Source: Trametes villosa (Eukaryota > Basidiomycota > Agaricomycetes > Polyporales > Polyporaceae). From it: a stretch of DNA of 64,000 nucleotides. The number at the start of each line of letters is the position of its first letter. Position 1 is the first letter of the stretch. Of the stretch, positions 1 to 64,000 are shown in pieces. The position numbers and the translations under genes were made by a program. The stretch covers positions 9,685,169 to 9,749,168 of the forward strand of contig PUDQ02000001.1 in NCBI GenBank assembly GCA_002964805.2, read 5' to 3'. Below the pieces are notes generated by a model, which worked only from the letters and a program-made list of their open reading frames with translations, had not been told where the DNA came from and did no database searches.

Positions 1-1
1 G

Positions 2-861
2 CAGCCGTACTACACCGGCTCGCTCGCCATCGCGGCCGCGGACGACCTCATCATCGCCGCGTCCTTGTGCTACTTCTTGTATACCCGCCGGACGGGCGTC
101 CGAGGGTACGTCCTCTCTGAGTAACTGCTCGCTCGCGGTACATCCTCTTACGTGTGGAGGAAGCACGGACACGCTCGTGAACAGGATCATCACGTACTCG
201 ATCATGACTGGCGCGCTCACGAGGTAGGTCTCGCCGTCCGCAGATACAAATTTCACTCTTGTGCTCACTTTCTTTGTGTAGCGTTGTCGACATTGCGAAC
301 CTTGTCTGCGTATGTGTACGTCTCACCCTTGGCATACTTTGAACTTGACGCGCCCCTGCAGTTCGTTACGATGCCCAACAACCTCGTCTACCTTGGCCTC
401 TTCGACTGCGTTCCCCTCCGTACGTGCTCCTACCTGCCGTATCACCCAAGTGTCGTCTTTTCTGACCTTGCTTCGGCAGTATATGTCATATCTTTCCTCG
501 CAATGTCAGTGATCTCTTCCGTGATCGTACTGCTACGCAGGCTGACCACTGACGGAACCCTATGCCTACAGGCTGAACGCACGCGAGCATCTGCAGAAGA
601 TCTCGGTGGCGGGCACGACGAACACTTCCGGCGCAGTCTCAACCCTCGCCATCGGCGCCCCCGGCCAGCGTGAGCGCCGCGGGGTTGACCCCGTCTCGAG
701 CAAGGTGCGTGCGTTTCTTGTCCGGCGAGCATACACCCATACCATGCTAACGCGTGGCGGGGAAGCTGGTGTTTGGGTTCCCGAGCACGATCACGACGTC
801 TGTGACGACGGACACGATGCAAGAGAGCATGGAAGAGCGTGCGGGCAGCGAGACGGTCTGA
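2..861 (+). CDS. DUF6534-family membrane protein, 3' part
   Basis: Exons that splice in frame are 2-105, 164-223, 282-309, 362-423, 572-704 and 766-861; the start lies left of the window. The peptide reads through hydrophobic segments such as ADDLIIAASLCYFLY, then TDTLVNRIITYSIMTGALTS, which is the typical core of DUF6534, a basidiomycete-expanded family of predicted multi-pass membrane proteins of unknown function. The tail after the last helix (LNAREHLQK onward) is polar, as is usual for the cytoplasmic end of this family. The fourth intron needs a weak donor (GTGCTC at 424) to keep the frame, so that junction is the least certain. The family call rests on remembered sequence pattern; no function is claimed. 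Confidence 0.72.
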
Positions 862-1424
862 ATTACCTTCCTCGCCGATGTGATTTTGTTTGGGAAGTGC
901 CTCCATGCGTCCCGTCGTGGTGTTAGATTCGGTGTACTCGCAATATGCTTGTGTATGTGTTGTACGAGGAGTCGCTCTGTGACCCGTCTTGCTTGCGTTC
1001 ATGTAGTATCTCACATTCTCGTCTCCACTCTTCCGAGAGTCGACATATCTTATGCTAGCACCTCGAAAATGGTCACTGAACTACGAGCGTCGTAGTCAAG
1101 AACGCCTGGTCGCTCGTCCCGACCTTCACCGTGAACTGCCCGGCCTCGACCGCCCACTTGCCGTCCAGCGTTCAAACCGCGAGCTCGGTCGCGTGGGTCA
1201 ATATGGCTGCACTTACTCACAGCTCCTTAGGCGTTAGGTACGAAGTCGGCGCGGACTGAAAATAGAGGCGCGCAGTGATTGTGACATAATGAGGAAGTGA
1301 GAATCAGACGAGGATACGCGGGGATATTGTACAGGGGTGGGCATCAACTACGCGTGCAATGATGGAATACTCTTTAATATCCTTGAGCTAGAATCGCTGA
1401 ACTTCTCGTATCAAGCTTGGTGAT
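862..1424. other. Intergenic stretch with a GH3 tail relic
   Basis: 3' flank of the DUF6534 gene and of the F-box-like gene A, which converge here. The only structure seen is the glycosidase relic at 1073-1196, listed separately. Confidence 0.6.
1073..1196 (-). pseudogene. Broken copy of the GH3 C-terminus
   Basis: On the minus strand this stretch matches the last ~40 codons of the intact GH3 gene at 4177-7491. It keeps ATELAV, TLDGKWAVE, GQFTVKVGTSDQ and the terminal TTTLVVQ-stop. The Trp codon before TLDGKW has become TGA (complement of 1172-1174), so the copy is stopped inside the domain. Homology fades just upstream of the HATEL segment and again just past the stop codon. It covers only the end of the fibronectin-III-like domain, so it is a relic. 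It has the same strand as the intact gene but lies on the far side of F-box-like gene A. Confidence 0.85.
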
Positions 1425-2989
1425 CTACGACGCATGCGCCAGCGGGATCTGCTCCACCGCGCCCTCCCCATACTCCACGTCCTCCCCGACCGTTGCAGAA
1501 GCATTCTCGCGCGCACGGTGCTCGATGAGCGAGACGGTGACGGTCTTCAACGAAAGCACCGCATCGCATATCCGGCGCGCGAGCGCGCGCAGGTCAAGGT
1601 CGCGCAAGTACTCTTCAGCGGGGTAGATATCCGGTAGTGGGAGGTTGAGGCGGCGCCTGGACTGGATCTCATTGGAGTCTGGCTTGAGCCCGGCGCAGGA
1701 GAACGTTAGCATGAAAGAGCGGAGAGACGACATCTCGCTGAGGCCAGCGATCAACTCGTCCTGCAAGCCCATGCATACAACTCAGCCATAATAGATAGAT
1801 GCAAGGGGCCAATGAAGTGACGTACTAATGCTTTTGCCACGTCCACATATCCCGGTTCGAGCATGTCCACGAAGGAGATCGTGAGCTTGAAACGATGCAC
1901 GGAATTGGTGACATCGCCGCGCATGAGCTGCGTGAATTTGTCGTGAAAGAAAAGGCCCACGTCAAGGCCCTGTAACTCCAGATACGACGGGGACGTGTCC
2001 GCGAGAACCGAGCGTAGCATAGGCCCGTTCATGTCCGCCCCGGTAGTATGGACGTGCATCTCTTCAACGGGACACATAAGCCCGAGCACGTAGTGGTCAG
2101 TGAGCGTGCCGTGCACAGAGCGGAGCGCGCCCCACGACCCTCCCTCCTCCAATGTCTGCTGCTTGTTCAGCTCCCGGAGTGTGCTGAATTCGTCTATCTT
2201 CACCCCGAACCTCCTGAACCACCGCGAGTCGCACTTGAGCTTGACCGTCTGCACGTTCGGGAACGCGCGCGCGTAGTTCGCCGTGTCGGGGATCTCGTTC
2301 GCGTACAGCGCGAGCTCGGTGAGATCTGGATAGACCTCGTCGTACTCCTTGTAGGGCTCCTCGCTGTCGCTGTCGCAATCGCAGAAGTGCCCGATCAGAG
2401 ACCGGAGCGTTGATTGGGAGTTGCGTAGTTGCAAGATGGGGTTGCGGTGGCCGCCATCGCTTTTCTCGCCGTTGTCGAAGGAGAAGGGAATCATCACGAG
2501 CTTCGCCGTCTCCAGATGCGACTTCATGGACAACAGGAAAAGGTTCGTCCGCGGTCCGATCCCCGTAACCTCCATGTGCTTGACGTGTTCAAGAAGGGCG
2601 AATGCACCACTCAGCCCCGAGCCGGACATGAAGAAGTCTTCTGCATGGCGAATAGTGAGCTTCCGGATCTTCAAGTGCGTTTCGCACTCGACGATAAACT
2701 TCTCCAACATGCGGGCCGCCTCTTTTGAGAGTGAACCAGTAGAGATCTCCAGGATGGCGAGATAGCGAAAGCGCTGGGGATGCTCCGCTCGCATGAAGTC
2801 GACGAACGAAAGGATGCTCTTCCCGTGCTCGAGCGCCACAGCATCTTGGAGGAGAAACTGGGGCCCCCCGGCGTAAAGCTCGCGGGATGTTCGCATCATC
2901 CGGGAGACGGTGCGCTTGTCCGACACCGACATGATATTCAGCAGTATGTCTCGGTTGAGTGCTGAGCGCGGCCTGGGAGTTGCATCCAT
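1425..2989 (-). CDS. F-box/LRR-like protein, paralogue A
   Basis: Two exons, 2989-1826 and 1760-1425, joined by a 65-bp GT-AG intron, give 499 residues. The N-terminus (LNRDILLNIMSVSDKRTVSRMM) has the spacing of a degenerate F-box: a hydrophobic helix, a short break, then a TVSRMMRTSREL-like second helix. The rest is irregular leucine-rich sequence (for example DLTELALYANEIP and YLELQGLDVG), the usual layout of the hundreds of F-box/LRR proteins in agaricomycetes. These act as substrate adaptors of SCF ubiquitin ligases; the substrate cannot be read from sequence. The intact paralogue at 12742-14390 has the intron at the same place, which fixes the splice sites here. Compared with it, this copy stops ~25 residues earlier (PLAHAS-stop against a longer tail). 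Confidence 0.75.
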
Positions 2990-3457
2990 CTAGTAGAATC
3001 AAGGGTAGTATGAGCCAAGCCACGAGGATACACGGTACGAGAGATAGGGGACGTATCGTCCGAGCGTTGTGGGGGAAAAGGATGTCTCCGCTCGCAGACG
3101 TTTACCGCTTTTATTCTGTCGAAGATCGTCTGAAAAGCAGCGCCCAACAGCACGAAGCTTGTCTCATATGGCGGGAGATGAAACATCATCCTGAAGAGAT
3201 GCGGGGCTATGTGTGCGTTCCGCGCCGTGTCCACTTCGAACAGGGAGGCTGCGCTGGATCATCTCCTATCATCTCCTCAGCGGTAGGCGCTACGGAACGA
3301 CCCAGAACGGTGACTTACTGAGTAATTGTCTTGAGCCATATTTTCTCGAATCGGGAGTTGCAACATTTGGGCCTCTGTCTTTCATGTTGGTTGTCGGTAG
3401 TATCGAACGTAAGAGATCCTGAGGCCTGAGGCCAGAACGATGTAATCATGTATGCCA

Positions 3458-3754
3458 AGAGGGGGTGTAGAGGTCCCCCGTGGGAACGCCGGAATTCCAA
3501 ATCGCGAGGGAATCGTGAACGGATTGGCGGGCGCTCGACCTGTGGCAGCAGTGTGGCTACGACCTTGCCGACGCCGCGAGCCCCGTACCTCCTCACGGCC
3601 TCCGCCTGTGCTAAGAGTCCTAAGAAGCGTGTATGAGCCATTTATGAAGCCGTCCCATTTTTAGGAGTTTTTGTGCAAAAGTCGAGCGAACGAGCGAAGG
3701 GGCAGAGGAGGGTGCAAACTCCGCAGTTCCCACGGGGACCTCTACACCCCCTCT
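3458..3754. repeat. 297-bp inverted-repeat (MITE-like) element
   Basis: The left arm at 3458-3487 (AGAGGGGGTGTAGAGGTCCC, continuing to GTGGGAAC) is repeated as its reverse complement at 3726-3754 with a single base difference. The 238 bp between them has no coding pattern. No target-site duplication is visible with these end points. The form fits a small non-autonomous DNA transposon or MITE. It sits in the 1.2-kb gap between F-box gene A and the GH3 gene, which is otherwise featureless. Confidence 0.7.
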
Positions 3755-4176
3755 CGCTGCACATCGTTGGAGCCTCCCTTCGGGAAAAACGATTGTCTGC
3801 CGCCCTCGAACGTGAGGCTGATTTACGAGCCTAGTTCCCGAGCACCATCGCGACATTCGTGGTGCCGGACAAGAGTGCGGGCGTGGAGGGGTGCGCGGGG
3901 AGAGAGGTGGTTTGAGGACCCTCTACTGGTGATATTGCCTGAAACGCTCCCCAGTAGTTCACGATGTGCTGCGTGTGCCGATGGGTATGTAGTAAGTCTT
4001 TCCGGTACACACGCGAATAGCCTTGTGGTTGCTTTCGTGTGCTATCTCGACTTCCTAGTGACAATTCAATCGTGGCACCGCGGCGAACACTTTGAACCGG
4101 CATACAAGACATTCTCCCTCAAGCCGCTATTCCGTGAGTCGGCCCTGTGTCAGCTTCGTTTACGCTGCCGTGGTGG

Positions 4177-7100
4177 TCACTGCACCACAAGCGTAGTAGT
4201 CAAAACCGGCTGGTCGCTCGTCCCGACCTTCACCGTAAACTGGCCGGGCTCGACCGCCCACTTGCCGTCCAGCGTCCACACCGCGAGCTCGGTCGCGTTC
4301 ACATGCACCGTCACCCTCTTCGACGATCCAGCCCTACAAATGCGACGAGGGTTTAGCTCGCTTGCAAGTTACTACAGAGTACGGGAGGCTTACGGGATGT
4401 CGACCTTCTGGAAACCGACGAGTTGCTGGTTCGGGGTGACGACGGAGCTGACGAGGTCGGTGATGTAGACCTGCACGACCTCCTTGCCGTCGCGGTCGCC
4501 GGTGTTGTGTACGGTGACGGAGACAGAGAAGCCGTCGTTCGTCCCGATGGGCGACTTCGATAGTGCGAGGTCGGTGCTGCGTCCAATTTCAGTCAGGACT
4601 GTCTTTCGTCGGAGGAACGAGCGCCGGGCTTACTAGTTGAAAGTCGTGTAGCTCAGGCCGTGTCCGAAACTCCACAACGGGATCGGACTATCGAGAACAT
4701 ACTGCGTAGTTCACGCTCAGCACAGTGTGCACCTACATTCAACACGCTTGAAACGTACCTGGTGGCCGAACATGAGCGTGCCGTCGTCGAGAACGTGCCC
4801 GGCGTCGATTGGTCGGCTGCCCTTCAGGTAGTTGTAGAACATGGGTGTCGTGCCGACGCTACGCGGGAAAGACACGGGGAGCTTCCCTGCGCTGAGCAGT
4901 TAGTTGCTAACCTTCCGAGCCGTGTGGAGGCTGTACGTACCGGAAGGGTTGACGTCTCCGAAGATGACCTCGGCGAGCGCGAGCCCGCCGAGCTCCCCAG
5001 GGTAAAACTGCTGCACGACGGCGTCCGCATCTGGACAAGGAATGCCACATTAGGCCGGTTTACGATACCAAGGAGGTAAGTTCATGCAGCGCGCACGTTC
5101 TTGTATCCACGGCTCCGCGACGGGCTTCCCGCTCACGAGCACCACAACTGTCGGCTTGCCCACCGCCTTGACCGCCTGTACGAGCTGCAGCTGCGCCCCA
5201 ACCAGCCCGAGGTCGGACAAATCGACATGCTCGCCCGTCGTCGCGTTCGTACCGGGCGTCCAGAGCAGCGTCTGGTCGAGCGACCAGGTGCCGACCATGA
5301 CGACGGCGACGTCGGACGCCTGCGCGGCCGCGACCGCGGCGGGGATGCCGGAGACGTCGTTGGACCAGAGTTTGGAGCCTTCTGCGTAGTTGAGCTTGAT
5401 GGAGGTGTTGGTGAGGAGCTGCGTGAAGCCGGCGAGTGGGGAGATGCCGTTGTTGGAGGCGTTGAAGAAGACGTAGTCGCCGAACTACGAGGTGGAGTGA
5501 GGTCGTTAGCATCAGCCACTGAATGGGAGTTGAAGAGAGTGTGGGACGTACGGAGACGCGGTCGACTTGCGGCCCGATGAGCGCGAGCGAGGAGATGGAC
5601 TTGCTGAGCGGGAGCGTGTTCCCCCGGTTCTCGAGCAGCACGATCGTCTCGCGCTCCATGTTGTGCAGCAGCTCGCGCGTCTCGGACGTGCGCAGAGTGT
5701 CAAGGTAGTCCTCGTACGGATACGGATCTGCGAGACCAATCAGTATGCCGCAAGAAGTGATGGGACGGCGGCGCATACTCTCGAACAAACCGAGGGCGAA
5801 CTTGGTGCGTAGCATTGCCTTCACGGTCTCGTCGATGAACTTGATGTCCACGGTCCCGGCTTTGACTTGGTCTGGGAAAGCACACCATAGTCACTGTGAG
5901 TAACCTTTCTCCCAGCATAGCCCCGCCTCAGTCGCGCGTCCGTCTTACCTGGAAGTGTTAGGTAGGTGAAGGTTCCACCGCCCATCTCGCCGCTGATGCC
6001 GTTCTCGAGCGCGGCTTTCGCGGCGCACTCGCGCGTGTCGCATGTGCCGTGCGTGGTGATGAGGAGGTCAACGGAACCTGCGTCCGAGGTGACCCAGTAC
6101 TTGTAGCCCCATTCGTTCCGGAGCTATTTGTTGAGGTGAGCGTCATAGCTAACGTGAAGGTGTGGATCAGTTCGACGCACAATGTCTGTCAGTAGGTCTG
6201 GAAGCGCGCAATGAATCAGCCTATACTGGATATGTGGGTGGTGAGCGCGTTACGTACGTTTGTTCGCGATGGCCGGGATCCCGTCGTAGCTCGAGTACGC
6301 GGTCATGATCGACAGGCTCTCCACGCACGCGCGATTGAACGGCCTCAGGTAGGCTGAGCGCAGCTCGCGCTCTCCTCCAGTCACCTGCGCGATGTTCCTG
6401 TTGCACAACGTGAGCCATTTGACGTGTAACCAGTGTGAGCGAGACTGTGAACGTACAATCCGCCTTGAGGGCTCCCGAAGGCAGCAAAGTGCTTGCACGT
6501 CGCGGCCATGCGCGCAATCGCGGACGAGCTCGCGTTCCGCCGCCTCCCGGACTGTAGCCCTGTCACGTACGCCAAGCCCATCTCCCCCGTCCTACACCAT
6601 AGTTATTAGCGCTGGTGCGCAAGATTTCAAGGGCGGGATGGATGGGCTTACAGGAAAGGGTCTTCGCCGAAGTTCTCCTCGACGCGGCCCCAGCGGAGCT
6701 CACGCGAAAGATCGAGTACGGGCGCGAAAACGTGCGAGATTCCGAGGCCCTCCGCCTCGTCCGCGATCGTCGCCGCGGCCTGCCTGAGGAGGCCGGGGTT
6801 GAAGGACGCCGCGAGGCCGATGGGCGAGGGCCAGATCGTCCCGTTGTTCGTGAACCCGTGCAGACCTGTGGGACGTGTTAAGAGCGCCGAGGGGAAGTGA
6901 TAGGGGGGGTTGGATGAGGTTACCTTCGGATTGGATGAGCGCGGGGATGCCGAGCGTAGTGTTTTCCATGAGGTAGCGTTGGCCGACTGTTACACCGAAG
7001 ACGAACTTGTCCCAGGGGGTGAGGTAGCCGCCCCAGAAGGAGCCGCCCTTTTGGGTTGCCATTTCTTCCTGGACACGTTCGCAATGAGTTGCCTATTCTC

Positions 7101-7491
7101 TGGCGCCCACTGAGGTTATGAAGTACTCACGAGGCCGGTTTGGTTGAATGTTTTGGTGTCGTCGAGAGGATCGTTGAAGTTCATCCAGCCGTTCATATCG
7201 CCCTGTATTCTAGGTCGAAAAGATATGAGATCCCGGCCCTGATGGCGCTAGTAGGAGAGCTTACAGCTGAGAGACCTTCTCCTCGATTGTCATGCGCGGC
7301 AGCAAGTCATTGACTCGCGCCTCGATGTCTGCGTGCGGGTTCTTGTACAGAGGCGTACTTCCGTCCTTGTTCGTACCGCGCGCTTGCAAGGGAAAGTGGA
7401 GGTCATCGCGAACCTCGAAGTGGCTCGCGTTTGCCGAAGCGGCCAAGAGAGACACAAGCGCAGCAATCAGACGCAAGCCGAACAGGACCAT
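4177..7491 (-). CDS. Secreted GH3 beta-glycosidase (beta-glucosidase/xylosidase type)
   Basis: Sixteen exons (7491-7265, 7209-7131, 7068-6924, 6865-6652, 6591-6457, 6397-6258, 6197-6181, 6123-5949, 5871-5779, 5727-5552, 5484-5097, 5030-4941, 4886-4759, 4701-4634, 4576-4394, 4333-4177) keep frame and give 804 residues. Exon 7 is only 17 bp. Residues 1-22 form a signal peptide. The GH3 N-terminal barrel shows LIQGDMNGWMN, SEGLHGF, RWGRVEENFGEDP and KHFAAFG. TSDAGSVD carries the expected nucleophile at about Asp333. The C-terminal alpha/beta domain is followed by a fibronectin-III-like domain ending TLDGKWAVEPGQFTVKVG. The family releases terminal beta-glucosyl or beta-xylosyl residues from plant polymers outside the cell; the exact substrate cannot be read. 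A TATA-like CTATAAAGG lies ~95 bp upstream. The gene is divergent from the GH92 gene. Confidence 0.93.
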
Positions 7492-8430
7492 GGTTGCAAG
7501 CTACAAGCCCAGAGGTTATCCGGTGATGAGGCGCGAGCGAGCGATGGTCGAGACAGCACCAGAACCGAGTGCCAGCAGTATGCATCCTTTATAGGACAAC
7601 GCGTCGGGGATGCGCATGCTAACGAGGTGGACGCGGGGTCAGTTGACGATGCTCGGGGCGTTGTAGAGGGGACCGGTCGGACCTGACAGCATGTAGAACG
7701 GCCCGCAGCGACGCATCAGTAGGTTCCAAGCAGCCACGAGTAACAAGCATCTCTAGCGTTGTCACCAGCAGCACCGAGGTTCAGCCGGAGAAGCGTGTCG
7801 GGCACTGACCAACATAAGAACTGCCAGCACACAGCCAGTGGCCCAGTACGCTTTGAAACTTGAGGGAGGTTAGATGCAAAACATGAGTTATTTTTCAGCA
7901 CGAGGGCCAGGACCTGTTCAACTAGTAGCCTTGCCCTCCCGTCCGAGCCAGGATAACGCAGAGATACTATTACCAAACAGTCTGCGAAGCCTCGGAGGCG
8001 AGTGATGCAGCGCGATGGGCAGCTGACCACCACAATCTCGCAGCGAATTTTCTTGCGTCTGACGCACCTGGGCTCGTTCGGCTCCTGTTGCAAGCGTGGA
8101 CAGACGTGAAGACGTACATCCAACGCGCAGCCTATAGTACTGATGGCACGTAGACTGAGGCAAACTAGCCTAGTCGAGAAGGAGTTGTGGGAGTTTGTGG
8201 TACCAACTCAAAAAGTGTCGCGATCTCGATTCGGATCCTTGCACCAAACGGTGCGCACGTGGCGCTGTCAAGCGCCCGAATCTCAGTGACGCGGGGCTCC
8301 GAAGAGCTTGTCCTCTTCCCTCGTCTGGACAGGCGAGAAGGCGAAGCGACGCTCAGGCCAGGGCCTATCGCCCCTCTCTCTTTCTCCACCATCTGCCAGC
8401 ATATCTGCCGCCGAGAAACAGTCCAAGGAC
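7492..8430. promoter_or_regulatory. Shared divergent promoter region of GH3 and GH92
   Basis: This 939-bp gap separates two divergent secreted glycosidases. A TATA-like box on the minus strand (complement of CCTTTATAG around 7588-7596) is placed ~95 bp before the GH3 start. No equally good TATA is seen on the plus side. No coding pattern was found here. Shared regulation of the two genes is inferred from layout only. Confidence 0.5.
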
Positions 8431-11400
8431 ATGGGTCGTCTGCTCACCCTCGCCCTACTGGCGATCTCGTCCTCCGCGCATTTACATCGCCGAGACGCGC
8501 CATCAGCCTTCAGAAAACCAGAGAGCGCGCCTGTGGATTATGTGGACCCGTGAGTAGTTTTTTGACGCGTGAAATATGCGTACAACAAACGCAAACATCG
8601 TACTTGGCCGTGGACATAGTGGAGTGCTAACATACTACTCTGTAGATTCATCGGCAATGGTGGGGACTCACCAAACGGATCCGGGGGTATGATCCCGTCA
8701 ACAGCGCCCCCATTCGCCATGACTCGATGGGTTGCCCAGACGAGACAGAACTACGTCTCCGTGACGCCGTACAACTACACAGACTCTACCATCCATGGCT
8801 TCCAAGGAACCCACCAGCCCGCGATCTGGATGGGCGAAAGCGCCCAGGTGATCGTCGCGCCCGGTGCCGGCCAAGTACAGAGCGTGTTCGAGCAGCGCGG
8901 GATGGCGTTCGACCATGCGAACGAGATCGCGACTGCGAGCTACTATGCGGTAGACTTGGATGCCATCGAAGGTGGCACGATTCATGCAGAGCAATCTGCG
9001 AGTGAGTGTTTTTGGCGATTTCGTAGAAGGAACGCTTCAGCTGATCCTCTGGACAGCGTCTCGGGCAGGACATCTCAGGTTCACGTTTGAGGGCACCGCT
9101 GCACCTTACGTCCTAGTAGAGGCAACCCGCGCCTCTGTGATGGGCTCCGACGACCCGACGAACGTCACCTACCCCTACGGCTCCATCAACATCGACGCTA
9201 CCAACCGCGAGATCACGGGCTACAACCCCGAGCGGCAGGACTTCATCATCGGGCCCAACCCCGCCCCCAGCTTCGCCGGCTACTTCTGCGCGCGCTTCGA
9301 CACGCCGTTCGAGAGCTTCGGCGTCGCGCAGAACGGGAGCATCGCGGAGAACGCGACTCAAGGTCTGGGCGAGCTTCTCTCGGGCTTTGTGCGCTTCAAG
9401 GAGGGGACGAAGCGCGTGGACGTGCGCGTGGGGGTGTCGTTCATCTCGGTGGACCAGGCGAGGAAGAATCTGGAGAAGGAGATACCGGATGGGACGTCCC
9501 TCGAGAAGACTGCGGAGAAGACGCGCGCGGAGTGGGCGGAGAAGCTCGACCGCGTCAAGGTCGAGGGTGCGAGCGAAGAGGACAGCGTGGTCTTCTATAC
9601 GGCCATCTTCCACACGCTGCAGGTGCGCCCTTCTTGTATGCGTGTATGCGGCTTGGTCTGACGGATGACTTGCAGTACCCGTATGAGCAGAGCGAGGATG
9701 GGCATTACTACTCTGGGTACGATGATACCATCCACAAGGGCGAATCGTACACCGGGTACTCTATTTGGGTGTGCATCTTCGTTTTTTGCAGCTTCTTTTT
9801 AACATTGATGGTTTATGTGCTCGTAGGACACCTTCAGGTCAGAATGGGCATGGCAGATCCTGCTTGCGCCCGAGCGTATCCCTGGCATGGTGCAGAGCAT
9901 GCTCCAGGACTACCTCGAGGTCTGCACAATCTCGCACCTCCTTTCAATTGGCGTTATTGAATATTGCTACAGGGAGGCTGGTTGCCTATGTGGAAGAACA
10001 TCGTCGGTTCGTATTCAGTACCCATTTCCGGGGACAGTCCCTAACAACGTCTCTTGAATACAGAAACAAACATTATGGTGTCGTATAATTTGCTCTCTTC
10101 ATTCTGAGGCCCCGCTCACCGTGTTGCAACAGGTCGGCACGCATGCAGATTCGCTCATCGCCGAAGCTGTAGCGAAGGGCATCACTGGGTTCGACCTCGA
10201 AACGGCGTATGCAGCTGTGCACAAAGACGCAACGGTACCTCCCGAGAACGACTGGAACACATCGTGAGTCTCTGCACCACAAGGGAAGCCCGTGCATGAA
10301 TTGACTCTACATATCCCAGGTACTACGACCGCGAGCAGGTACGTAGAGCTGGCTGTATGCGCGCATCGTATAGGCTGAGGTAGGCATTGTAAGAACGTTG
10401 GCTACGAAGTGCGGGCGGGCCTCTCATCCGTGTATGCTACACACGGCTGGGTCGCGAACGACATCCACTCCGAAGCGGGCTCCCGCACTCTCGATTACGC
10501 ATGTACGTTCCCTCCCCCGCAATCTGCCTTCATGTCTTCACGCTCACACTCACCCTACCTTGCAGACGACGACTACGCCGTCTCCGTGCTCGCAACCGCA
10601 CTCGGCAAACACGCCGACGCCGCACACTTCCGCGCACGCGCCTTCTCCGCGCCCTTCACGATCTTTAACAACGCGACGGGATTCATGGAGGCGCGCGACG
10701 CGAGCGGCGCGTGGGCGGGCCCGGATGCGGGCTGGACGGAGGGCGACAAGTGGGCGTACACGTTTGATGTGGTGCATGATGTGGGCGCGTTGATCGAGCG
10801 CAGGGGCGGGGAGCGGGCGTTTGTGGCGTTTTTGGACGAGCATTTTGACGGCGGTGAGTGGGGTGAGGGCGTGGTGTGTTGTGGGGTAAACTAACTTTGT
10901 GCAGGGCATAATGACCATACGAACGAGGTACGTATTGGTGTTATGCTGCGCGGGGGTGTTCTTGAGAACTTCGCGTAGCCCTCCCACCATATCCCGTACT
11001 ACTACTCTCTAGCGGATGCGGCGTCGAAGTCGCAGGAGCGCATCCGCGAGATCGCGAAGGCGAACTACAACAACTCCGTCAACGGTCTCTCCGGCGTACG
11101 TGCAACACTCTCCCCCCTCATTTCCCCCTGCTAAGCCTGTGTGGTTGTGCGACAGAACGAGGACTGCGGGCAGATGAGCGCGTGGTACATCTTCAGCGCG
11201 CTCGGGTTCTACCCCGTTGACCCCGTCTCGGGCGAATACGTCATCGGGACGTGAGTACCCCCTCCTATCCCTCTTCTTTCCCCTCTCTCGCGTCGTCTTC
11301 GTCCTCCGCTGACCCGGACGCCCTCACTACAGACCGTTCTTCGACAAAGTGACGATCGACCTGCCCGGTAGGCCGCAGCCGCTAGTAATCACCTCCCCCG

Positions 11401-11667
11401 GCGCGCCGTCGAAGCCGTACATCCAGAGCGTGACCGTGAACGGGCGCGCGCTGGAGAAGCCCATCCTGACGCATGCGGATATCGCGAAGGGCGGGCATGT
11501 CGCGTTTGAGATGAGCGCGGAGCCGCAGGCGTGGGCCTCCAGCACTTTGGTGAGTCAAGCCTTGAGAGTAGGTGGTCAGGAAGAGGGGGCGCTGATAGTA
11601 GGGCGTGTTTATGTAGGTGGAGGAGAAAACGAAGGCTGAGAGGTACGCGGCGCATGTCGAGCTGTGA
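8431..11667 (+). CDS. Secreted GH92 alpha-mannosidase
   Basis: Sixteen exons keep frame and give 774 residues: 8431-8549, 8646-9001, 9057-9622, 9676-9768, 9827-9919, 9973-10006, 10064-10077, 10133-10263, 10320-10338, 10394-10502, 10566-10853, 10905-10927, 10979-11095, 11156-11250, 11333-11549 and 11617-11667. Three exons are under 25 bp (14, 19 and 23 bp), so automatic models probably miss them. MGRLLTLALLAISSSA is a signal peptide. Family marks in order are YVDPFIGNGG near the mature N-terminus, GYSIWDTFRSEWAW, TNEPSHHIPYYY and GLSGNEDCGQMSAWYIFSAL. GH92 enzymes are calcium-dependent exo-alpha-mannosidases, commonly alpha-1,2, trimming mannan and N-glycans; linkage preference is not visible. 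The start follows a short leader and is the first Met of the signal peptide. Confidence 0.94.
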
Positions 11668-12741
11668 CTCTGACTTTGGGATGTTCCTTCTCATGCGGAC
11701 GTGGTAGCCTCCTGGTGGTCTAAGCTGGTCCACGAAGGACGGCCCCATACTACGCCGGTATTGGATGGCTGGCCCTACGACCGACCACGGTTTTTACGGA
11801 GCGCAGGGCATGGACGACAAGTAGTTTTGAAGAACTGTGTATGATAGTCCGATTAATGACTGGCGATAGCTGCAATCAAGAGACTTTCTTGTCATTTCAC
11901 ACTCCGACATTCCCACGGTTTCTTTTCATTATCGCGCTGGAGAGGTTCGACCACGTCCTAGACTCGTACGTTCTACACTCACTCCAAGTTTCCCCGTATG
12001 TTGACTCGGACTCGGCGGTGGGCGCAGACGTTGCCCCGCTTGGCCGAGTCAATGTCTTCTTCCAAACTTCTCAGCCCGAGTTTGAGAGCTATGAACTTCC
12101 GGGCGTTACCTCCGCATGGGTCCTGGAGGCTCTTGAGCGACCCAGTCTCCTTGCTTACCTGTGGTTGACCAGTCCATACACTCGACCCTACCGCTAATTG
12201 ATGTGAAACCCGACAGGCCAACCTGTGGTCGACGGGCGCGGCGGGCTCGAACAAACCGGGCTCAAGTCTCCAGCCGACCATCGCCCGCGACCAGGGCCGA
12301 GGCTCGGGAAGCACCCATTCTGGGCCGTTCCGCAGCGCCCGCCGCTGGGGAGATGTGGTATAGCACGCATCTACGAGGTGTATACGACACGGAATAGACA
12401 CACATCGCCACACATCTTCCTCAGGGAGACGTCGCGTCGCCCGCCGGATGATCGTATTTTCGGGCGTCTGACAGGCGGGATTTGACGGTATATAGGCGGG
12501 CAATGCTGCGAACGGGGGCATCGTCTTTCCCCCCAACAACGCTCCGACGATAGGTAGGACGCTCACATTCGGCTCGCGAGAACATAGGTTAATATCGCGA
12601 CTTCGTAACAGACCTTCCGCTCACGTCTACCGCCACAACTTTTCATCTCTGCGGGCCCCTAATCATCTTGCACTGTACGTCCCCTCAGCTCTGAGGTTTC
12701 GTGTACTTCAGAAAGTTGTCTTACGCAACCCCAACTGCTAG
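11668..12741. other. Intergenic region before F-box-like paralogue B
   Basis: About 1.1 kb between the GH92 stop and the next start. A minus-strand open frame at 11979-12566 has no domain pattern and is taken as chance. A TATA-like GGTATATAGG at 12488-12497 is ~250 bp before the next gene, rather far for its promoter. Confidence 0.5.
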
Positions 12742-14390
12742 ATGTATGCGGCGCCTGACCTGTGCCCAGCACTCAACCTAGACGTGCTGCTGAACGTCAT
12801 GTCCTTTTCGGACAAGCTCACCATATCCCGGATGATGCGCGCATCCCGCGACCTCTACTCCGGAGGCCCCCGGTTTCTCCTCCAAGACGACGTGGTGCTA
12901 AGGCGAGAGGAGAGCGTCCTCTCCTTTGTGGCCTTCATGCGCGCGGAGCATCCACATCGCCACCACTACCTCACGGGCCTGGAGATCTCGACTGGCCTGC
13001 TCTCAGAAGCGGAAGCCGATGGCTTGGAGAAGTTCCTCATCGAGTGCGAGTCGCACCTGCAGATCCGGAAGCTCTTTATCGACCGGGCGGAGGAGTTCTT
13101 CGAGTCTAGCTCCGGGCTCACGGGCGCGTTCGCCTTGCTTCGACACATCAAGCACCTGAAGGTGACGGAGATTGGAAAGCGAACGAACGTCTTCCTCATG
13201 TTCCTGCGATCGCACCTGGAGACGGCGAACCTCTCGATGATTCCCCTCCCCTTCGACGACGATCGGAGCCTTGCCAGCGACGAGGAGGACCGCGAGGACG
13301 ACGACCAGGACTACGGCAACCCCATCCTGCAACTCCGCAATTCCCAACAGACCCTCCGGTCACTGTCCGTGAGCCACTGCGATTCCTACAGCGAAGAACG
13401 CGACAACGTGTACGACGAGGTCTACCCGAATCTCACCGAACTTACGCTGCACGCGAACGAAATCCCCGCGACGGCGTGCTACGTGCGAGCGTTCCCGAAC
13501 GTGCGGATCCTCACGCTCGAGTGCGACCCGCGCGAGTTCGAGGAGGTCGGGACGGCGTTCAACGACTTCTACGTGCTCCGGGTTCTGAACAAGGTGCAGA
13601 CGGCCCAGCAGGGGAAGTGGTCCGCGCTCCACGCCGTGCGCGGCACGCTCATCGACCACTTCTTGCTCGGGCTCATGTGCCCCGTGGAGTGGATGTACAT
13701 CAGCGGGGCGTACATGGACAAGCGGATGCTGCGCTCGGTGCTTGGAGCCACGCGCCCGAAGTATCTAAACTTCCAGGGCTTCGACGTGGACTTGTTCTAT
13801 GGCGGCGAGTTCACGCGGCTTATGCGCTGGCACTTCACGAACTCCGTGCGCTCTTTCGAGATCACCCTCTTCTTCGGGGGCATGATCCCGCCGGCACACG
13901 CCGACGTGCCGAAAGCCCTGGTGCGTATATCCCATAACGCTCCCTCATGACTCCGCCGTGGCTTACGGGCTTGCAGGACGCGCTCATCGCAGGCCTTAGC
14001 AAGATGTTGTCTCTCCGCTCCTTCGGGCTGACCTTCTGCTGCTCTGGGCTCTACCGAGGCCTGGAGGAGCTACTCGAGAACGTCGACCTAAGCCGTCCGC
14101 CGATGAAGCTCTACCTCGCGGAGGAGTACCTGCGCGACCTCGACCTCGGCGCGCTCGCATGCCGAATAAGGGACGCGGTGCCGACACTGGAAACCGTCGC
14201 CGTCTCGCTCATCGGGCTGCGCGCGCGCGCGAATGCGTCAGCAGCAGTTGGAGAGGACGTCCATTATGAGGAGGGCGCGGTGGAGAGGATGCCGCTGGCG
14301 CACGCGGCGCAGATCACCAAGTTTGTACCGCCGAAGTCCGGCGAATCTAACTTAAGGATATTGAGGGGTATGCAACCCTTGCGCCTGTAG
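12742..14390 (+). CDS. F-box/LRR-like protein, paralogue B
   Basis: Exons 12742-13920 and 13977-14390 give 530 residues. The protein aligns along its whole length with paralogue A: LNLDVLLNVMSFSDKLTISR against LNRDILLNIMSVSDKRTVSR, ILQLRNSQQTLRSL against ILQLRNSQSTLRSL, and AEEYLRDLDLGALACRI against AEEYLRDLDLRALARRI. It also shares the phase-0 intron. The first ~45 residues resemble a degenerate F-box and the rest irregular leucine-rich repeats, so an SCF adaptor role is inferred. An acidic insert (SDEEDREDDDQD, around residues 180-195) is absent from A. B is on the opposite strand to A, so the pair forms a diverged inverted duplication around GH3 and GH92. Confidence 0.78.
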
Positions 14391-15111
14391 TCAATAACAG
14401 CTTCTGTATACTATTCCCTCTTACTATGTTATTAGCTGTACCTGTCTACTTGTTACGCACCGTCGCGAATCAGCGCCCACTTCGCATTCAGGGTGTCGCG
14501 AGGAGGTGCAGCCACATTGGCCGCGGGGATCACGTGCCTGGTACAATTCCGTCGCGTCGCGACGCGTTCTTTCTCTCCTCGCTACCATCGACTGCTCATT
14601 CGCGTACTGCCTATTCTGCGCTGGTATTTATTCTCTACCCGCTCTATGTCAAACCCTTGACAAATACGAAATCCACTATGATGAGAGAACCGCCGTCATA
14701 GCTCAATCCTGCAGAAGGGCCATGGCTTCACACGCTGGGGCTTCATCGCAGACTCGCTGTCTTCTCTCTCACAATACCACGCTCTCACAATTCAGGATGC
14801 CTGAATTGTCAAGAACCGGTAGCGCCAACACGTGTGGAGTAGATCGCAACCGCATCGGGTGAGTTGATAACATCAGTCCTCAGGCGCAGTAAGTTCAACG
14901 CAAAGCGGAAGGACTGACTTCGTCCATCTGACACAGTATCATCCAATACTTGTGCACGCTACAAAGCTCGCCACTCCCCCTATACAGGTGTGGCGGGTCG
15001 CCACAGCTCAGGAGAATATAAAGACAGCTGTGCAGGATTCACTGCCTCGCACCGCACTCTTCGACGTGGGAACCCTTGTACTCCGAACCCTAATACCCGC
15101 TTACCGTCCTC
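14391..15111. promoter_or_regulatory. Promoter region of the WD40 gene
   Basis: A 720-bp gap. The 3' half carries a TATA-like AATATAAAG at about 15014-15022, ~95 bp before the start at 15112. Nothing else was recognised. Confidence 0.45.
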
Positions 15112-17897
15112 ATGTCCGACAGCCAAACCACTCCTGCCCACTCTAGATCACCATCTCCCATGGGCGACGAGGCGTCTTACGACATCTATGCGCGGCAGCT
15201 GCTCCCGCGCAAACATGGGCACGCTCTCTGGCTCCCCGAGCACACGAAGCATGGCGAGGTCCAGATCGGGGACGTAGGCTACCTCATGGACGGCGGGTTC
15301 TATCGCTTGTTCAACGCCACCGAAGGCGAGGATCAAGAGTACGGCGTTCCCGACAATCACGACCCTTTCAAGATCAAAAAGTACCTCCAGAACGAGACGA
15401 AGGATGTCATCCAGGGCAGTCTAGTCAGCAAAGGCGTGCGATCGTACGAAATCAGCGGGAACGCCGAATCGTGCGTGCAGTGCTCATAGCCCTCCTGTAT
15501 GTCCCTGTCATACTCACGCCTGGTGTTCTCGTTGCCAGAGCTCTGCAGGCAGTTGGCGCTGGCCTCAAGTTCACCTGCGAACAGCAGCACGGCGCGTTCA
15601 TCGTCGCGCAGCCTTCTGCCGATCGATCTCAGCTGCATCCTAGCAAGAGCCTGGTACAATATATCCGCACACATATTGACGGCTGGTCCACCTTTGCGAG
15701 CAACGACCTTGACCTGGCCATTCGTCCTGAACAGGTCATATTCGTCTCCGGGGCAGTCAAGACTGACGACTGGGGCATCGGCGTGTTCGTCCACCATGTG
15801 TCCGGGGGCGAAGTCAGCTTCCAGGCGAACCTGGGACCGTTCGCACAGGGCCGCTTTCAGGCGTCGTTTACGAAGATGGGCGACAAGATCGCTGACTTCC
15901 GCGAGAAGCGCGTCGAGGCAAGGGTCTCTCCACCGCTCTCTGCAATTTCCGATGCGACCGGGGAGACGATGATAGGCCCGTCTTCGTCCTCGCTCTCGCT
16001 GAAGAAGACGCAGACGGGACCGAAGAAAGATCAGTGTCTCTTCCTCAACTACTACAAGATGAAGAAACGTCTCTGGATCAAAAGGGTCATCAAGGCCGCC
16101 GCCGGTCCGGACGAGCGCGAGTATGGCTCTGGGAGCGACGGCGAGGGCGACATTTCTTTTGGCAGCGAGTCTGACGACGATGTCGAGCATACCCTACCTG
16201 CGGTCAGTAGTCAGTGCAATGTTGCATGGCGTGCGCTGAACGTTTCTCTAGCCTTTCGACCCGGTGGACTACCTCCTAGACTACATATTGGACTATACCT
16301 TCGAGGTTAGCGATTTCAAGTCTCGCCCGTTGTAGCCACTCACACCCAGAGCAGGACGGAACACAGGTGGAAGCCGCTATTGCAGGGACCGACCACCTAT
16401 ATGCCCTGTTTGTGAGTACCCCGCTCCCTCCGTCGTACGGTTGCTTAGTCCGCTCACCAATTCTCAGGACGACGAATTCCCGGACGACATCCCCGCTGCG
16501 CTGCAAAAGATGAAGCCGCCAATCCTGTTTGTGGACGACGGAGGTGAGAATGATCACCTGTCATGTCGACGCTGGCTGATAGGCTTTTCAGTGGCTGCCC
16601 TCGCATGTGCGGAGTGGAGAGAGGAGTTCAGCGACGCAGAAGAGGCGGAGAGTATGTCCAGATTGAGCGAGCGTCAGGCCCTCTACTGACCTTTGTCCGA
16701 CAATCAGGAGCGCTTGAGAAACAGAAAGCTCGCGAGGGCGGCAGCCCTTCCCAGACAGGACCCACATCCCCGCAGAGGAAGAAGAACGCGGGTCCATTGC
16801 TTTCTCCCACCAACACGGAAGAGCACTCCAGCAAAGGCGGTAGGACTGGTGCTACTGGCGCTGCCTACGAGACCGTCAAGCTGGAGGATCACACCGGCGC
16901 GGTTATGTGCGTCGCTTGGTCGCCCGACGGCCGCTACATTGCCACTGGGTCTGAGGACCACACCATCTGCCTCCGCGACGGCACCTCCGGGCAGATGCTC
17001 TACCGGTTCAGCGAACACAACTACCCCATACACACGCTCGCGTTCTCGCCGGACGGACGACACCTCGCGACTGGTGACAACAACGGCACGGCACTCGTCC
17101 TGGATGTCGAGGCGCGCGCCGTCCAAGTCGTACTCGACGGGCTCACGGGCGCGGTGCAGTCCATCCAGTTCTCATCCGACGGCTCGAAGATCGTCACCTC
17201 GTCCGTCGACCAAACCGTCCGGATCTGGGACGCCGTCTCGGGCCAGGAGCTGCTTCAGAAGAAGGAGAACGAGCCGATCCTGACCGCTGCGCTCTCGCCG
17301 GATGGGAAGTGGCTCGCGTCGACGTGCCACCGGGACGCGAAGATCTGGGACGCGGGCACGGGCGAGCTCGTGCACACGCTGAAGCAGCACAAGGGGCTCA
17401 TCTGGGCGCTCGACTTCGATCCCAAGAGCCGCCGGCTCGTGACGGGCTCGGACGACGGGATGAACATCGTGTGGAAGGTCGAGGATGGCGCGGCGCTGGT
17501 GATCATCCACGAGCACCCCGCGCCGGTGTGGACGGTCGCGTTCTCGCCGGACGGGAAGCAGGTGCTGAGCGCGTCGAACGACATGACGGTGAAGCTGTGC
17601 GATTCGTTCGAGGGGAAGCTGCAGCATACGTTCGACTGCCACGACGCGCTCGCGCACTCGGCGGTGTTCTCGCCGGATGGGCGATTTGTCGCGTCGACGG
17701 GGAGCGACAACGAGGTGCTGGTGTGGAACGCGCGGACGGGCAAGGCGCTACCCCCGATGCGGGGCCACGAGGATCGGGTCAACATGATTCGGTTCTCGCC
17801 GGACAGCGACAGGCTGGTCACTGGTTCGGATGACTCGTCTGTCAGACTGTGGACGCTTCTGCTGCCAGAGGATGAAGAAGACGGCGGAGAAGAGTAA
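15112..17897 (+). CDS. WD40 protein with an agaricomycete N-terminal domain
   Basis: Seven exons (15112-15470, 15539-16202, 16252-16305, 16352-16411, 16468-16543, 16592-16651, 16708-17897) join in frame to 820 residues. The N-terminal ~350 residues (YDIYARQLLPRKHGHALWLP; VQIGDVGYLMDGGFYRLFN; FDPVDYLLDYILDY) match a family I recognise from many agaricomycete genomes, of unknown function. From about residue 470 there is a run of seven or more WD40 repeats (HTGAVMCVAWSPDGRYIATG, then DQTVRIWD), ending in an acidic tail EDEEDGGEE. The WD40 part alone could have been called as a separate gene, but the short exons 3-6 link the two halves without a stop. WD40 propellers act as protein-interaction scaffolds; partners are unknown. 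Confidence 0.82.
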
Positions 17898-20800
17898 GGG
17901 GATCCAAAGGGCTCTATGATACGATTAGTAGCAAGGATTGGACACGCTTAGGGATTGGACACGCTCACTCAGATGTTGTACAGTACGCCGAGCTGTCTGG
18001 AATGCGATCTCGCTCATCGGCCATTCAAAGGCTCTACATGAAAGATACGGGGGGCGGGCGGAGTGGACTTGATCAGAGCGTCACCAGCCTGTTAGAAACT
18101 ACTCACTCCTCTCAACTGGTTGCAATACGCAACTCGTACTGTACCCGTCGCAGAGTCGGTGGCGTGCTTACAAGATTTCATGAGATGTTGGCGGTAGATG
18201 AGCACACCAAATAAACCGGCGGAAGATATCCGTTAATCATCGGCCTTAACGCGGGAAGACGGCGAACACATTTGCTTTCTTCGACATCGACAAAGAACCC
18301 TCGCGGAGAACTCGGCCGCTCGCCGTCGCAGAGCGCCTTCCCCGCAACCTGTAACCTCTTCTAATCCAACCATCCTGCGCCGATCTGTTTCGCCTTGCCC
18401 TTCTTTGCCGCCGTATGACGCTGACCGAAACCAAAGTTCGCAATGACAGCATAGCGTCCATGCCAAGCGACTGAGGCGGCTACTACACAGCATGATTGAA
18501 CCTACCGTCGACTTCAAGTACTGCAGCTCTCGGCGGCCCGCCTTGCACGGGACGCCGTCCGTTACCTGCGACGGCGGTACGTACGCCGCAGTGTTCGCAG
18601 CCGACAACGAGAGGACAGCATTGGCCCCACCGCCAATCTGTCGAGCTGGTACAGTTGGCGAATCGGGGCTGCGCGTCGGCGATATCGTAGACGAGCGGAC
18701 GTAGCTGCTACGATGGCGTCTAGGATGCCGGTGTTGGCGAGTTGGCTATACGCAGGTTTGACGGCCGGCTTGCGGGTCCACTTGCGAGCCGCTAACGGGT
18801 AAGCCGGTGTTAAAGGAGACATATCTGACGGACGTGCAGGATGGGAGCACGTACTTACTGCGAGACGGGCTTTAACGACGTCGATCTAGAGTTGAACCGG
18901 TGCTCACAGGTACGTCTGGCAGACTTCATCCTGCGGCAAGTCTGCCTGAACGATGGCAATGAAGCACATAGGCCTTCCTCCACATGCATACAGCACAGAC
19001 AAGTCCCGAATATATCCGCTGCAAGAGCCCGAAAGACACATCCAGATACGGTAAGTACGCGAAGCCCAAAGTACAACGCGCGCTGCAGCCGACATCAGCA
19101 CCCGCCCGCCCATCTTCCCGCCGGGCGCACTTCCACCTTCCACGGCCCTCGAAGAACACATGGCCGCAGCGAACTCGAAGAGATAGCGCGACGACCGCTG
19201 CAGCGGCGCCGGACCCCAGGAGGCGCCGCAGCTACCGCACCACACGGAAGACAGGATACAGAAGACAGAACGCGGAAGAGCGAGAGAACATAGATCGATC
19301 GATGGATCATCTGCAGCCTGCAGCCTGCAGCGTCCCAGCCACCACGGACGGGACCAGATGACCTCGACGCCCGCCTGCCGCAGGGAGCTCGCCGCTTGGC
19401 GCTTCCGAGGCAGGAGGGAGCCCGACCGGACGTCGCGCGCGCGCGAGAAGCACGTCCTCGAGGTGGAGGGCGTAAACACAGGAAACAAGGAACAAGGACA
19501 AGGACGCCCCCCTCCCCCGACGCGGCCGGATGCGCGGCCGCTGCAGTGCCCGGACCACATCCAGGGCGAGTGCGTGGGCGCACACGCACACCGCCCCGCG
19601 CCGCTGCGAGGTCGGAGGAAGGCGGGGCTTGCGCCTCGAGGCGGCACGGCGATACCGCCGCGCGACGACCTCTCCGCGCCGCACTCTCCCCTGGCAACCT
19701 GCGACCGCGGAAGGCGGACGTTGGTGGACAGACACGCGCCCGGGGATCTGCAGCCTGAGGCCTGAGTGCGCGGGGTCCTCGTCCGAGATGCATGGGTAGA
19801 TTCAGTAGGCGGAGGCGGCAGATATGCGTATGTCAGAGTTTCCGGCGGGTTCCCAGCACACAGGTCATAGCATACAGGCGGCTCCGAGCACCCCAAGACA
19901 AACACGAGCACAAGCCGAAGATAGACATGGAGACCGGGTGAGCAAAGGCGTGGCCAGCAAGTCCGCGGACACCGCAGGGCGGCGAGGTGCTGGCGCGCGG
20001 TGGGAGGATCGCGCGGGGCACACGGCGAGCGCTGCGGGCCGCACCAAGGCCGCGCTGCACGACGTAACCCTGCGCACGCCGCACGCCGCACGCCCGCAGG
20101 GGCTCGCAGCCGCGCGGCGGGGAGAAGGTCGGAAGGCACCGCACCGCGCGCGGGGGACGAAGCGCAGCGCACGCGTCAGTGGCACTCTCGTACTGGCACT
20201 GGCTGCGCCCGGCGTATCTCGACATTGAGATCGTGCGTGATACTGTGTCGATCGTGCAAGCACGCGCACCGAGTTGATAGCAGTCCTAGAGCTAGAGGCG
20301 GGCGGCGCACCGAGGCTAGGGGTGCAGTACCGCGTATGTAATGCAGCCAGACGGGAGGCACGGCGGGCGACGGGCGAGCGGGACGCCGCGCGGGCGTGGG
20401 TGCGCCGCGCGGAGCGGGTGGCGCGTGATTGGGGGGCTGCCTTGCCTTCGCGGCGGCCAACGCGCGCACCACGTTGGCGGGGGCCGGCGTGCGGGCTAGA
20501 AGCCTCGCCAGGGCGCGCGGCGCACCCGTGACCGCTGCGGGGGTAGCGCGACATGGATGGGGCAACGGGGCTGCCGCGAGCGGAGAGAACCCGCGCTTGC
20601 CGCTTTGGTTCGGATTCGGGTTTGAGCGCTGAGCGGTGCAGTGTGCGCCGTGCGGTGTGGCTCCGTCGTGTTTGGGTCCGGCCACGAGAGGCAGAGAAAG
20701 AGCGGGCGGCTGCTATAGCGGACGGAGATCGTGCGTCGATGGTCGATAGATGCCGGTGGACGGGTGGAATAAACCGGTGCGCGACGTCCAAGTGCAGAAC

Positions 20801-23800
20801 AAAGCCGGGCGCGCTGCCAGTGAGTGCTGGTGCTGGTGAGATCGCATCTGCGCGCGCGTCCCTGGGGTCTTGTGGGCGCACCGGCCGCGAGTGGACGGCG
20901 CGATCCTGCTGTCCGGTGTCCCGCAGCAGACTCAGAGCGTATTCGACGCCGACGCTGGCGCTGGCGCTGGGGTGCGGAGGGGGCGTGATGGTGGGGGTGC
21001 ATGCCGGCAGCACCGCTGTCATCCTCCGCATCACCGGGGTCCGGGGGAGGCGAGCGGGCAGCGGGGCCCTGACGGGCGGGCGGGAGGGGATCCATTCAGT
21101 TGCTGGACGGTGGCAGGCAGGCGGACGCAGCAGGCGCAGGACCGGCGGGAGGGCAGGCGAGATCGCAGACGTACATAGGCACAGACGCAGGCGAACGCAA
21201 AGGCACGGAGACACGAGCATCATCGGCAGCTGGGCGCAGCCCGTGCAAAGCGGAACGGCCGTCGGCGAGGGGCAATCAAGAACGGCGCCAGCGTTGCCTG
21301 AGACGCCGTGTCTGAGCTCTGTTGGGCCGTACTTACTTACAGGATACAGGACACAGGCCACGACACAGCGTTCGGCCGACAGAGCACAAAACAGAGCGGT
21401 CGCATTCGTCTGTTAGAGCACCCAGTCGTCACAGCCGCCAGAGCTCGAGCCACGCAGCACGTAGTAAATGAACGCGGGAGGCCGCCCGCGTCATGCCTCC
21501 AAGCCGAACGTGCGCGTCCCTAGTCGTCCGCCCAAGCCTGATAGTGCGCAGAGAGGCCGGGGGAAGAGGGGCCCTAGGAGCGTGCCGCAAGCGGCGCGAT
21601 GCGCTTGTGGTAGAGAGACGGGGGTGCGTACAGGGCGTGTCCGTCCGAGGTCACAGGCGTAAAAGCAAGGCCTCGCACCCGGCAGAAGTACTCGAGAACC
21701 CTGGCGGAGGTCCTTGCAGAGACGGGGCAGCCTGCGCGGCGGAGAAGCGGGGGCTCGCTGGCCATGGGCGGCCAGGAGGGAGATCGGGGGCGCAGAGCAG
21801 CGCGAGCAAGGACAGAGAAGGCGAAGCGCGAAGCCCGCCGCGAGGCTGCCCTCGGGCGCGCGTGACGCCGCGCTGAATTGCGCGGGCCCCGGACTGGGCT
21901 GCTCGCCGCTGCAGTGAGCGCTGGGTGGGCGTCGACAGCGAGGCACCGGCGCACCTGGGAGTCCGCATCGGGCGTGGGCACGGCGGGCGCCTAGGCTAGG
22001 GAGTGCGATCCCGAAGGGCAGATGGGGTCCGAGGTGCTAAGCGAGCTACCCGCGATGCTGCGCCGTGCACCGCTGCAGTGCTCGGCCGTGTGCGTGCCGC
22101 AACGGCCACGGCGGTGCTCGTCTGTCTGCCCGCCCGATCGAGGCTTGCCACTTGCCACTTGGATGCTGCCCGCCGCGGGGTCTCGGGTCTCGGTGTGTCC
22201 ATCGCCATGCGCGCTGCCGAGGTTCAGGCGGACGGGGCCCCGGATGGCACAGAGGCGGACGGGCGCTGGGAAGGCGCGGGAGCAGAGCAGGCACCTGATG
22301 GACGACGGCGATGGCGCGCGAGCCCGAGCGACGCCGCCCGGCGCGGGAGGCGTACGAAGCGGGCGCGGGCGCACGAGGGGGCGCGGCGCGCGATCAGATA
22401 GATTGTCGAAGCGGGATCCGTCTGACAGCAGAAGCGCGGGCAGCAGGAGCAGCAGCCAATGTCCGGCGGGCGAAGGGCGCGCGCGCGAAGAGGAACAAGG
22501 AGTTGCGTTGGACTGGGATGGGCTGGGGCTCGGGCGCGCGCACACACGCCGCCGGGTGCGCGCCGCTCGGGGGTCTGCGCGAGCCCGCGCCGGGATTGGG
22601 CGCGCGGTTGCTCTCCTCGCTGGGAATGGGAAGGCGGATTTGAGTTGGGATTGACCAAGCGTTCCTGCGCGAGCGGCGCGGCGAAGAAGCCCCCGTCCAG
22701 CGCGCGCCGTCCCCACGTCACCGCGCACGCCAGGCACGCCCGTCTCGCCCCAGCCCGCATCGCGCAAGCCGCCTGCCCGCACTCGCGCTCCGCTGACAGC
22801 TGCCCGCCGTCGCGACTCGCGGGGTGCGGGGAGCGCGGGCGCGGGCGCTGGGCAGCTCGGCGATCGCGTCATGGCGGCTGGATATGGGCCTCCCACCCTG
22901 AACAGCCCCAGGTCCGCGATCAGCCCTCCGGCGCGGGGGCGGGCGAAGCGACGCTCAGAAGGCAGCCCGGCATATGCTGCGGTGCCTCGTTGGCACCGCG
23001 TTGTGATGCGCAGGCCCCAGGCCGCATGTCTGCCCGCCCGGGATCGTGCGCGCGCGCCGCAGACTGCGATAGAGATACGGGCGCCGGGCGCTCGGGGAGG
23101 CTGGCGAAGCACCGCGCCGCGCGCCGCGGAGCCTCAGCCATCCCAGGCCTGCAGGCTGCGCGGCGAGGGAGCGGCGAGGGCCCCCTGGGAGCTCCCGCGC
23201 GCGCGTGCGCGCTCGGAGGCGCTGCTGCGAGGTGCGAATGCATCTGGATGCGCCGTGCGCTCAGCGCTGACATCACCGTCGTCCGCGCGACTGGCAGCGG
23301 CCGAGACCCGGGGAGGGCTCGCCGTCGCGCGGTGCCCGCCGTCGGGCCTCGGGCAAACGGAAGAGGCAGAAACACGCGCGCGGGCGCGCGGTCGCCTGAC
23401 CTGCGCGGGCCGCTGCTCGCGCCACCCCGCGCGGTGCGAGCAGCGAGCGGCGCGCAGGGCAGGGCGCAATCACGCCGTCGGCTCCCGGGCGGGTAGCGGC
23501 GCCGGGCGCGACGGCGGCGTGACCAGGGCGGGAGCCCGCGTCCGCGTCTGGGCGCGCTATGCCCGGAAAGGCGACGCCGGCGGGGCGGAGGCGGCCTCGG
23601 CGGGGACGCTGCTGCTCGTCGCGACGGGCGCGCGCACGCCGCGCGGCGCAGGGTTTCCGGGCGCGGACACGTGGGCGGGCGGCGTGGGAGGCGGCGACGC
23701 GCGCCCCGCCGGGAATTCCGTTCAGCCCGCGACATCTGCTCGCCAGCCGGGCGGCATGTGTCATCGTCCGAGACGGCGAGCGCACATCAACGGAAATAGA

Positions 23801-25634
23801 AAGGGGCGTCCGGCGCGCGCCCGCGGCGCCCGGACCCCGGCGACCCCGCCGCTCCCGCCGCCCCTTGCCTCTTCCGGACGCACGGTCCCGCCCACCGGGA
23901 GCGCGGGCCGCTCCCGGGGCTAGCTCGCGAGGGGCGCAAGGGAGGACGGGTGGGGAGGCGCCCGTGCGCCTGCGGGATTCCCTCCGCTGAGAAGACGGGC
24001 TGCGCACTGGAGGTGCGGCAGCCGCGAGGCAGGCGGCCGCGGCGCCCCCCGCGCGCGCGCGAAGCTGCCAAGCGTGTAGCACGCCCGCGGGCAGGCCCCA
24101 TGCCCCGGGCGGCGCGTGTGGGAAGGGCCGACAAGTGGCCGCGGCCGGGCGGGGGCGCGCGCCGGGCGGCGGCTCGTTATAGGTCATCTGAGAGCGGGGC
24201 ACGTCCGACGGACGCTGCGTGAGAAGGCGCCGCGCGGCGTGATCGCGCGCAAGGGATACTTAGTACCTGACGGGCGAGAACGCGCGCCCATATCGGGCGT
24301 GCGGCGGGGCTTTGGGCGGAGGAATGCCCGGCGCTTGCGAGGAGGCCGCGGGGTGCGGCTGCGGCTTCGGAGCACGCGCTGGGCGGGCGGGGGGAAGGAT
24401 AGATGCAGCGCTGAGGGTGACAGGTCGGGCGAGAAACACGCCGCATCCGCCTGGCGGTCAGACGGGAGCTACGGCAGCTGCGGGAGGGCAGAGAAGAGAG
24501 AATCGAGCGGGCCTCGAGGCAGGACGCAGCGAACCAGGAGAGCGGGCGGGCTGTGAGCCTGGGCGGCAGGCGGAGGACCGACGGCAGGAGCGCGAGGGGG
24601 AGGCGCGGGCGCTGGCGAGCTAGAGCGAGCTGGGGAAAGAGACGGGGAGGGCGACTGAATGGAGAGAAGGGCCGCAGGAGAGTTGGAAGCCGGATTTCCT
24701 CGGGGACCAAGAGGTGAGGCGGCCAATGGGCTCGCGGCGGTGGGCGAAGACGGGTGCAGGTGACGTAGGGCGCATGCGAGCGACGAGCGTTCAGGAGAGG
24801 CGTGAGGGGCGGACGAGCGGGAAGGGGGGTCCGGGACCGGAGAAAGGCTCGGGGGCGGCAGCGTGTTGGGAGGATGGGGGGAGCCAGGGCAGCGGGCGAG
24901 GTACAGGAGCCGGAGCCGCATGGATCAGACTGGCGGATCGAATTCTGGAGGGGACGGTGGGTGGAGGATGCGCACGGTGCGCGGTGGGACGGACGGGGAG
25001 AGGCAAGAGGAGAACCAGGAAGCGGCGATGGCAGGTGGTGGCGCTGAAGGGGCGGCAGCAGCGGAGGTGCTAGGGCAGATGCGCGCCTGGAGCGCAGGCC
25101 TGGCAGGCAGCTGGCGCAGGCGCAGGCGGGTGAGCTTCGACTTCTGGCTGAGAAAAGAGGATCCTTGCCGTCACCGCGTGTTTCGAAGCGCTGCAGCTGG
25201 CGGTGCGGGGGCCCCGAGCTACACCCACATCGGAGGAGTCATCGCACGCGCGGGCGTGGGCGCGCCGGGCGGCGGCGGAGGCGGAGACGGGGACGGAGGC
25301 GCGCCAGCTCGCAGACAAGGCGGCGAGCGGTGCAGGGCATTGCAGATGGAGGAGGTGAGATGAGCTGCCGCGAGACTGGTGTCGGTGTGGGCGCACACAG
25401 CACGGAGCGGTGCAGGCGACGGCGGAGGACGAGGCGAGATGAGAGAGGGAGATCGGAGAGGAGATCGCGCGCGGGTGGATTCGCGGCGCACGCGAGCGAA
25501 AGCGGGAAGCGCGGCGGGCGGGAATGCGCTCCCCGGGGTCCTGGCGGCGCGGGCGGAAGGGGCGAGGAGGGGGAGCCCCGATATGGAAGTGGGCGAGGAC
25601 CGAAAATGAAAACCGGCCTGAACGGGAAGAGCTG
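17898..25634. other. 7.7-kb gene-poor, GC-rich stretch
   Basis: No open frame here shows domain pattern, intron-joined continuity or amino-acid composition like a real protein. From about 18.9 kb the DNA is very GC-rich, so long open frames appear on both strands at once; their translations are Arg/Ala/Pro/Gly-rich strings typical of chance reading. The 3' flank of the WD40 gene has a short tandem repeat (GGATTGGACACGCT twice near 17935-17965). The stretch lies directly upstream of a putative transcription-factor gene and may hold its 5' leader or regulatory DNA; that is inference. Confidence 0.55.
24450..25634 (+). other. Purine-skewed G/A-rich upstream tract
   Basis: For over 1 kb before the start of the zinc-finger gene the plus strand is strongly G+A rich (for example GGGAGGATGGGGGGAGCC and GGAGGGGACGGTGGG), switching to C-rich just after the start codon. 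Such skew is compatible with a long 5' untranslated region or R-loop-prone DNA. No element was recognised. Confidence 0.4.
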
Positions 25635-28600
25635 ATGGCGAGCGTGGCGTTGGAGAGCGAGAGCATATCAACTCCCTCACCCCGTCCACCATGGCCCCGC
25701 CCCGCCCCCCGCCCCCCCTTCCCCTCCCTCTCCCGACAGCCGTCCCCCTCACCGTCGCCCACGGCGCGCTCGCCTTTCCCGCCGTCCCCCGCCCTCCTCC
25801 CACCGCATACACCCACCCCGCAACCCATGTCTGCGTCCCCGCAGCCCCCGCCCCCCGCGGCCCCCGCGCACAGAGACGAGCCCGTCGCGCAGGCTAACGG
25901 CTCGCCTCCCGCGTCGTCGAGCTCCCCCGCGCAGCTCGCCGCGCTCCTCACGAAGAGCCTCCAAGAGGCAGAGGCCCTCAAGGCCGAACTCGCAGAGACC
26001 AAGCGACGCGCCGACCGGTTTGAACGCCTCGCCGCCTCCCTCCAGGCCGCCGCCTCCTCCGCAACACCACCCAATGGCTCGCCCTCCAGCTCGCCCCAGG
26101 GCGCGTCGGCCAAGCCCGTCATCTCCGAGGCCGCGCGCAAGGCCATCATCGACTCCGAGAGCCGCGCAGACCGCGCAGAACAGGCCCGCGACGAGGCCGA
26201 AGCGCGTCTCCGCATGCTCCAGGAGTCCTGGCAGGAGCTCGACCGCTTCTTCGTCCAGGTCGAGATGCGCAACGCGGAGACCCGCTCCAGATTCTCGCGC
26301 ATCGTCTCCGAAGGCGGCGGCACCCTCGTCCCCGTCACCGCCCTCCCCGCCCAGGGCGCCGTCTACCTGCCCACCGCGCTGCAGCAGCACGACGTCCAGC
26401 TCCCGCCGCTCCCCTTCTCCCGCCCTCACTCCGTTCGCACCCGCGTCGCAGGGCCCTCCCAGCCATTTCCGTCCGTAGCCCTCCCCCCTCCTCCGAGTGC
26501 TAGCTCAAGTCGCGTCCGTCCACGCGCAGGTAGCATGGACGCCGCATACAACGGCGTTCTGTCCGGGCCAGGTGCCCCGCCACCCGCCAAACGCCCTCGC
26601 CCCGACCGTGATTCCGACCGTGGCCGTGAACGCCACTACAGCTTATCGGTGAGTACTGCTTTCTAACATCGCAGTCGCGCGCCGCTCTCTATCGCCACCG
26701 CTGTAAATCACAGCGTTTTGCGCTGCGGCCTCATACGGCTAATTTGGGCTCAACAGAGCCTCACAGCGCCGCTTCGCCGCGACTTAGTCGCGCATGCAGA
26801 TGCCCACGTATCTTCGCCGTTCATCGGCAGTGTATCAGCAGCACTCCGCTAACGAGCCGTTGCGGCGGCCGTTCAGTTCACAACGCGTAGAGTCTATGTA
26901 TGCGCTCTGGCGCTGAGCGCGGCTTCCTTGCATCCGATTGGGTCGTGCATTATGTACTAATTACCTTCTGCTAGCCGTCGAATTCTCCTCATCCCGCGTA
27001 CCTTACAACTAACGGACACTCCGTCGACCACTCGCCACCCCTCAGCGTCCACCACGCCAACACCCTCCCCGCCCTTCACCCGCACTATCAGTCGTATCAC
27101 CCCTCCAGCCGCCGTTCAGATCGCGATGACCCTGCCGCAGCGCGGTATGCCCCCGGCGGGTACGTGCCACACCACCGACACCGCCGCGGCCGCTCGACGT
27201 CGCGAGATCGCGATCGCTCCTCGCACAGCCGCTCGCACTCCCGGGCAAGCTCCCAGAGCCTCGAGGACATGCTCATCGAGGCGACCACCACGCCTGCGGA
27301 GGAGCGGCCGGGCCCCGACGGCCATGTGCACGCGCGCGCGCTGCACCCGGCTGCGCATCTGCACCCGTCCTCGCGCCACCGCTCGCCATCGCCCGGGCGC
27401 GAGTACCACCTCACCGTCCCCTCGCAGCATGGGCGGCCACGCGGCCACTCGTCCGTGCAGCTGCACCCGAGCGCGCATGCCGGGCCTGGCGCTTCCCCGC
27501 CTGGACCCTTGTCTGTCCCTGGCCAGGTCCAGACGTACCAGACGCACATCTTCGCGCCGCCCGTCACTGGTGCGCCCGTGAAGAAGAGCAAGCTGGGCGC
27601 TGGCGGCTCGACGCTGAGCGCAAACGGCAGCGTCTTGACCCTGGGTGAGTAATTTGGCGCTTCGTCACTTCGTTTGGTTCTGACAGTGTCCTAGGTCCAA
27701 CGGGTAGCGTCATCTCTGGACCGACGTCGCTCGGCGGCGGCGGGTTCCCGGCGCAGAACGCCCAGGGCCAGCGCATCTGCCGCCAGTGCGGCCTGCCCGG
27801 CCGCTACAAGGACGGGAAATGCGTCGAGAAGTGGGGCCCGGGGCCCGAGGGCCCGGGCACGGTGTGCGACCGGTACGTGCGCGCAATCGAACCGCTACGT
27901 CGCGCCCGCTGACCGTCGGCGGGTTTCCATGGCGTGTTTTGCACAGGTGCCGCAAGAAAATGAAGCGCGTCGAGCGGCGCGGGACGCTCGACGGCCACAG
28001 CATGGCCGCGCAGATGCACCACGCGCCCGCTGCGATCCACCCGAGCGGCGCGCCGCAGGCCGCCCCGGGCGCGGGCGCGGGTGCGAACGGGCGCGCGATC
28101 CACCGCAGCGACACGATGCACGTCCACCCGTCGCAGGCGCCCCCGCAGCGCTCCCTCGGACCCTCCGGCACCCACCTGCTCTCGTCCTCGAGCGGGTCGT
28201 CGCCGCACAGCTCGTATGTGCGGCACGATCGTGATAGGGAGAGGGAGTACGACCAGAGCCCGCCGCATACGCACTACTCGAGCGCGGGCCGCGCGGCGCA
28301 GCGCACACCGCCAACCCCACCCTACATCGCGACGCTCCCGAACTCGGGCGCGCACGACGAGGAGGGCGCGGGGTACGGGGGCTCGCCGCGCCGTGACCGG
28401 CCGGTGCACAAGGCCGTGAACGGGCACCGGAGCGCGGAGGGGAGTGGGAGCGCGAGCAGCCGGTCTGCGAGTCGCTCGCCGCGCGCGGCGGGGTCGGCGG
28501 GCTCGGGCTCGGGCTCAAGGTCGGGCGCGTCGCCGAGGGGGTCGGACGGGAAGGGCAAGTCGTCGGAGTTGATGGACGTCGACGCGGATGGGGAGGAGGT

Positions 28601-28802
28601 CGATGCGGAGGCGGAGGCGGAGGACGCGGATGCGGACGCGGAGGTCGACGCTGAAGCGGACGCGGACGCTGAGGCGGATGGGGAGGCGGAGGCGGATGGG
28701 GAGGGGGACGCAGATGCGGAGGCGGAGCTGCTCGAGGCGGTGGACGCGGCTGAGGCGAACAACGCGACGGACGAGGAGTGGCTGAAGAAGGAGGACGCGT
28801 GA
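25635..28802 (+). CDS. GATA-like zinc-finger protein with acidic tail
   Basis: Exons 25635-26648, 26975-27644, 27695-27872 and 27947-28802 join in frame to 905 residues. The first intron is 326 bp, long for this genome. The N-terminus is Pro/Ser-rich, then a coiled-coil segment at ~110-230 (LTKSLQEAEALKAELAETKR). A basic Arg/Ser stretch (SRDRDRSSHSRSHSR) follows, and then a C-x2-C-x25-C-x2-C motif: ICRQCGLPGRYKDGKC with CDRCRKKMKRVERR, Cys590, 593, 619 and 622. The loop is longer than in classic GATA fingers (17-20), so 'GATA-like' is descriptive. The last ~80 residues are an acidic Asp/Glu/Ala repeat, a possible activation domain. A DNA-binding transcription regulator is likely but targets are unknown. 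MSASPQ at 25827 is an alternative start. Confidence 0.75.
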
Positions 28803-30882
28803 GCGTCCCCGCCGCGAGGATGATTGGAGTGACGAAATGTACGACTGCACGACCTGCACGATGGACCCCCCGCCTCGCCCGCCCGCTATACCGCGTACCA
28901 CACGCCATACACCCCCGACCCCCGCTCGTCCCATCACCCCGGAAGATCTCGACGGCTGACCCGTATTATAGTATTCGCTCGCTCTGTACCGCTACGTTCT
29001 GTTCGTGCTCTCGCTCCCCCTCGCCTCGCCTATGGACGGTTCCGGTTCGCTGCTCGCTCTGTACTCGCTCGCACTGTTTTGTGTATCGTGTTTGTCTGGC
29101 ATTTGTGTGTACTTGTACGAGGTTTGAGAGCATTGGATGTAGTAGAGGATTCGGGATTGGATGCATTTGCATTGATTGGTTTTCGGTGTTCATGCTGGTG
29201 TGTGTGCAGATTGGTCGGTGTGAGGATGGAATCTGGCGGAGGGTGTGTATTCGTGTCGCGGCGTGCTACGCTCGTGAAGTACTCAACTTGGGTAAGTAGG
29301 TGGAGAACTTCGAGTGGGAGGAGGAGTATAGTGGCTCCCGGTGGTGTACGTGCACCGCGAAAAAGGAGGGACTGTCGGAGGAACAGCCGGTCGTTGTAAG
29401 TACGAGGACATCGTGCAAACAGTTGTTGTTGTCTCCCACTCGATTGTGACATATTCGTCTCGTTTTGAAGCAGTCATGTTACCATTTCGCGCCACGCCAT
29501 GTTGTCTGCACAGTGTGATACTGGGCGGGGCACCGCAGGCTTCGTTGGAATGACGCACGAAGTGAACTGGCCCTGTACAGAGTCGAACGGAGTACGTTGA
29601 TCACGGCGCAAGAACACGGTCCGTGAGTCTCCCTACGGTGGCCGTTTGGACGCCTACCGGCGTGAGGAGTCGGGAATCGGAGTGTAACGAGGGTCGCTGA
29701 GGTACGAGCAGCGACTACGCTGGATATTCTCGCGGGTGGTAATGCCGGTCAAACTGTAGTGTGTGCGGGTAGCAGCTCTCGTGGGCGTGGAGGTTGCTGA
29801 AAACGGCAGTACGTGGCAAGATTAGACACCAGCCTAGAAAGATACGAACGCTTCCAAGCATCACGGTGTACATGGGTGTATACTCCGTGTCAAACTGCGG
29901 AGCGTCGGGCCCGTCGGGCTGGGGCGAAAGGCTATATAAGCTTCGTCTTCTCGGTAACCAGGATCCTGAGCTGTAGCTTATTCGTGGTGAGATCTCTTCG
30001 GGTTGCGGTCGACGTACGGGGGTCCGTGTCCCAGGCTATCGGCCTGAAGCCCCTAGGAAACCCGCGTACGGTACATGGTCACGGTAAACTCTGTGGGTGA
30101 GAGTAGCGGCGAGATGCCTATGCATTTCAAGGTTAGCTCAAGTAATTCAGCGGTGTAGTTATGTATGTCGATTGAAGAGGACTGCGTAGGTACCCGCCGG
30201 CCTGGTCCTCATGCTGGTCGCGCAATCAGTCGCGCTTAACGCTCATGAATGTCGATATGTAGTACGACGCCTGGGTTAGCTGCACGCACAGATGAACGGC
30301 TGGTCGTTGTGCTGTGTAGCTGTAGCTGTATATCCTGCCCCATGTTTGTGTGATTTGGACCTACAGGGCGTCCATAAGCCGCCACAAGTGGCGAGATCCG
30401 GGAGGGGCGGGACTCGAGGCAGGTTACCCCGCACTACGTCATTCCATTTCTCCGAACAACCTGCTTAGCCGACGCATTGCATACGAGACGACGAGGACTG
30501 GCCAGATAGGTGCAGGTTGTAATGAGTGAGACAAGAGAGGGTTACATAGATAGCGGTGGCGGGATCAGAGAGGAAGGGATGGAATGGGCGAAGTCGGACG
30601 GGGAGGGCGAGGATAAGCCGTCCATTCCAAATCGGGCGAATGGGGGCGGGTGGCTGATGACTCGCTCGCTCGCCTTCTCCTCCTCCTCAGTCGTTCTCCT
30701 CCCACCGAACGACCACCACGCCACACACCCCAAACCCGCCAGCCTGACTCATCCCACCCAGGCCTTGCATTAGCTTGCACGGCCTGCTCTTCGCCTTCGC
30801 CTTCGCCTTCGCCTTCGCCCTCGCCTCGCTTACTTTGTACTCGGACTCACCCTCGACTGGTATCGATACGCACTCTTGTTTA
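28803..30882. other. 2.1-kb intergenic region with an orphan TATA box
   Basis: No coding pattern was found. The first ~600 bp is probably the 3' untranslated region of the zinc-finger gene (T/G-rich). A canonical-looking GCTATATAAG at 29931-29940 has no protein gene after it within ~900 bp, so a non-coding transcript could start here. Nothing else was recognised. Confidence 0.45.
30790..30824 (+). repeat. TTCGCC hexanucleotide microsatellite
   Basis: About five copies of TTCGCC/CTCGCC in tandem, ending ~58 bp before the BCAS3 gene start, in what should be its 5' leader. An unstable repeat of this kind can vary in length between strains. Confidence 0.8.
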
Positions 30883-33800
30883 ATGCCCCCACGCACCAAG
30901 CGCAATGCCCCCTCTCGCCGCCAGCAACGCCCCGCTCAGCCTGAACCCGAAGCTCCCCAGCCGCAGCACGCTGATCTGCTGTCCTTTGACGAAGACCCCG
31001 CCCCGCGCCCGCCCTCCGTCTTCGAGCTAGAGCCGCCGCCCTCCGACCCCGAGGTCGGCCGCCAGTCCACTGTCATTCGCGACGAGCGCGACCTCGCGGA
31101 GCCTGTCGACTACGCGCAGGATGCGTATGGCCCTGCGACGAGCGGGTCGGATATTGACGACGGGCCTATCTCTATCTCGACTTCCCCGCCGGATCCCTCC
31201 CCGCTGCGGCGGTACTCTATTGCTCACGATGCTGCGCCCTCTCCTGCTTCGACGCGCTCTGCTCTCGGGAAGCTGGCTATTGCGGAGGATACGACTTCGG
31301 ACGACTCTTCGCTCAGTCGGAGTATTGGACATACGAGATCTCCCGTCCTTGCTCGGTACGTCTTATCTCTCCTACTCCCATCATTCCACTGTGCCTTCCC
31401 TCCTTCTTCCATGCGTCCTATGCTGTGGATCTCGGAAACCCCCGGAGGCTTGCTGCATGCCTTCTTGCATCGCTGTCGCTGCTCTATCTTTGAGCGAGAG
31501 AAAGGATATCCGAATGTTCTGAGGTGCTACGCATTTACAGGCATTCTCATAACATTTCGCGAAGCCCAATCCTTTGCCTTCGTTGAACTACGCGACGAAG
31601 GATATGCGAGGAGAATTCGCCCAATATGTACTCATTTGAGGCCTGTTGGGGCTTCGCGAAATGTTGTTAGAATGGCCTCAACAGCGTGGCATACTCAGTT
31701 GACTCTGCAACATTTCCGTGCTCTCGGGATGGGGGGCATCTGCGATGTCTCAAGGGCTGGGCCAACACGTTTGCTAGGCCTCTCTGTGACGGCTACCGAC
31801 CCTTGGATAGGGACGCGGGTGTTCTGCAGCGTGAACAGTGCATACTGAGAGAACATCCAGCTCCTCGGCAACTTTGGTTCGGTCGAGGGCTATGGCCTCC
31901 GTTGCTTGCTTGCCCATGCATTACGCCCTCCCTATCCACTCCCTGCCGTACGCCTCGGTCGGGTCTTCTGGTGGACGCTTGGCATTCGCAGCGAAGCGTC
32001 CCACGTGCGATGACCGTTCGTCGGCTTGTGTAGCAGTACCGCACGTGCAACACGCATAGAATAGGTAGGTCACCGTTCGTGCGAGCTGACGCCCACAATG
32101 GCGGTGATTATCTTCTGTGATCGTACTGCGTCCACCCAGGCCACTGCGAGCGTCGGAGGGCCGCAAGTATGAGATGTGCACGTCTGGGGCATGTTCGCTG
32201 CGCTGCCAGAGCTAGTTCAAAGTGGCGCCCCCGGTGCCCCTAATCCGCAGTTACGCCCCATGCCTCCCCACTCCGCTCACTCTTTGCTCGCCGTCTATCT
32301 TGTACCCCGCTCATCAGACTCCGACAGCAGCCCCCGCGGCGCCCAGCATCCCTCCGACAGGGAGCCGACGGCGCTCGAGAGCTTCTCGCGCACGTTGCGG
32401 ACCTACGTGCCCTCCTCGATCCCGATACCCTCCGCCGCGCCATCCCCGCCCCGCGTCTCGCGCCCGGTCTCTTTCGGCAGTTTCCTCACGCCCGCGACGT
32501 CGACCGCCCCGCCCCCGGACGCATGGACTCGACGCGGGAGTGAGTCATCCTCTGCTGCCGAGCCATATCCACGGCGCCGGGTGGGCGACCGGGAGAGGGA
32601 TATGCCCGTGTTCAGCCTGGACGACGACATTCCCGAGGACGGCGCACTCGAGGATGAACGCCGGGTGACGCGCTATCCCGGCGTTGGAGACACGGAGGAC
32701 GTCCTCTGGGCGGGCTGGGACACGCTCGCGGACGGCGAGCGCGCGAAGCCGAGGTACGTAGCAACTCGTGTGGGGCCTATGTATAAGTGCTCACGCCACG
32801 CGCAGGTCGATTCTCATGCTAGGATACCCGACGGGGCTGCAGCTGTGGGATTGCGCGAACCTGGGCTCGGTTGCGGAGCTCCTGAACTTGACCGGGCCAC
32901 AGTGGGGCGCGGTCGAGTTTGCGGGCGTCCTGCCGGACCCGCCGCGTGCTGCTACGGATGAGTTCCGGGCGAAGAGGCCCCTCATTGCATTTTCGTACGT
33001 CTCTCGATTACTGACTGGTGCGTGCCGTGGCCTGACATATGAGTAGATCTCGGACTGGACAAGGCACGGACTTTCTTGTATATTCGTTACGCTCGCACGA
33101 GGTTGTGAAGAGACTACCCCTAATCGGTTTCACGTCGTTTGCTGCATCTAGCCAGTTTATTATTCTCGTAAGTCCCCGCCAGCCTATCCGCGCGGACCCG
33201 TATTAACGAACGCGTACACAGAGTACATCAAACCCACCCACAATTCACGTCCTCTCGGCATGTACACTCGCGACCCTGTACACTATCCCGTCCGCATCGC
33301 TCGTCGCGTTCGCATACCCCGCCGCATCTTCACCAACGACAGCAAAGCCCGCCGATGTACTATCTAACCTAGACATAGAGACACCCCACGCCACTCATGC
33401 GTCCGCACGCCCGATATACGCACTATCTAATCGCCTCCTCGCATACGCTGCACCCCTCTCCCGGCCGCCCAGCGCCCCGCCCGCTCCTACAACCGCCGCC
33501 GCCCGTGGAAACGCTCATACAAGTGCACCTGCGCCTGCGCCGCCCGCTGGCCAGACGAAGCTCGTGCCCGGACTGGGCATGACGCAGGCGGAGCTCGGCA
33601 GCGCCGCGGCGAAGTTCGGCGGGAGCATGTTGAGCGGGATGCGCACCCTGGGCGGGATGGCGATCTCGGCCGCACGGGCGGGTGTCGCTGCTGCCGCAGA
33701 GTCCGCCGCGAACAACTCTGGGGCGGCCACTGCGGGAAGGGAGGGAGGAGGAGGGTTTGGGAGTATGTTCTTCTCGAAGAGTGCTCCGGCCGCGACGGGC

Positions 33801-36126
33801 TCTCCTCATCAGTACCAGACTGCCCAGGATCGGAGGAGGCGGAGTCTGCGGATGTCCCCACCCGCGGATCGTGCGTTCGATTCCCAGGCGACCTCCGTAG
33901 CTGGATCGCTCCCGCCCACAACCTCTGCCGCCGCTGCTGCCCTGCCTCCGCCGGCCGGATGCAACGTCGTTGTGGTGGACCTGCTTCCCCTCCTAGGTTC
34001 GGCGCCCGCGGACCCGGAGATTGTGGCGAAGTTTGCGTTCGCGAAGCCAGGTGCGCTGAGCGGCCTGCGGTTCTCGGCGGACGGGACGAGCCTCGCAGTG
34101 TGCGCGAAGGACGGCCACGCCGTGCGCGTCCTGCAGCTGCATCCCGCCCCGCGCGTGGCACGCGCACTCGCGCACAACCCCCCTTCCAACGCATCCTCAA
34201 GCTCAAGCGCGACGGAGGCAGACTCGCCCGCGCATCTGGAGGCGTCCGCGGCGCACACGTACACGCTCCGCCGCGGGCGCACGGGGGCGGTCGTGGAGGG
34301 CATGGCGTGGGCGCACGATAAGCTGTGGTTCGCGATGGGCACGAGGAAGCGGACGGTGCATGTCTTTGCGGTGCACCCTGGAGGAGGGCGGCCGAATGGG
34401 AGCAGTCATCTGGCTGGGAGGGTTGTTAATGGGCAGGAGCTGGTACGTCTTTTCTCTGTATCTCGATTCTGTGGTGAGGCTGATGGACGTGTTTTGTAGG
34501 TATCGACGAGCACGGAGCTTGGCCCGCTCGTACGCGTACGGCTCCGCGCGGTGCCGGGCGACGCAGCGTGCGCGCCCGCCGCGTTCACGTTCGTGCGCCC
34601 GGCAGAGACCGCGCTGCCCGCATCGCTCCTCCCGCCCGCGGCCGTGCACTTCTCCACGTCCTCGTCCCCATCCAGTGTGCAGTCCAGCTCGCCCGTGAAG
34701 CCGGTCTCGCCCGCGCAGCGCCCGCAGCGCCCGACGAACTACCGCGACCTGCTCGTGTTCGACCCCGCGGACGGCACGCTCACGCTCCGGCGGATCGCCG
34801 TCGAGCGGCCGTCGGCGGAGCAGAGCCAGGTCGGCGTGAACATCCCTGGGGCGGGCGCGATGAGCATCTCGCTGCCGGGCGTGAGCACGCTGAGTAGGAG
34901 CATGGGCGCGTCGCCGCCAAGGATGCCGTCCGGCTTGACGAGGATGATGGAGCGCTCGAAGGAGGTCGTGGGGAGGGAGAGCGTGGTGGGGACGTGGAGC
35001 CTTGCGAGGGGGAGGGAGTGGCCGGAGGTGAGGCAGGCGTTGAAGCCGGCAAGGGCGGGCGGGGAGAGGGCGGGACGCGTTGCGCGGTCAGAGTGCGTAC
35101 TCCATTCCTTGACTTGCGGATATAGTTGTACTGACGTTACACGACAGCTGGCTTGCACGTGCAGAGCTCTCGACATTCTCCGCATCTCCGCGCATCCTCC
35201 CGCGCGTGGTATACCTCTCGCACCAGTTCGCGTTCCACCTCCTCGGCGAGGACTACCACGCGCTGGTACGCAGCGGCCGCCTCGACGTGCCCTCGCACAA
35301 GATCGAGGTGCGCCGCCCGGTCGAGGTGTCCGCGTTCGCGACCGGCGCGAGCGCGAGCGACGCGTTTTTGCATGGTTCGGACGACATGAGTTCGAGCAGT
35401 CTGGGCGGGGGCGATGGGGTCGGAGTGTCGTCGTCGTTCGACGCTCCACTCGCGTCGGCCCTCTCGGCGCCTCTGCATCCCCTGCATCCCTCACCACCAG
35501 TGCTGCCCATGCTCCCGAATGGCACGCCCGGCTCGGCTGCGAAGGCGTTCCGGCACGCGATCCCGATTCGGCACGTCGCAGCGGGGATTCAAGACGGGAT
35601 GTCGGAGGGATTGGGAAGATTGAGGAGGGAGTTGGGGAAGGCGCGCTCGCCGAGGCAGGGTGCGGCGGCGTCGATGCCGCAGTCTGTGCCTGGCGCGGTC
35701 GCGAGGGAGGAGTCGGTCCCGCTGGAGTTTGACGAGGAAGACGAGATCGACGACTTCGTGGGGCACGCGGCGGACGCGGACTTCGACGCGGACGTCATCT
35801 CGCGCTCGACGTCGATGGGCGTCGGCGTCGGCATCAGCATCGGGGCGCAGGGGATGGAGGCTGAGGCGGAGGTGGGGACGCTGGAGGAGGAGCGGGAGGC
35901 GAACATCGAGCCGCTCCCGGTCGAGCACGACGGCGAGCAGGCGTGGCAGGGCTGGAGCCCCGAGGACCAGGCGGCGGTCGCGGACGCGGAGCGGTTCGAC
36001 GACATCACCGTCGGCTTCCTGGACGAGGAGCAGGAGACGATGCGTGCGGCCGCGGCGGCTGCGGTCGCTGCGGGCGCGGAGGGTAAGGGCGGGCGGGGCA
36101 AGAAGCGGCGGACGCGGAGGAACTGA
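30883..36126 (+). CDS. BCAS3-domain WD40 protein
   Basis: Seven exons (30883-31355, 32328-32753, 32806-32994, 33047-33167, 33222-34442, 34500-35092, 35148-36126) join in frame to 1333 residues. The N-terminus is Pro/Ser-rich and disordered. The propeller opens with SILMLGYPTGLQLWDCANLG, a typical first blade in the BCAS3 family, and continues through FLVYSLRSHEVVKRL and LSGLRFSADGTSLAVC. The BCAS3 C-terminal domain appears as SDWLARAELSTF followed by VVYLSHQFAFHLLG. The end is acidic, then basic (KKRRTRRN). Animal BCAS3 binds phosphoinositides at phagophore sites with PHAF1; a fungal autophagy or trafficking role is inference. The first intron is 972 bp, far longer than the others, and contains a MITE-like element. 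Its acceptor at 32327 was chosen because it restores phase; a missed small exon is possible. Confidence 0.85.
31540..31677. repeat. MITE-like inverted repeat inside BCAS3 intron 1
   Basis: The left arm 31540-31567 (AACATTTCGCGAAGCCC core) recurs inverted at 31649-31677 (GGGCTTCGCGAAATGTT core), with two or three mismatches over ~28 bp. The 80-bp centre has its own imperfect hairpin (CCTTCGTTGA and CGACGAAGG). Total length ~138 bp, no coding capacity. The shape is that of a small MITE. It lies wholly inside the intron, so it would be spliced out. Confidence 0.75.
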
Positions 36127-36878
36127 GCGGCGGCGTCGTACGCTCCGTGGCCTTGGGCTCGCTGTCCTTCGTTGGTCACCGGGATCGCATGTTCGTTGCT
36201 TGGTCCGTGGACTGTGTTGAACCTGCGCCGCGTCGGTTTGTACGATTATAGTAGGAAGAAGTAGTACTGAATGTAACACTGTCATACCTAGGCACCGCCC
36301 GTGTGCCTCCGAGGAGCCTGTGGCCACGGTAAACCGGGATACTACGCTACCGGAGGTAAGCACAGCCCTTGCGTTCAACCGAGAGCGAGTTCGTTAAGTT
36401 ACAAGGTAATGCATCTCCTCGTGCTGTATCTTCGTATTCCCCGCAGAAGCCCCGAGACTGCACGATAGAGCCCTGGCCAGTGAATGAGGTGATAGACGCA
36501 TGGATAGTCCCCGAATGGCCGACCCCGGTCAGGCGGTCGCGTCTGAATGCCTGCTCTCGGTCGATGCGGAAGCACGACCTCTATTCTTGCTCTGGACACC
36601 CACGCGAGCGAGGGAGGCCACCGCGCGGACGCCTCCTGCGCCTCGCATCATTGATCCGGAGCGCCAGATAGGTACGTAAGCTCCTGCATTTTTGCGACGT
36701 TTCCCCCAGCTAGCGCAGATGGCGGCGATGATGAGCGCGCCGCAGTGGGTGCGTGACCGAGAGCGATGCGCCCGGCGTGCAATAAAGGGGCGGCGAAGGC
36801 GACTCGGCTGGCCGTTCCTCCTTTCGCCGGACGAACTTTCGCTGCGCGCGGTTAAATCTCGACTCAAAGCGCGCGGAC
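36127..36878. other. Intergenic region before aldose 1-epimerase
   Basis: About 750 bp holding the BCAS3 3' flank and the promoter of the next gene. An AATAAAGG at 36781-36788, ~100 bp before the start, is a weak TATA candidate. Nothing else was seen. Confidence 0.4.
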
Positions 36879-38617
36879 ATGCCAGCTGCGAAGACGATCG
36901 TCGGACTTGTCCTCCCTGTCTGTATCATGGTACAGGCTTGCTTTGCCGGAGGCGCGATCCCGCGCGCTCCAAACTGGGTGCGTATCATCCTACTGCCACT
37001 CACTGTGTTTGAGGCCTGCTAACCCCGGGGTGTAGCCGTTCGATGTGACGACGCTGACCGCGCCGGATGGCTCGGTTACCGCCAAGTTCGTCTCGTTCGG
37101 AGCGACGATGACGGAACTGTGGGTGAAGGACCGCGACGGCAAGGCCCGCGATATCATCCTAGGATACGACGATAATGTGGGTGTCACCTCGAAGTCATGG
37201 CATCGCACGACGAGCTGATCCCAATCACTCCGTGCGCAGACTGAACTGTTGACCGATCCTGCCCATCCGGTCTTCAATCCCATCGTGGGCCGGTGAGTGT
37301 GAATCTGCGCTTGGAGCCTGCGACGCGCAGTAATTCACCCTTCGACAGCTACGCAAACCGGATCAAGAACGGTAGGTCGCACACGGGTGGCTGACCCCGC
37401 ACGATACTTGAGTTGAAACGCGCCACAGGGACGTTTTCCATACCTATCACGAAGGATCCCCAGCCGGATGGTCCGAACGTGTTCCACATTCCCAAGAACG
37501 ACCACGACGGTAAGTCATTGCGCTCGGTGTGCCATGAGTTAGCTCACATGCGCCGGCGGCGCTCGCAGGCCAGGACACTCTCCACGGTGGAATCTTTGGT
37601 TGGGACAGGCGCAACTGGACGATCGTCGAAAAGACGAAGACTAGCGTCACGTATTTCCACCTCGACGAGGCCGACGAAGGTTTCCCCGGGACCGTGAAAG
37701 CGTTTGTGAGTATGGTTTGAACATGATCAATTGCGCAATGGGTTTCTGACGGGAGTGACAGGCCACCCACAGCGTCGAGAACGGCGGGATCTTGAAGACT
37801 ACCATCCATGCGACCGCATCAGAGAAGACCCCTATCATGCTGACGCAACACGTTTACTGGTACGTTTTCCCATGGGGCGGCTGCTTCTCGCGAAACTAAG
37901 GGTGTTTGCAGGAACCTCGACGCGTTCCAAGGTAGCGAGGACGTTCTCGAGCACAAGTTGCACGTTGACGCGTCCCGCGTGGTCGCCGTCGATGGTGACG
38001 CCATCCCGACGGGGGAATTCATCGAGGTCGAGAAGACCCCGTTCGACTTCCGCAAGACACAGGCTATCGGCGCGCGGTGGAACGATACTATCGACCTATG
38101 TGGACCTGGTATGGCAGCGCCTTTCTCGCCACGATTGGACTACGCTCACTTAGTTTACGTGCAGGGTGCCAAGGATACGACAACTGCTGGATCTACGACA
38201 AGTCCGAGGAGAAGAAGCCCGGTTTGACGCTTTGGAGCGACATCTCCGGTATCAGGTACGTACCTCACAGAGTCACATTCAATGTAGACTATTGCAGGGT
38301 TATCTAACGAGGTTCGCAGGCTCGATGTAACCACGAGTAACCCGGCTGTGCAAGTGTACACCGCGTTCTGGCTCGACACCCCGCGCAAGAAGGTGCACGG
38401 CGGCCCGTCCCTGAACTACACCAAGTGGACGGCCGTCGCGATTGAGCAGGAGGGGTACCTCGACGCGATCAACACGCCTGAGTGGCATGTCGACCAGATC
38501 TGTGCGCTACCTTCTTCGCTGTGCGATTTATGCGACTCGCTGATGTAAACGAGTACAGACTATCCCGGGAAGGACTTCCACTGGGATACGACGTACAAGT
38601 TCTCGACAGTCGACTGA
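36879..38617 (+). CDS. Aldose 1-epimerase (galactose mutarotase)
   Basis: Eleven exons (36879-36977, 37036-37176, 37240-37292, 37349-37371, 37429-37509, 37569-37705, 37762-37859, 37912-38108, 38165-38255, 38320-38501, 38559-38617) join in frame to 386 residues. The fold marks appear in order: TLTAPDGSVTAKFVSFGATM, FNPIVGRYANRIKNG, QDTLHGGIFGWDRRNW with the conserved His, TQHVYWNLDAF with the second catalytic His, and AIEQEGYLDAIN with the catalytic Glu. The enzyme interconverts alpha and beta anomers of galactose and glucose and feeds the Leloir pathway. Residues 1-25 are hydrophobic (TIVGLVLPVCIMVQACFAGG), so this copy looks secreted or membrane-targeted, unlike the usual cytosolic form. The gene converges on the FAD monooxygenase, 100 bp apart. 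Confidence 0.93.
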
Positions 38618-38717
38618 GTGTCCTGCTGCTTATCCCGTAGGCAAGGGCTGGGCTGTGTATTACTCGAACTCGATAGCTATGTAAAGTAGTGTCCGCCTCG
38701 ATCCCGATGCTCAGCTC

Positions 38718-40746
38718 TTACATGATCACACACCTATTCGAGCGCCGCAGTTCTCCTCCCACTTTGTGCTCCTTTGCAAAGTGGACCGAAGCGGTCGGGC
38801 TGCTCTTCGCCCCAATGAGCTGCTCATACCGCCTCTGCACCTCCGCCCACTGGTCTTCAACCCGCTCCTTCCACTGCCACTGCCAGATCTCCTGTATCGC
38901 CCCCGCCAGCTCCGCAAGCTGCTTCTTCTCCTCCGCCACCTCGTCCACGGACTGCGTCTCTGCAGTCTTGCCCTCGAGGTCGACCGGCTGCCCGTTGTAC
39001 AGGCCGGGCCAGCTGAACTCGTACATGAGCCCGGCTTTGCGCGCGTCGTCGACGACGGTGCGTGCGAAGGACAGCCGGACGTCTTGGTAGATCTTGAATG
39101 CTTCTGGGATGAGGGTGCGCGTGGTGCGCGGGTCGGCGAGCAATAAGCCGAGGATATACGCGTCCTATGAGGTCGAGAACGTAAGCGGTCCGCTTGACAA
39201 TAGTGGATGAGTGACGGGTCTGACCTCAATTGCCTGGCCGCCCCCGGCTCCGAAGTGGGTCGTCATGGCGTGCACGGCGTCGCCCATGAGTGCGACGCAG
39301 CCGTCAACTGAGAACGGCAGGTTCTCAACGACGTGGATCGCCCACAGTGTCGGCTTCTCTACCAGCTAGTGAAAACTGTTGTGAGCTGCTGTTGATGTCG
39401 GACGACGTCTCAAGGGCACTACGGCGCACCTGGATCATTTGGTCGACCTCGGGCTCCCACCCGCCGAAGTTCGCAGCGACCTCCTCTTGCGGCGCGTCAA
39501 TGACCCATTTGTGCGGGTACGTCGTGCCCTCGCCGCCTGGGATCGTGACGAAGCCGATCCAGTTGAGGTACTTTCCGTGTGAGATGGGGTACGTTATGAT
39601 GTGCTACGCGTCGGGGATGTCAGAGAGTTCAATATGCCAGTGAGGCAGTTCAAACCATCCGTACCTTCTCCTTCCCGGAGTACTGAAGCCGCGTGCGGTA
39701 GTATGTACTCAGCGCTGTCTTGCGCGGGAGTGACATGGGGATGCACTCACACTCATCGGCGCCGTGACCTTGAGCGCATGATGCTCGGGGTTCACTTCCC
39801 GCATCCGCTCCGAGGGGATGAGGAATCGGTACCCGACCGTGCCCGTCCACTTCGGCGTCGCCCTCCCGCACCGCTCGCACTCCTCGCGTTTCACCGCGGG
39901 CGCGCAGTCGCGCGCGTGCGCAGAGTCGTACATCGCCGCGCGCACCTTGGACTTGATCCCGTCCGCGCCGACGAGCACGTCTGTTTCTGCGGAGGTGCCG
40001 TCGGCGAAGTGCAGCGTGTAGACGGGTGTGCCGCTGGCGGAGATGGCGGTGGAGGTGTAGGAGAGGAGGCGCTTCGAGGTGTGGATGCTGCAGGAGGAAG
40101 GGAGGTGCGAGACGAGGACGGAGACCATGTCTGCGCGGTGCATCGTGGTGGAGCCGTCTGCGCCGCAGGGCGGTTGAGAGCGCGTGGCGGACGAGATGGG
40201 ATAGTGTACATACTGGGGACCATCACCCGACCAAACTCATACCCCTCGCGCGGTTGGTCTGATTTGCGGAAGACGAACGCAGGCCCTGGTGAGCGAACCA
40301 GACGCAAATATCAGCTCAGCGTCCTTGAAGGAGTTACCCCATGACTGGAGAGTATCATTGTACGAAGACTCACGGAACTCGTCCTTCTCGACCTTTCCGT
40401 TCTTCAGCGGTCCCTGCACCGATGCGCGCGCGAGGTCCTCATACAGCCCCAGCGCGCGCATCACGGCCCACGTCCGCGGCCAGACAGAGATGCCCGCGCC
40501 GACGGTCGTGATCTCGGGGCCGGACTCGTAGATGTGCACGTCGAGCGCGCTGGGGCTGGCGCTGGGGCCGGCGTGGGTCTTCTGGAAGTGGCCGAGCGCG
40601 ACGGCGAGCGTGAGGCCGGCGATGCCGCCGCCTCTGGATGAGGGGATGGGTGTGAACCAGTGAACGGCAGAGAAGGTGGTGAAGGGGGCTTACATGATCG
40701 CGACGCGGAAGCGCGGCCTTTCGAGGGAGGCTGGTTCGCCTGGCAT
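38718..40746 (-). CDS. FAD-dependent monooxygenase (salicylate hydroxylase-like)
   Basis: Eight exons (40746-40694, 40633-40374, 40285-40214, 40157-39751, 39682-39665, 39603-39430, 39365-39225, 39164-38718) join in frame to 523 residues; exon 5 is only 18 bp. FAD-binding marks are the dinucleotide fold RVAIIGGGIAGLTLAVALG at residues 13-31, VLVGADGIKSKVR (DG motif), and MGDAVHAMTTHFGAGGGQAI (GD motif). These place it in the class A flavoprotein hydroxylases near salicylate/6-hydroxynicotinate monooxygenases, which use NAD(P)H and oxygen to hydroxylate aromatic rings; in wood-decay fungi they act on lignin-derived phenolics. The substrate is unknown. A TATA-like GTATAATAG lies on the minus strand ~100 bp upstream. 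The 18-bp exon (YSGKEK) was placed by the motif that continues HIITYPISHGKYLNWIG. Confidence 0.92.
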
Positions 40747-43700
40747 GGTCGAGGTGGCGACTGAGTTCGTTGGGGACGATGGAGAGCCTGAGACGAGCGA
40801 ACGCGAAGAGGGGGCGCGAGTAAGACCGACGCGAGCCTGCTATTATACGCCGGCCTCGCGAGAACAAGCTATTCCCGCGCACAACCATAATCGCCTGACG
40901 CAACCCTGCAACCCTGTGGTAAACATAGATCAGCCTGCGCGCGGGAGAGGAACAGAGCTGAGAATACGCACGGTCGATAATTGGCGGGGCGGGAGCTGAG
41001 TCCCCGCCGGGGCGGTCAGGCCACTTCGCTGTCCTCACGGGTAACCCCACCCGTGCGCGGGAGAACACAGGGGTACAATCAGGCACTGCGTCGGTCGGAT
41101 GCTTGGGCGCGAGACGGGTGATTTTGACGGGTGGCTGAAGGAACACGCCTCCCACGGGGGTCGTAAGATGTTTGCCTGTGAGAACGCGCTCGGCGGCGGC
41201 CTGGGCTTGTTCATCTAGCCTCTTTCCTGGTCATCGGGGCGAGTTTGATCCAGTACCACGCACGCCTGCGCAGGAGCTGTAAGTTAGATAGGACTCACAT
41301 GTGTACGTCTACCGGACATCGGCCTGGCTATAGAATGTGTGGTCCTATGGAGAATATTTGACAAGCCACGGGGCCGTATGAGGAGCGAGCGATGGGCCGG
41401 CACAGACTTCTCTGCGTCCAACTGAGCACGGGCGGGGAATATCCAGGCTCGAATGCCGTCGCGGTGGGCTCGCGGACAAGGAAAGCGCAGAGCGCGGAAA
41501 CAGGCCTAGGGACAGGCGCCTACAAGCTTACAAGCCTTCGTTCTCGAATGCGCGCGGGAGAGGAAGGAGGCGAGGGTACGCACGGGCGAGAGCTGCCGGG
41601 TCGGGATTCGCCGCCGTTGCGTGGTGAGACTCGGACAGTTGCGTTGGTACTATAGCCTGATAGGTGAGGGCACTGGTTCGCGGGGGCCGGAAGACCGTGC
41701 GCGCGTACGTGAGTACTGAGTTTGCGGGGACATGGGAGCGAGACGGCGGGGTGGCGGGAGGAAACATCTCCCACGGGGGTCGTAAGATGTGGAGAATTGG
41801 AAGTGAGGGTTTGCCTGTGAGAACGGTTTTGGAGGCGGTCGACTGTAGCCTGGGCTGCGTGAGCAGTAGAGTGCTGAGAGGAAGATAGTGGGTCCGCGCA
41901 CGCTACGTATACGCCCGCAGAGATTTGGGCTGGAATGCGTCCCTCCGGCGGAGAGATCGTGGTCTGTGGCGGGGAGGGGCAATGAAGCGGTGTCGTACGT
42001 TCATGGCCCTTCCTGGAACGGTTAGAAAGAAGGTATAGACTTGGATACCTGGTGAAACGATGGCTTAGCACGGTAACAATTCGGACATGGAACTCGTGAG
42101 TGCACGAGGAAGAAAAGCTCTCGTGGATTGTGCACTGCGCCCGCGCCTGGCGTTGGGCCTGCGGTACACTCTGAGATGGAGAACGCGCGCCCACACGCTG
42201 GAGCTTAGGGACCAAGGAGCGGCACGACACCTTGTAGAACCTCCTGTGCGCCAGAAGCGTCACAGGTCTTGAAATCCAACGTGCGAAGGCGGGGGCGCTC
42301 CCTCCTTCTCGAGCGCGCTGTGTGTACACCATCGTGCAGATGGCGAGCGCGCCGGCACGACGCGCTACCTCCGTGCAAGCAGTGCGCGGCCGGCGAGTCA
42401 GAACGAAAATCAGACCCATCACGCCGATAGGGATTGACGGGCGGACGTCAGTGAAATGGCCGGTGGAGGCGCGGAGAGCGTGAGCGCCGTTGTGTGCGGC
42501 TGATGGGCGGGCTGAGGCGGACTCGGGCCCGGGCCCGGGGTGCTTTTGTCGGCCGTCGGGCGTGCAGGCCGGAGCGGGAGAGTGAGGGCACGGGGAGAAG
42601 GTGGAGGTGATGATGAGCACAGCTCGGATGTGGTGAGGTGACGGTATCGACGTATCAGCGCGGGCTTTGGGTGGGTGTAGGGAACGCGATCATGTATATT
42701 CGCGCCGCGGTCAAGATGGACGCGGTATACGACGTTGTGGAGCCGCAAGTGGCGGGACGCTAGAACGATAGTCGCTGGTTACAGTAGAGGGCGTTGAGTA
42801 GAGGCGAGGCACGCAGCCACGTGCGACGCGTAAGGTTCTTCAATTTCGCTCGTACCGAAGACGGACAGGAAGCGAACGCTAGCCGTGCGCTCGACTACCG
42901 CACGCGTCACCGCGCATCTGCGCTGCGACCACCACGACCACTCCGGACGACTTCGGCGCACGCACCTGTGTGAACCCTCGAGCTTGTCGCGACGTGCGGA
43001 TGTGCATCAGACAGGGGCTACGGCGCGGACGGCCTGCGCGGGTGCGCCGAGCGTGCTCGGGATGACGACAAGCGGGTCGGGGGCTCTGGCCAGCCTCCTG
43101 GGGTCGCCGTACGCACAAGCGACGCTTGGAGGGGCGACGGAGACGTCGTGCACCGACAATATGAGCTTGGGGGCGGGGGAGGGGCGGGCCCAGACGAGGC
43201 TGGGGCGGTGATGGTTGCCAGAGGTGAGCAGACAAGGTTGTGGACGCGCCGAAGACAAGGCTGTGCGGGGATATGAGGAGGTTCCGGCTGATGGGCTTCA
43301 GGCCGGGGGACGGGGAGGGCTTGTGAGGCCGTCGAGCGGAACACCCATGTCACTCCGTGCCCAATGTGGCGTCCAATTCCATCGGCTAGCCCCGCACCCA
43401 CTCCCCCTCCGTCTTCCGCGCGCACCCCTCCTGTCGTCCTCGAATGTCGGGCGTTGTGTTTTCAAGCAGCTGAGTGCGCAGAGAGCGAGCGGTCGAGGCA
43501 GAGACAAGCGACGGGCCAGGCGGAGGAGGGGCGTGTGGGCTGTGACGTTGTGCCACGCGAGTGTGACCGGGGGGGAGTGCCTGGAAGTGGCTGGGTGGTG
43601 GGCGGCTTGGCTCTCGGCTTGCCCAGTCCGGCCAGCGCGGAAGCGCCTGTTCATTCCGTGGTGGGTCCCGCCAAAATGTGATCAGTATATCTCTCCCGCG

Positions 43701-43827
43701 CCGGGCGAGCACAGGCCCTCGCAGTCTCCTCTTTCTCCACTAACGACCAACACTCGTCAGTCTTTACCTCCCCCTCCTCCCTCCCCCCTCCGCCTTTCCC
43801 CCCTTCCTCCTCCTCTCCTCCCCCACG
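40747..43827. other. 3-kb intergenic region with a diverged direct duplication
   Basis: Holds the promoters of the divergent FAD monooxygenase and GMC oxidoreductase genes. No coding pattern was found. The duplicated segments near 40.9-41.9 kb are listed separately. The last ~100 bp before 43828 are pyrimidine-rich (CCTCCCCCTCC-like), common before highly expressed fungal genes. Confidence 0.5.
40937..41860 (+). repeat. Diverged direct duplication in the divergent promoter
   Basis: Two blocks recur in the same order ~610 bp apart. The first is GCGCGCGGGAGAGGAA plus flank, at ~40937 and ~41549. The second is CCCACGGGGGTCGTAAGATG followed by TTTGCCTGTGAGAACG, at 41150-41186 and 41770-41825; the later copy carries a ~24-bp insertion between the halves. 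This indicates a segmental duplication of non-coding DNA between the monooxygenase and GMC genes. Confidence 0.7.
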
Positions 43828-46800
43828 ATGCGCTCCCTGGCAATTCTCCTCGCCTCCGCATCCCTCGCCGCCGCCTTCGACCACGGCCACCGCGACATCT
43901 ACCACGACAACTTTGGTCAGGAGCTCCGTAGACGCAACATCGTCTACAACGGCCAGACCGCCGACTCCTACGATTTCGTGATTGTCGGCGGTGGTACCGC
44001 AGGCCTCGCCCTCGCCGCCCGCCTCTCCGAGGATTCCAACACCACCGTCCTCGTCCTCGAAGCGGGCGATACTGGCGACGCGGTCGCAGACACCGTCAGT
44101 GAGTACATCCGCTATTTTTTGCGCCGTGGGGCAGGCGCGCCCGCTCTCCAATGCCCGCGTGTGTCTCTGAGCTAAGTGGCTGCCGCGCGCTCCGACCCGG
44201 ACGCCCGCCTCACATGCCACTTTCCGGCCGCCTATACGTATGGCCCATGGGCAGGTCACCGGAGCCTGTCGCCCTTGTGGTAAAACGCGCCTTCCCCGCT
44301 CTCCATTGCATCCGTTCACCGCTATTCGATGCGGACTGTTTGACCCCGCGCTGCCGCTCGCATGCCACTTCCCTACCAGTCGCCCTCGTGTGCACATCAA
44401 GTGCATCGTTCAGTTGAATGGCCGGTGTGCGCTGCAATGCGGGCGCCCGTCGATCTCAGCTCGCGTGTCATATTCCGGCCGTCCACACGCGCATTGCGGT
44501 CTGAACGAGGCCGCCGCATTGGGGACGCCGCGGAGGTGCGCGTGTCCTGCTTGAGGTCGACGGCGCGCGTGTGAGGTGGATGTGGATGTGCACAGCTGAA
44601 GTGGCACTGGGCGGAGGCCTGCGGGGCGGATGGCACGGACTTGAGGCGGACATAGGACCCGCTCGGCGTATTCGCCGATGGGTCCAGTCGGACGCTCGCT
44701 CTACCACGGGTAGACCACAGAAGCTGATACCACGCGGGAAAACGAACGCTTAATGGACATTGCGCGCCCGCGTGGGTCGGTTCTATGTGGCCTATGCACA
44801 CTGCCACGCCGCCCGTCTTCGTAAGCTCGTGTGCCACCCCCCGCCCGCCCATCCGCTTAATGGAGTAGAACCATGCCTCGAGCCGCGGCGCGAGCGGTCG
44901 TGGCATGCGGAGGCGCGGGCGATCGAAGTCGACGCGCACGCACTGCTTGAGGCAGACGGCGCGTGTGTGTCTGATAGCAGCGCACAAGCCACCGAAGCTC
45001 GTCACGCGCACGCCAGTGCGCAGCTTCCCCGCCCCAAGTGCATCCGCTGACCGCATCTCCCAGACGTCCCCGTCAACGCATACTACTCCGGCCTCCCCGG
45101 CACCTCCTACGACTGGCAATACACCACCGCCAACCAGCCCAATGCGAACAACCGCGCCCTCCCCTGGCCCCGCGGCAAGATCCTCGGCGGCTCCTCCGCC
45201 ATGAACGGCATGTACCACGTCCGCCCGTCCAAGATCGAGGTCGACACATGGGCCTCCCTCAACGACGCTTCCGACAAGTGGAACTGGGATGCGCTCTTCA
45301 CCGAGATGAAGGCGTCCGAGACGTTCACTCCGCCGTCCGCTGACGTCCAGGCCGCCGGCGGGATCCAGTACGACGCCGCGAGCCGCGGCACCTCGGGCCC
45401 CATCCACGCGACCTACCCCGGCTAGTGAGTACCCAGCGATTTAGCGGCCGGATCTTCGCTGACACGCAATGACAGCATGGTCCCCCTCGTGGGCAACTGG
45501 ACGACGACGCTGTCCGACATCGGCATCGCGGTCTCCAAAGACGCCTACGGCGGCGAGAACTACGGCGGCTTCATCGCCACGTCGTCCATCAACCCCGCCA
45601 ACTGGACGCGCTCGTACTCCCGCTCCGCCTACATCGACCCGCTCCCCCCGCGCGCGAACCTCGCCGTGCTCCCGAACGCGACCGTCACCCGCATCCTCTT
45701 CGACTCGTCCAACAAGGCGAACCTCACCGCCACCGGCGTCGAGTGGGCCGCGAGCGCGAACGCGGACAAGCAGACGGTGAAGGTGAACAAGGAGGTCATC
45801 CTCGCCGGCGGCGCGATCGGCTCGCCGCACGTGCTCATGCACAGCGGCGTCGGCCCCGCGGACGTTTTGAAGGCCGCCGGTGTCCCCGTCACGCTCGACC
45901 TCCCGGGCGTCGGCCAGCACGTCCAGGACCACATCTCGACGCAGGTGGTGTGGAAGACGAGCGCGCAGACCGCGAACTCGATCCACACCCAGAACCTCGC
46001 GGCCGGCACCGGTAACTCGCCCGCGTTCCTCTCGTTCATCAACTCCGCGACCGCGTACGTGAACGTCACCGACCTGCTCGGGTTCGACTTCGCGCCGCAG
46101 TTCCGGCAGCAGGTCGCGGACGCGCTCGAGTCGTCCGTGTCGAGCCTCGTGCCGAGCTCTTCCGACGCCGTCAAGCAGGGCTACCGCGCGATCTACAACG
46201 CGACGCTGAACACGTTCCTGAACTCGCCCGTCGGCCAGATCGAGATCCTGCTCTCGCTCACCGGCGGCCAGGTCGACGGCTCGAACACGGTCGCCATCCA
46301 GGCGGCGCTCCAGCACCCGTTCTCGCACGGCCGCATCTACATCGCCTCGTCCGACCCCTTCACGCCGCCCGTGATCGACCCGCAGTACCTGTCGCACAAC
46401 GCCGACACGGTCATCCTCCGCGAGGGCCTCAAGCTCGCGCGTAAGATCGGCAACACCGCGCCGCTCTCGTCCGCGCTCGGCGCGGAGGTCACGCCCGGCA
46501 GCGCGGTCTCGTCCGACGACGACTGGGACAAGTGGCTCGCGAACGCGATCGGGACCGAGTACCACCCGTCGTGCTCGTGCGCGATGCTCCCGCAGGCGCA
46601 GGGCGGCGTCGTCGACGCCGACCTCAAGGTGTACGGGCTCGCGAACGTCCGCGTCGCCGACGCCTCCGTCTTCCCCGTCCAGTTCTCCGCGCACCTCCAG
46701 GCGCCCGTCTACGGGCTCGCGGAGCAGGCCGCGCGCCTCATCCGCGCGACGTACAACGGCGTCGGCTGGCCGTCCGCGAACCAGTCGAGCGGGAACACGT

Positions 46801-46946
46801 CCGCCACCGGCACCAAGGGCTCGTCGAGCGCCTCGCCCTCGCAGACCGGCCAGGCCCAGCAGGACAAGAACGCGGCCGCGCCCCGCGCCGTCGCGGGCTC
46901 TGCGGTCGTTGCGTTCGCGGGCGTGCTCGCGGCGCTCCTGCTGTAG
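43828..46946 (+). CDS. Secreted GMC (AA3-type) oxidoreductase with GPI-like tail
   Basis: Exons 43828-44098, 45064-45424 and 45476-46946 join in frame to 700 residues. Residues 1-16 are a signal peptide. FAD binding is shown by YDFVIVGGGTAGLALAARLS, the GMC signature by GKILGGSSAMNGMYH, and signature 2 by AGGAIGSPHVLMHSG. The catalytic pair is His574 (in YHPSCSCAM) and His617 (in FSAHLQAP), 43 apart as in glucose and aryl-alcohol oxidases. The C-terminus has a Ser/Gln-rich stalk and a hydrophobic end (AVVAFAGVLAALLL), typical of a GPI-anchor signal, so the enzyme is probably held at the cell surface. Such enzymes oxidise alcohols or sugars and make hydrogen peroxide for peroxidases. The substrate is not evident. 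Intron 1 is 965 bp, unusually long here, and contains diverged internal repeats. Confidence 0.92.
44099..45063 (+). other. Unusually long first intron of the GMC gene
   Basis: Donor GTGAGTAC at 44099 and acceptor ending at 45063 restore phase across the FAD-binding domain. Inside, short motifs recur in diverged form (CTGCTTGAGGTCGACGGCG near 44550 and CTGCTTGAGGCAGACGGCG near 44943; CATGCCACTT near 44214 and 44359), suggesting growth by duplication. No inserted gene was found. Confidence 0.6.
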
Positions 46947-47649
46947 GCGCCCCCGGTCGTGCTCGTCGGACATGCTTTCGTGCTCTCGCTTTCGCGCCGC
47001 GCGTCCTGGGACGCGCGCCCCCGCCCCGTCTCGTTTCGTCTCTCGGGCCGGATAACGGACCTCGTACAGTACTCCACTCCCATTGACTCTGACTCGTCTC
47101 GTCTAGTCTCGTCTGCTCCCGCGCGCGCGTGTCGCGCGCCCCCCTCCGCTCCTTACCTCGCTCGGTCGAGCCTCGGACAATGCATCCGTGTCGTGTTCCC
47201 CACATTGACTCTCGCCTGATCCCGTCTCATTACTAATCGGCGCGCCCCGCCGCGGGGCGTGCGTCTGACGCCCCGGCCGCACGGACCTTTCACGAACTGT
47301 AGTCTATACCCGCACATACTAGCTAGTCCTGCCCCGCGGCCTGCGCGCGGGGCGTAGTGGGCCGTACCGGTGTCTCTATCGTTGTAGTGATGTTGTACGG
47401 TACCTGAACATAACTTGTCTTTCTCTCGAGCGAGGGTGGGGATGGCGGGGTGCGGTGTGCGGTGAGGGACTTGAGTCGGAGTGGTTTGCGAAGTGGGGTG
47501 GCTTTGTGGGCGCTCGTGTCTTCGTTTGTATGGGCGACCGTTTCGGCGCTTACCGATGTTGCTCTCTTTCATCATGCACTCACCCGTTCGACGAACTGCC
47601 TACTCGCCGTGCTGGGAGGTCGCGTTGAACTGACCCGCCCCGCCCGCAG
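46947..47649. other. 3' flank of the GMC gene
   Basis: About 700 bp, T/C-rich, probably the 3' untranslated region and then DNA leading into the coronin fragment. No feature was recognised; an intron-like pyrimidine stretch ends CCCGCAG at 47649, suggesting part of the ancestral coronin intron is kept. Confidence 0.45.
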
Positions 47650-48333
47650 CGGTACATTTTGCTGAGCTGGAACGCGTCGGGCGGCGGCGCGTTTGCGATC
47701 CTCCCGCTCCCGCTCCCGCTCCCGCTCCCGACGCCGTTCAGCCCGCTCGCCCACGGGCTGTCCTCGAAGCTGCCGGACCTGATCCCGCTCGCGCGCGGGT
47801 ACGCCGGGCCCGTGCTCGACACAGACTGGTCGCGACGCGGTCGTCGCGAGCGCGGGCGAGGACGGCAAGGCGCTCATCTAGTCCGTCGAGTCCGCCGCGT
47901 TCGACAACTGGGGCGCGGATGGCTGGGAGCCGCAGGACTTGGACCCCGTCGCGCGCATCGACGTGTCCCCGAGGAGGGTGGGCCATGTGCTGTTCCACCC
48001 GACGGCGCAGAACGTGCTCGCGACATCGACGGGGGACCATGCCGCGAAGTTGTGGGACCTCGCCGCGCCGGAGCATGCGAAGATCACCGTTGGCGGGCAT
48101 GCGGATGCGATCCAGAGTATCGCGTGGAACCCGAGTGGCACACTGCTGGCGACGACGAGCAGGGACTGCAAGAGCAGGCTGTTTAACCCGCGCGCGGGTG
48201 GTGACGCTGTCCGTACGGGCGAGGGACACAGCGGGATCAAGGTGCTTGCGGCTGCGCTGTTGCATAGGCTGGCGTCTGACCGGCTAACGCTGTGTAGGGC
48301 GCGCGCGTCGTCTGGCGGGGGCGACAAGGACTG
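47650..48333 (+). pseudogene. Broken coronin fragment
   Basis: Reads LLSWNASGGGAFAILPL, then GYAGPVLDTDWS: the first part of the coronin WD40 propeller. After that Trp-Ser a frameshift occurs, and the match continues in the next frame (DAVVASAGEDGKALI). It hits an in-frame TAG at 47879-47881 where family members have an aromatic residue, then runs on as FHPTAQNVLATSTGDHAAKL and CKSRLFNPRAGGDAV. An intact-looking intron (GTGCTT to GTGTAG, 48241-48297) is followed by GARVVW and another frameshift. The N-terminus, the rest of the propeller and the coiled-coil tail are absent. Coronin binds F-actin and is normally a single-copy, conserved gene, so this is probably a relic copy. The kept intron argues for DNA-level duplication, not retroposition. 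Confidence 0.85.
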
Positions 48334-48795
48334 GGGAGAGGCAACCCCTCCAAAGCGGATGTACAGATCCTAAGGGCGCGATCCCATCAAAGCGCCCAAG
48401 ATCATGATAAGCGGGCTCGCTAAGGCTCGCTTACCGTAGGTACCATGGTCGATGTCTGTCCGAATCGATATCCTGCAGCTTGGAACATAGTCTCGAGTGC
48501 GGATCCTGGCCTGCGATGGCTATAAGGGCCTGGTCGGCTGTCGGGTGACTAACAAACCGCCCCCGCCAAAATCCAGTCGCTAGCGACTACCGAGTTCTGA
48601 TCGGGCCGGATTAGCTATCACAGTCGGGGAGGCCGTTCGGCGACCCGCGGTCCCGGGCGCCAGCGAGTCACGCGCGGGCGCTAAAGCACTCGTTTGCGGC
48701 GGGCGACTCGTCTCTCGCCGCTCGTCTCCTCATTCCTTCTTCTCTCGCTTGTGAACAACTTGGACTCTATCGGGGCTACTTATTTAATTCTTACT
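48334..48795. other. Intergenic region before the SANT-like gene
   Basis: About 460 bp. A short imperfect hairpin (GCGGGCTCGC and GGCTCGCTTACC near 48411-48436) is the only structure seen. CTTATTTAATTCTTACT directly precedes the start at 48796. Confidence 0.4.
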
Positions 48796-49865
48796 ATGGC
48801 GACTGAGCTCAACAATGCAACTCCTGTGGCTGCACAACCAGTGCCCGCCCCGGCTGCTCCCGTTCCCGCTGCTGCAGCCCAAGCCAATCCCACGGCTCCT
48901 CCTGCGGCTGCGGCTGCGGCTGCTGGTGGTGGGAACGCCCTCCGAGTTCGCTGGATTGCCGCCGACGATGCCACCATGGTTGAGGCCCTTGCTGGATTCA
49001 AGAAGGACGGCAAGCAGTCCGACTCTGGGTGGAAACCTGGAGTCTGGACAGCCATAGCAGCCCAGCTCGTCAGTCGCCCTGGTGAGGCTCCGAAGGTGGC
49101 GAAGAGCTGCCAGGATCACTGGCGTTTTGTGAGTTATTTTGTGATTATTTTGCGGTTCCTTCTGACCTTCCCGCAGCTCGTGAAGGAGTTCAATGCAGTC
49201 CGTTGTCTTCGGTCACTCTCTGGCTTCGGCTGGGACGACGACCTCAAGACGGTCACTGCAAGCACTGATGTCTGGGCTAATCTCCTTCAGGTATGGTACA
49301 ATGGATCCGTTACGGCACGTACTGACGTCCGTATAGGGAAATAAGAGCCTCGCAAAGTGGCAGTCTCGCGGTTTTCCGCTATATGATGAGATTGCCGCTC
49401 TTGTCGACGGCCGCCAGGCCACTGGCGAGTTCACCGTCCGGGTGCCTCCTTCTACTCCACCGCCACCCCCGTCCACCCAACCCCGTCGCTCGAGGTCCCC
49501 CAGTAGCTCCCCGGAGCGGATGATAACAGGCTGGGTACGTTTATATACCCTTCAGGATGCATAACCTCTAATATTATCTCCAGAGCCCGAGTCCTGGTCG
49601 TGGCCGCAGCCGTTCGCCGCGGCCGCTTGGTGGAGGTCTCCCGGCTCGCAGTGTCAGCTCAGACTCTAGCCGGTCTGGCTCGGTATCCCCGCTGCGAACC
49701 CAGCCGAAACGCAGGACTGCATCTCCTGCACCTATCTATATAACACTGGCCAGATGCGCATCTGGCGCGTGCCCTTTGCGTGCCCCCGTGCGTGCCTCGC
49801 GTTTTATGGGACAACCGCTGGGCCGATTGCTTAGCTGTTTTCAGAAGATAGTAGGTCCATATTAG
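48796..49865 (+). CDS. Myb/SANT-like protein, 3' end replaced by a telomere-type repeat
   Basis: Exons 48796-49128, 49177-49290, 49337-49534 and 49584-49865 keep frame for 308 residues. After an Ala/Pro-rich start, residues ~50-200 form a Myb/SANT-like domain: VRWIAADDATMVEAL, SGWKPGVWTAIAAQL, AKSCQDHWRF, LRSLSGFGWDDDLKTVTAS and RGFPLYDEIAALVDG. Basidiomycete genomes carry many of these, some next to transposases. A Ser/Arg/Pro tail follows. At 49731, within codons reading TASPA, the sequence changes to the conserved junction of the telomere-type element. The last ~44 codons come from its repeat and end at TAG 49863-49865. The natural C-terminus is therefore lost; the protein is a chimera if expressed. 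Confidence 0.78.
49731..49767 (+). repeat. 37-bp junction sequence with 16-bp palindrome (copy 1)
   Basis: Begins CCTATCTATATAACACTGG and runs into the perfect palindrome CCAGATGCGCATCTGG, then CG. Identical copies occur at 62392, 63118 and 63186. In this copy the left neighbour is the coding sequence of the SANT-like gene. Confidence 0.9.
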
Positions 49866-51200
49866 GGCTACAGAACACAACTTGTTTCATGTCAATAGGT
49901 GCAGCGGTTGTGCCACAATCGGGGGCACGTGCCTGCGTGCCCACGTATTCGCTGCGTGCCCTTTGCGTGCCCCCTGGATTCTGGCCCAACCGCTGCACCA
50001 ATTGCTTAGCTGTCTTCAAAAGATATTAGGGCTATATTAGAGCTACAGAATGCATCTTGTTTTGTGCTGATAGCCTTAGCCGTTGTGCCGCAATCGGGGG
50101 CACGTGTGCGCATGCCCCTTGCGTGCCCCCACTTTTGCTGCGTGCCCCCTGGATTGCAGACCAACCACTTGGCCTATCGCTTAGCTGTTTTCAAAGTATG
50201 TTAGGTATATATCAGGGCTACAAATAGCAACTTGATTCATGTTTATATCTGCTTCCATTGTCCTGCAATCAGGGGCACGTGTGTGCATGCCCCTTGCGTG
50301 CCCCAACCTTGGCTGCGTGCCCCCTGGATTGTGACCCAGATACTAAGTCAATCGCTTAGCTGTTTTCAGAAGATAGTAGGTCCATATTAGGGCTACAGAA
50401 CACAACTTGTTTCATGTCAATAGGTGCAGCGGTTGTGCCACAATCGGGGGCACGTGCCTGCGTGCCCCTTGCGTGCCCCCTGATCTGTGACACAGCTACT
50501 TGGCCGATTGCTTAGCTGTCTTCAAAAGATATTAGGACAGTATCAGAGCTACACAAAGCAACTTATTACATGTCAATATGTGCAGCCGTTGTCCCACAAT
50601 TGAGGGCACGTGCCTGCGTGCCCCCTGCATGCCCCCTGCGTGCCCTTTGCGTGCCCCCTGGATTTTGGCCTCCCCACTGGGCCGATCACTTACCTGTCTT
50701 CAAAAGATATTAGGTCCATATTAGTGCTACAAAACACAACTTGTTTCGTGTCAATAGGTGCAGTCATTGTGCCACAATCGGGGGCACGTGCCTGCGTGCC
50801 CCCTGCGTGCCCTTTGCGTGCCCCCGTGCGTGCCTTGCGTTTTATGGGACAACCGCTGGGCCAATCGCTTAGCTGTCTTCAAAAGATATCAGGTCCATAT
50901 CAGGGCTACAGAACACACGTTGTTTCGTGCCAATAGGTGCAGTAGTTGTGCCACAATCGGGGGCACGTGCCTGCGTGCCCCCGTATTGGCTGCGTGCCCC
51001 CTACGTGCCCTTTGCGTGCCCCCTGAATTGTGACCCAACCGCTTGACCTATTGCTTAGCTGTGTTCAAAAGATATTATAGCTATATCAGGGCTATAGAAC
51101 ACAACTTGTTTTGTGTTGATAGCTATAGTCGTTGTGCCACAATTGGGGGCACGTGCCTGCATGCCCCTTGCGTGCCCCCTGTGTGCCCCTTGTGTGCCCT
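49768..51200 (+). repeat. Subtelomeric tandem array, 8 units of ~175 bp
   Basis: The marker CTTAGCTG (once CTTACCTG) starts near 49830, 50005, 50180, 50355, 50511, 50689, 50868 and 51054, so spacing is 175 bp three times, then 156-186 bp. Each unit carries a TTCAAAAGATATTAGG-like segment, GGGCTACAGAACACAACTTG, GTTGTGCCACAATCGGGGGC, the palindrome GGCACGTGCC, and runs of GCGTGCCCC. Unit 4 nearly repeats unit 1. Nothing coding. Confidence 0.9.
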
Positions 51201-51339
51201 CTACCTGCCTCTTTTAATAAGGGCAACTGGTCATGGTACAAGATCTATATAACAGCTGATCAATCAGCCTTCAAAACGCACTTACTTTCATGATTTTATG
51301 TCTTGCTAGCCTACAGCAACGATGAGCAAGCCTTAAGCA

Positions 51340-51840
51340 AGAGGTGACGTGACCATTGAGGGCAATCTGTCCTCACCTGTCACACAGAGGTGACGGTCCA
51401 CAAGAATCTTGTGGACCGTCACCCCCCTGTTACCAGTGACGTGACCAGAATTGAGCGAGGGTGGATGTGAGTCACAATCCGTGACCAGAATCGAGCAAGG
51501 GTGGATGTGAGTCACAACTCGTGACTCACATAGGGCAAGGGTGGATGTGAGTCACAGGTCATGTGCTTCCTGTCACAGGGGAGTGACGGTCCACAAGATT
51601 CTTGTGGACTGTCACCCCTGTGTGACAACCTGTGACTGACCCTGCCTGGCAGGAAGGGTCAGTCACATCACCTGTCATATTTGTGACACTTGAGGGCAAT
51701 CTGCCCTCAATGGTCACATCACACCTGATCAGATGATGTCATTGAGGCTCAAGTGATCTAATGATGCCATCAGACATCATGTGATCAGCTTGTGTCACTT
51801 TCTGTGACACTTGAGGGCAATCTGCCCTCAATGGTCACAC
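51340..51840. repeat. Hairpin field between repeat array and helicase gene
   Basis: Contains a perfect hairpin of two 16-base arms at 51390-51422 (GTGACGGTCCACAAGA and its complement around one base). A related longer one lies at 51572-51626. TGACTGACCCTGCC pairs with GGAAGGGTCAGTCA at 51633-51665. Two TTGAGGGCAATCTGCCCTCAA hairpin-like motifs lie near 51690 and 51808. Three direct repeats containing GGGTGGATGTGAGTCACA lie at ~51463-51556. GTGAC or its complement borders nearly every element. Roles in replication or telomere maintenance are only a guess. Confidence 0.8.
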
Positions 51841-51977
51841 TGTGTGATATTAGTCAGGTGGCTACTTATTTGCTTATATTTGGCTACTATACAGACTAAG
51901 CTTCTATTGAACTCTAATCTTACCTCTCTTATCCTCTTACCACCACCATCTAACCCCAGCCCATTACTTACTTCAGA

Positions 51978-54900
51978 ATGACTCAAACCTGCCCCCTCTG
52001 CTCCAAGGCCTACAATGGCCAAAAAAATAAACATGAAAGGCTCTGCTCCCACTATATGTTCTCTGTTCATCATCATCCTCTCTCAAAGACTGGCCCCCTT
52101 ATTCCCATTGAAAGAAATAATAAAAACCACATCATCTGCAGATGCATCAAGGCTGGCAAGCTGTGCAACAAGCAGCCAGCCAACTACAACAGCCTCATGG
52201 ATCACCTGAGGAAAATGGGGGATGTGACTTGGCAGGTAAGCTTCTTTTTTAACCTTACTGTCTATTATATTCTGGAGGCTTAATAAAATAATCTAGCTGC
52301 CTCAGTCTGCCCCTGCCCCTGCTCCTGCCTCTGGCCTGCCTGTGATCCCTGAGGATCCTTCTGCCCCTGGCACCCCTATTGTGAGTCTGATATTTATATA
52401 AATATTCTGGTGGCTCAAATATTATATAGCCTTCAAGGCCTTCCACTCCCCAAACCCCTCCCCACTCCCCTAGGCCCATGTCAGTGGTTCATAGCCCTGG
52501 CCAGGCCTCCAACACCTCCAGGATGTCTGTGGACCCCCCTGCTGTCCTAGCTCCCCCCCCTGGGCTTCCACAGCCATCAGAGGTGAGTGCTGGCTTGAGT
52601 ATATGCATTATTCATTGCTTATAATATCTAATAGCTTTACGATGTCCCTGCTGGCACCCTGGCCACCTGGGGCTTCCTCATCAACCGCCGGCTCAAGTCC
52701 CTGGTCTGCATGGCCTGCCAGGCGGTAGTGCTCCCCTCCAACGCCCCCAATCACCTCACCCGCCAGCACAAGGGCTGCCAGGTGTCGGTCGACAAGGCCC
52801 TGCTCAGCACCATCGTTGAGCAGGAGGGCCTTGACACTGCCTGGCCTGAGATCTCTACCGCCAATCCGGTGGTGGAGTTTGAGGGCCTGGAGCGTGTGTA
52901 TGGGTACGTGTGCCCCCTCTGCCCCACCCTGTTCCAGAACAGCAAGCACGTGGTAGAGCACGCATCAAGGGAGCACCAGCACACTGTCGCCCCTGCCGAC
53001 CTGCCACGCAGCTATATGCAGCGCCTCTCCCAAGCGCCTGGCAACCGCTCCTGGTTCCCTGTCACCCCCCGCGCGGCCCAACTCCACTCCGCCTCCACCA
53101 ACTACCTCACCTCGCTGCGTCGTGAGCTGGACGCCCGCCCCCCGCTGCCTGCCGCTGACCTTGACCACCGCCACATCAGCCCCTGGCACGTCACCACGCG
53201 CTGGATGCAGTACACCGAGGGCAAGGATCCGGTGCGCATGCTGGGGCTGATTGAGCCGCCCAAGGAGGGTGATTCCCTCTTCCCCCTCATCGCCTGCGTC
53301 CGCCACTACATCGCGGGTGCGTACGAGCTTATCCCGCACACCAGCGAGGTGTGCCTTCAAGTCCTGCACACCGAAACGATGACGGAGTAAGTCCCACCCT
53401 GCCTATAGTCTTTACCAACTAACCAACACCCTGCAGCGACTACAATCGCCACCCCTTCGGGCAGCACCAGCTCGATGACACGCTGCGCGCATACACCCGC
53501 CTCGTGACACAGCTGCTGTACCTGCTGCTGCGTGCGGAGGCTGAGCTCGACCTGCCAGCTGACGTGAGGGAGCGGGTGGCCACCCTCCGTGTAGCCCTGG
53601 ACCGGGACATGGAGGAGGCAGAGGAGGCTGTCCACCAGCTTCTTCTTGCCCTGTGGACGTGCGAGTGGACTCCCTCCGCGGACAACCTCTTCCCGGACCC
53701 CACCCTGCGCTTCGTGATCCACACGCAGGTCAACCGTGACGGCAGCCTGAAGAAGCCGGAGGACGCAACAGGCATCTTTGCCAAGCTGACGTACGACATG
53801 GTATGTGGCTGCTTTAACTGCGTTCAACTCATGCTGACTCTGCGCAGCGCTTGGTCTTCCTCCGCGAGTGCCACAACCGCCTCGCTACCCCTGCCCACCC
53901 CTCCCTCACAGCCTCCGCACGCGAGCTGCGTGTCTGGTTCACCAAGGGGCTTGAGTCGACCTTCCACACGCTCAAGTCCCTCCAGCACCGGGCGTCCACC
54001 ATCACCATGAACACCCAGAACGACCCAAACATGGCGTGGAAGGACGACAAGACCTTCACCAGCCTGGTCTTCATGGGCAAGGAGGTCAGCCTGCAGACAC
54101 TGCGCAAGTGCCAGGGCGCGCTGGAGGACGATACGGTCAAGCTGCTCACGGACGACCTGCTCTTTGGCCACCCCTTCGCCATCGACATCCCTGCGCTCAA
54201 GGACGAGATGGGCAACATGATCGCAGGCTACTCGCTCATCACAGACCGGGTGAACGCGGACACCCTTGGCCCCCTCGACCAGCTGGCCGACCACGTCCTG
54301 CGCACCCCAGACCTGGCTAAGCGCTACATCATGTGCGTGCGTGATGGCAAGCCGGTCTGGAACGCAGTCGCCCTCTCCACCTGGCTTAGCGCCTTCGCCC
54401 GCCTCAACCTCCTCTGCCTTGTCCAGGCGGAGATGAACTGTGGTGCCCCTGGCCGTACGACCGAGCTGACCGCTATGCCCACTGCCAACACGCCAGGTGG
54501 GATGCAGCGCGCCCTGCGCATCATCAGCGACCACGTCGTCCTCATGCGCACATACCACAAGATGCGGGCTGCCTCTGGCCGTGACCGCGTCATTCCCCAC
54601 TCCCTCAACGCGGCGCTCGGAGCCGTGTTCATCTACAAGGAGGCGATCTGCCGTCCGTTCGCCCAGCTCTGCGCGAGTGTGCTATTCCCTGGCAACCAGA
54701 AGGTCAAGTCCCTCTACCAGGACTTCCTGTTCGTCAACTATGACAGGGCCTTCATCGGGGATGACATCACGAACGAGATGAAGCGCTGGACCGGCAAGCA
54801 CCTGGGTATTGAGCTTGGCATCCAGAAATGGCGCCAGTGCTCTACCCCTCTCCGCCGCAAGCACGCTGGCCTGGAGGAGATGTGGCTAGAGGACCAGGAG

Positions 54901-57591
54901 ACGGTCGACTCTGCGCAGGCTGGCCACTCGCACAGCACGGACACCCACCGCTACGGCGTCACGAACTGGGCGGACACTGGCATGGCTGAAGACTACATCG
55001 GCCCCTTCCTCAAGACCTCTGTGCTCTGGCACAATGTTCTGCACCTCGTACCAGGTAAGTGCTCGATTATTGCGCTAATATGTGTGCTTATATTCGCTGC
55101 TAGGCGGCAAACTCCTCTCCCTGGCTGCTGCGCGCCGCACCAACTTCAAGCCAGCCCCTGCCCGTCTCCCCAGTGCTCGTGAGCCAGGGATTGACTTGGG
55201 GGCTGTGGTGCAGGCTGCAATCCAGGCAGTCAAGGTCGAGATCGAGCCCAGGCTGGTGGCGATCGAGCAGCGCATTCAAGACACATCCACCTCAACCAAG
55301 CAAGAGTTGAGGGGGATGTTTGACGAGCTAAAGACTTTCCTGGGCCAGCCTGCCGCACCAGGTCCAGCCCCAGCACGCCCAGCAAGCCCTGGTAAGCACT
55401 TCATATTCTGTTGCACTGAGTGACTTGCATCTGACTTGGTCTGCAGAAGACCGGACTGAGGGGATGTACTACGATCCCCCTCCTCTGCCTGCCCCTGCCC
55501 CTGCCGCACGTCCAGTCGCTGCCCCACCCCCTGCTCCCACCCCTGCCCCAGGTAAGCCAACTATGACTTTACTAGCGCTTAGACTGACCGCTCTTTAGCC
55601 CCTCCGCCCACAGAAGCCGATGCGCTAAGTGCCCTGCGCCTTGTGCTGCACAAACCGCAGGCTGAGTGGTCCAACGAGGGCCAGAAGCTTGCGGTGATGG
55701 CTGGGCTGGCCTGGAAGAAGGACCTCATCGTCATTCTTCCTACTGGCTCAGGGAAGAGCGCCATCATTGCCACGATTGCGCACATGGAGCAGCTCAAGGT
55801 CACGGCCATCCTCTGCCCCCTCAAGTCCCTGCTCAGCGACTGGCAGCGCCGGCTGAACGAGCTGCAGTATCCCTTCGAAGTCTTCCAGCCTAGCAAGCCC
55901 GTCATCTCAGGTCAGAAGCCCATCGTCCTTGTCTCTCTCGACGCCACCTCCACCACCGCTTGGGCTCAGGCGGTCGCTTCTATGCGGGCTGAGACTCCCC
56001 TCCACCGCTATGTCATTGACGAAGCGCACCTGGTCATCACGGAGGCTGACTATCGCCACGTCATGCGCCGGGTGAAGGAGCTGCGAGTTAACACTGCTCA
56101 GCTAGTGCTGCTGTCTGCCACCATCGCACCAACCACAGTGGCCAGGATGTACAAGGACTTCAGCCTTGCCAAGGAAGAAGATACGCAGATCATCCGTGCG
56201 TCGTCTAACCGCCCTGAGCTGTGGTTCCACCTGCCAGAGCGCTTCAGCCATTTGAACAAAGAGGTAAGTGCAGGCTTTACAACCGTTGTTTGACTTTTGT
56301 GCTTATTACTATGCAGGTTCTATCTGGCCTACAAATCAGCATCCTGAGGGCCTCCAAGTCCCTGGGCAGCGCAGACCGTGTCCTGGTGTTTGTGACCCGG
56401 CTCGACCATGGGCACATGGTAGCCAAGGCGCTCGGGTGCGACTTCTACCGCGGCAGCACGGACGAGGCGCTCACGGACCAGGAACGTGAGGCGATGGTCA
56501 CCCGGTGGCGACTAGGTGCAGCCAGGCACATGGTTGCGACGGACGCCTTTGGCCCAGGCAACGACTACCCCCACATCCGTCAAGTCTGGTTCGTTGGCCG
56601 GCCTCGTGGACTGGTCGACATGCTTCAGATGGCTGGGCGTGCTGGACGCGATGGCAGGCGAGCGGACATCCACTTCATCCTTCTTGTCGACCAACCGTCT
56701 CCCTCCGATGGCGCTAACAAGGACCTTGGATGCCAAGAGCTGGACGTGCTGATGAAGAAGCCCAAGGACCGGTGCTGGCGCGAAGTCATCAGCAGCTTCC
56801 TGGACGGCGTACGTGGTGCGTTCTGCCACGTGAACCAGCTGGACTTCCGCTGCCCGCACTGCGCTTCCCTCTCCCCCAACCCACCTGCAGAGTGGCAGAA
56901 CGCCACACCTACCCTTCCCCCTGCCCAACTCATTTCTGAAAGCATGCTGTCACCCCAAGTTGGAGCGACCAGGGCGCGTGCACCTTCGACGTCAATTGCG
57001 TTGGTGAGCATGGAGGCAGGGTCTGGTCGAGCGTTTGCGGAGGCATCCCACGTCTCGAAGCGCATGAAGGACGAGCGCGTCTCGAAGCTGCAACCGTTGG
57101 TGGAGCGGGTGCTGGAGGGGATGAACAGGCTGAGTGGACACTGCTCGGTGTGCCATATGCTGAAGAAGGAGTTGGTGGCGCAGCATGGGCGAGGTGTGTT
57201 GGACTGCGAGGCGATGGAGGCTGTGGCTGGAGGCAGGGTGTTCTTGGACTGGAAGAAGAACCTGAACTACGCGAAGGGTGCAGGTGTGTGCTTCTCATGC
57301 CACTTGCCTTTCCTGCAGGACTTGGTGCACCAGGCGAAGAAGGGGAAGGAGGTAGTGTGCAACCCTACACACAGGGACATGGTGCTACCTGTGGTGTACC
57401 TGGCGTACAGGGTTGAAGTGTGGAGGGTTAAGCTGGAGGCAAGGTTTGGGATGACATGGGAGAATGAGGAGGTATACAAGTTATGGCTGATTGAGAAGAA
57501 GGGTAAGGGGAAGGGGAAGGGCCAGGGGGAGGAAGAGGTGGAACTAAGCAATGTTATGGAGGTGTTCTTGTGGGTAGCTAGGGAGTTGTAG
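51978..57591 (+). CDS. Telomere-linked RecQ-like helicase with zinc fingers and DUF3505-like region
   Basis: Ten exons (51978-52235, 52297-52380, 52430-52582, 52635-53386, 53437-53800, 53848-55054, 55104-55391, 55447-55551, 55599-56263, 56317-57591) join in frame to an intact 1716-residue protein. The N-terminus has CPLCSKAY and ICRCIKAGKLC cysteine/histidine clusters and a Pro-rich linker. Residues ~170-300 resemble DUF3505/OrsD-like zinc fingers (CMACQAVVLPSNAPNHLTRQH; YGYVCPLC). A long middle domain of unknown function follows to ~940. The C-terminal helicase has Walker A LPTGSGKS (Lys1123), DEAH (1211-1214), LSATI, and QMAGRAGRDGR (1396-1406), the last typical of RecQ. A further Cys-rich part follows (CPHC, CSVCHMLKK, CFSCH), then a Lys/Gly tail. 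Such genes sit next to telomeres in several fungi. A TATA-like TTATATTT lies ~100 bp upstream. Confidence 0.88.
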
Positions 57592-57790
57592 TGTAGGGAG
57601 TAGTTGAAGTGCTAAGCTAGGGAATGTAGGGAGTTGGAGTTGAAGTTGAAGCTGCAGTGTTATGGGCGAGTTTTTGAGTGTTTTAAGGTGAAGTAGACTA
57701 AGCTTAGGGGTTGCAGGTAAGTTAGGAGTTGTGAGTTAAGGGGTGAAGTGTTTTAAGGGAGTAAGCTAGGGTTAGGGTTAGGGTTATGAG
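57592..57790 (+). repeat. G-rich degenerate tail and interstitial telomeric tract
   Basis: After the helicase stop the plus strand is made of T/G/A-rich words (GTAGGGAG, GAAGTGCTAAG, GTTTTAAGG). It ends with TAGGGTTAGGGTTAGGGTTA at 57767-57786, three TTAGGG telomeric units. The stretch GGGCGAGTTTTTGAGTGTT is shared with the last bases of the window (from about 63970). The G-rich strand runs rightward, so the telomere side of this unit is on the right. Confidence 0.85.
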
Positions 57791-58374
57791 CACTCCTTCC
57801 CCTCCCTAGGGTCAGTCTTCCCCTGCCAGACCCTAGGGTCAGTTTCCTAGGGTCAACCCTAGCCATACCCTGAGAGCAACAGTCCCAACCAGACAGTGAG
57901 GCTCTGTCATGACGGCACCAATACGGTCACATCCTGGGTGGCTTCTCCTCACGGCCATAGCTACACAAGGAGTCACTTACTTGTGGAACACAGACCCGCA
58001 AGCTATGAAGCATGCTACACAGGCGGTTGCATATGTGTATAAAACAATCAGTGCTATTCCCCGATGCGTGCTGTGAGGAGTGGTCATAACAAGTCATGCA
58101 CAGTGAGTGAGAACACACCTGGCAGGTGCTTTGCACAAACACATACCACAGAGCTGTCATTCCAAATAGCCTTGACAACATGGAGACCTCACGCACGGTA
58201 CACAGAAACAGGGAGTATGGATCTCAGCTGTCAATTGAAATGAGCCCAAGACGGGCACAGAAGAAGGCATATCGTGCTTCAGTGTCAAAGCACCAGTACC
58301 CTGTGCCCACCGGGGCAGAGAGGACACGCGGCACGCCACTCCCGCAGCGGCAGCGGCACCGTGTCGCAATCCTG
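57791..58374. other. Unassigned subtelomeric DNA
   Basis: Starts with three repeats of the CCTAGGGTC word (57806-57865), then ~500 bp without recognisable coding or repeat pattern. Confidence 0.5.
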
Positions 58375-58980
58375 CGTCGTTCCAGGAAAGATGCGTTGGG
58401 CTGGCCCAGCGGTCGCAGGGATGTCGCGTTGGCCGCCCGCACTGGCGCGTCTTTCCTGGAGCGACGCGGACGGCCAGACGCAGAACTGCGACACACTGCC
58501 ACTGCCGCTGCAGGAGCGATCCACGGCGCCAGAACGACCCGCGTCGCTCCAGGAAAGACGCGCCAGTGCGGGCGGCCAATCTATCACCCCTCACATATTC
58601 TCTTGCGTTACTATCGGATCCGCTCTCAGTTGTATTATTCCTCTTCCGCATTATTGCACCGGCGAGACACTCCGTAACACCATAGCATGCACCGCGCCAG
58701 AACGACCCGCGTCGTTCCAGGAAAGATGCGTTGGGCTGGCCCAGCGGTCGCAGGGATGTCGCGTTGGCCGCCCGCACTGGCGCGTCTTTCCTGGAGCGAC
58801 GCGGGTCGTTCTGGCGCCGTGGATCGCTCCTGCAGCGGCAGTGGCAGTGTGTCGCAGTTCTGCGTCTGGCCGTCCGCGTCGCTCCAGGAAAGACGCGCCA
58901 GTGCGGGCGGCCAACGCGACATCCCTGCGACCGCTGGGCCAGCCCAACGCATCTTTCCTGGAACGACGCGGGTCGTTCTT
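58375..58980. repeat. Fold-back element, two copies with opposite loop orientation
   Basis: Copy 2 (58695-58978) has arms of ~105 bp (58695-58802 and 58875-58978, nearly perfect complements) around a ~72-bp loop. Copy 1 (58375-58579) has the same left arm, the same loop, and a right arm cut after ~39 bp. The loop of copy 1 is the reverse complement of the loop of copy 2. A ~110-bp unrelated spacer separates the copies. No coding capacity is likely; open frames across it are mirror images of each other. Confidence 0.85.
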
Positions 58981-59012
58981 GTCGCGGAGCTAGGCCCGGC
59001 ACGACGAGGTAC

Positions 59013-59437
59013 TGCACACAACTAAGAAAACTAACACGATCTAACTCCCGGGGTGGTGGACGAAGGTCTCACAACACCTGAGCGTAGGTTCTCACGACGA
59101 ATCTAGCCCAAAGACCAAGTTAACATTCAGAACATAAGAGCGAATACAAAATAAGGCTTACCTAGCCCAAAGACCAAGAGGTCAAGATGAGGGCTAGGGT
59201 CGCTACAGGGGGTCCTTATATACTAAGCAAGGGGAGCCAAACATGTACAAACGTAGAGGTGGTCTGTGCGCACAATGCACTCAACCTGCAGGTAGGGGTC
59301 AGGTGATGAGTCACGTGATCTATCTACTCTAACTCTAAGTCCCGTGCGTGCTAAGTACCGTAGAATGGCCGTAGAAAAGCAGGAAAAATGCGGAAAAATA
59401 TGGAAAAAATACAGGGCGTCTAGTCGTCTCCACGACA
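59013..59437 (-). mobile_element. 3' LTR of a Ty3/gypsy element (approximate)
   Basis: On the minus strand, a purine tract (AGAGGGGGGG) directly follows the chromodomain gene's stop, as a polypurine tract does. It is followed by TGTCGTGGAGACGAC, which fits the TG start of an LTR. A TATA-like CTTATATACTA (plus-strand reading) lies inside, and the sequence runs to TGTGTGCA at 59013. No second LTR is present to confirm the ends. Confidence 0.5.
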
Positions 59438-59448
59438 TTACCCCCCCT

Positions 59449-60870
59449 CTACTGTCCATTGTCCCTGATGGACCCACGGCCCGGGAAGCGTCCGCCCTCC
59501 CAGTCGCGGTCCGGAGGTGCGGCGTCGGTGAAGGTCACCCGCGGTTGCCATGGAAGGTTCTTGAAGTCGACGGCCTGGATCTTTCGAGGTGCGCTAGGTG
59601 CGCGCTTGTGGAACTCGGCTACCTTTTCTGGTGCGTTGGTTAGGTTTGATGCCGGTTCCCAGCTGTCCTCGCCCTCGCCGTACCCTTTCCAGCGCACGAG
59701 GTATTGTAGCTGGTTACGGTAGCGGCGGCTATCCAGGATCCGATCGACTTCGTATTCTTCTTCACCCTCTACCTCCACGGGTTCGGGTGGCGGTGGTAAG
59801 CGTCCGTTCACCTCGTTCCCCCTCCATGGGGATAGGTGGTTAACGTGGAACACGTTGTGAAGCTTGAGGGCGGGGGGAAGGGCCAAGCGGTAGTCGAGGT
59901 CTCCGATCCGCTCCGTGACTTCGAACGGACCGAGCTGCCGAGGTCCTAGCTTAGGCGTGGCTTGATGGATGTGGATGTTCTTGGCCGTGAGCCAGACCCG
60001 GTCGCCGACCTTGAACGTGTGAGCTTTCCTCTTGCCGTCTTCGTAAGCTTGCTTCATGCGCTCTTTACTCATGCGCAGTGCCGCTTCCGCCTCCTTCCGT
60101 GCTTCCCGGAGCTTGGTGAGCCGAGCGTCGAGTGATGGGATCTGCGTGGGGCGTCCTGCCGGGATGGTGAAGTCCGGTCGGTAGCCGTATAGGACTTCGA
60201 ATGGGGGATGCCGTGAAGCCGGAAGATGGTTTGATAGTGCAGTTCGCCTATCCCTTCGGCGGTGACAGTGTCGGTGGTGGCTACCAGGTGGACTTGCTTA
60301 CTGTACAGGTCGACGTACGTGGCGATGGCGTTGAACCCTTTCGACGAGGGTAGGCCCGTGATGAGATCTACGCCCATGACGACCCACGGTCCGTCGGGTA
60401 CTTCGTGGGGCTGAAGCGTCGCGTGGGGGTGTGCGGCGGCCTTGTAGCGCTGGCACCGGTCACACCCAAGGACGTACTTCTCGACAAACCCGCTAATCCC
60501 CGGCCACCAGTATAGCCGGCTTACCAACTCCAGTGTTCCGTGCTTGCCCGGATGTCCAGCCGTAGGCGCATCGTGGCATTGCCGGACGATGGCCTCCCTA
60601 AGTCCTTCCTCGGGCGGGATGTACAACCGACCACGGTAGTACACCAGCCCACCCTCCTCTTCCCATTCCCACGTCCCATCCGTCAACTTCCGCGGTCCGT
60701 CCTTCCGTAGGGCTTCCAAACCCTTCAGGACTTCCGCCTCCTTCCTACTGCTCTCCCTGATCCTTCCATCCAGCGGGTTCTCTACCCGGAGCGCTGCAGC
60801 AGCAATGGCCACAAAGCGCTCAGGTTTGAGCACGATCTGATCCCGGTTGTCCTCGGCATACACAGGGCCT
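59449..60870 (-). pseudogene. Decayed chromodomain Ty3/gypsy integrase
   Basis: The minus strand reads DNRDQIVLKPERF, then the integrase zinc finger (HDAPTAGHPGKHGT with GCDRCQRYKA), then the start of the catalytic core (VVMGVDLITGLPSSKGFNAI, with the first acidic residue). Near 60205 it jumps from FRLHGIP to PFEVLYGYRPDF in another frame, so roughly a hundred residues with the other two catalytic acids are missing. It continues through KVGDRVWL, GPFEVTERIGDLDYRL and the chromodomain EEYEVDRILDSR to LVRWKGYGEGEDSWEP. Upstream, reverse transcriptase and RNase H are absent (truncated near 60870). The element is dead; chromodomains of this class guide insertion to heterochromatin. Confidence 0.9.
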
Positions 60871-61744
60871 AAAGTAAGGTGGGCTAGGGCTAGGGACAGG
60901 ATTAAGCGCTCATACGCAAGTTAAGCGCTGATGGTCGGGCAAAGATCGCCGTGGCTGCACAGCCTCCTGCTGATGCCTCAGCCACTTTGTGATGGATTTG
61001 CACGGTCCCGCAGAGGTTCCGGCCGCTCTCCCTATGTCTTTCTGCTGTTCTGGCAGAGGGAGGAGGGTGTTCTGGTGGCGCGGTGGACGCGATCGCCCGG
61101 TGGACGAGTCTCCCGTGCTCCCCTCGGGGTGCAGAGTGCGTATTCCGGCCGCCCAAGGCCGCCCCTCCCTTCATAGTCTGTATAGTCCGTGTAGTTACAG
61201 TACTAGTACTTATACAATTTCTTTGAACGTGTCTAAACACTCCCCTAGCTCGCAATGCGCCTGCGCTTCGGCCTCCCTCTGCGGAGTCGCGGTGGGACGC
61301 CCCTGCACTTATAAATATGATATAATATATATGTGCGAGCCTGCTTGAGTTTGCTGTGAGCGGATACGACAGACAACAGACTCGAAAACAGAACACGAAA
61401 TATGAAGACATTGTAAATATGTATGCCCTTATAGTATGCCAAAGACTGCTGTCTCGGAGTTGCGCGAACAAAGCCTTGCGCAGATGAGTAGACGCCCAAT
61501 GCCGAGGCAGCACACTTGTGCTGCCTCGGTGTCCGACCGGCGAAAAGACGCCCAATGCCGAGGCAGCACAAGTGTGCTGGCCCGGTGTGTTCGATCTGAT
61601 TTAGGCGTGGCTTGTGGTGCGAGTGTGTTTTCCGACAGGGTGTTCGTGCGACAGGTCTATTATATTGTCGATACAAGATGCAGCCGAATATACAAGATGT
61701 AGTGAAATATACAAGAGTATGTACGATACAAACACTACCGCGCC
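60871..61744. other. Unassigned repeat-rich gap
   Basis: Between the truncated retroelement and the BAH/PHD-type gene. An AT-rich part (61305-61335, TTATAAATATGATATAATAT) could be an LTR remnant but no partner is visible. The only clear repeats are the two palindrome-bearing units at 61491-61585. Confidence 0.45.
61491..61585. repeat. Two direct repeats, each with a CAAGTG-type palindrome
   Basis: GACGCCCAATGCCGAGGCAG occurs at 61491 and 61547. Each is followed by a palindrome centre: GCACACTTGTGC-like in the first, flanked by CCGAGGCA and TGCCTCGG, and CACAAGTGTG in the second. Confidence 0.8.
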
Positions 61745-62391
61745 CTACACGCATCCCTTGCACACCGGACAAAAGTACCGCTCTGCCATGAGGGCAAAGC
61801 GACGCAGCTCGATGGAAATGTGGGGGAAGTTCAAGCGTTCCATCCAGGTGGAGACTCCCTCCGGGGGTGGGCTGCGTTGACGGTCGTGGTAGGACCGCGC
61901 GAGCCACAGGAAGTGCTCGTGCGAGAAGGGGAAGATGCGCCCGCAGCGGTCGACGGCGGGGGTACGTTGGATGGGGCAGATGATGAGCTCCCACCAGAGC
62001 ATCTCGTCCATGGAGGGGCCGGGCGACCAGTTGCGCTCCTCGATGAGACGACGGATGAACTCGTCGTCTGGGATATGAGAGAGACACCGGAGGTGGAACC
62101 ACCTCTTGCAGCGGCCGCAGAAGCGGACCTTGTCGGCGGTGGGGCGGTAGATGCCCTGGTAGATGCAGCGGCTGCGGCAGAACTTCTCGCCGTACTGAAT
62201 GAACCGCGTCGCACGTCAGCAAACTCGGGCGATGATAAATGAGAGACGTGGACGGCGTGGACGTACGGTCAGGATGGTGCATCCAGGGGGGTTTCCGTAC
62301 TCGTCCACCAAGAGCAGGACGTTGGCGCGAAGGAAGGGGACCTGGGACCAGTAGGGGCGGAGGGAGATCGTCTTGTCGTTGAAGACGAGGA
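61745..62391 (-). pseudogene. BAH/PHD-type gene, 5' part removed by telomere-type element
   Basis: Exons 62391-62267 and 62194-61745 remain in frame: ISLRPYWSQVPFLRANVLLL, then PPGCTILT, a 72-bp intron, and CRSRCIYQGIYRPTADKVRF followed by CGRCKRWFHLRCL. The C-x2-C ... H-x2-C layout is that of a PHD finger; the first exon may be the end of a BAH-like domain. The C-terminal ~100 residues end in a CPVCKG cluster. At 62392 the coding sequence is replaced by the conserved junction of the telomere-type element, so the start and N-terminal part are gone. Proteins of this layout read histone marks in chromatin silencing. Domain names are tentative. Confidence 0.7.
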
Positions 62392-62428
62392 CCTATCTAT
62401 ATAACACTGGCCAGATGCGCATCTGGCG

Positions 62429-63117
62429 CGTGCCCTTTGCGTGCCCCCGTGCGTGCCTCGCGTTTTATGGGACAACCGCTGGGCCGATCGCTTAGCTGTT
62501 TTCAAAAGATAGTAGGTCCATATTAGGGCTACAGAACACAACTTGTTTCATGTCAATAGATGCAGCGGTTGTGCCACAAACGGGGGCACGTGCCTGCGTG
62601 CCCCCGTATTCGCTGCGTGCCCTTTGCGTGCCCCCTGGATTCTGGCCCAACCGCTGCACCGATTGCTTAGCTGTCTTCAAAAGATATTAGGGCTATATTA
62701 GAGCTACAGAATGCATCTTGTTTTGTGCCAATAGCTATAGCCGTTGTGCCACAATCGGGGGCACGTGTGCGCATGCCCCTTGCGTGCCCCCACTTTTGCT
62801 GCGTGCCCCCTGGATTGCAGACCATCCACTTGGCCTATCGCTTAGCTGTCTTCAAAGTATGTTAGGTATATATCAGGGCTACAAATAGCAACTTGATTCA
62901 TGTTTATATCTGCTTCCATTGTCCCGCAATCAGGGGCACGTGTGTCCATGCCCCTTGCGTGCCCCAACCTTGGCTGCGTGCCCCCTGGATTGTGACCCAG
63001 ATACTAAGTCAATCGCTTAGCTGTCTTCAGGAGATATTGGAACCATGATAAGGCTACAGAACACAACTTGTTTCGTGCCAATAGGTGCAGCCGTTGTCTC
63101 ACAACTAGGGGCACGTG
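62429..63117 (+). repeat. Subtelomeric tandem array, 4 units of 175 bp
   Basis: Same repeat family as 49768-51200, with the marker CTTAGCTG exactly every 175 bp and the GGCACGTGCC palindrome. The fourth unit breaks off at GCACGTG, where the third junction sequence begins. Confidence 0.9.
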
Positions 63118-63253
63118 CCTATCTATATAACACTGGCCAGATGCGCATCTGGCGGGTACAAGGTTGGGTACAAGGTGGGTACAAGCCTATCTATATAACA
63201 CTGGCCAGATGCGCATCTGGCGGGTACAAGGTTGGGTACAAGGTGGGTACAAG
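63118..63253 (+). repeat. Two tandem 68-bp units headed by the junction sequence
   Basis: Each unit is the 37-bp junction (with CCAGATGCGCATCTGG) followed by GGTACAAGGTTGGGTACAAG and a further GGTGGGTACAAG. The GGTACAAG words are a simple array unlike the 175-bp repeat. The two units are identical. Confidence 0.9.
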
Positions 63254-63439
63254 CCTAATGTTAGGGCTGTAGCGCAACAACGAGGGCACGTAGACCCTTG
63301 TACCCGGGTGTTTTCTGATAGCTCTGGACGAGGGCTACACGATGCATCTGGTTTCGTGTCCATACGTGCACTCACACTCTGGGAATGGGCTTGTACCCGG
63401 CTTGTACCCAGATTGCATAGGGGTGACAAGTGACGTGAC

Positions 63440-63575
63440 CCAAATAGAGGGAGGCTGGATGTGAGTCACGGATGTGACAACCGGTGTGACTGACCGTGTC
63501 TGGCAGGCAGGGTGTGTCACAGTAGAGTGACATTCCACAAGAATCTTGTGGACCGTTACCCTTGTGTGACCGGTA
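63440..63575. repeat. Reduced hairpin field of copy 2
   Basis: Carries one GGCTGGATGTGAGTCAC unit, a TGACTGACC/GGTGTGTCA imperfect hairpin, and the GTGACATTCCACAAGA/TCTTGTGGACCGTTAC hairpin at 63527-63559. These match in order the elements of 51390-51665, with changes in the outer arms. Confidence 0.8.
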
Positions 63576-64000
63576 AGCAAGTGAAGTGTAAGGGTTACTT
63601 GAGTTATTGTAAGTGACTACTAGGTGGACTACAGGTGTTTTTAGGAGTGACTACTAACCAGTGGGTGAAGTGTAAGGGATACTACTAAGTGTACTACTGA
63701 CCAGTAAGCAAGTGGGGTGTAAGGGTTACTTGAGTTACTGTAAGGGACTACTACCCGGGCTAAGAAGATGTGTAAGGGGTACTACTAACTGGTGTGTAGG
63801 GAGTACTACTAAGGGGTGAGTCAGATTGAAGGGCAAAGTGTAGTAAGGGAGGGTAAGTGGTACTAAGCTTAGGGTGTGAAGTAAGTAGGTGAAACTGAAG
63901 TGTAGAGTGACTAGGTAGAGTACTGAAGTGTAAGGGAGATGGTGTTGGAGTGTAAGCTAGAGTGTTGTGGGCGAGTTTTTGAGTGTTTTAAGGTGAAGGA
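63576..64000 (+). repeat. Degenerate telomere-like G-rich tail
   Basis: Irregular repeats of GTGTAAGGG, GTTACTTGAGTTA and GGACTACTA-like words. The T/A/G-rich composition on the plus strand resembles degenerate telomeric repeat. The last 40 bases match the tail of copy 1 near 57665. Confidence 0.75.

What the first reader, a model, noticed from the sequence alone, without database searches (positions are those of the whole stretch)
49731..64000. Two copies of a telomere-type element, one with and one without its helicase gene
Seen: the blocks at 49731-57790 and 62392-64000 share, in order and strand, the 37-bp junction, the first 175-bp repeats, the hairpin field and the G-rich tail. Only the first contains the 1716-residue helicase gene and its leader. 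Known: fungal telomere-linked helicase genes sit in subtelomeric repeat units. Inference: copy 2 is a non-autonomous or deletion derivative, so the family may move or amplify as a unit using ends present in both copies.
Basis: partly seen in the sequence, partly recalled or inferred. Interest (0 to 1): 0.9.

Follow-up and report, generated by a model that had tools for sequence, protein, structure and literature searches.

The report
One-ended telomere element with recombinase-helicase gene
The end of this fungal chromosome carries members of a family of mobile chromosome-end caps that begin with the same short palindromic tag, join other chromosome ends at a simple short motif, and include a gene that appears to fuse a DNA-cutting recombinase to a helicase.

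Summary
The shared features are real, but copy 2 is not a shortened copy 1. The window is the right end of contig C1. The "37-bp junction" is the proximal end ("head") of a cap family: an invariant 15-mer CTATCTATATAAYAC, 2 nt, then an 18-bp palindrome of three types. The assembly has 34 exact 15-mers and none with one mismatch; all 34 have the palindrome. Palindromes and bodies are shuffled. Native versions of 14 target sites show joining at Y-C-(T): native +1 is C in 14 of 14, +2 is T in 10 of 14; -1 is Y in 32 of 34 heads. The native DNA expected beyond the target is missing distal to 16 of 17 heads tested (one ambiguous); where an end is seen it is TTAGGG. So the caps look one-ended. Copy 1 is an intact 8-kb cap whose 1716-residue protein has OrsD, a cryptic tyrosine-recombinase-like domain (no Pfam hit; found by fold and conserved R-K-R-H-Y) and a DEAD/DEAH helicase. 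Copy 2 is a 0.7-kb stub, nearer to contig C62 (98.2%) than to copy 1 (95.6%), cut off by a cap of another body type. Best reading: the recombinase-helicase cuts heads and joins caps to other ends. The joining pattern is shown; the enzyme's role is inferred.

The parts
49732..49766 (+). Head of copy 1 (proximal end): 15-mer CTATCTATATAACAC, TG, 18-bp palindrome GCCAGATGCGCATCTGGC
49812..51172 (+). A-type satellite body, period 175 bp, 7.8 copies
51373..51839 (.). Hairpin field (six inverted-repeat pairs) ahead of the gene leader
51978..57591 (+). Ten-exon gene (my exon model: 51978-52235, 52297-52380, 52430-52582, 52635-53386, 53437-53800, 53848-55054, 55104-55391, 55447-55551, 55599-56263, 56317-57591), 1716 aa: OrsD-type zinc-finger region aa 179-280, tyrosine-recombinase-like region about aa 600-935, DEAD and Helicase_C aa 1098-1251 and 1309-1405
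53848..55054 (+). Exon 6, carries the tyrosine-recombinase-like domain; candidate catalytic residues R740, K775, R866, H897, Y906
57592..57765 (+). G-rich tail of copy 1
57766..57786 (+). Telomeric repeats at the distal end of copy 1 (CTAGGGTTAGGGTTAGGGTTA)
57787..60857 (.). DNA joined beyond the old telomere: its first 534 bp are 100% identical to C19, sharing TTAGGGTTA just before the join; includes a large inverted repeat and a Ty3/gypsy integrase fragment on the minus strand
60858..62392 (.). Subtelomeric block S2, with its own sharp proximal end (ATACACAGGG...); it is the target DNA of the copy-2 head
62393..62427 (+). Head of copy 2 (same palindrome type and A body as copy 1); native target in C21, C1 (4.82 Mb) and C80 reads CTGCTCG at this point
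62393..63118 (+). Copy-2 A-type stub (head + 3.7 satellite units), 98.2% to C62, 95.6% to copy 1
63119..63153 (+). Head with GGGTACAAGG (B-type) body, joined into the A satellite at gtgc|CTG
63187..63221 (+). Second B-type head 68 bp on: nested cap or simple tandem duplication
63187..64000 (+). B-type helicase-less cap: head, satellite, one hairpin (63516-63570), G-rich tail, cut by the contig end

Best explanation
The blocks belong to a family of chromosome-end caps that move by one end. SHOWN by sequence: a 35-bp head (invariant 15-mer + 2 nt + 18-bp palindrome) forms the sharp proximal end of caps with different bodies; heads are joined to unrelated DNA 3' of a Y-C dinucleotide, usually followed by T in the native site; the native distal DNA is not found after the cap; where the far end is seen it is TTAGGG; the intact member encodes a protein with an OrsD-type region, a domain with the tyrosine-recombinase/topoisomerase-IB fold and conserved R-K-R-H-Y, and a helicase. 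INFERRED: the recombinase-helicase recognises the palindrome (as a dimer site, or as a hairpin on single-stranded DNA exposed by the helicase, as integron integrase does with attC), cuts at the head, and joins the cap to Y-C-T sites at other chromosome ends. Because the cap already ends in a telomere it needs no second end: the target end simply acquires a new cap and telomere and loses, or had already lost, its distal DNA. Helicase-less caps that keep the head would be mobilised in trans. Copy 1 was later buried when its telomere failed and captured subtelomeric DNA through a short TTAGGGTTA match.
Against: No activity is shown. Foldseek alone gives no E <= 0.001 (best 0.17 and 0.043); no Pfam recombinase hit in any of 23 members and no recombinase in a profile search of PDB sequences (only MYB3, E 1.2). 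The stretch with H897 and Y906 is modelled at pLDDT about 50-62 and most fold alignments stop before it, so H and Y rest on motif and conservation. Classical tyrosine recombinases need several matching overlap bases; here only 1-2 are shared. Block S2 shows a sharp proximal end at 10 places without this head, so sharp one-sided joins need not involve this enzyme. 7 of 34 heads do not lie within 15 kb of the contig end they point to (C1 4.83 Mb x2, C19 x2, C35, C80 x2). One site (C21:30558) has conflicting natives, the best being G at +1, and C19:84749 could not be read; both were left out of the 14. For 2 of 34 heads -1 is A.
Confidence: 0.5

Rival explanations
1. Passive subtelomere exchange: caps spread by break-induced replication and end joining after telomere failure, as described for Pyricularia; the head is only a structural boundary (fragile palindrome) where copying tends to start, and the helicase gene is a passenger or helps recombination.
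For: In this very window DNA beyond copy 1 was captured at a TTAGGGTTA match, 100% identical to C19 over 534 bp. The helicase gene in C1 at 4.82 Mb is broken by a join to S2. Duplicative capture at failed telomeres is documented in PMC8381367 (passages).
Against: Passive copying would not give the same first base in 34 places with unrelated flanks, nor a Y preference one base outside the head and C at +1 in 14 of 14 native sites.
Confidence: 0.2
2. RNA-templated addition in reverse sense: an antisense transcript ending at the head (3' stem-loop) is copied onto chromosome 3' ends by a telomeric reverse transcriptase acting in trans, like HeT-A or MoTeR attachment.
For: Sharp proximal end, variable distal end, 1-2 nt of match at the join, a stem-loop 17 nt from the end and one-endedness all fit; S2 behaves alike and its 345-aa ORF reads towards the centromere.
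Against: No reverse transcriptase in the element; the encoded domain is recombinase-like instead; the -1 Y and +2 T preferences suggest a cut site rather than priming alone.
Confidence: 0.15
3. Ordinary two-ended DNA transposon whose second end was missed because of truncation or assembly gaps.
For: Many caps are truncated or run into contig ends; the assembly has 140 contigs.
Against: Seven heads with a known native site can be followed to TTAGGG arrays without the native distal DNA appearing.
Confidence: 0.1
4. Assembly artefact: copy 2 is a misjoin at the contig end.
For: Copy 2 lies at the contig end and no reads were available; C1 (9.7 Mb) also holds caps at 4.83 Mb, which could mark a false or real end fusion.
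Against: Copy 2 differs from copy 1 (95.6%) and its second cap recurs with a different flank at a telomere-bearing contig, C130. The family pattern does not depend on this end.
Confidence: 0.05

Closest known systems
Fungal telomere-linked helicase (TLH / subtelomeric RecQ) units, e.g. Agaricus bisporus var. burnettii, Fusarium TLH regions
   Same: Multi-copy helicase gene in subtelomeric repeat units next to TTAGGG (passages of PMC7473861, and PMC12857005)
   Different: Here a defined 35-bp head, Y-C-T joining and a recombinase-like domain; [quoted passage not shown] bisporus or other fungi (passage)
Yeast Y' elements (recalled; also mentioned in PMC4522978, passage)
   Same: Subtelomeric helicase units that amplify and protect ends
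   Different: Y' spread is homology-based; no recombinase domain or head with a target motif that I know of (recalled)
Crypton transposons
   Same: DNA elements with a tyrosine recombinase, found in fungi (passages of PMC3212892)
   [quoted passage not shown] here one end, 1-2 shared bases, a fused helicase
Integron integrase with attC hairpins (recalled)
   Different: Bacterial, cassette insertion, no helicase, no telomere
MoTeR / FoTeR / HeT-A telomeric retrotransposons
   Same: One-sided attachment at chromosome ends, truncations, TTAGGG contacts (FoTeR and MoTeR passages; HeT-A recalled)
   Different: They use reverse transcriptase; none found in this gene
TATE of kinetoplastids
   Same: Telomere-associated element with a tyrosine recombinase (passage of PMC6681497)
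   Different: A retrotransposon inserted within telomeric hexamers; no helicase is mentioned in that paper's text (term count 0)
Helitrons
   Same: Helicase-bearing, hairpin near one end (recalled)
   Different: No Helitron_like_N (Rep) or PIF1 hit in the protein

Membership tests
Fungal telomere-linked helicase units | RecQ-like helicase gene in a repeat unit next to telomeric repeats | tested here: met
   DEAD and Helicase_C hits above the curated cut-off; copy 1 ends in TTAGGG; C139 copy on a contig starting with a telomere. A RecQ-specific model was not tested.
Tyrosine recombinase superfamily (domain) | Catalytic-domain fold | tested here: met
   (42 and 49 of 50 listed entries); but Foldseek alone not significant
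Tyrosine recombinase superfamily (domain) | R...K...R...H...Y catalytic residues | tested here: met
   R 45, K 46, R 43, H 46, Y 46 of 46; the usual H of the H-x-x-R box is not conserved (position varies), Q or H follows the second R; residue roles are by motif
Tyrosine recombinase superfamily (domain) | Sequence match to a known recombinase family | tested here: not met
   no Pfam recombinase in 23 members; PDB profile search only MYB3 at E 1.2
[quoted passage not shown]
   one sharp end only; native distal DNA absent for 16 of 17 heads tested
Telomeric non-LTR retrotransposon | Reverse transcriptase ORF in the element | tested here: not met
   Pfam scan of the 1716-aa protein, no such hit; non-coding parts of the cap hold no other annotated gene that I tested
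Helitron | Rep (HUH) nuclease with PIF1-type helicase | tested here: not met
Integron integrase / attC | Single-strand hairpin as substrate | not testable with these tools
   heads can fold as hairpins on either strand, but a palindrome always can
Any active mobile element | Presence/absence at orthologous ends between strains | not tested
   no second strain available; within-genome native sites only

The most novel reading that the evidence does not exclude
A DNA-only terminal transposon with a single recognised end: a tyrosine recombinase fused to a RecQ-like helicase cuts a 35-bp palindromic head and transfers everything from there to the telomere onto Y-C-T sites of other chromosome ends, so that fungal telomere-linked helicases are the transposases of one-ended, chromosome-capping elements.
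Probability: 0.4. Interest if true: 0.93.

Novelty: new variant of a known kind. Interest (0 to 1): 0.82.

Why it matters
Telomere-linked helicases have been known in fungi for decades without a clear role. If the recombinase-like domain and the head belong together, these genes are not passive riders: they would be the machinery of elements that re-cap chromosome ends, with only one end to recognise because the telomere supplies the other. That would be a new transposition logic, a natural rescue route for broken or eroded ends, and a tool candidate for adding telomere-bearing ends at short motifs. The prediction (head, Y-C-T, Y906) is directly testable.
Full report
SETTING. The window is bases 9,685,169-9,749,168 of contig C1 of an unnamed 46.7-Mb, 140-contig assembly and ends where C1 ends. 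The closest named protein relatives are from Trametes polyzona and other polypore mushrooms (78% in the recombinase-like region), so the host is probably a Trametes-like fungus (inference). Counts from the genome search are lower bounds by its own statement.

WHAT THE JUNCTION IS. The 32-bp core of the junction was found 9 times (8 exact, 1 with one mismatch). The shorter 15-mer CTATCTATATAAYAC was found 34 times, all exact although one mismatch was allowed, against 2 for the reversed control. In 34 of 34 it is followed, after 2 nt, by an 18-bp palindrome: GCCAGATGCGCATCTGGC (8, plus 1 with a changed last base), GCAGGATGCGCATCCTGC (7) or GACACTGACGTCAGTGGC (18, always with one mismatched pair). 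A second pattern search that asked only for the 15-mer less its first base and a G/C frame found 33 with reversed control 0; it misses the head with the changed last base. After the palindrome come at least six kinds of body, and palindromes and bodies are shuffled: by eye, type 1 occurs with four bodies, type 2 with three, type 3 with six. The DNA before the head is mostly unrelated from copy to copy. This is the behaviour of a defined end, not of a satellite boundary.

WHERE HEADS LIE. On 18 contigs; 30 of 34 point to the nearer contig end and 27 of 34 lie within 15 kb of the end they point to. The exceptions are told: two at 4.83 Mb inside C1 (counted as 'nearer' only because the contig is slightly longer on the other side), two in C19 (85 kb), two in C80 pointing to the far end, and C35 and C139. 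The last two do run into TTAGGG arrays (C35 8467-8589; C139 contig start). Contig ends are not all chromosome ends.

TARGET SITES. For 14 sites a copy of the same flank without the head is held. The native base at the place of the head's first base is C in 14 of 14; the next is T in 10, A in 3, C in 1. The base before the head is C in 25, T in 7, A in 2 of 34. Against local composition: 1.6e-8 for C at +1, 2.7e-4 for T at +2, 2.6e-8 for Y at -1 (1.8e-7 after collapsing the four heads at one site). Some flanks are repeats, so these are not fully independent. Two sites were left out: C21:30558, where the best comparator has G at +1 and others C, and C19:84749, where the alignment stops 5 bp short. 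For C129:86992 (kept) it stops 2-3 bp short. The -1 preference lies outside anything the head could share with the target, which speaks for a cut site rather than chance micro-homology; the third base matches the head's A in only 3 of 14.

ONE END ONLY. For 17 heads at these sites I looked for the native continuation in the DNA beyond the head (304 to 11,225 bases). 12 gave nothing; 5 gave hits. Three of these (C86:4876, C130:2034, C35:7034) fall in TTAGGG arrays, one (C44:6836) in the cap's own hairpin field, and one (63187) in the cap's own body, where nested cap and tandem duplication cannot be told apart. Seven of the 17 stretches reach TTAGGG arrays. Caps at C130:1203, C86:1321, C35:7034 and C44:6836 read head - body - hairpin - G-rich tail - TTAGGG; C3:1938 stops in the gene leader and goes straight to TTAGGG, as a healed break would. 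C139 has a head at 8395, the recombinase-like exon at 2976-4181 and a telomere at base 1, but 1201-6999 was not read.

ONE SITE, SEVERAL CAPS. At ...aaccgcatac| the heads of C86 (type 2, A body), C1 4.83 Mb (type 1, D body), C130 and C76 (type 3, B body) start at the same base, and C32 has a decayed head with a further body. Flanks are 96-99% identical (C130 80-82% over 400 bp), bodies 50-61% except C130/C76 at 99%. Either the site is used repeatedly or caps are exchanged head to head; both point to head-specific joining.

THE GENE. My ten-exon model gives 1716 residues without a stop. Pfam sees OrsD (179-280), DEAD (1098-1251) and Helicase_C (1309-1405), nothing between about 280 and 1098. 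In that gap lies a region with GRTTEL, YHK, WRQ and GHS...Y. In 46 aligned relatives R740 is kept in 45, K775 in 46, R866 in 43, H897 in 46, Y906 in 46. Two AlphaFold models (pLDDT 81.9 and 87.2) give an all-alpha domain with a three-stranded sheet; in the VIA-align second look the first 42 of 50 and 49 of 50 listed entries are tyrosine recombinases, integrases, topoisomerases or TelK. Against this: Foldseek by itself stays above E 0.04, no sequence profile sees it, and the H/Y stretch is modelled poorly. I take the fold as likely and the activity as open. Relatives occur in Trametes, Lentinus, Dichomitus, Pisolithus, Suillus, Dentipellis and Lentinula, several with a helicase domain on the same chain. 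The genome has three near-identical copies of the region (99-100%) and four weaker matches.

HISTORY OF THIS END. Copy 1 is a complete cap with telomere (49732-57786). Beyond TTAGGGTTA the sequence is 100% identical over 534 bp to C19, where TTAGGGTTA also precedes it: capture by a failed telomere is the likely cause. Then come a Ty3/gypsy integrase fragment, block S2, the copy-2 head in S2 (native CTGCTCG in C21, C1 and C80), its A-type stub, and the B-type cap. So copy 2 is at least two later caps, not a deletion of copy 1.

HOW IT MOST LIKELY WORKS. See Best explanation. Shown: head, shuffling, Y-C-T, loss of distal DNA, protein architecture. Inferred: that this protein cuts the head; that the palindrome is its binding site; that the helicase exposes single strands; that helicase-less caps move in trans.

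COMPARISON AND NOVELTY. It is a telomere-linked helicase unit by definition, which is why I file it as a new variant. It fails the defining features of Cryptons, telomeric retrotransposons and Helitrons that I could test. The A. bisporus genome paper states that subtelomeric RecQ helicases of that or other fungi had no domain beyond the helicase core (passage). In eight searches of the held library I found no report of a recombinase in them.

Noticed in passing
window 60858 onward; C1:4822291, C5, C19, C21, C23, C36, C80, C88, C98: Second sharp proximal end, ATACACAGGGYCTAAAGTAAGG: 10 exact copies genome-wide (2 mismatches allowed, reversed control 0), each preceded by different DNA (7 seen, 3), sharing AT or TAT with the native site in the two cases I compared by eye. 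No palindrome head; 345-aa ORF on the other strand without Pfam hit.
   Followed up: partly
C129:83506, C86:5436, C115:44806, C32 (L068): Third subtelomeric block starting with short TTAGGG repeats + GGAGGAGGAGCACACCGAGCG, joined to different upstream DNA (a copia-like sequence by eye, a helicase fragment) and often carrying cap heads; 11 matches of its distal 201 bp.
   Followed up: partly
window 57766-57830 and C19:79421: Old telomere followed by DNA 100% identical (534 bp) to C19, with TTAGGGTTA before the join in both: recent capture at a failed telomere.
   Followed up: partly
C1:4822290-4830720: Two cap heads and a helicase copy broken at about residue 1619 lie in the middle of the 9.7-Mb contig: internalised end, chromosome fusion or assembly join.
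   Followed up: partly
C44:5426-5530 and C35:8467-8589: Long interstitial TTAGGG arrays (17-20 units) directly distal to caps, followed by other DNA (5.4 kb and about 60 kb to the contig end); fusion, capture or misjoin.
   Followed up: no
window 58300-59000: Large near-perfect inverted repeat of GC-rich sequence next to a Ty3/gypsy integrase fragment (by eye; integrase).
   Followed up: no
C3:1-135: Cap ends inside the helicase leader and continues directly as TTAGGG: looks like a telomere healed onto a broken cap.
   Followed up: partly
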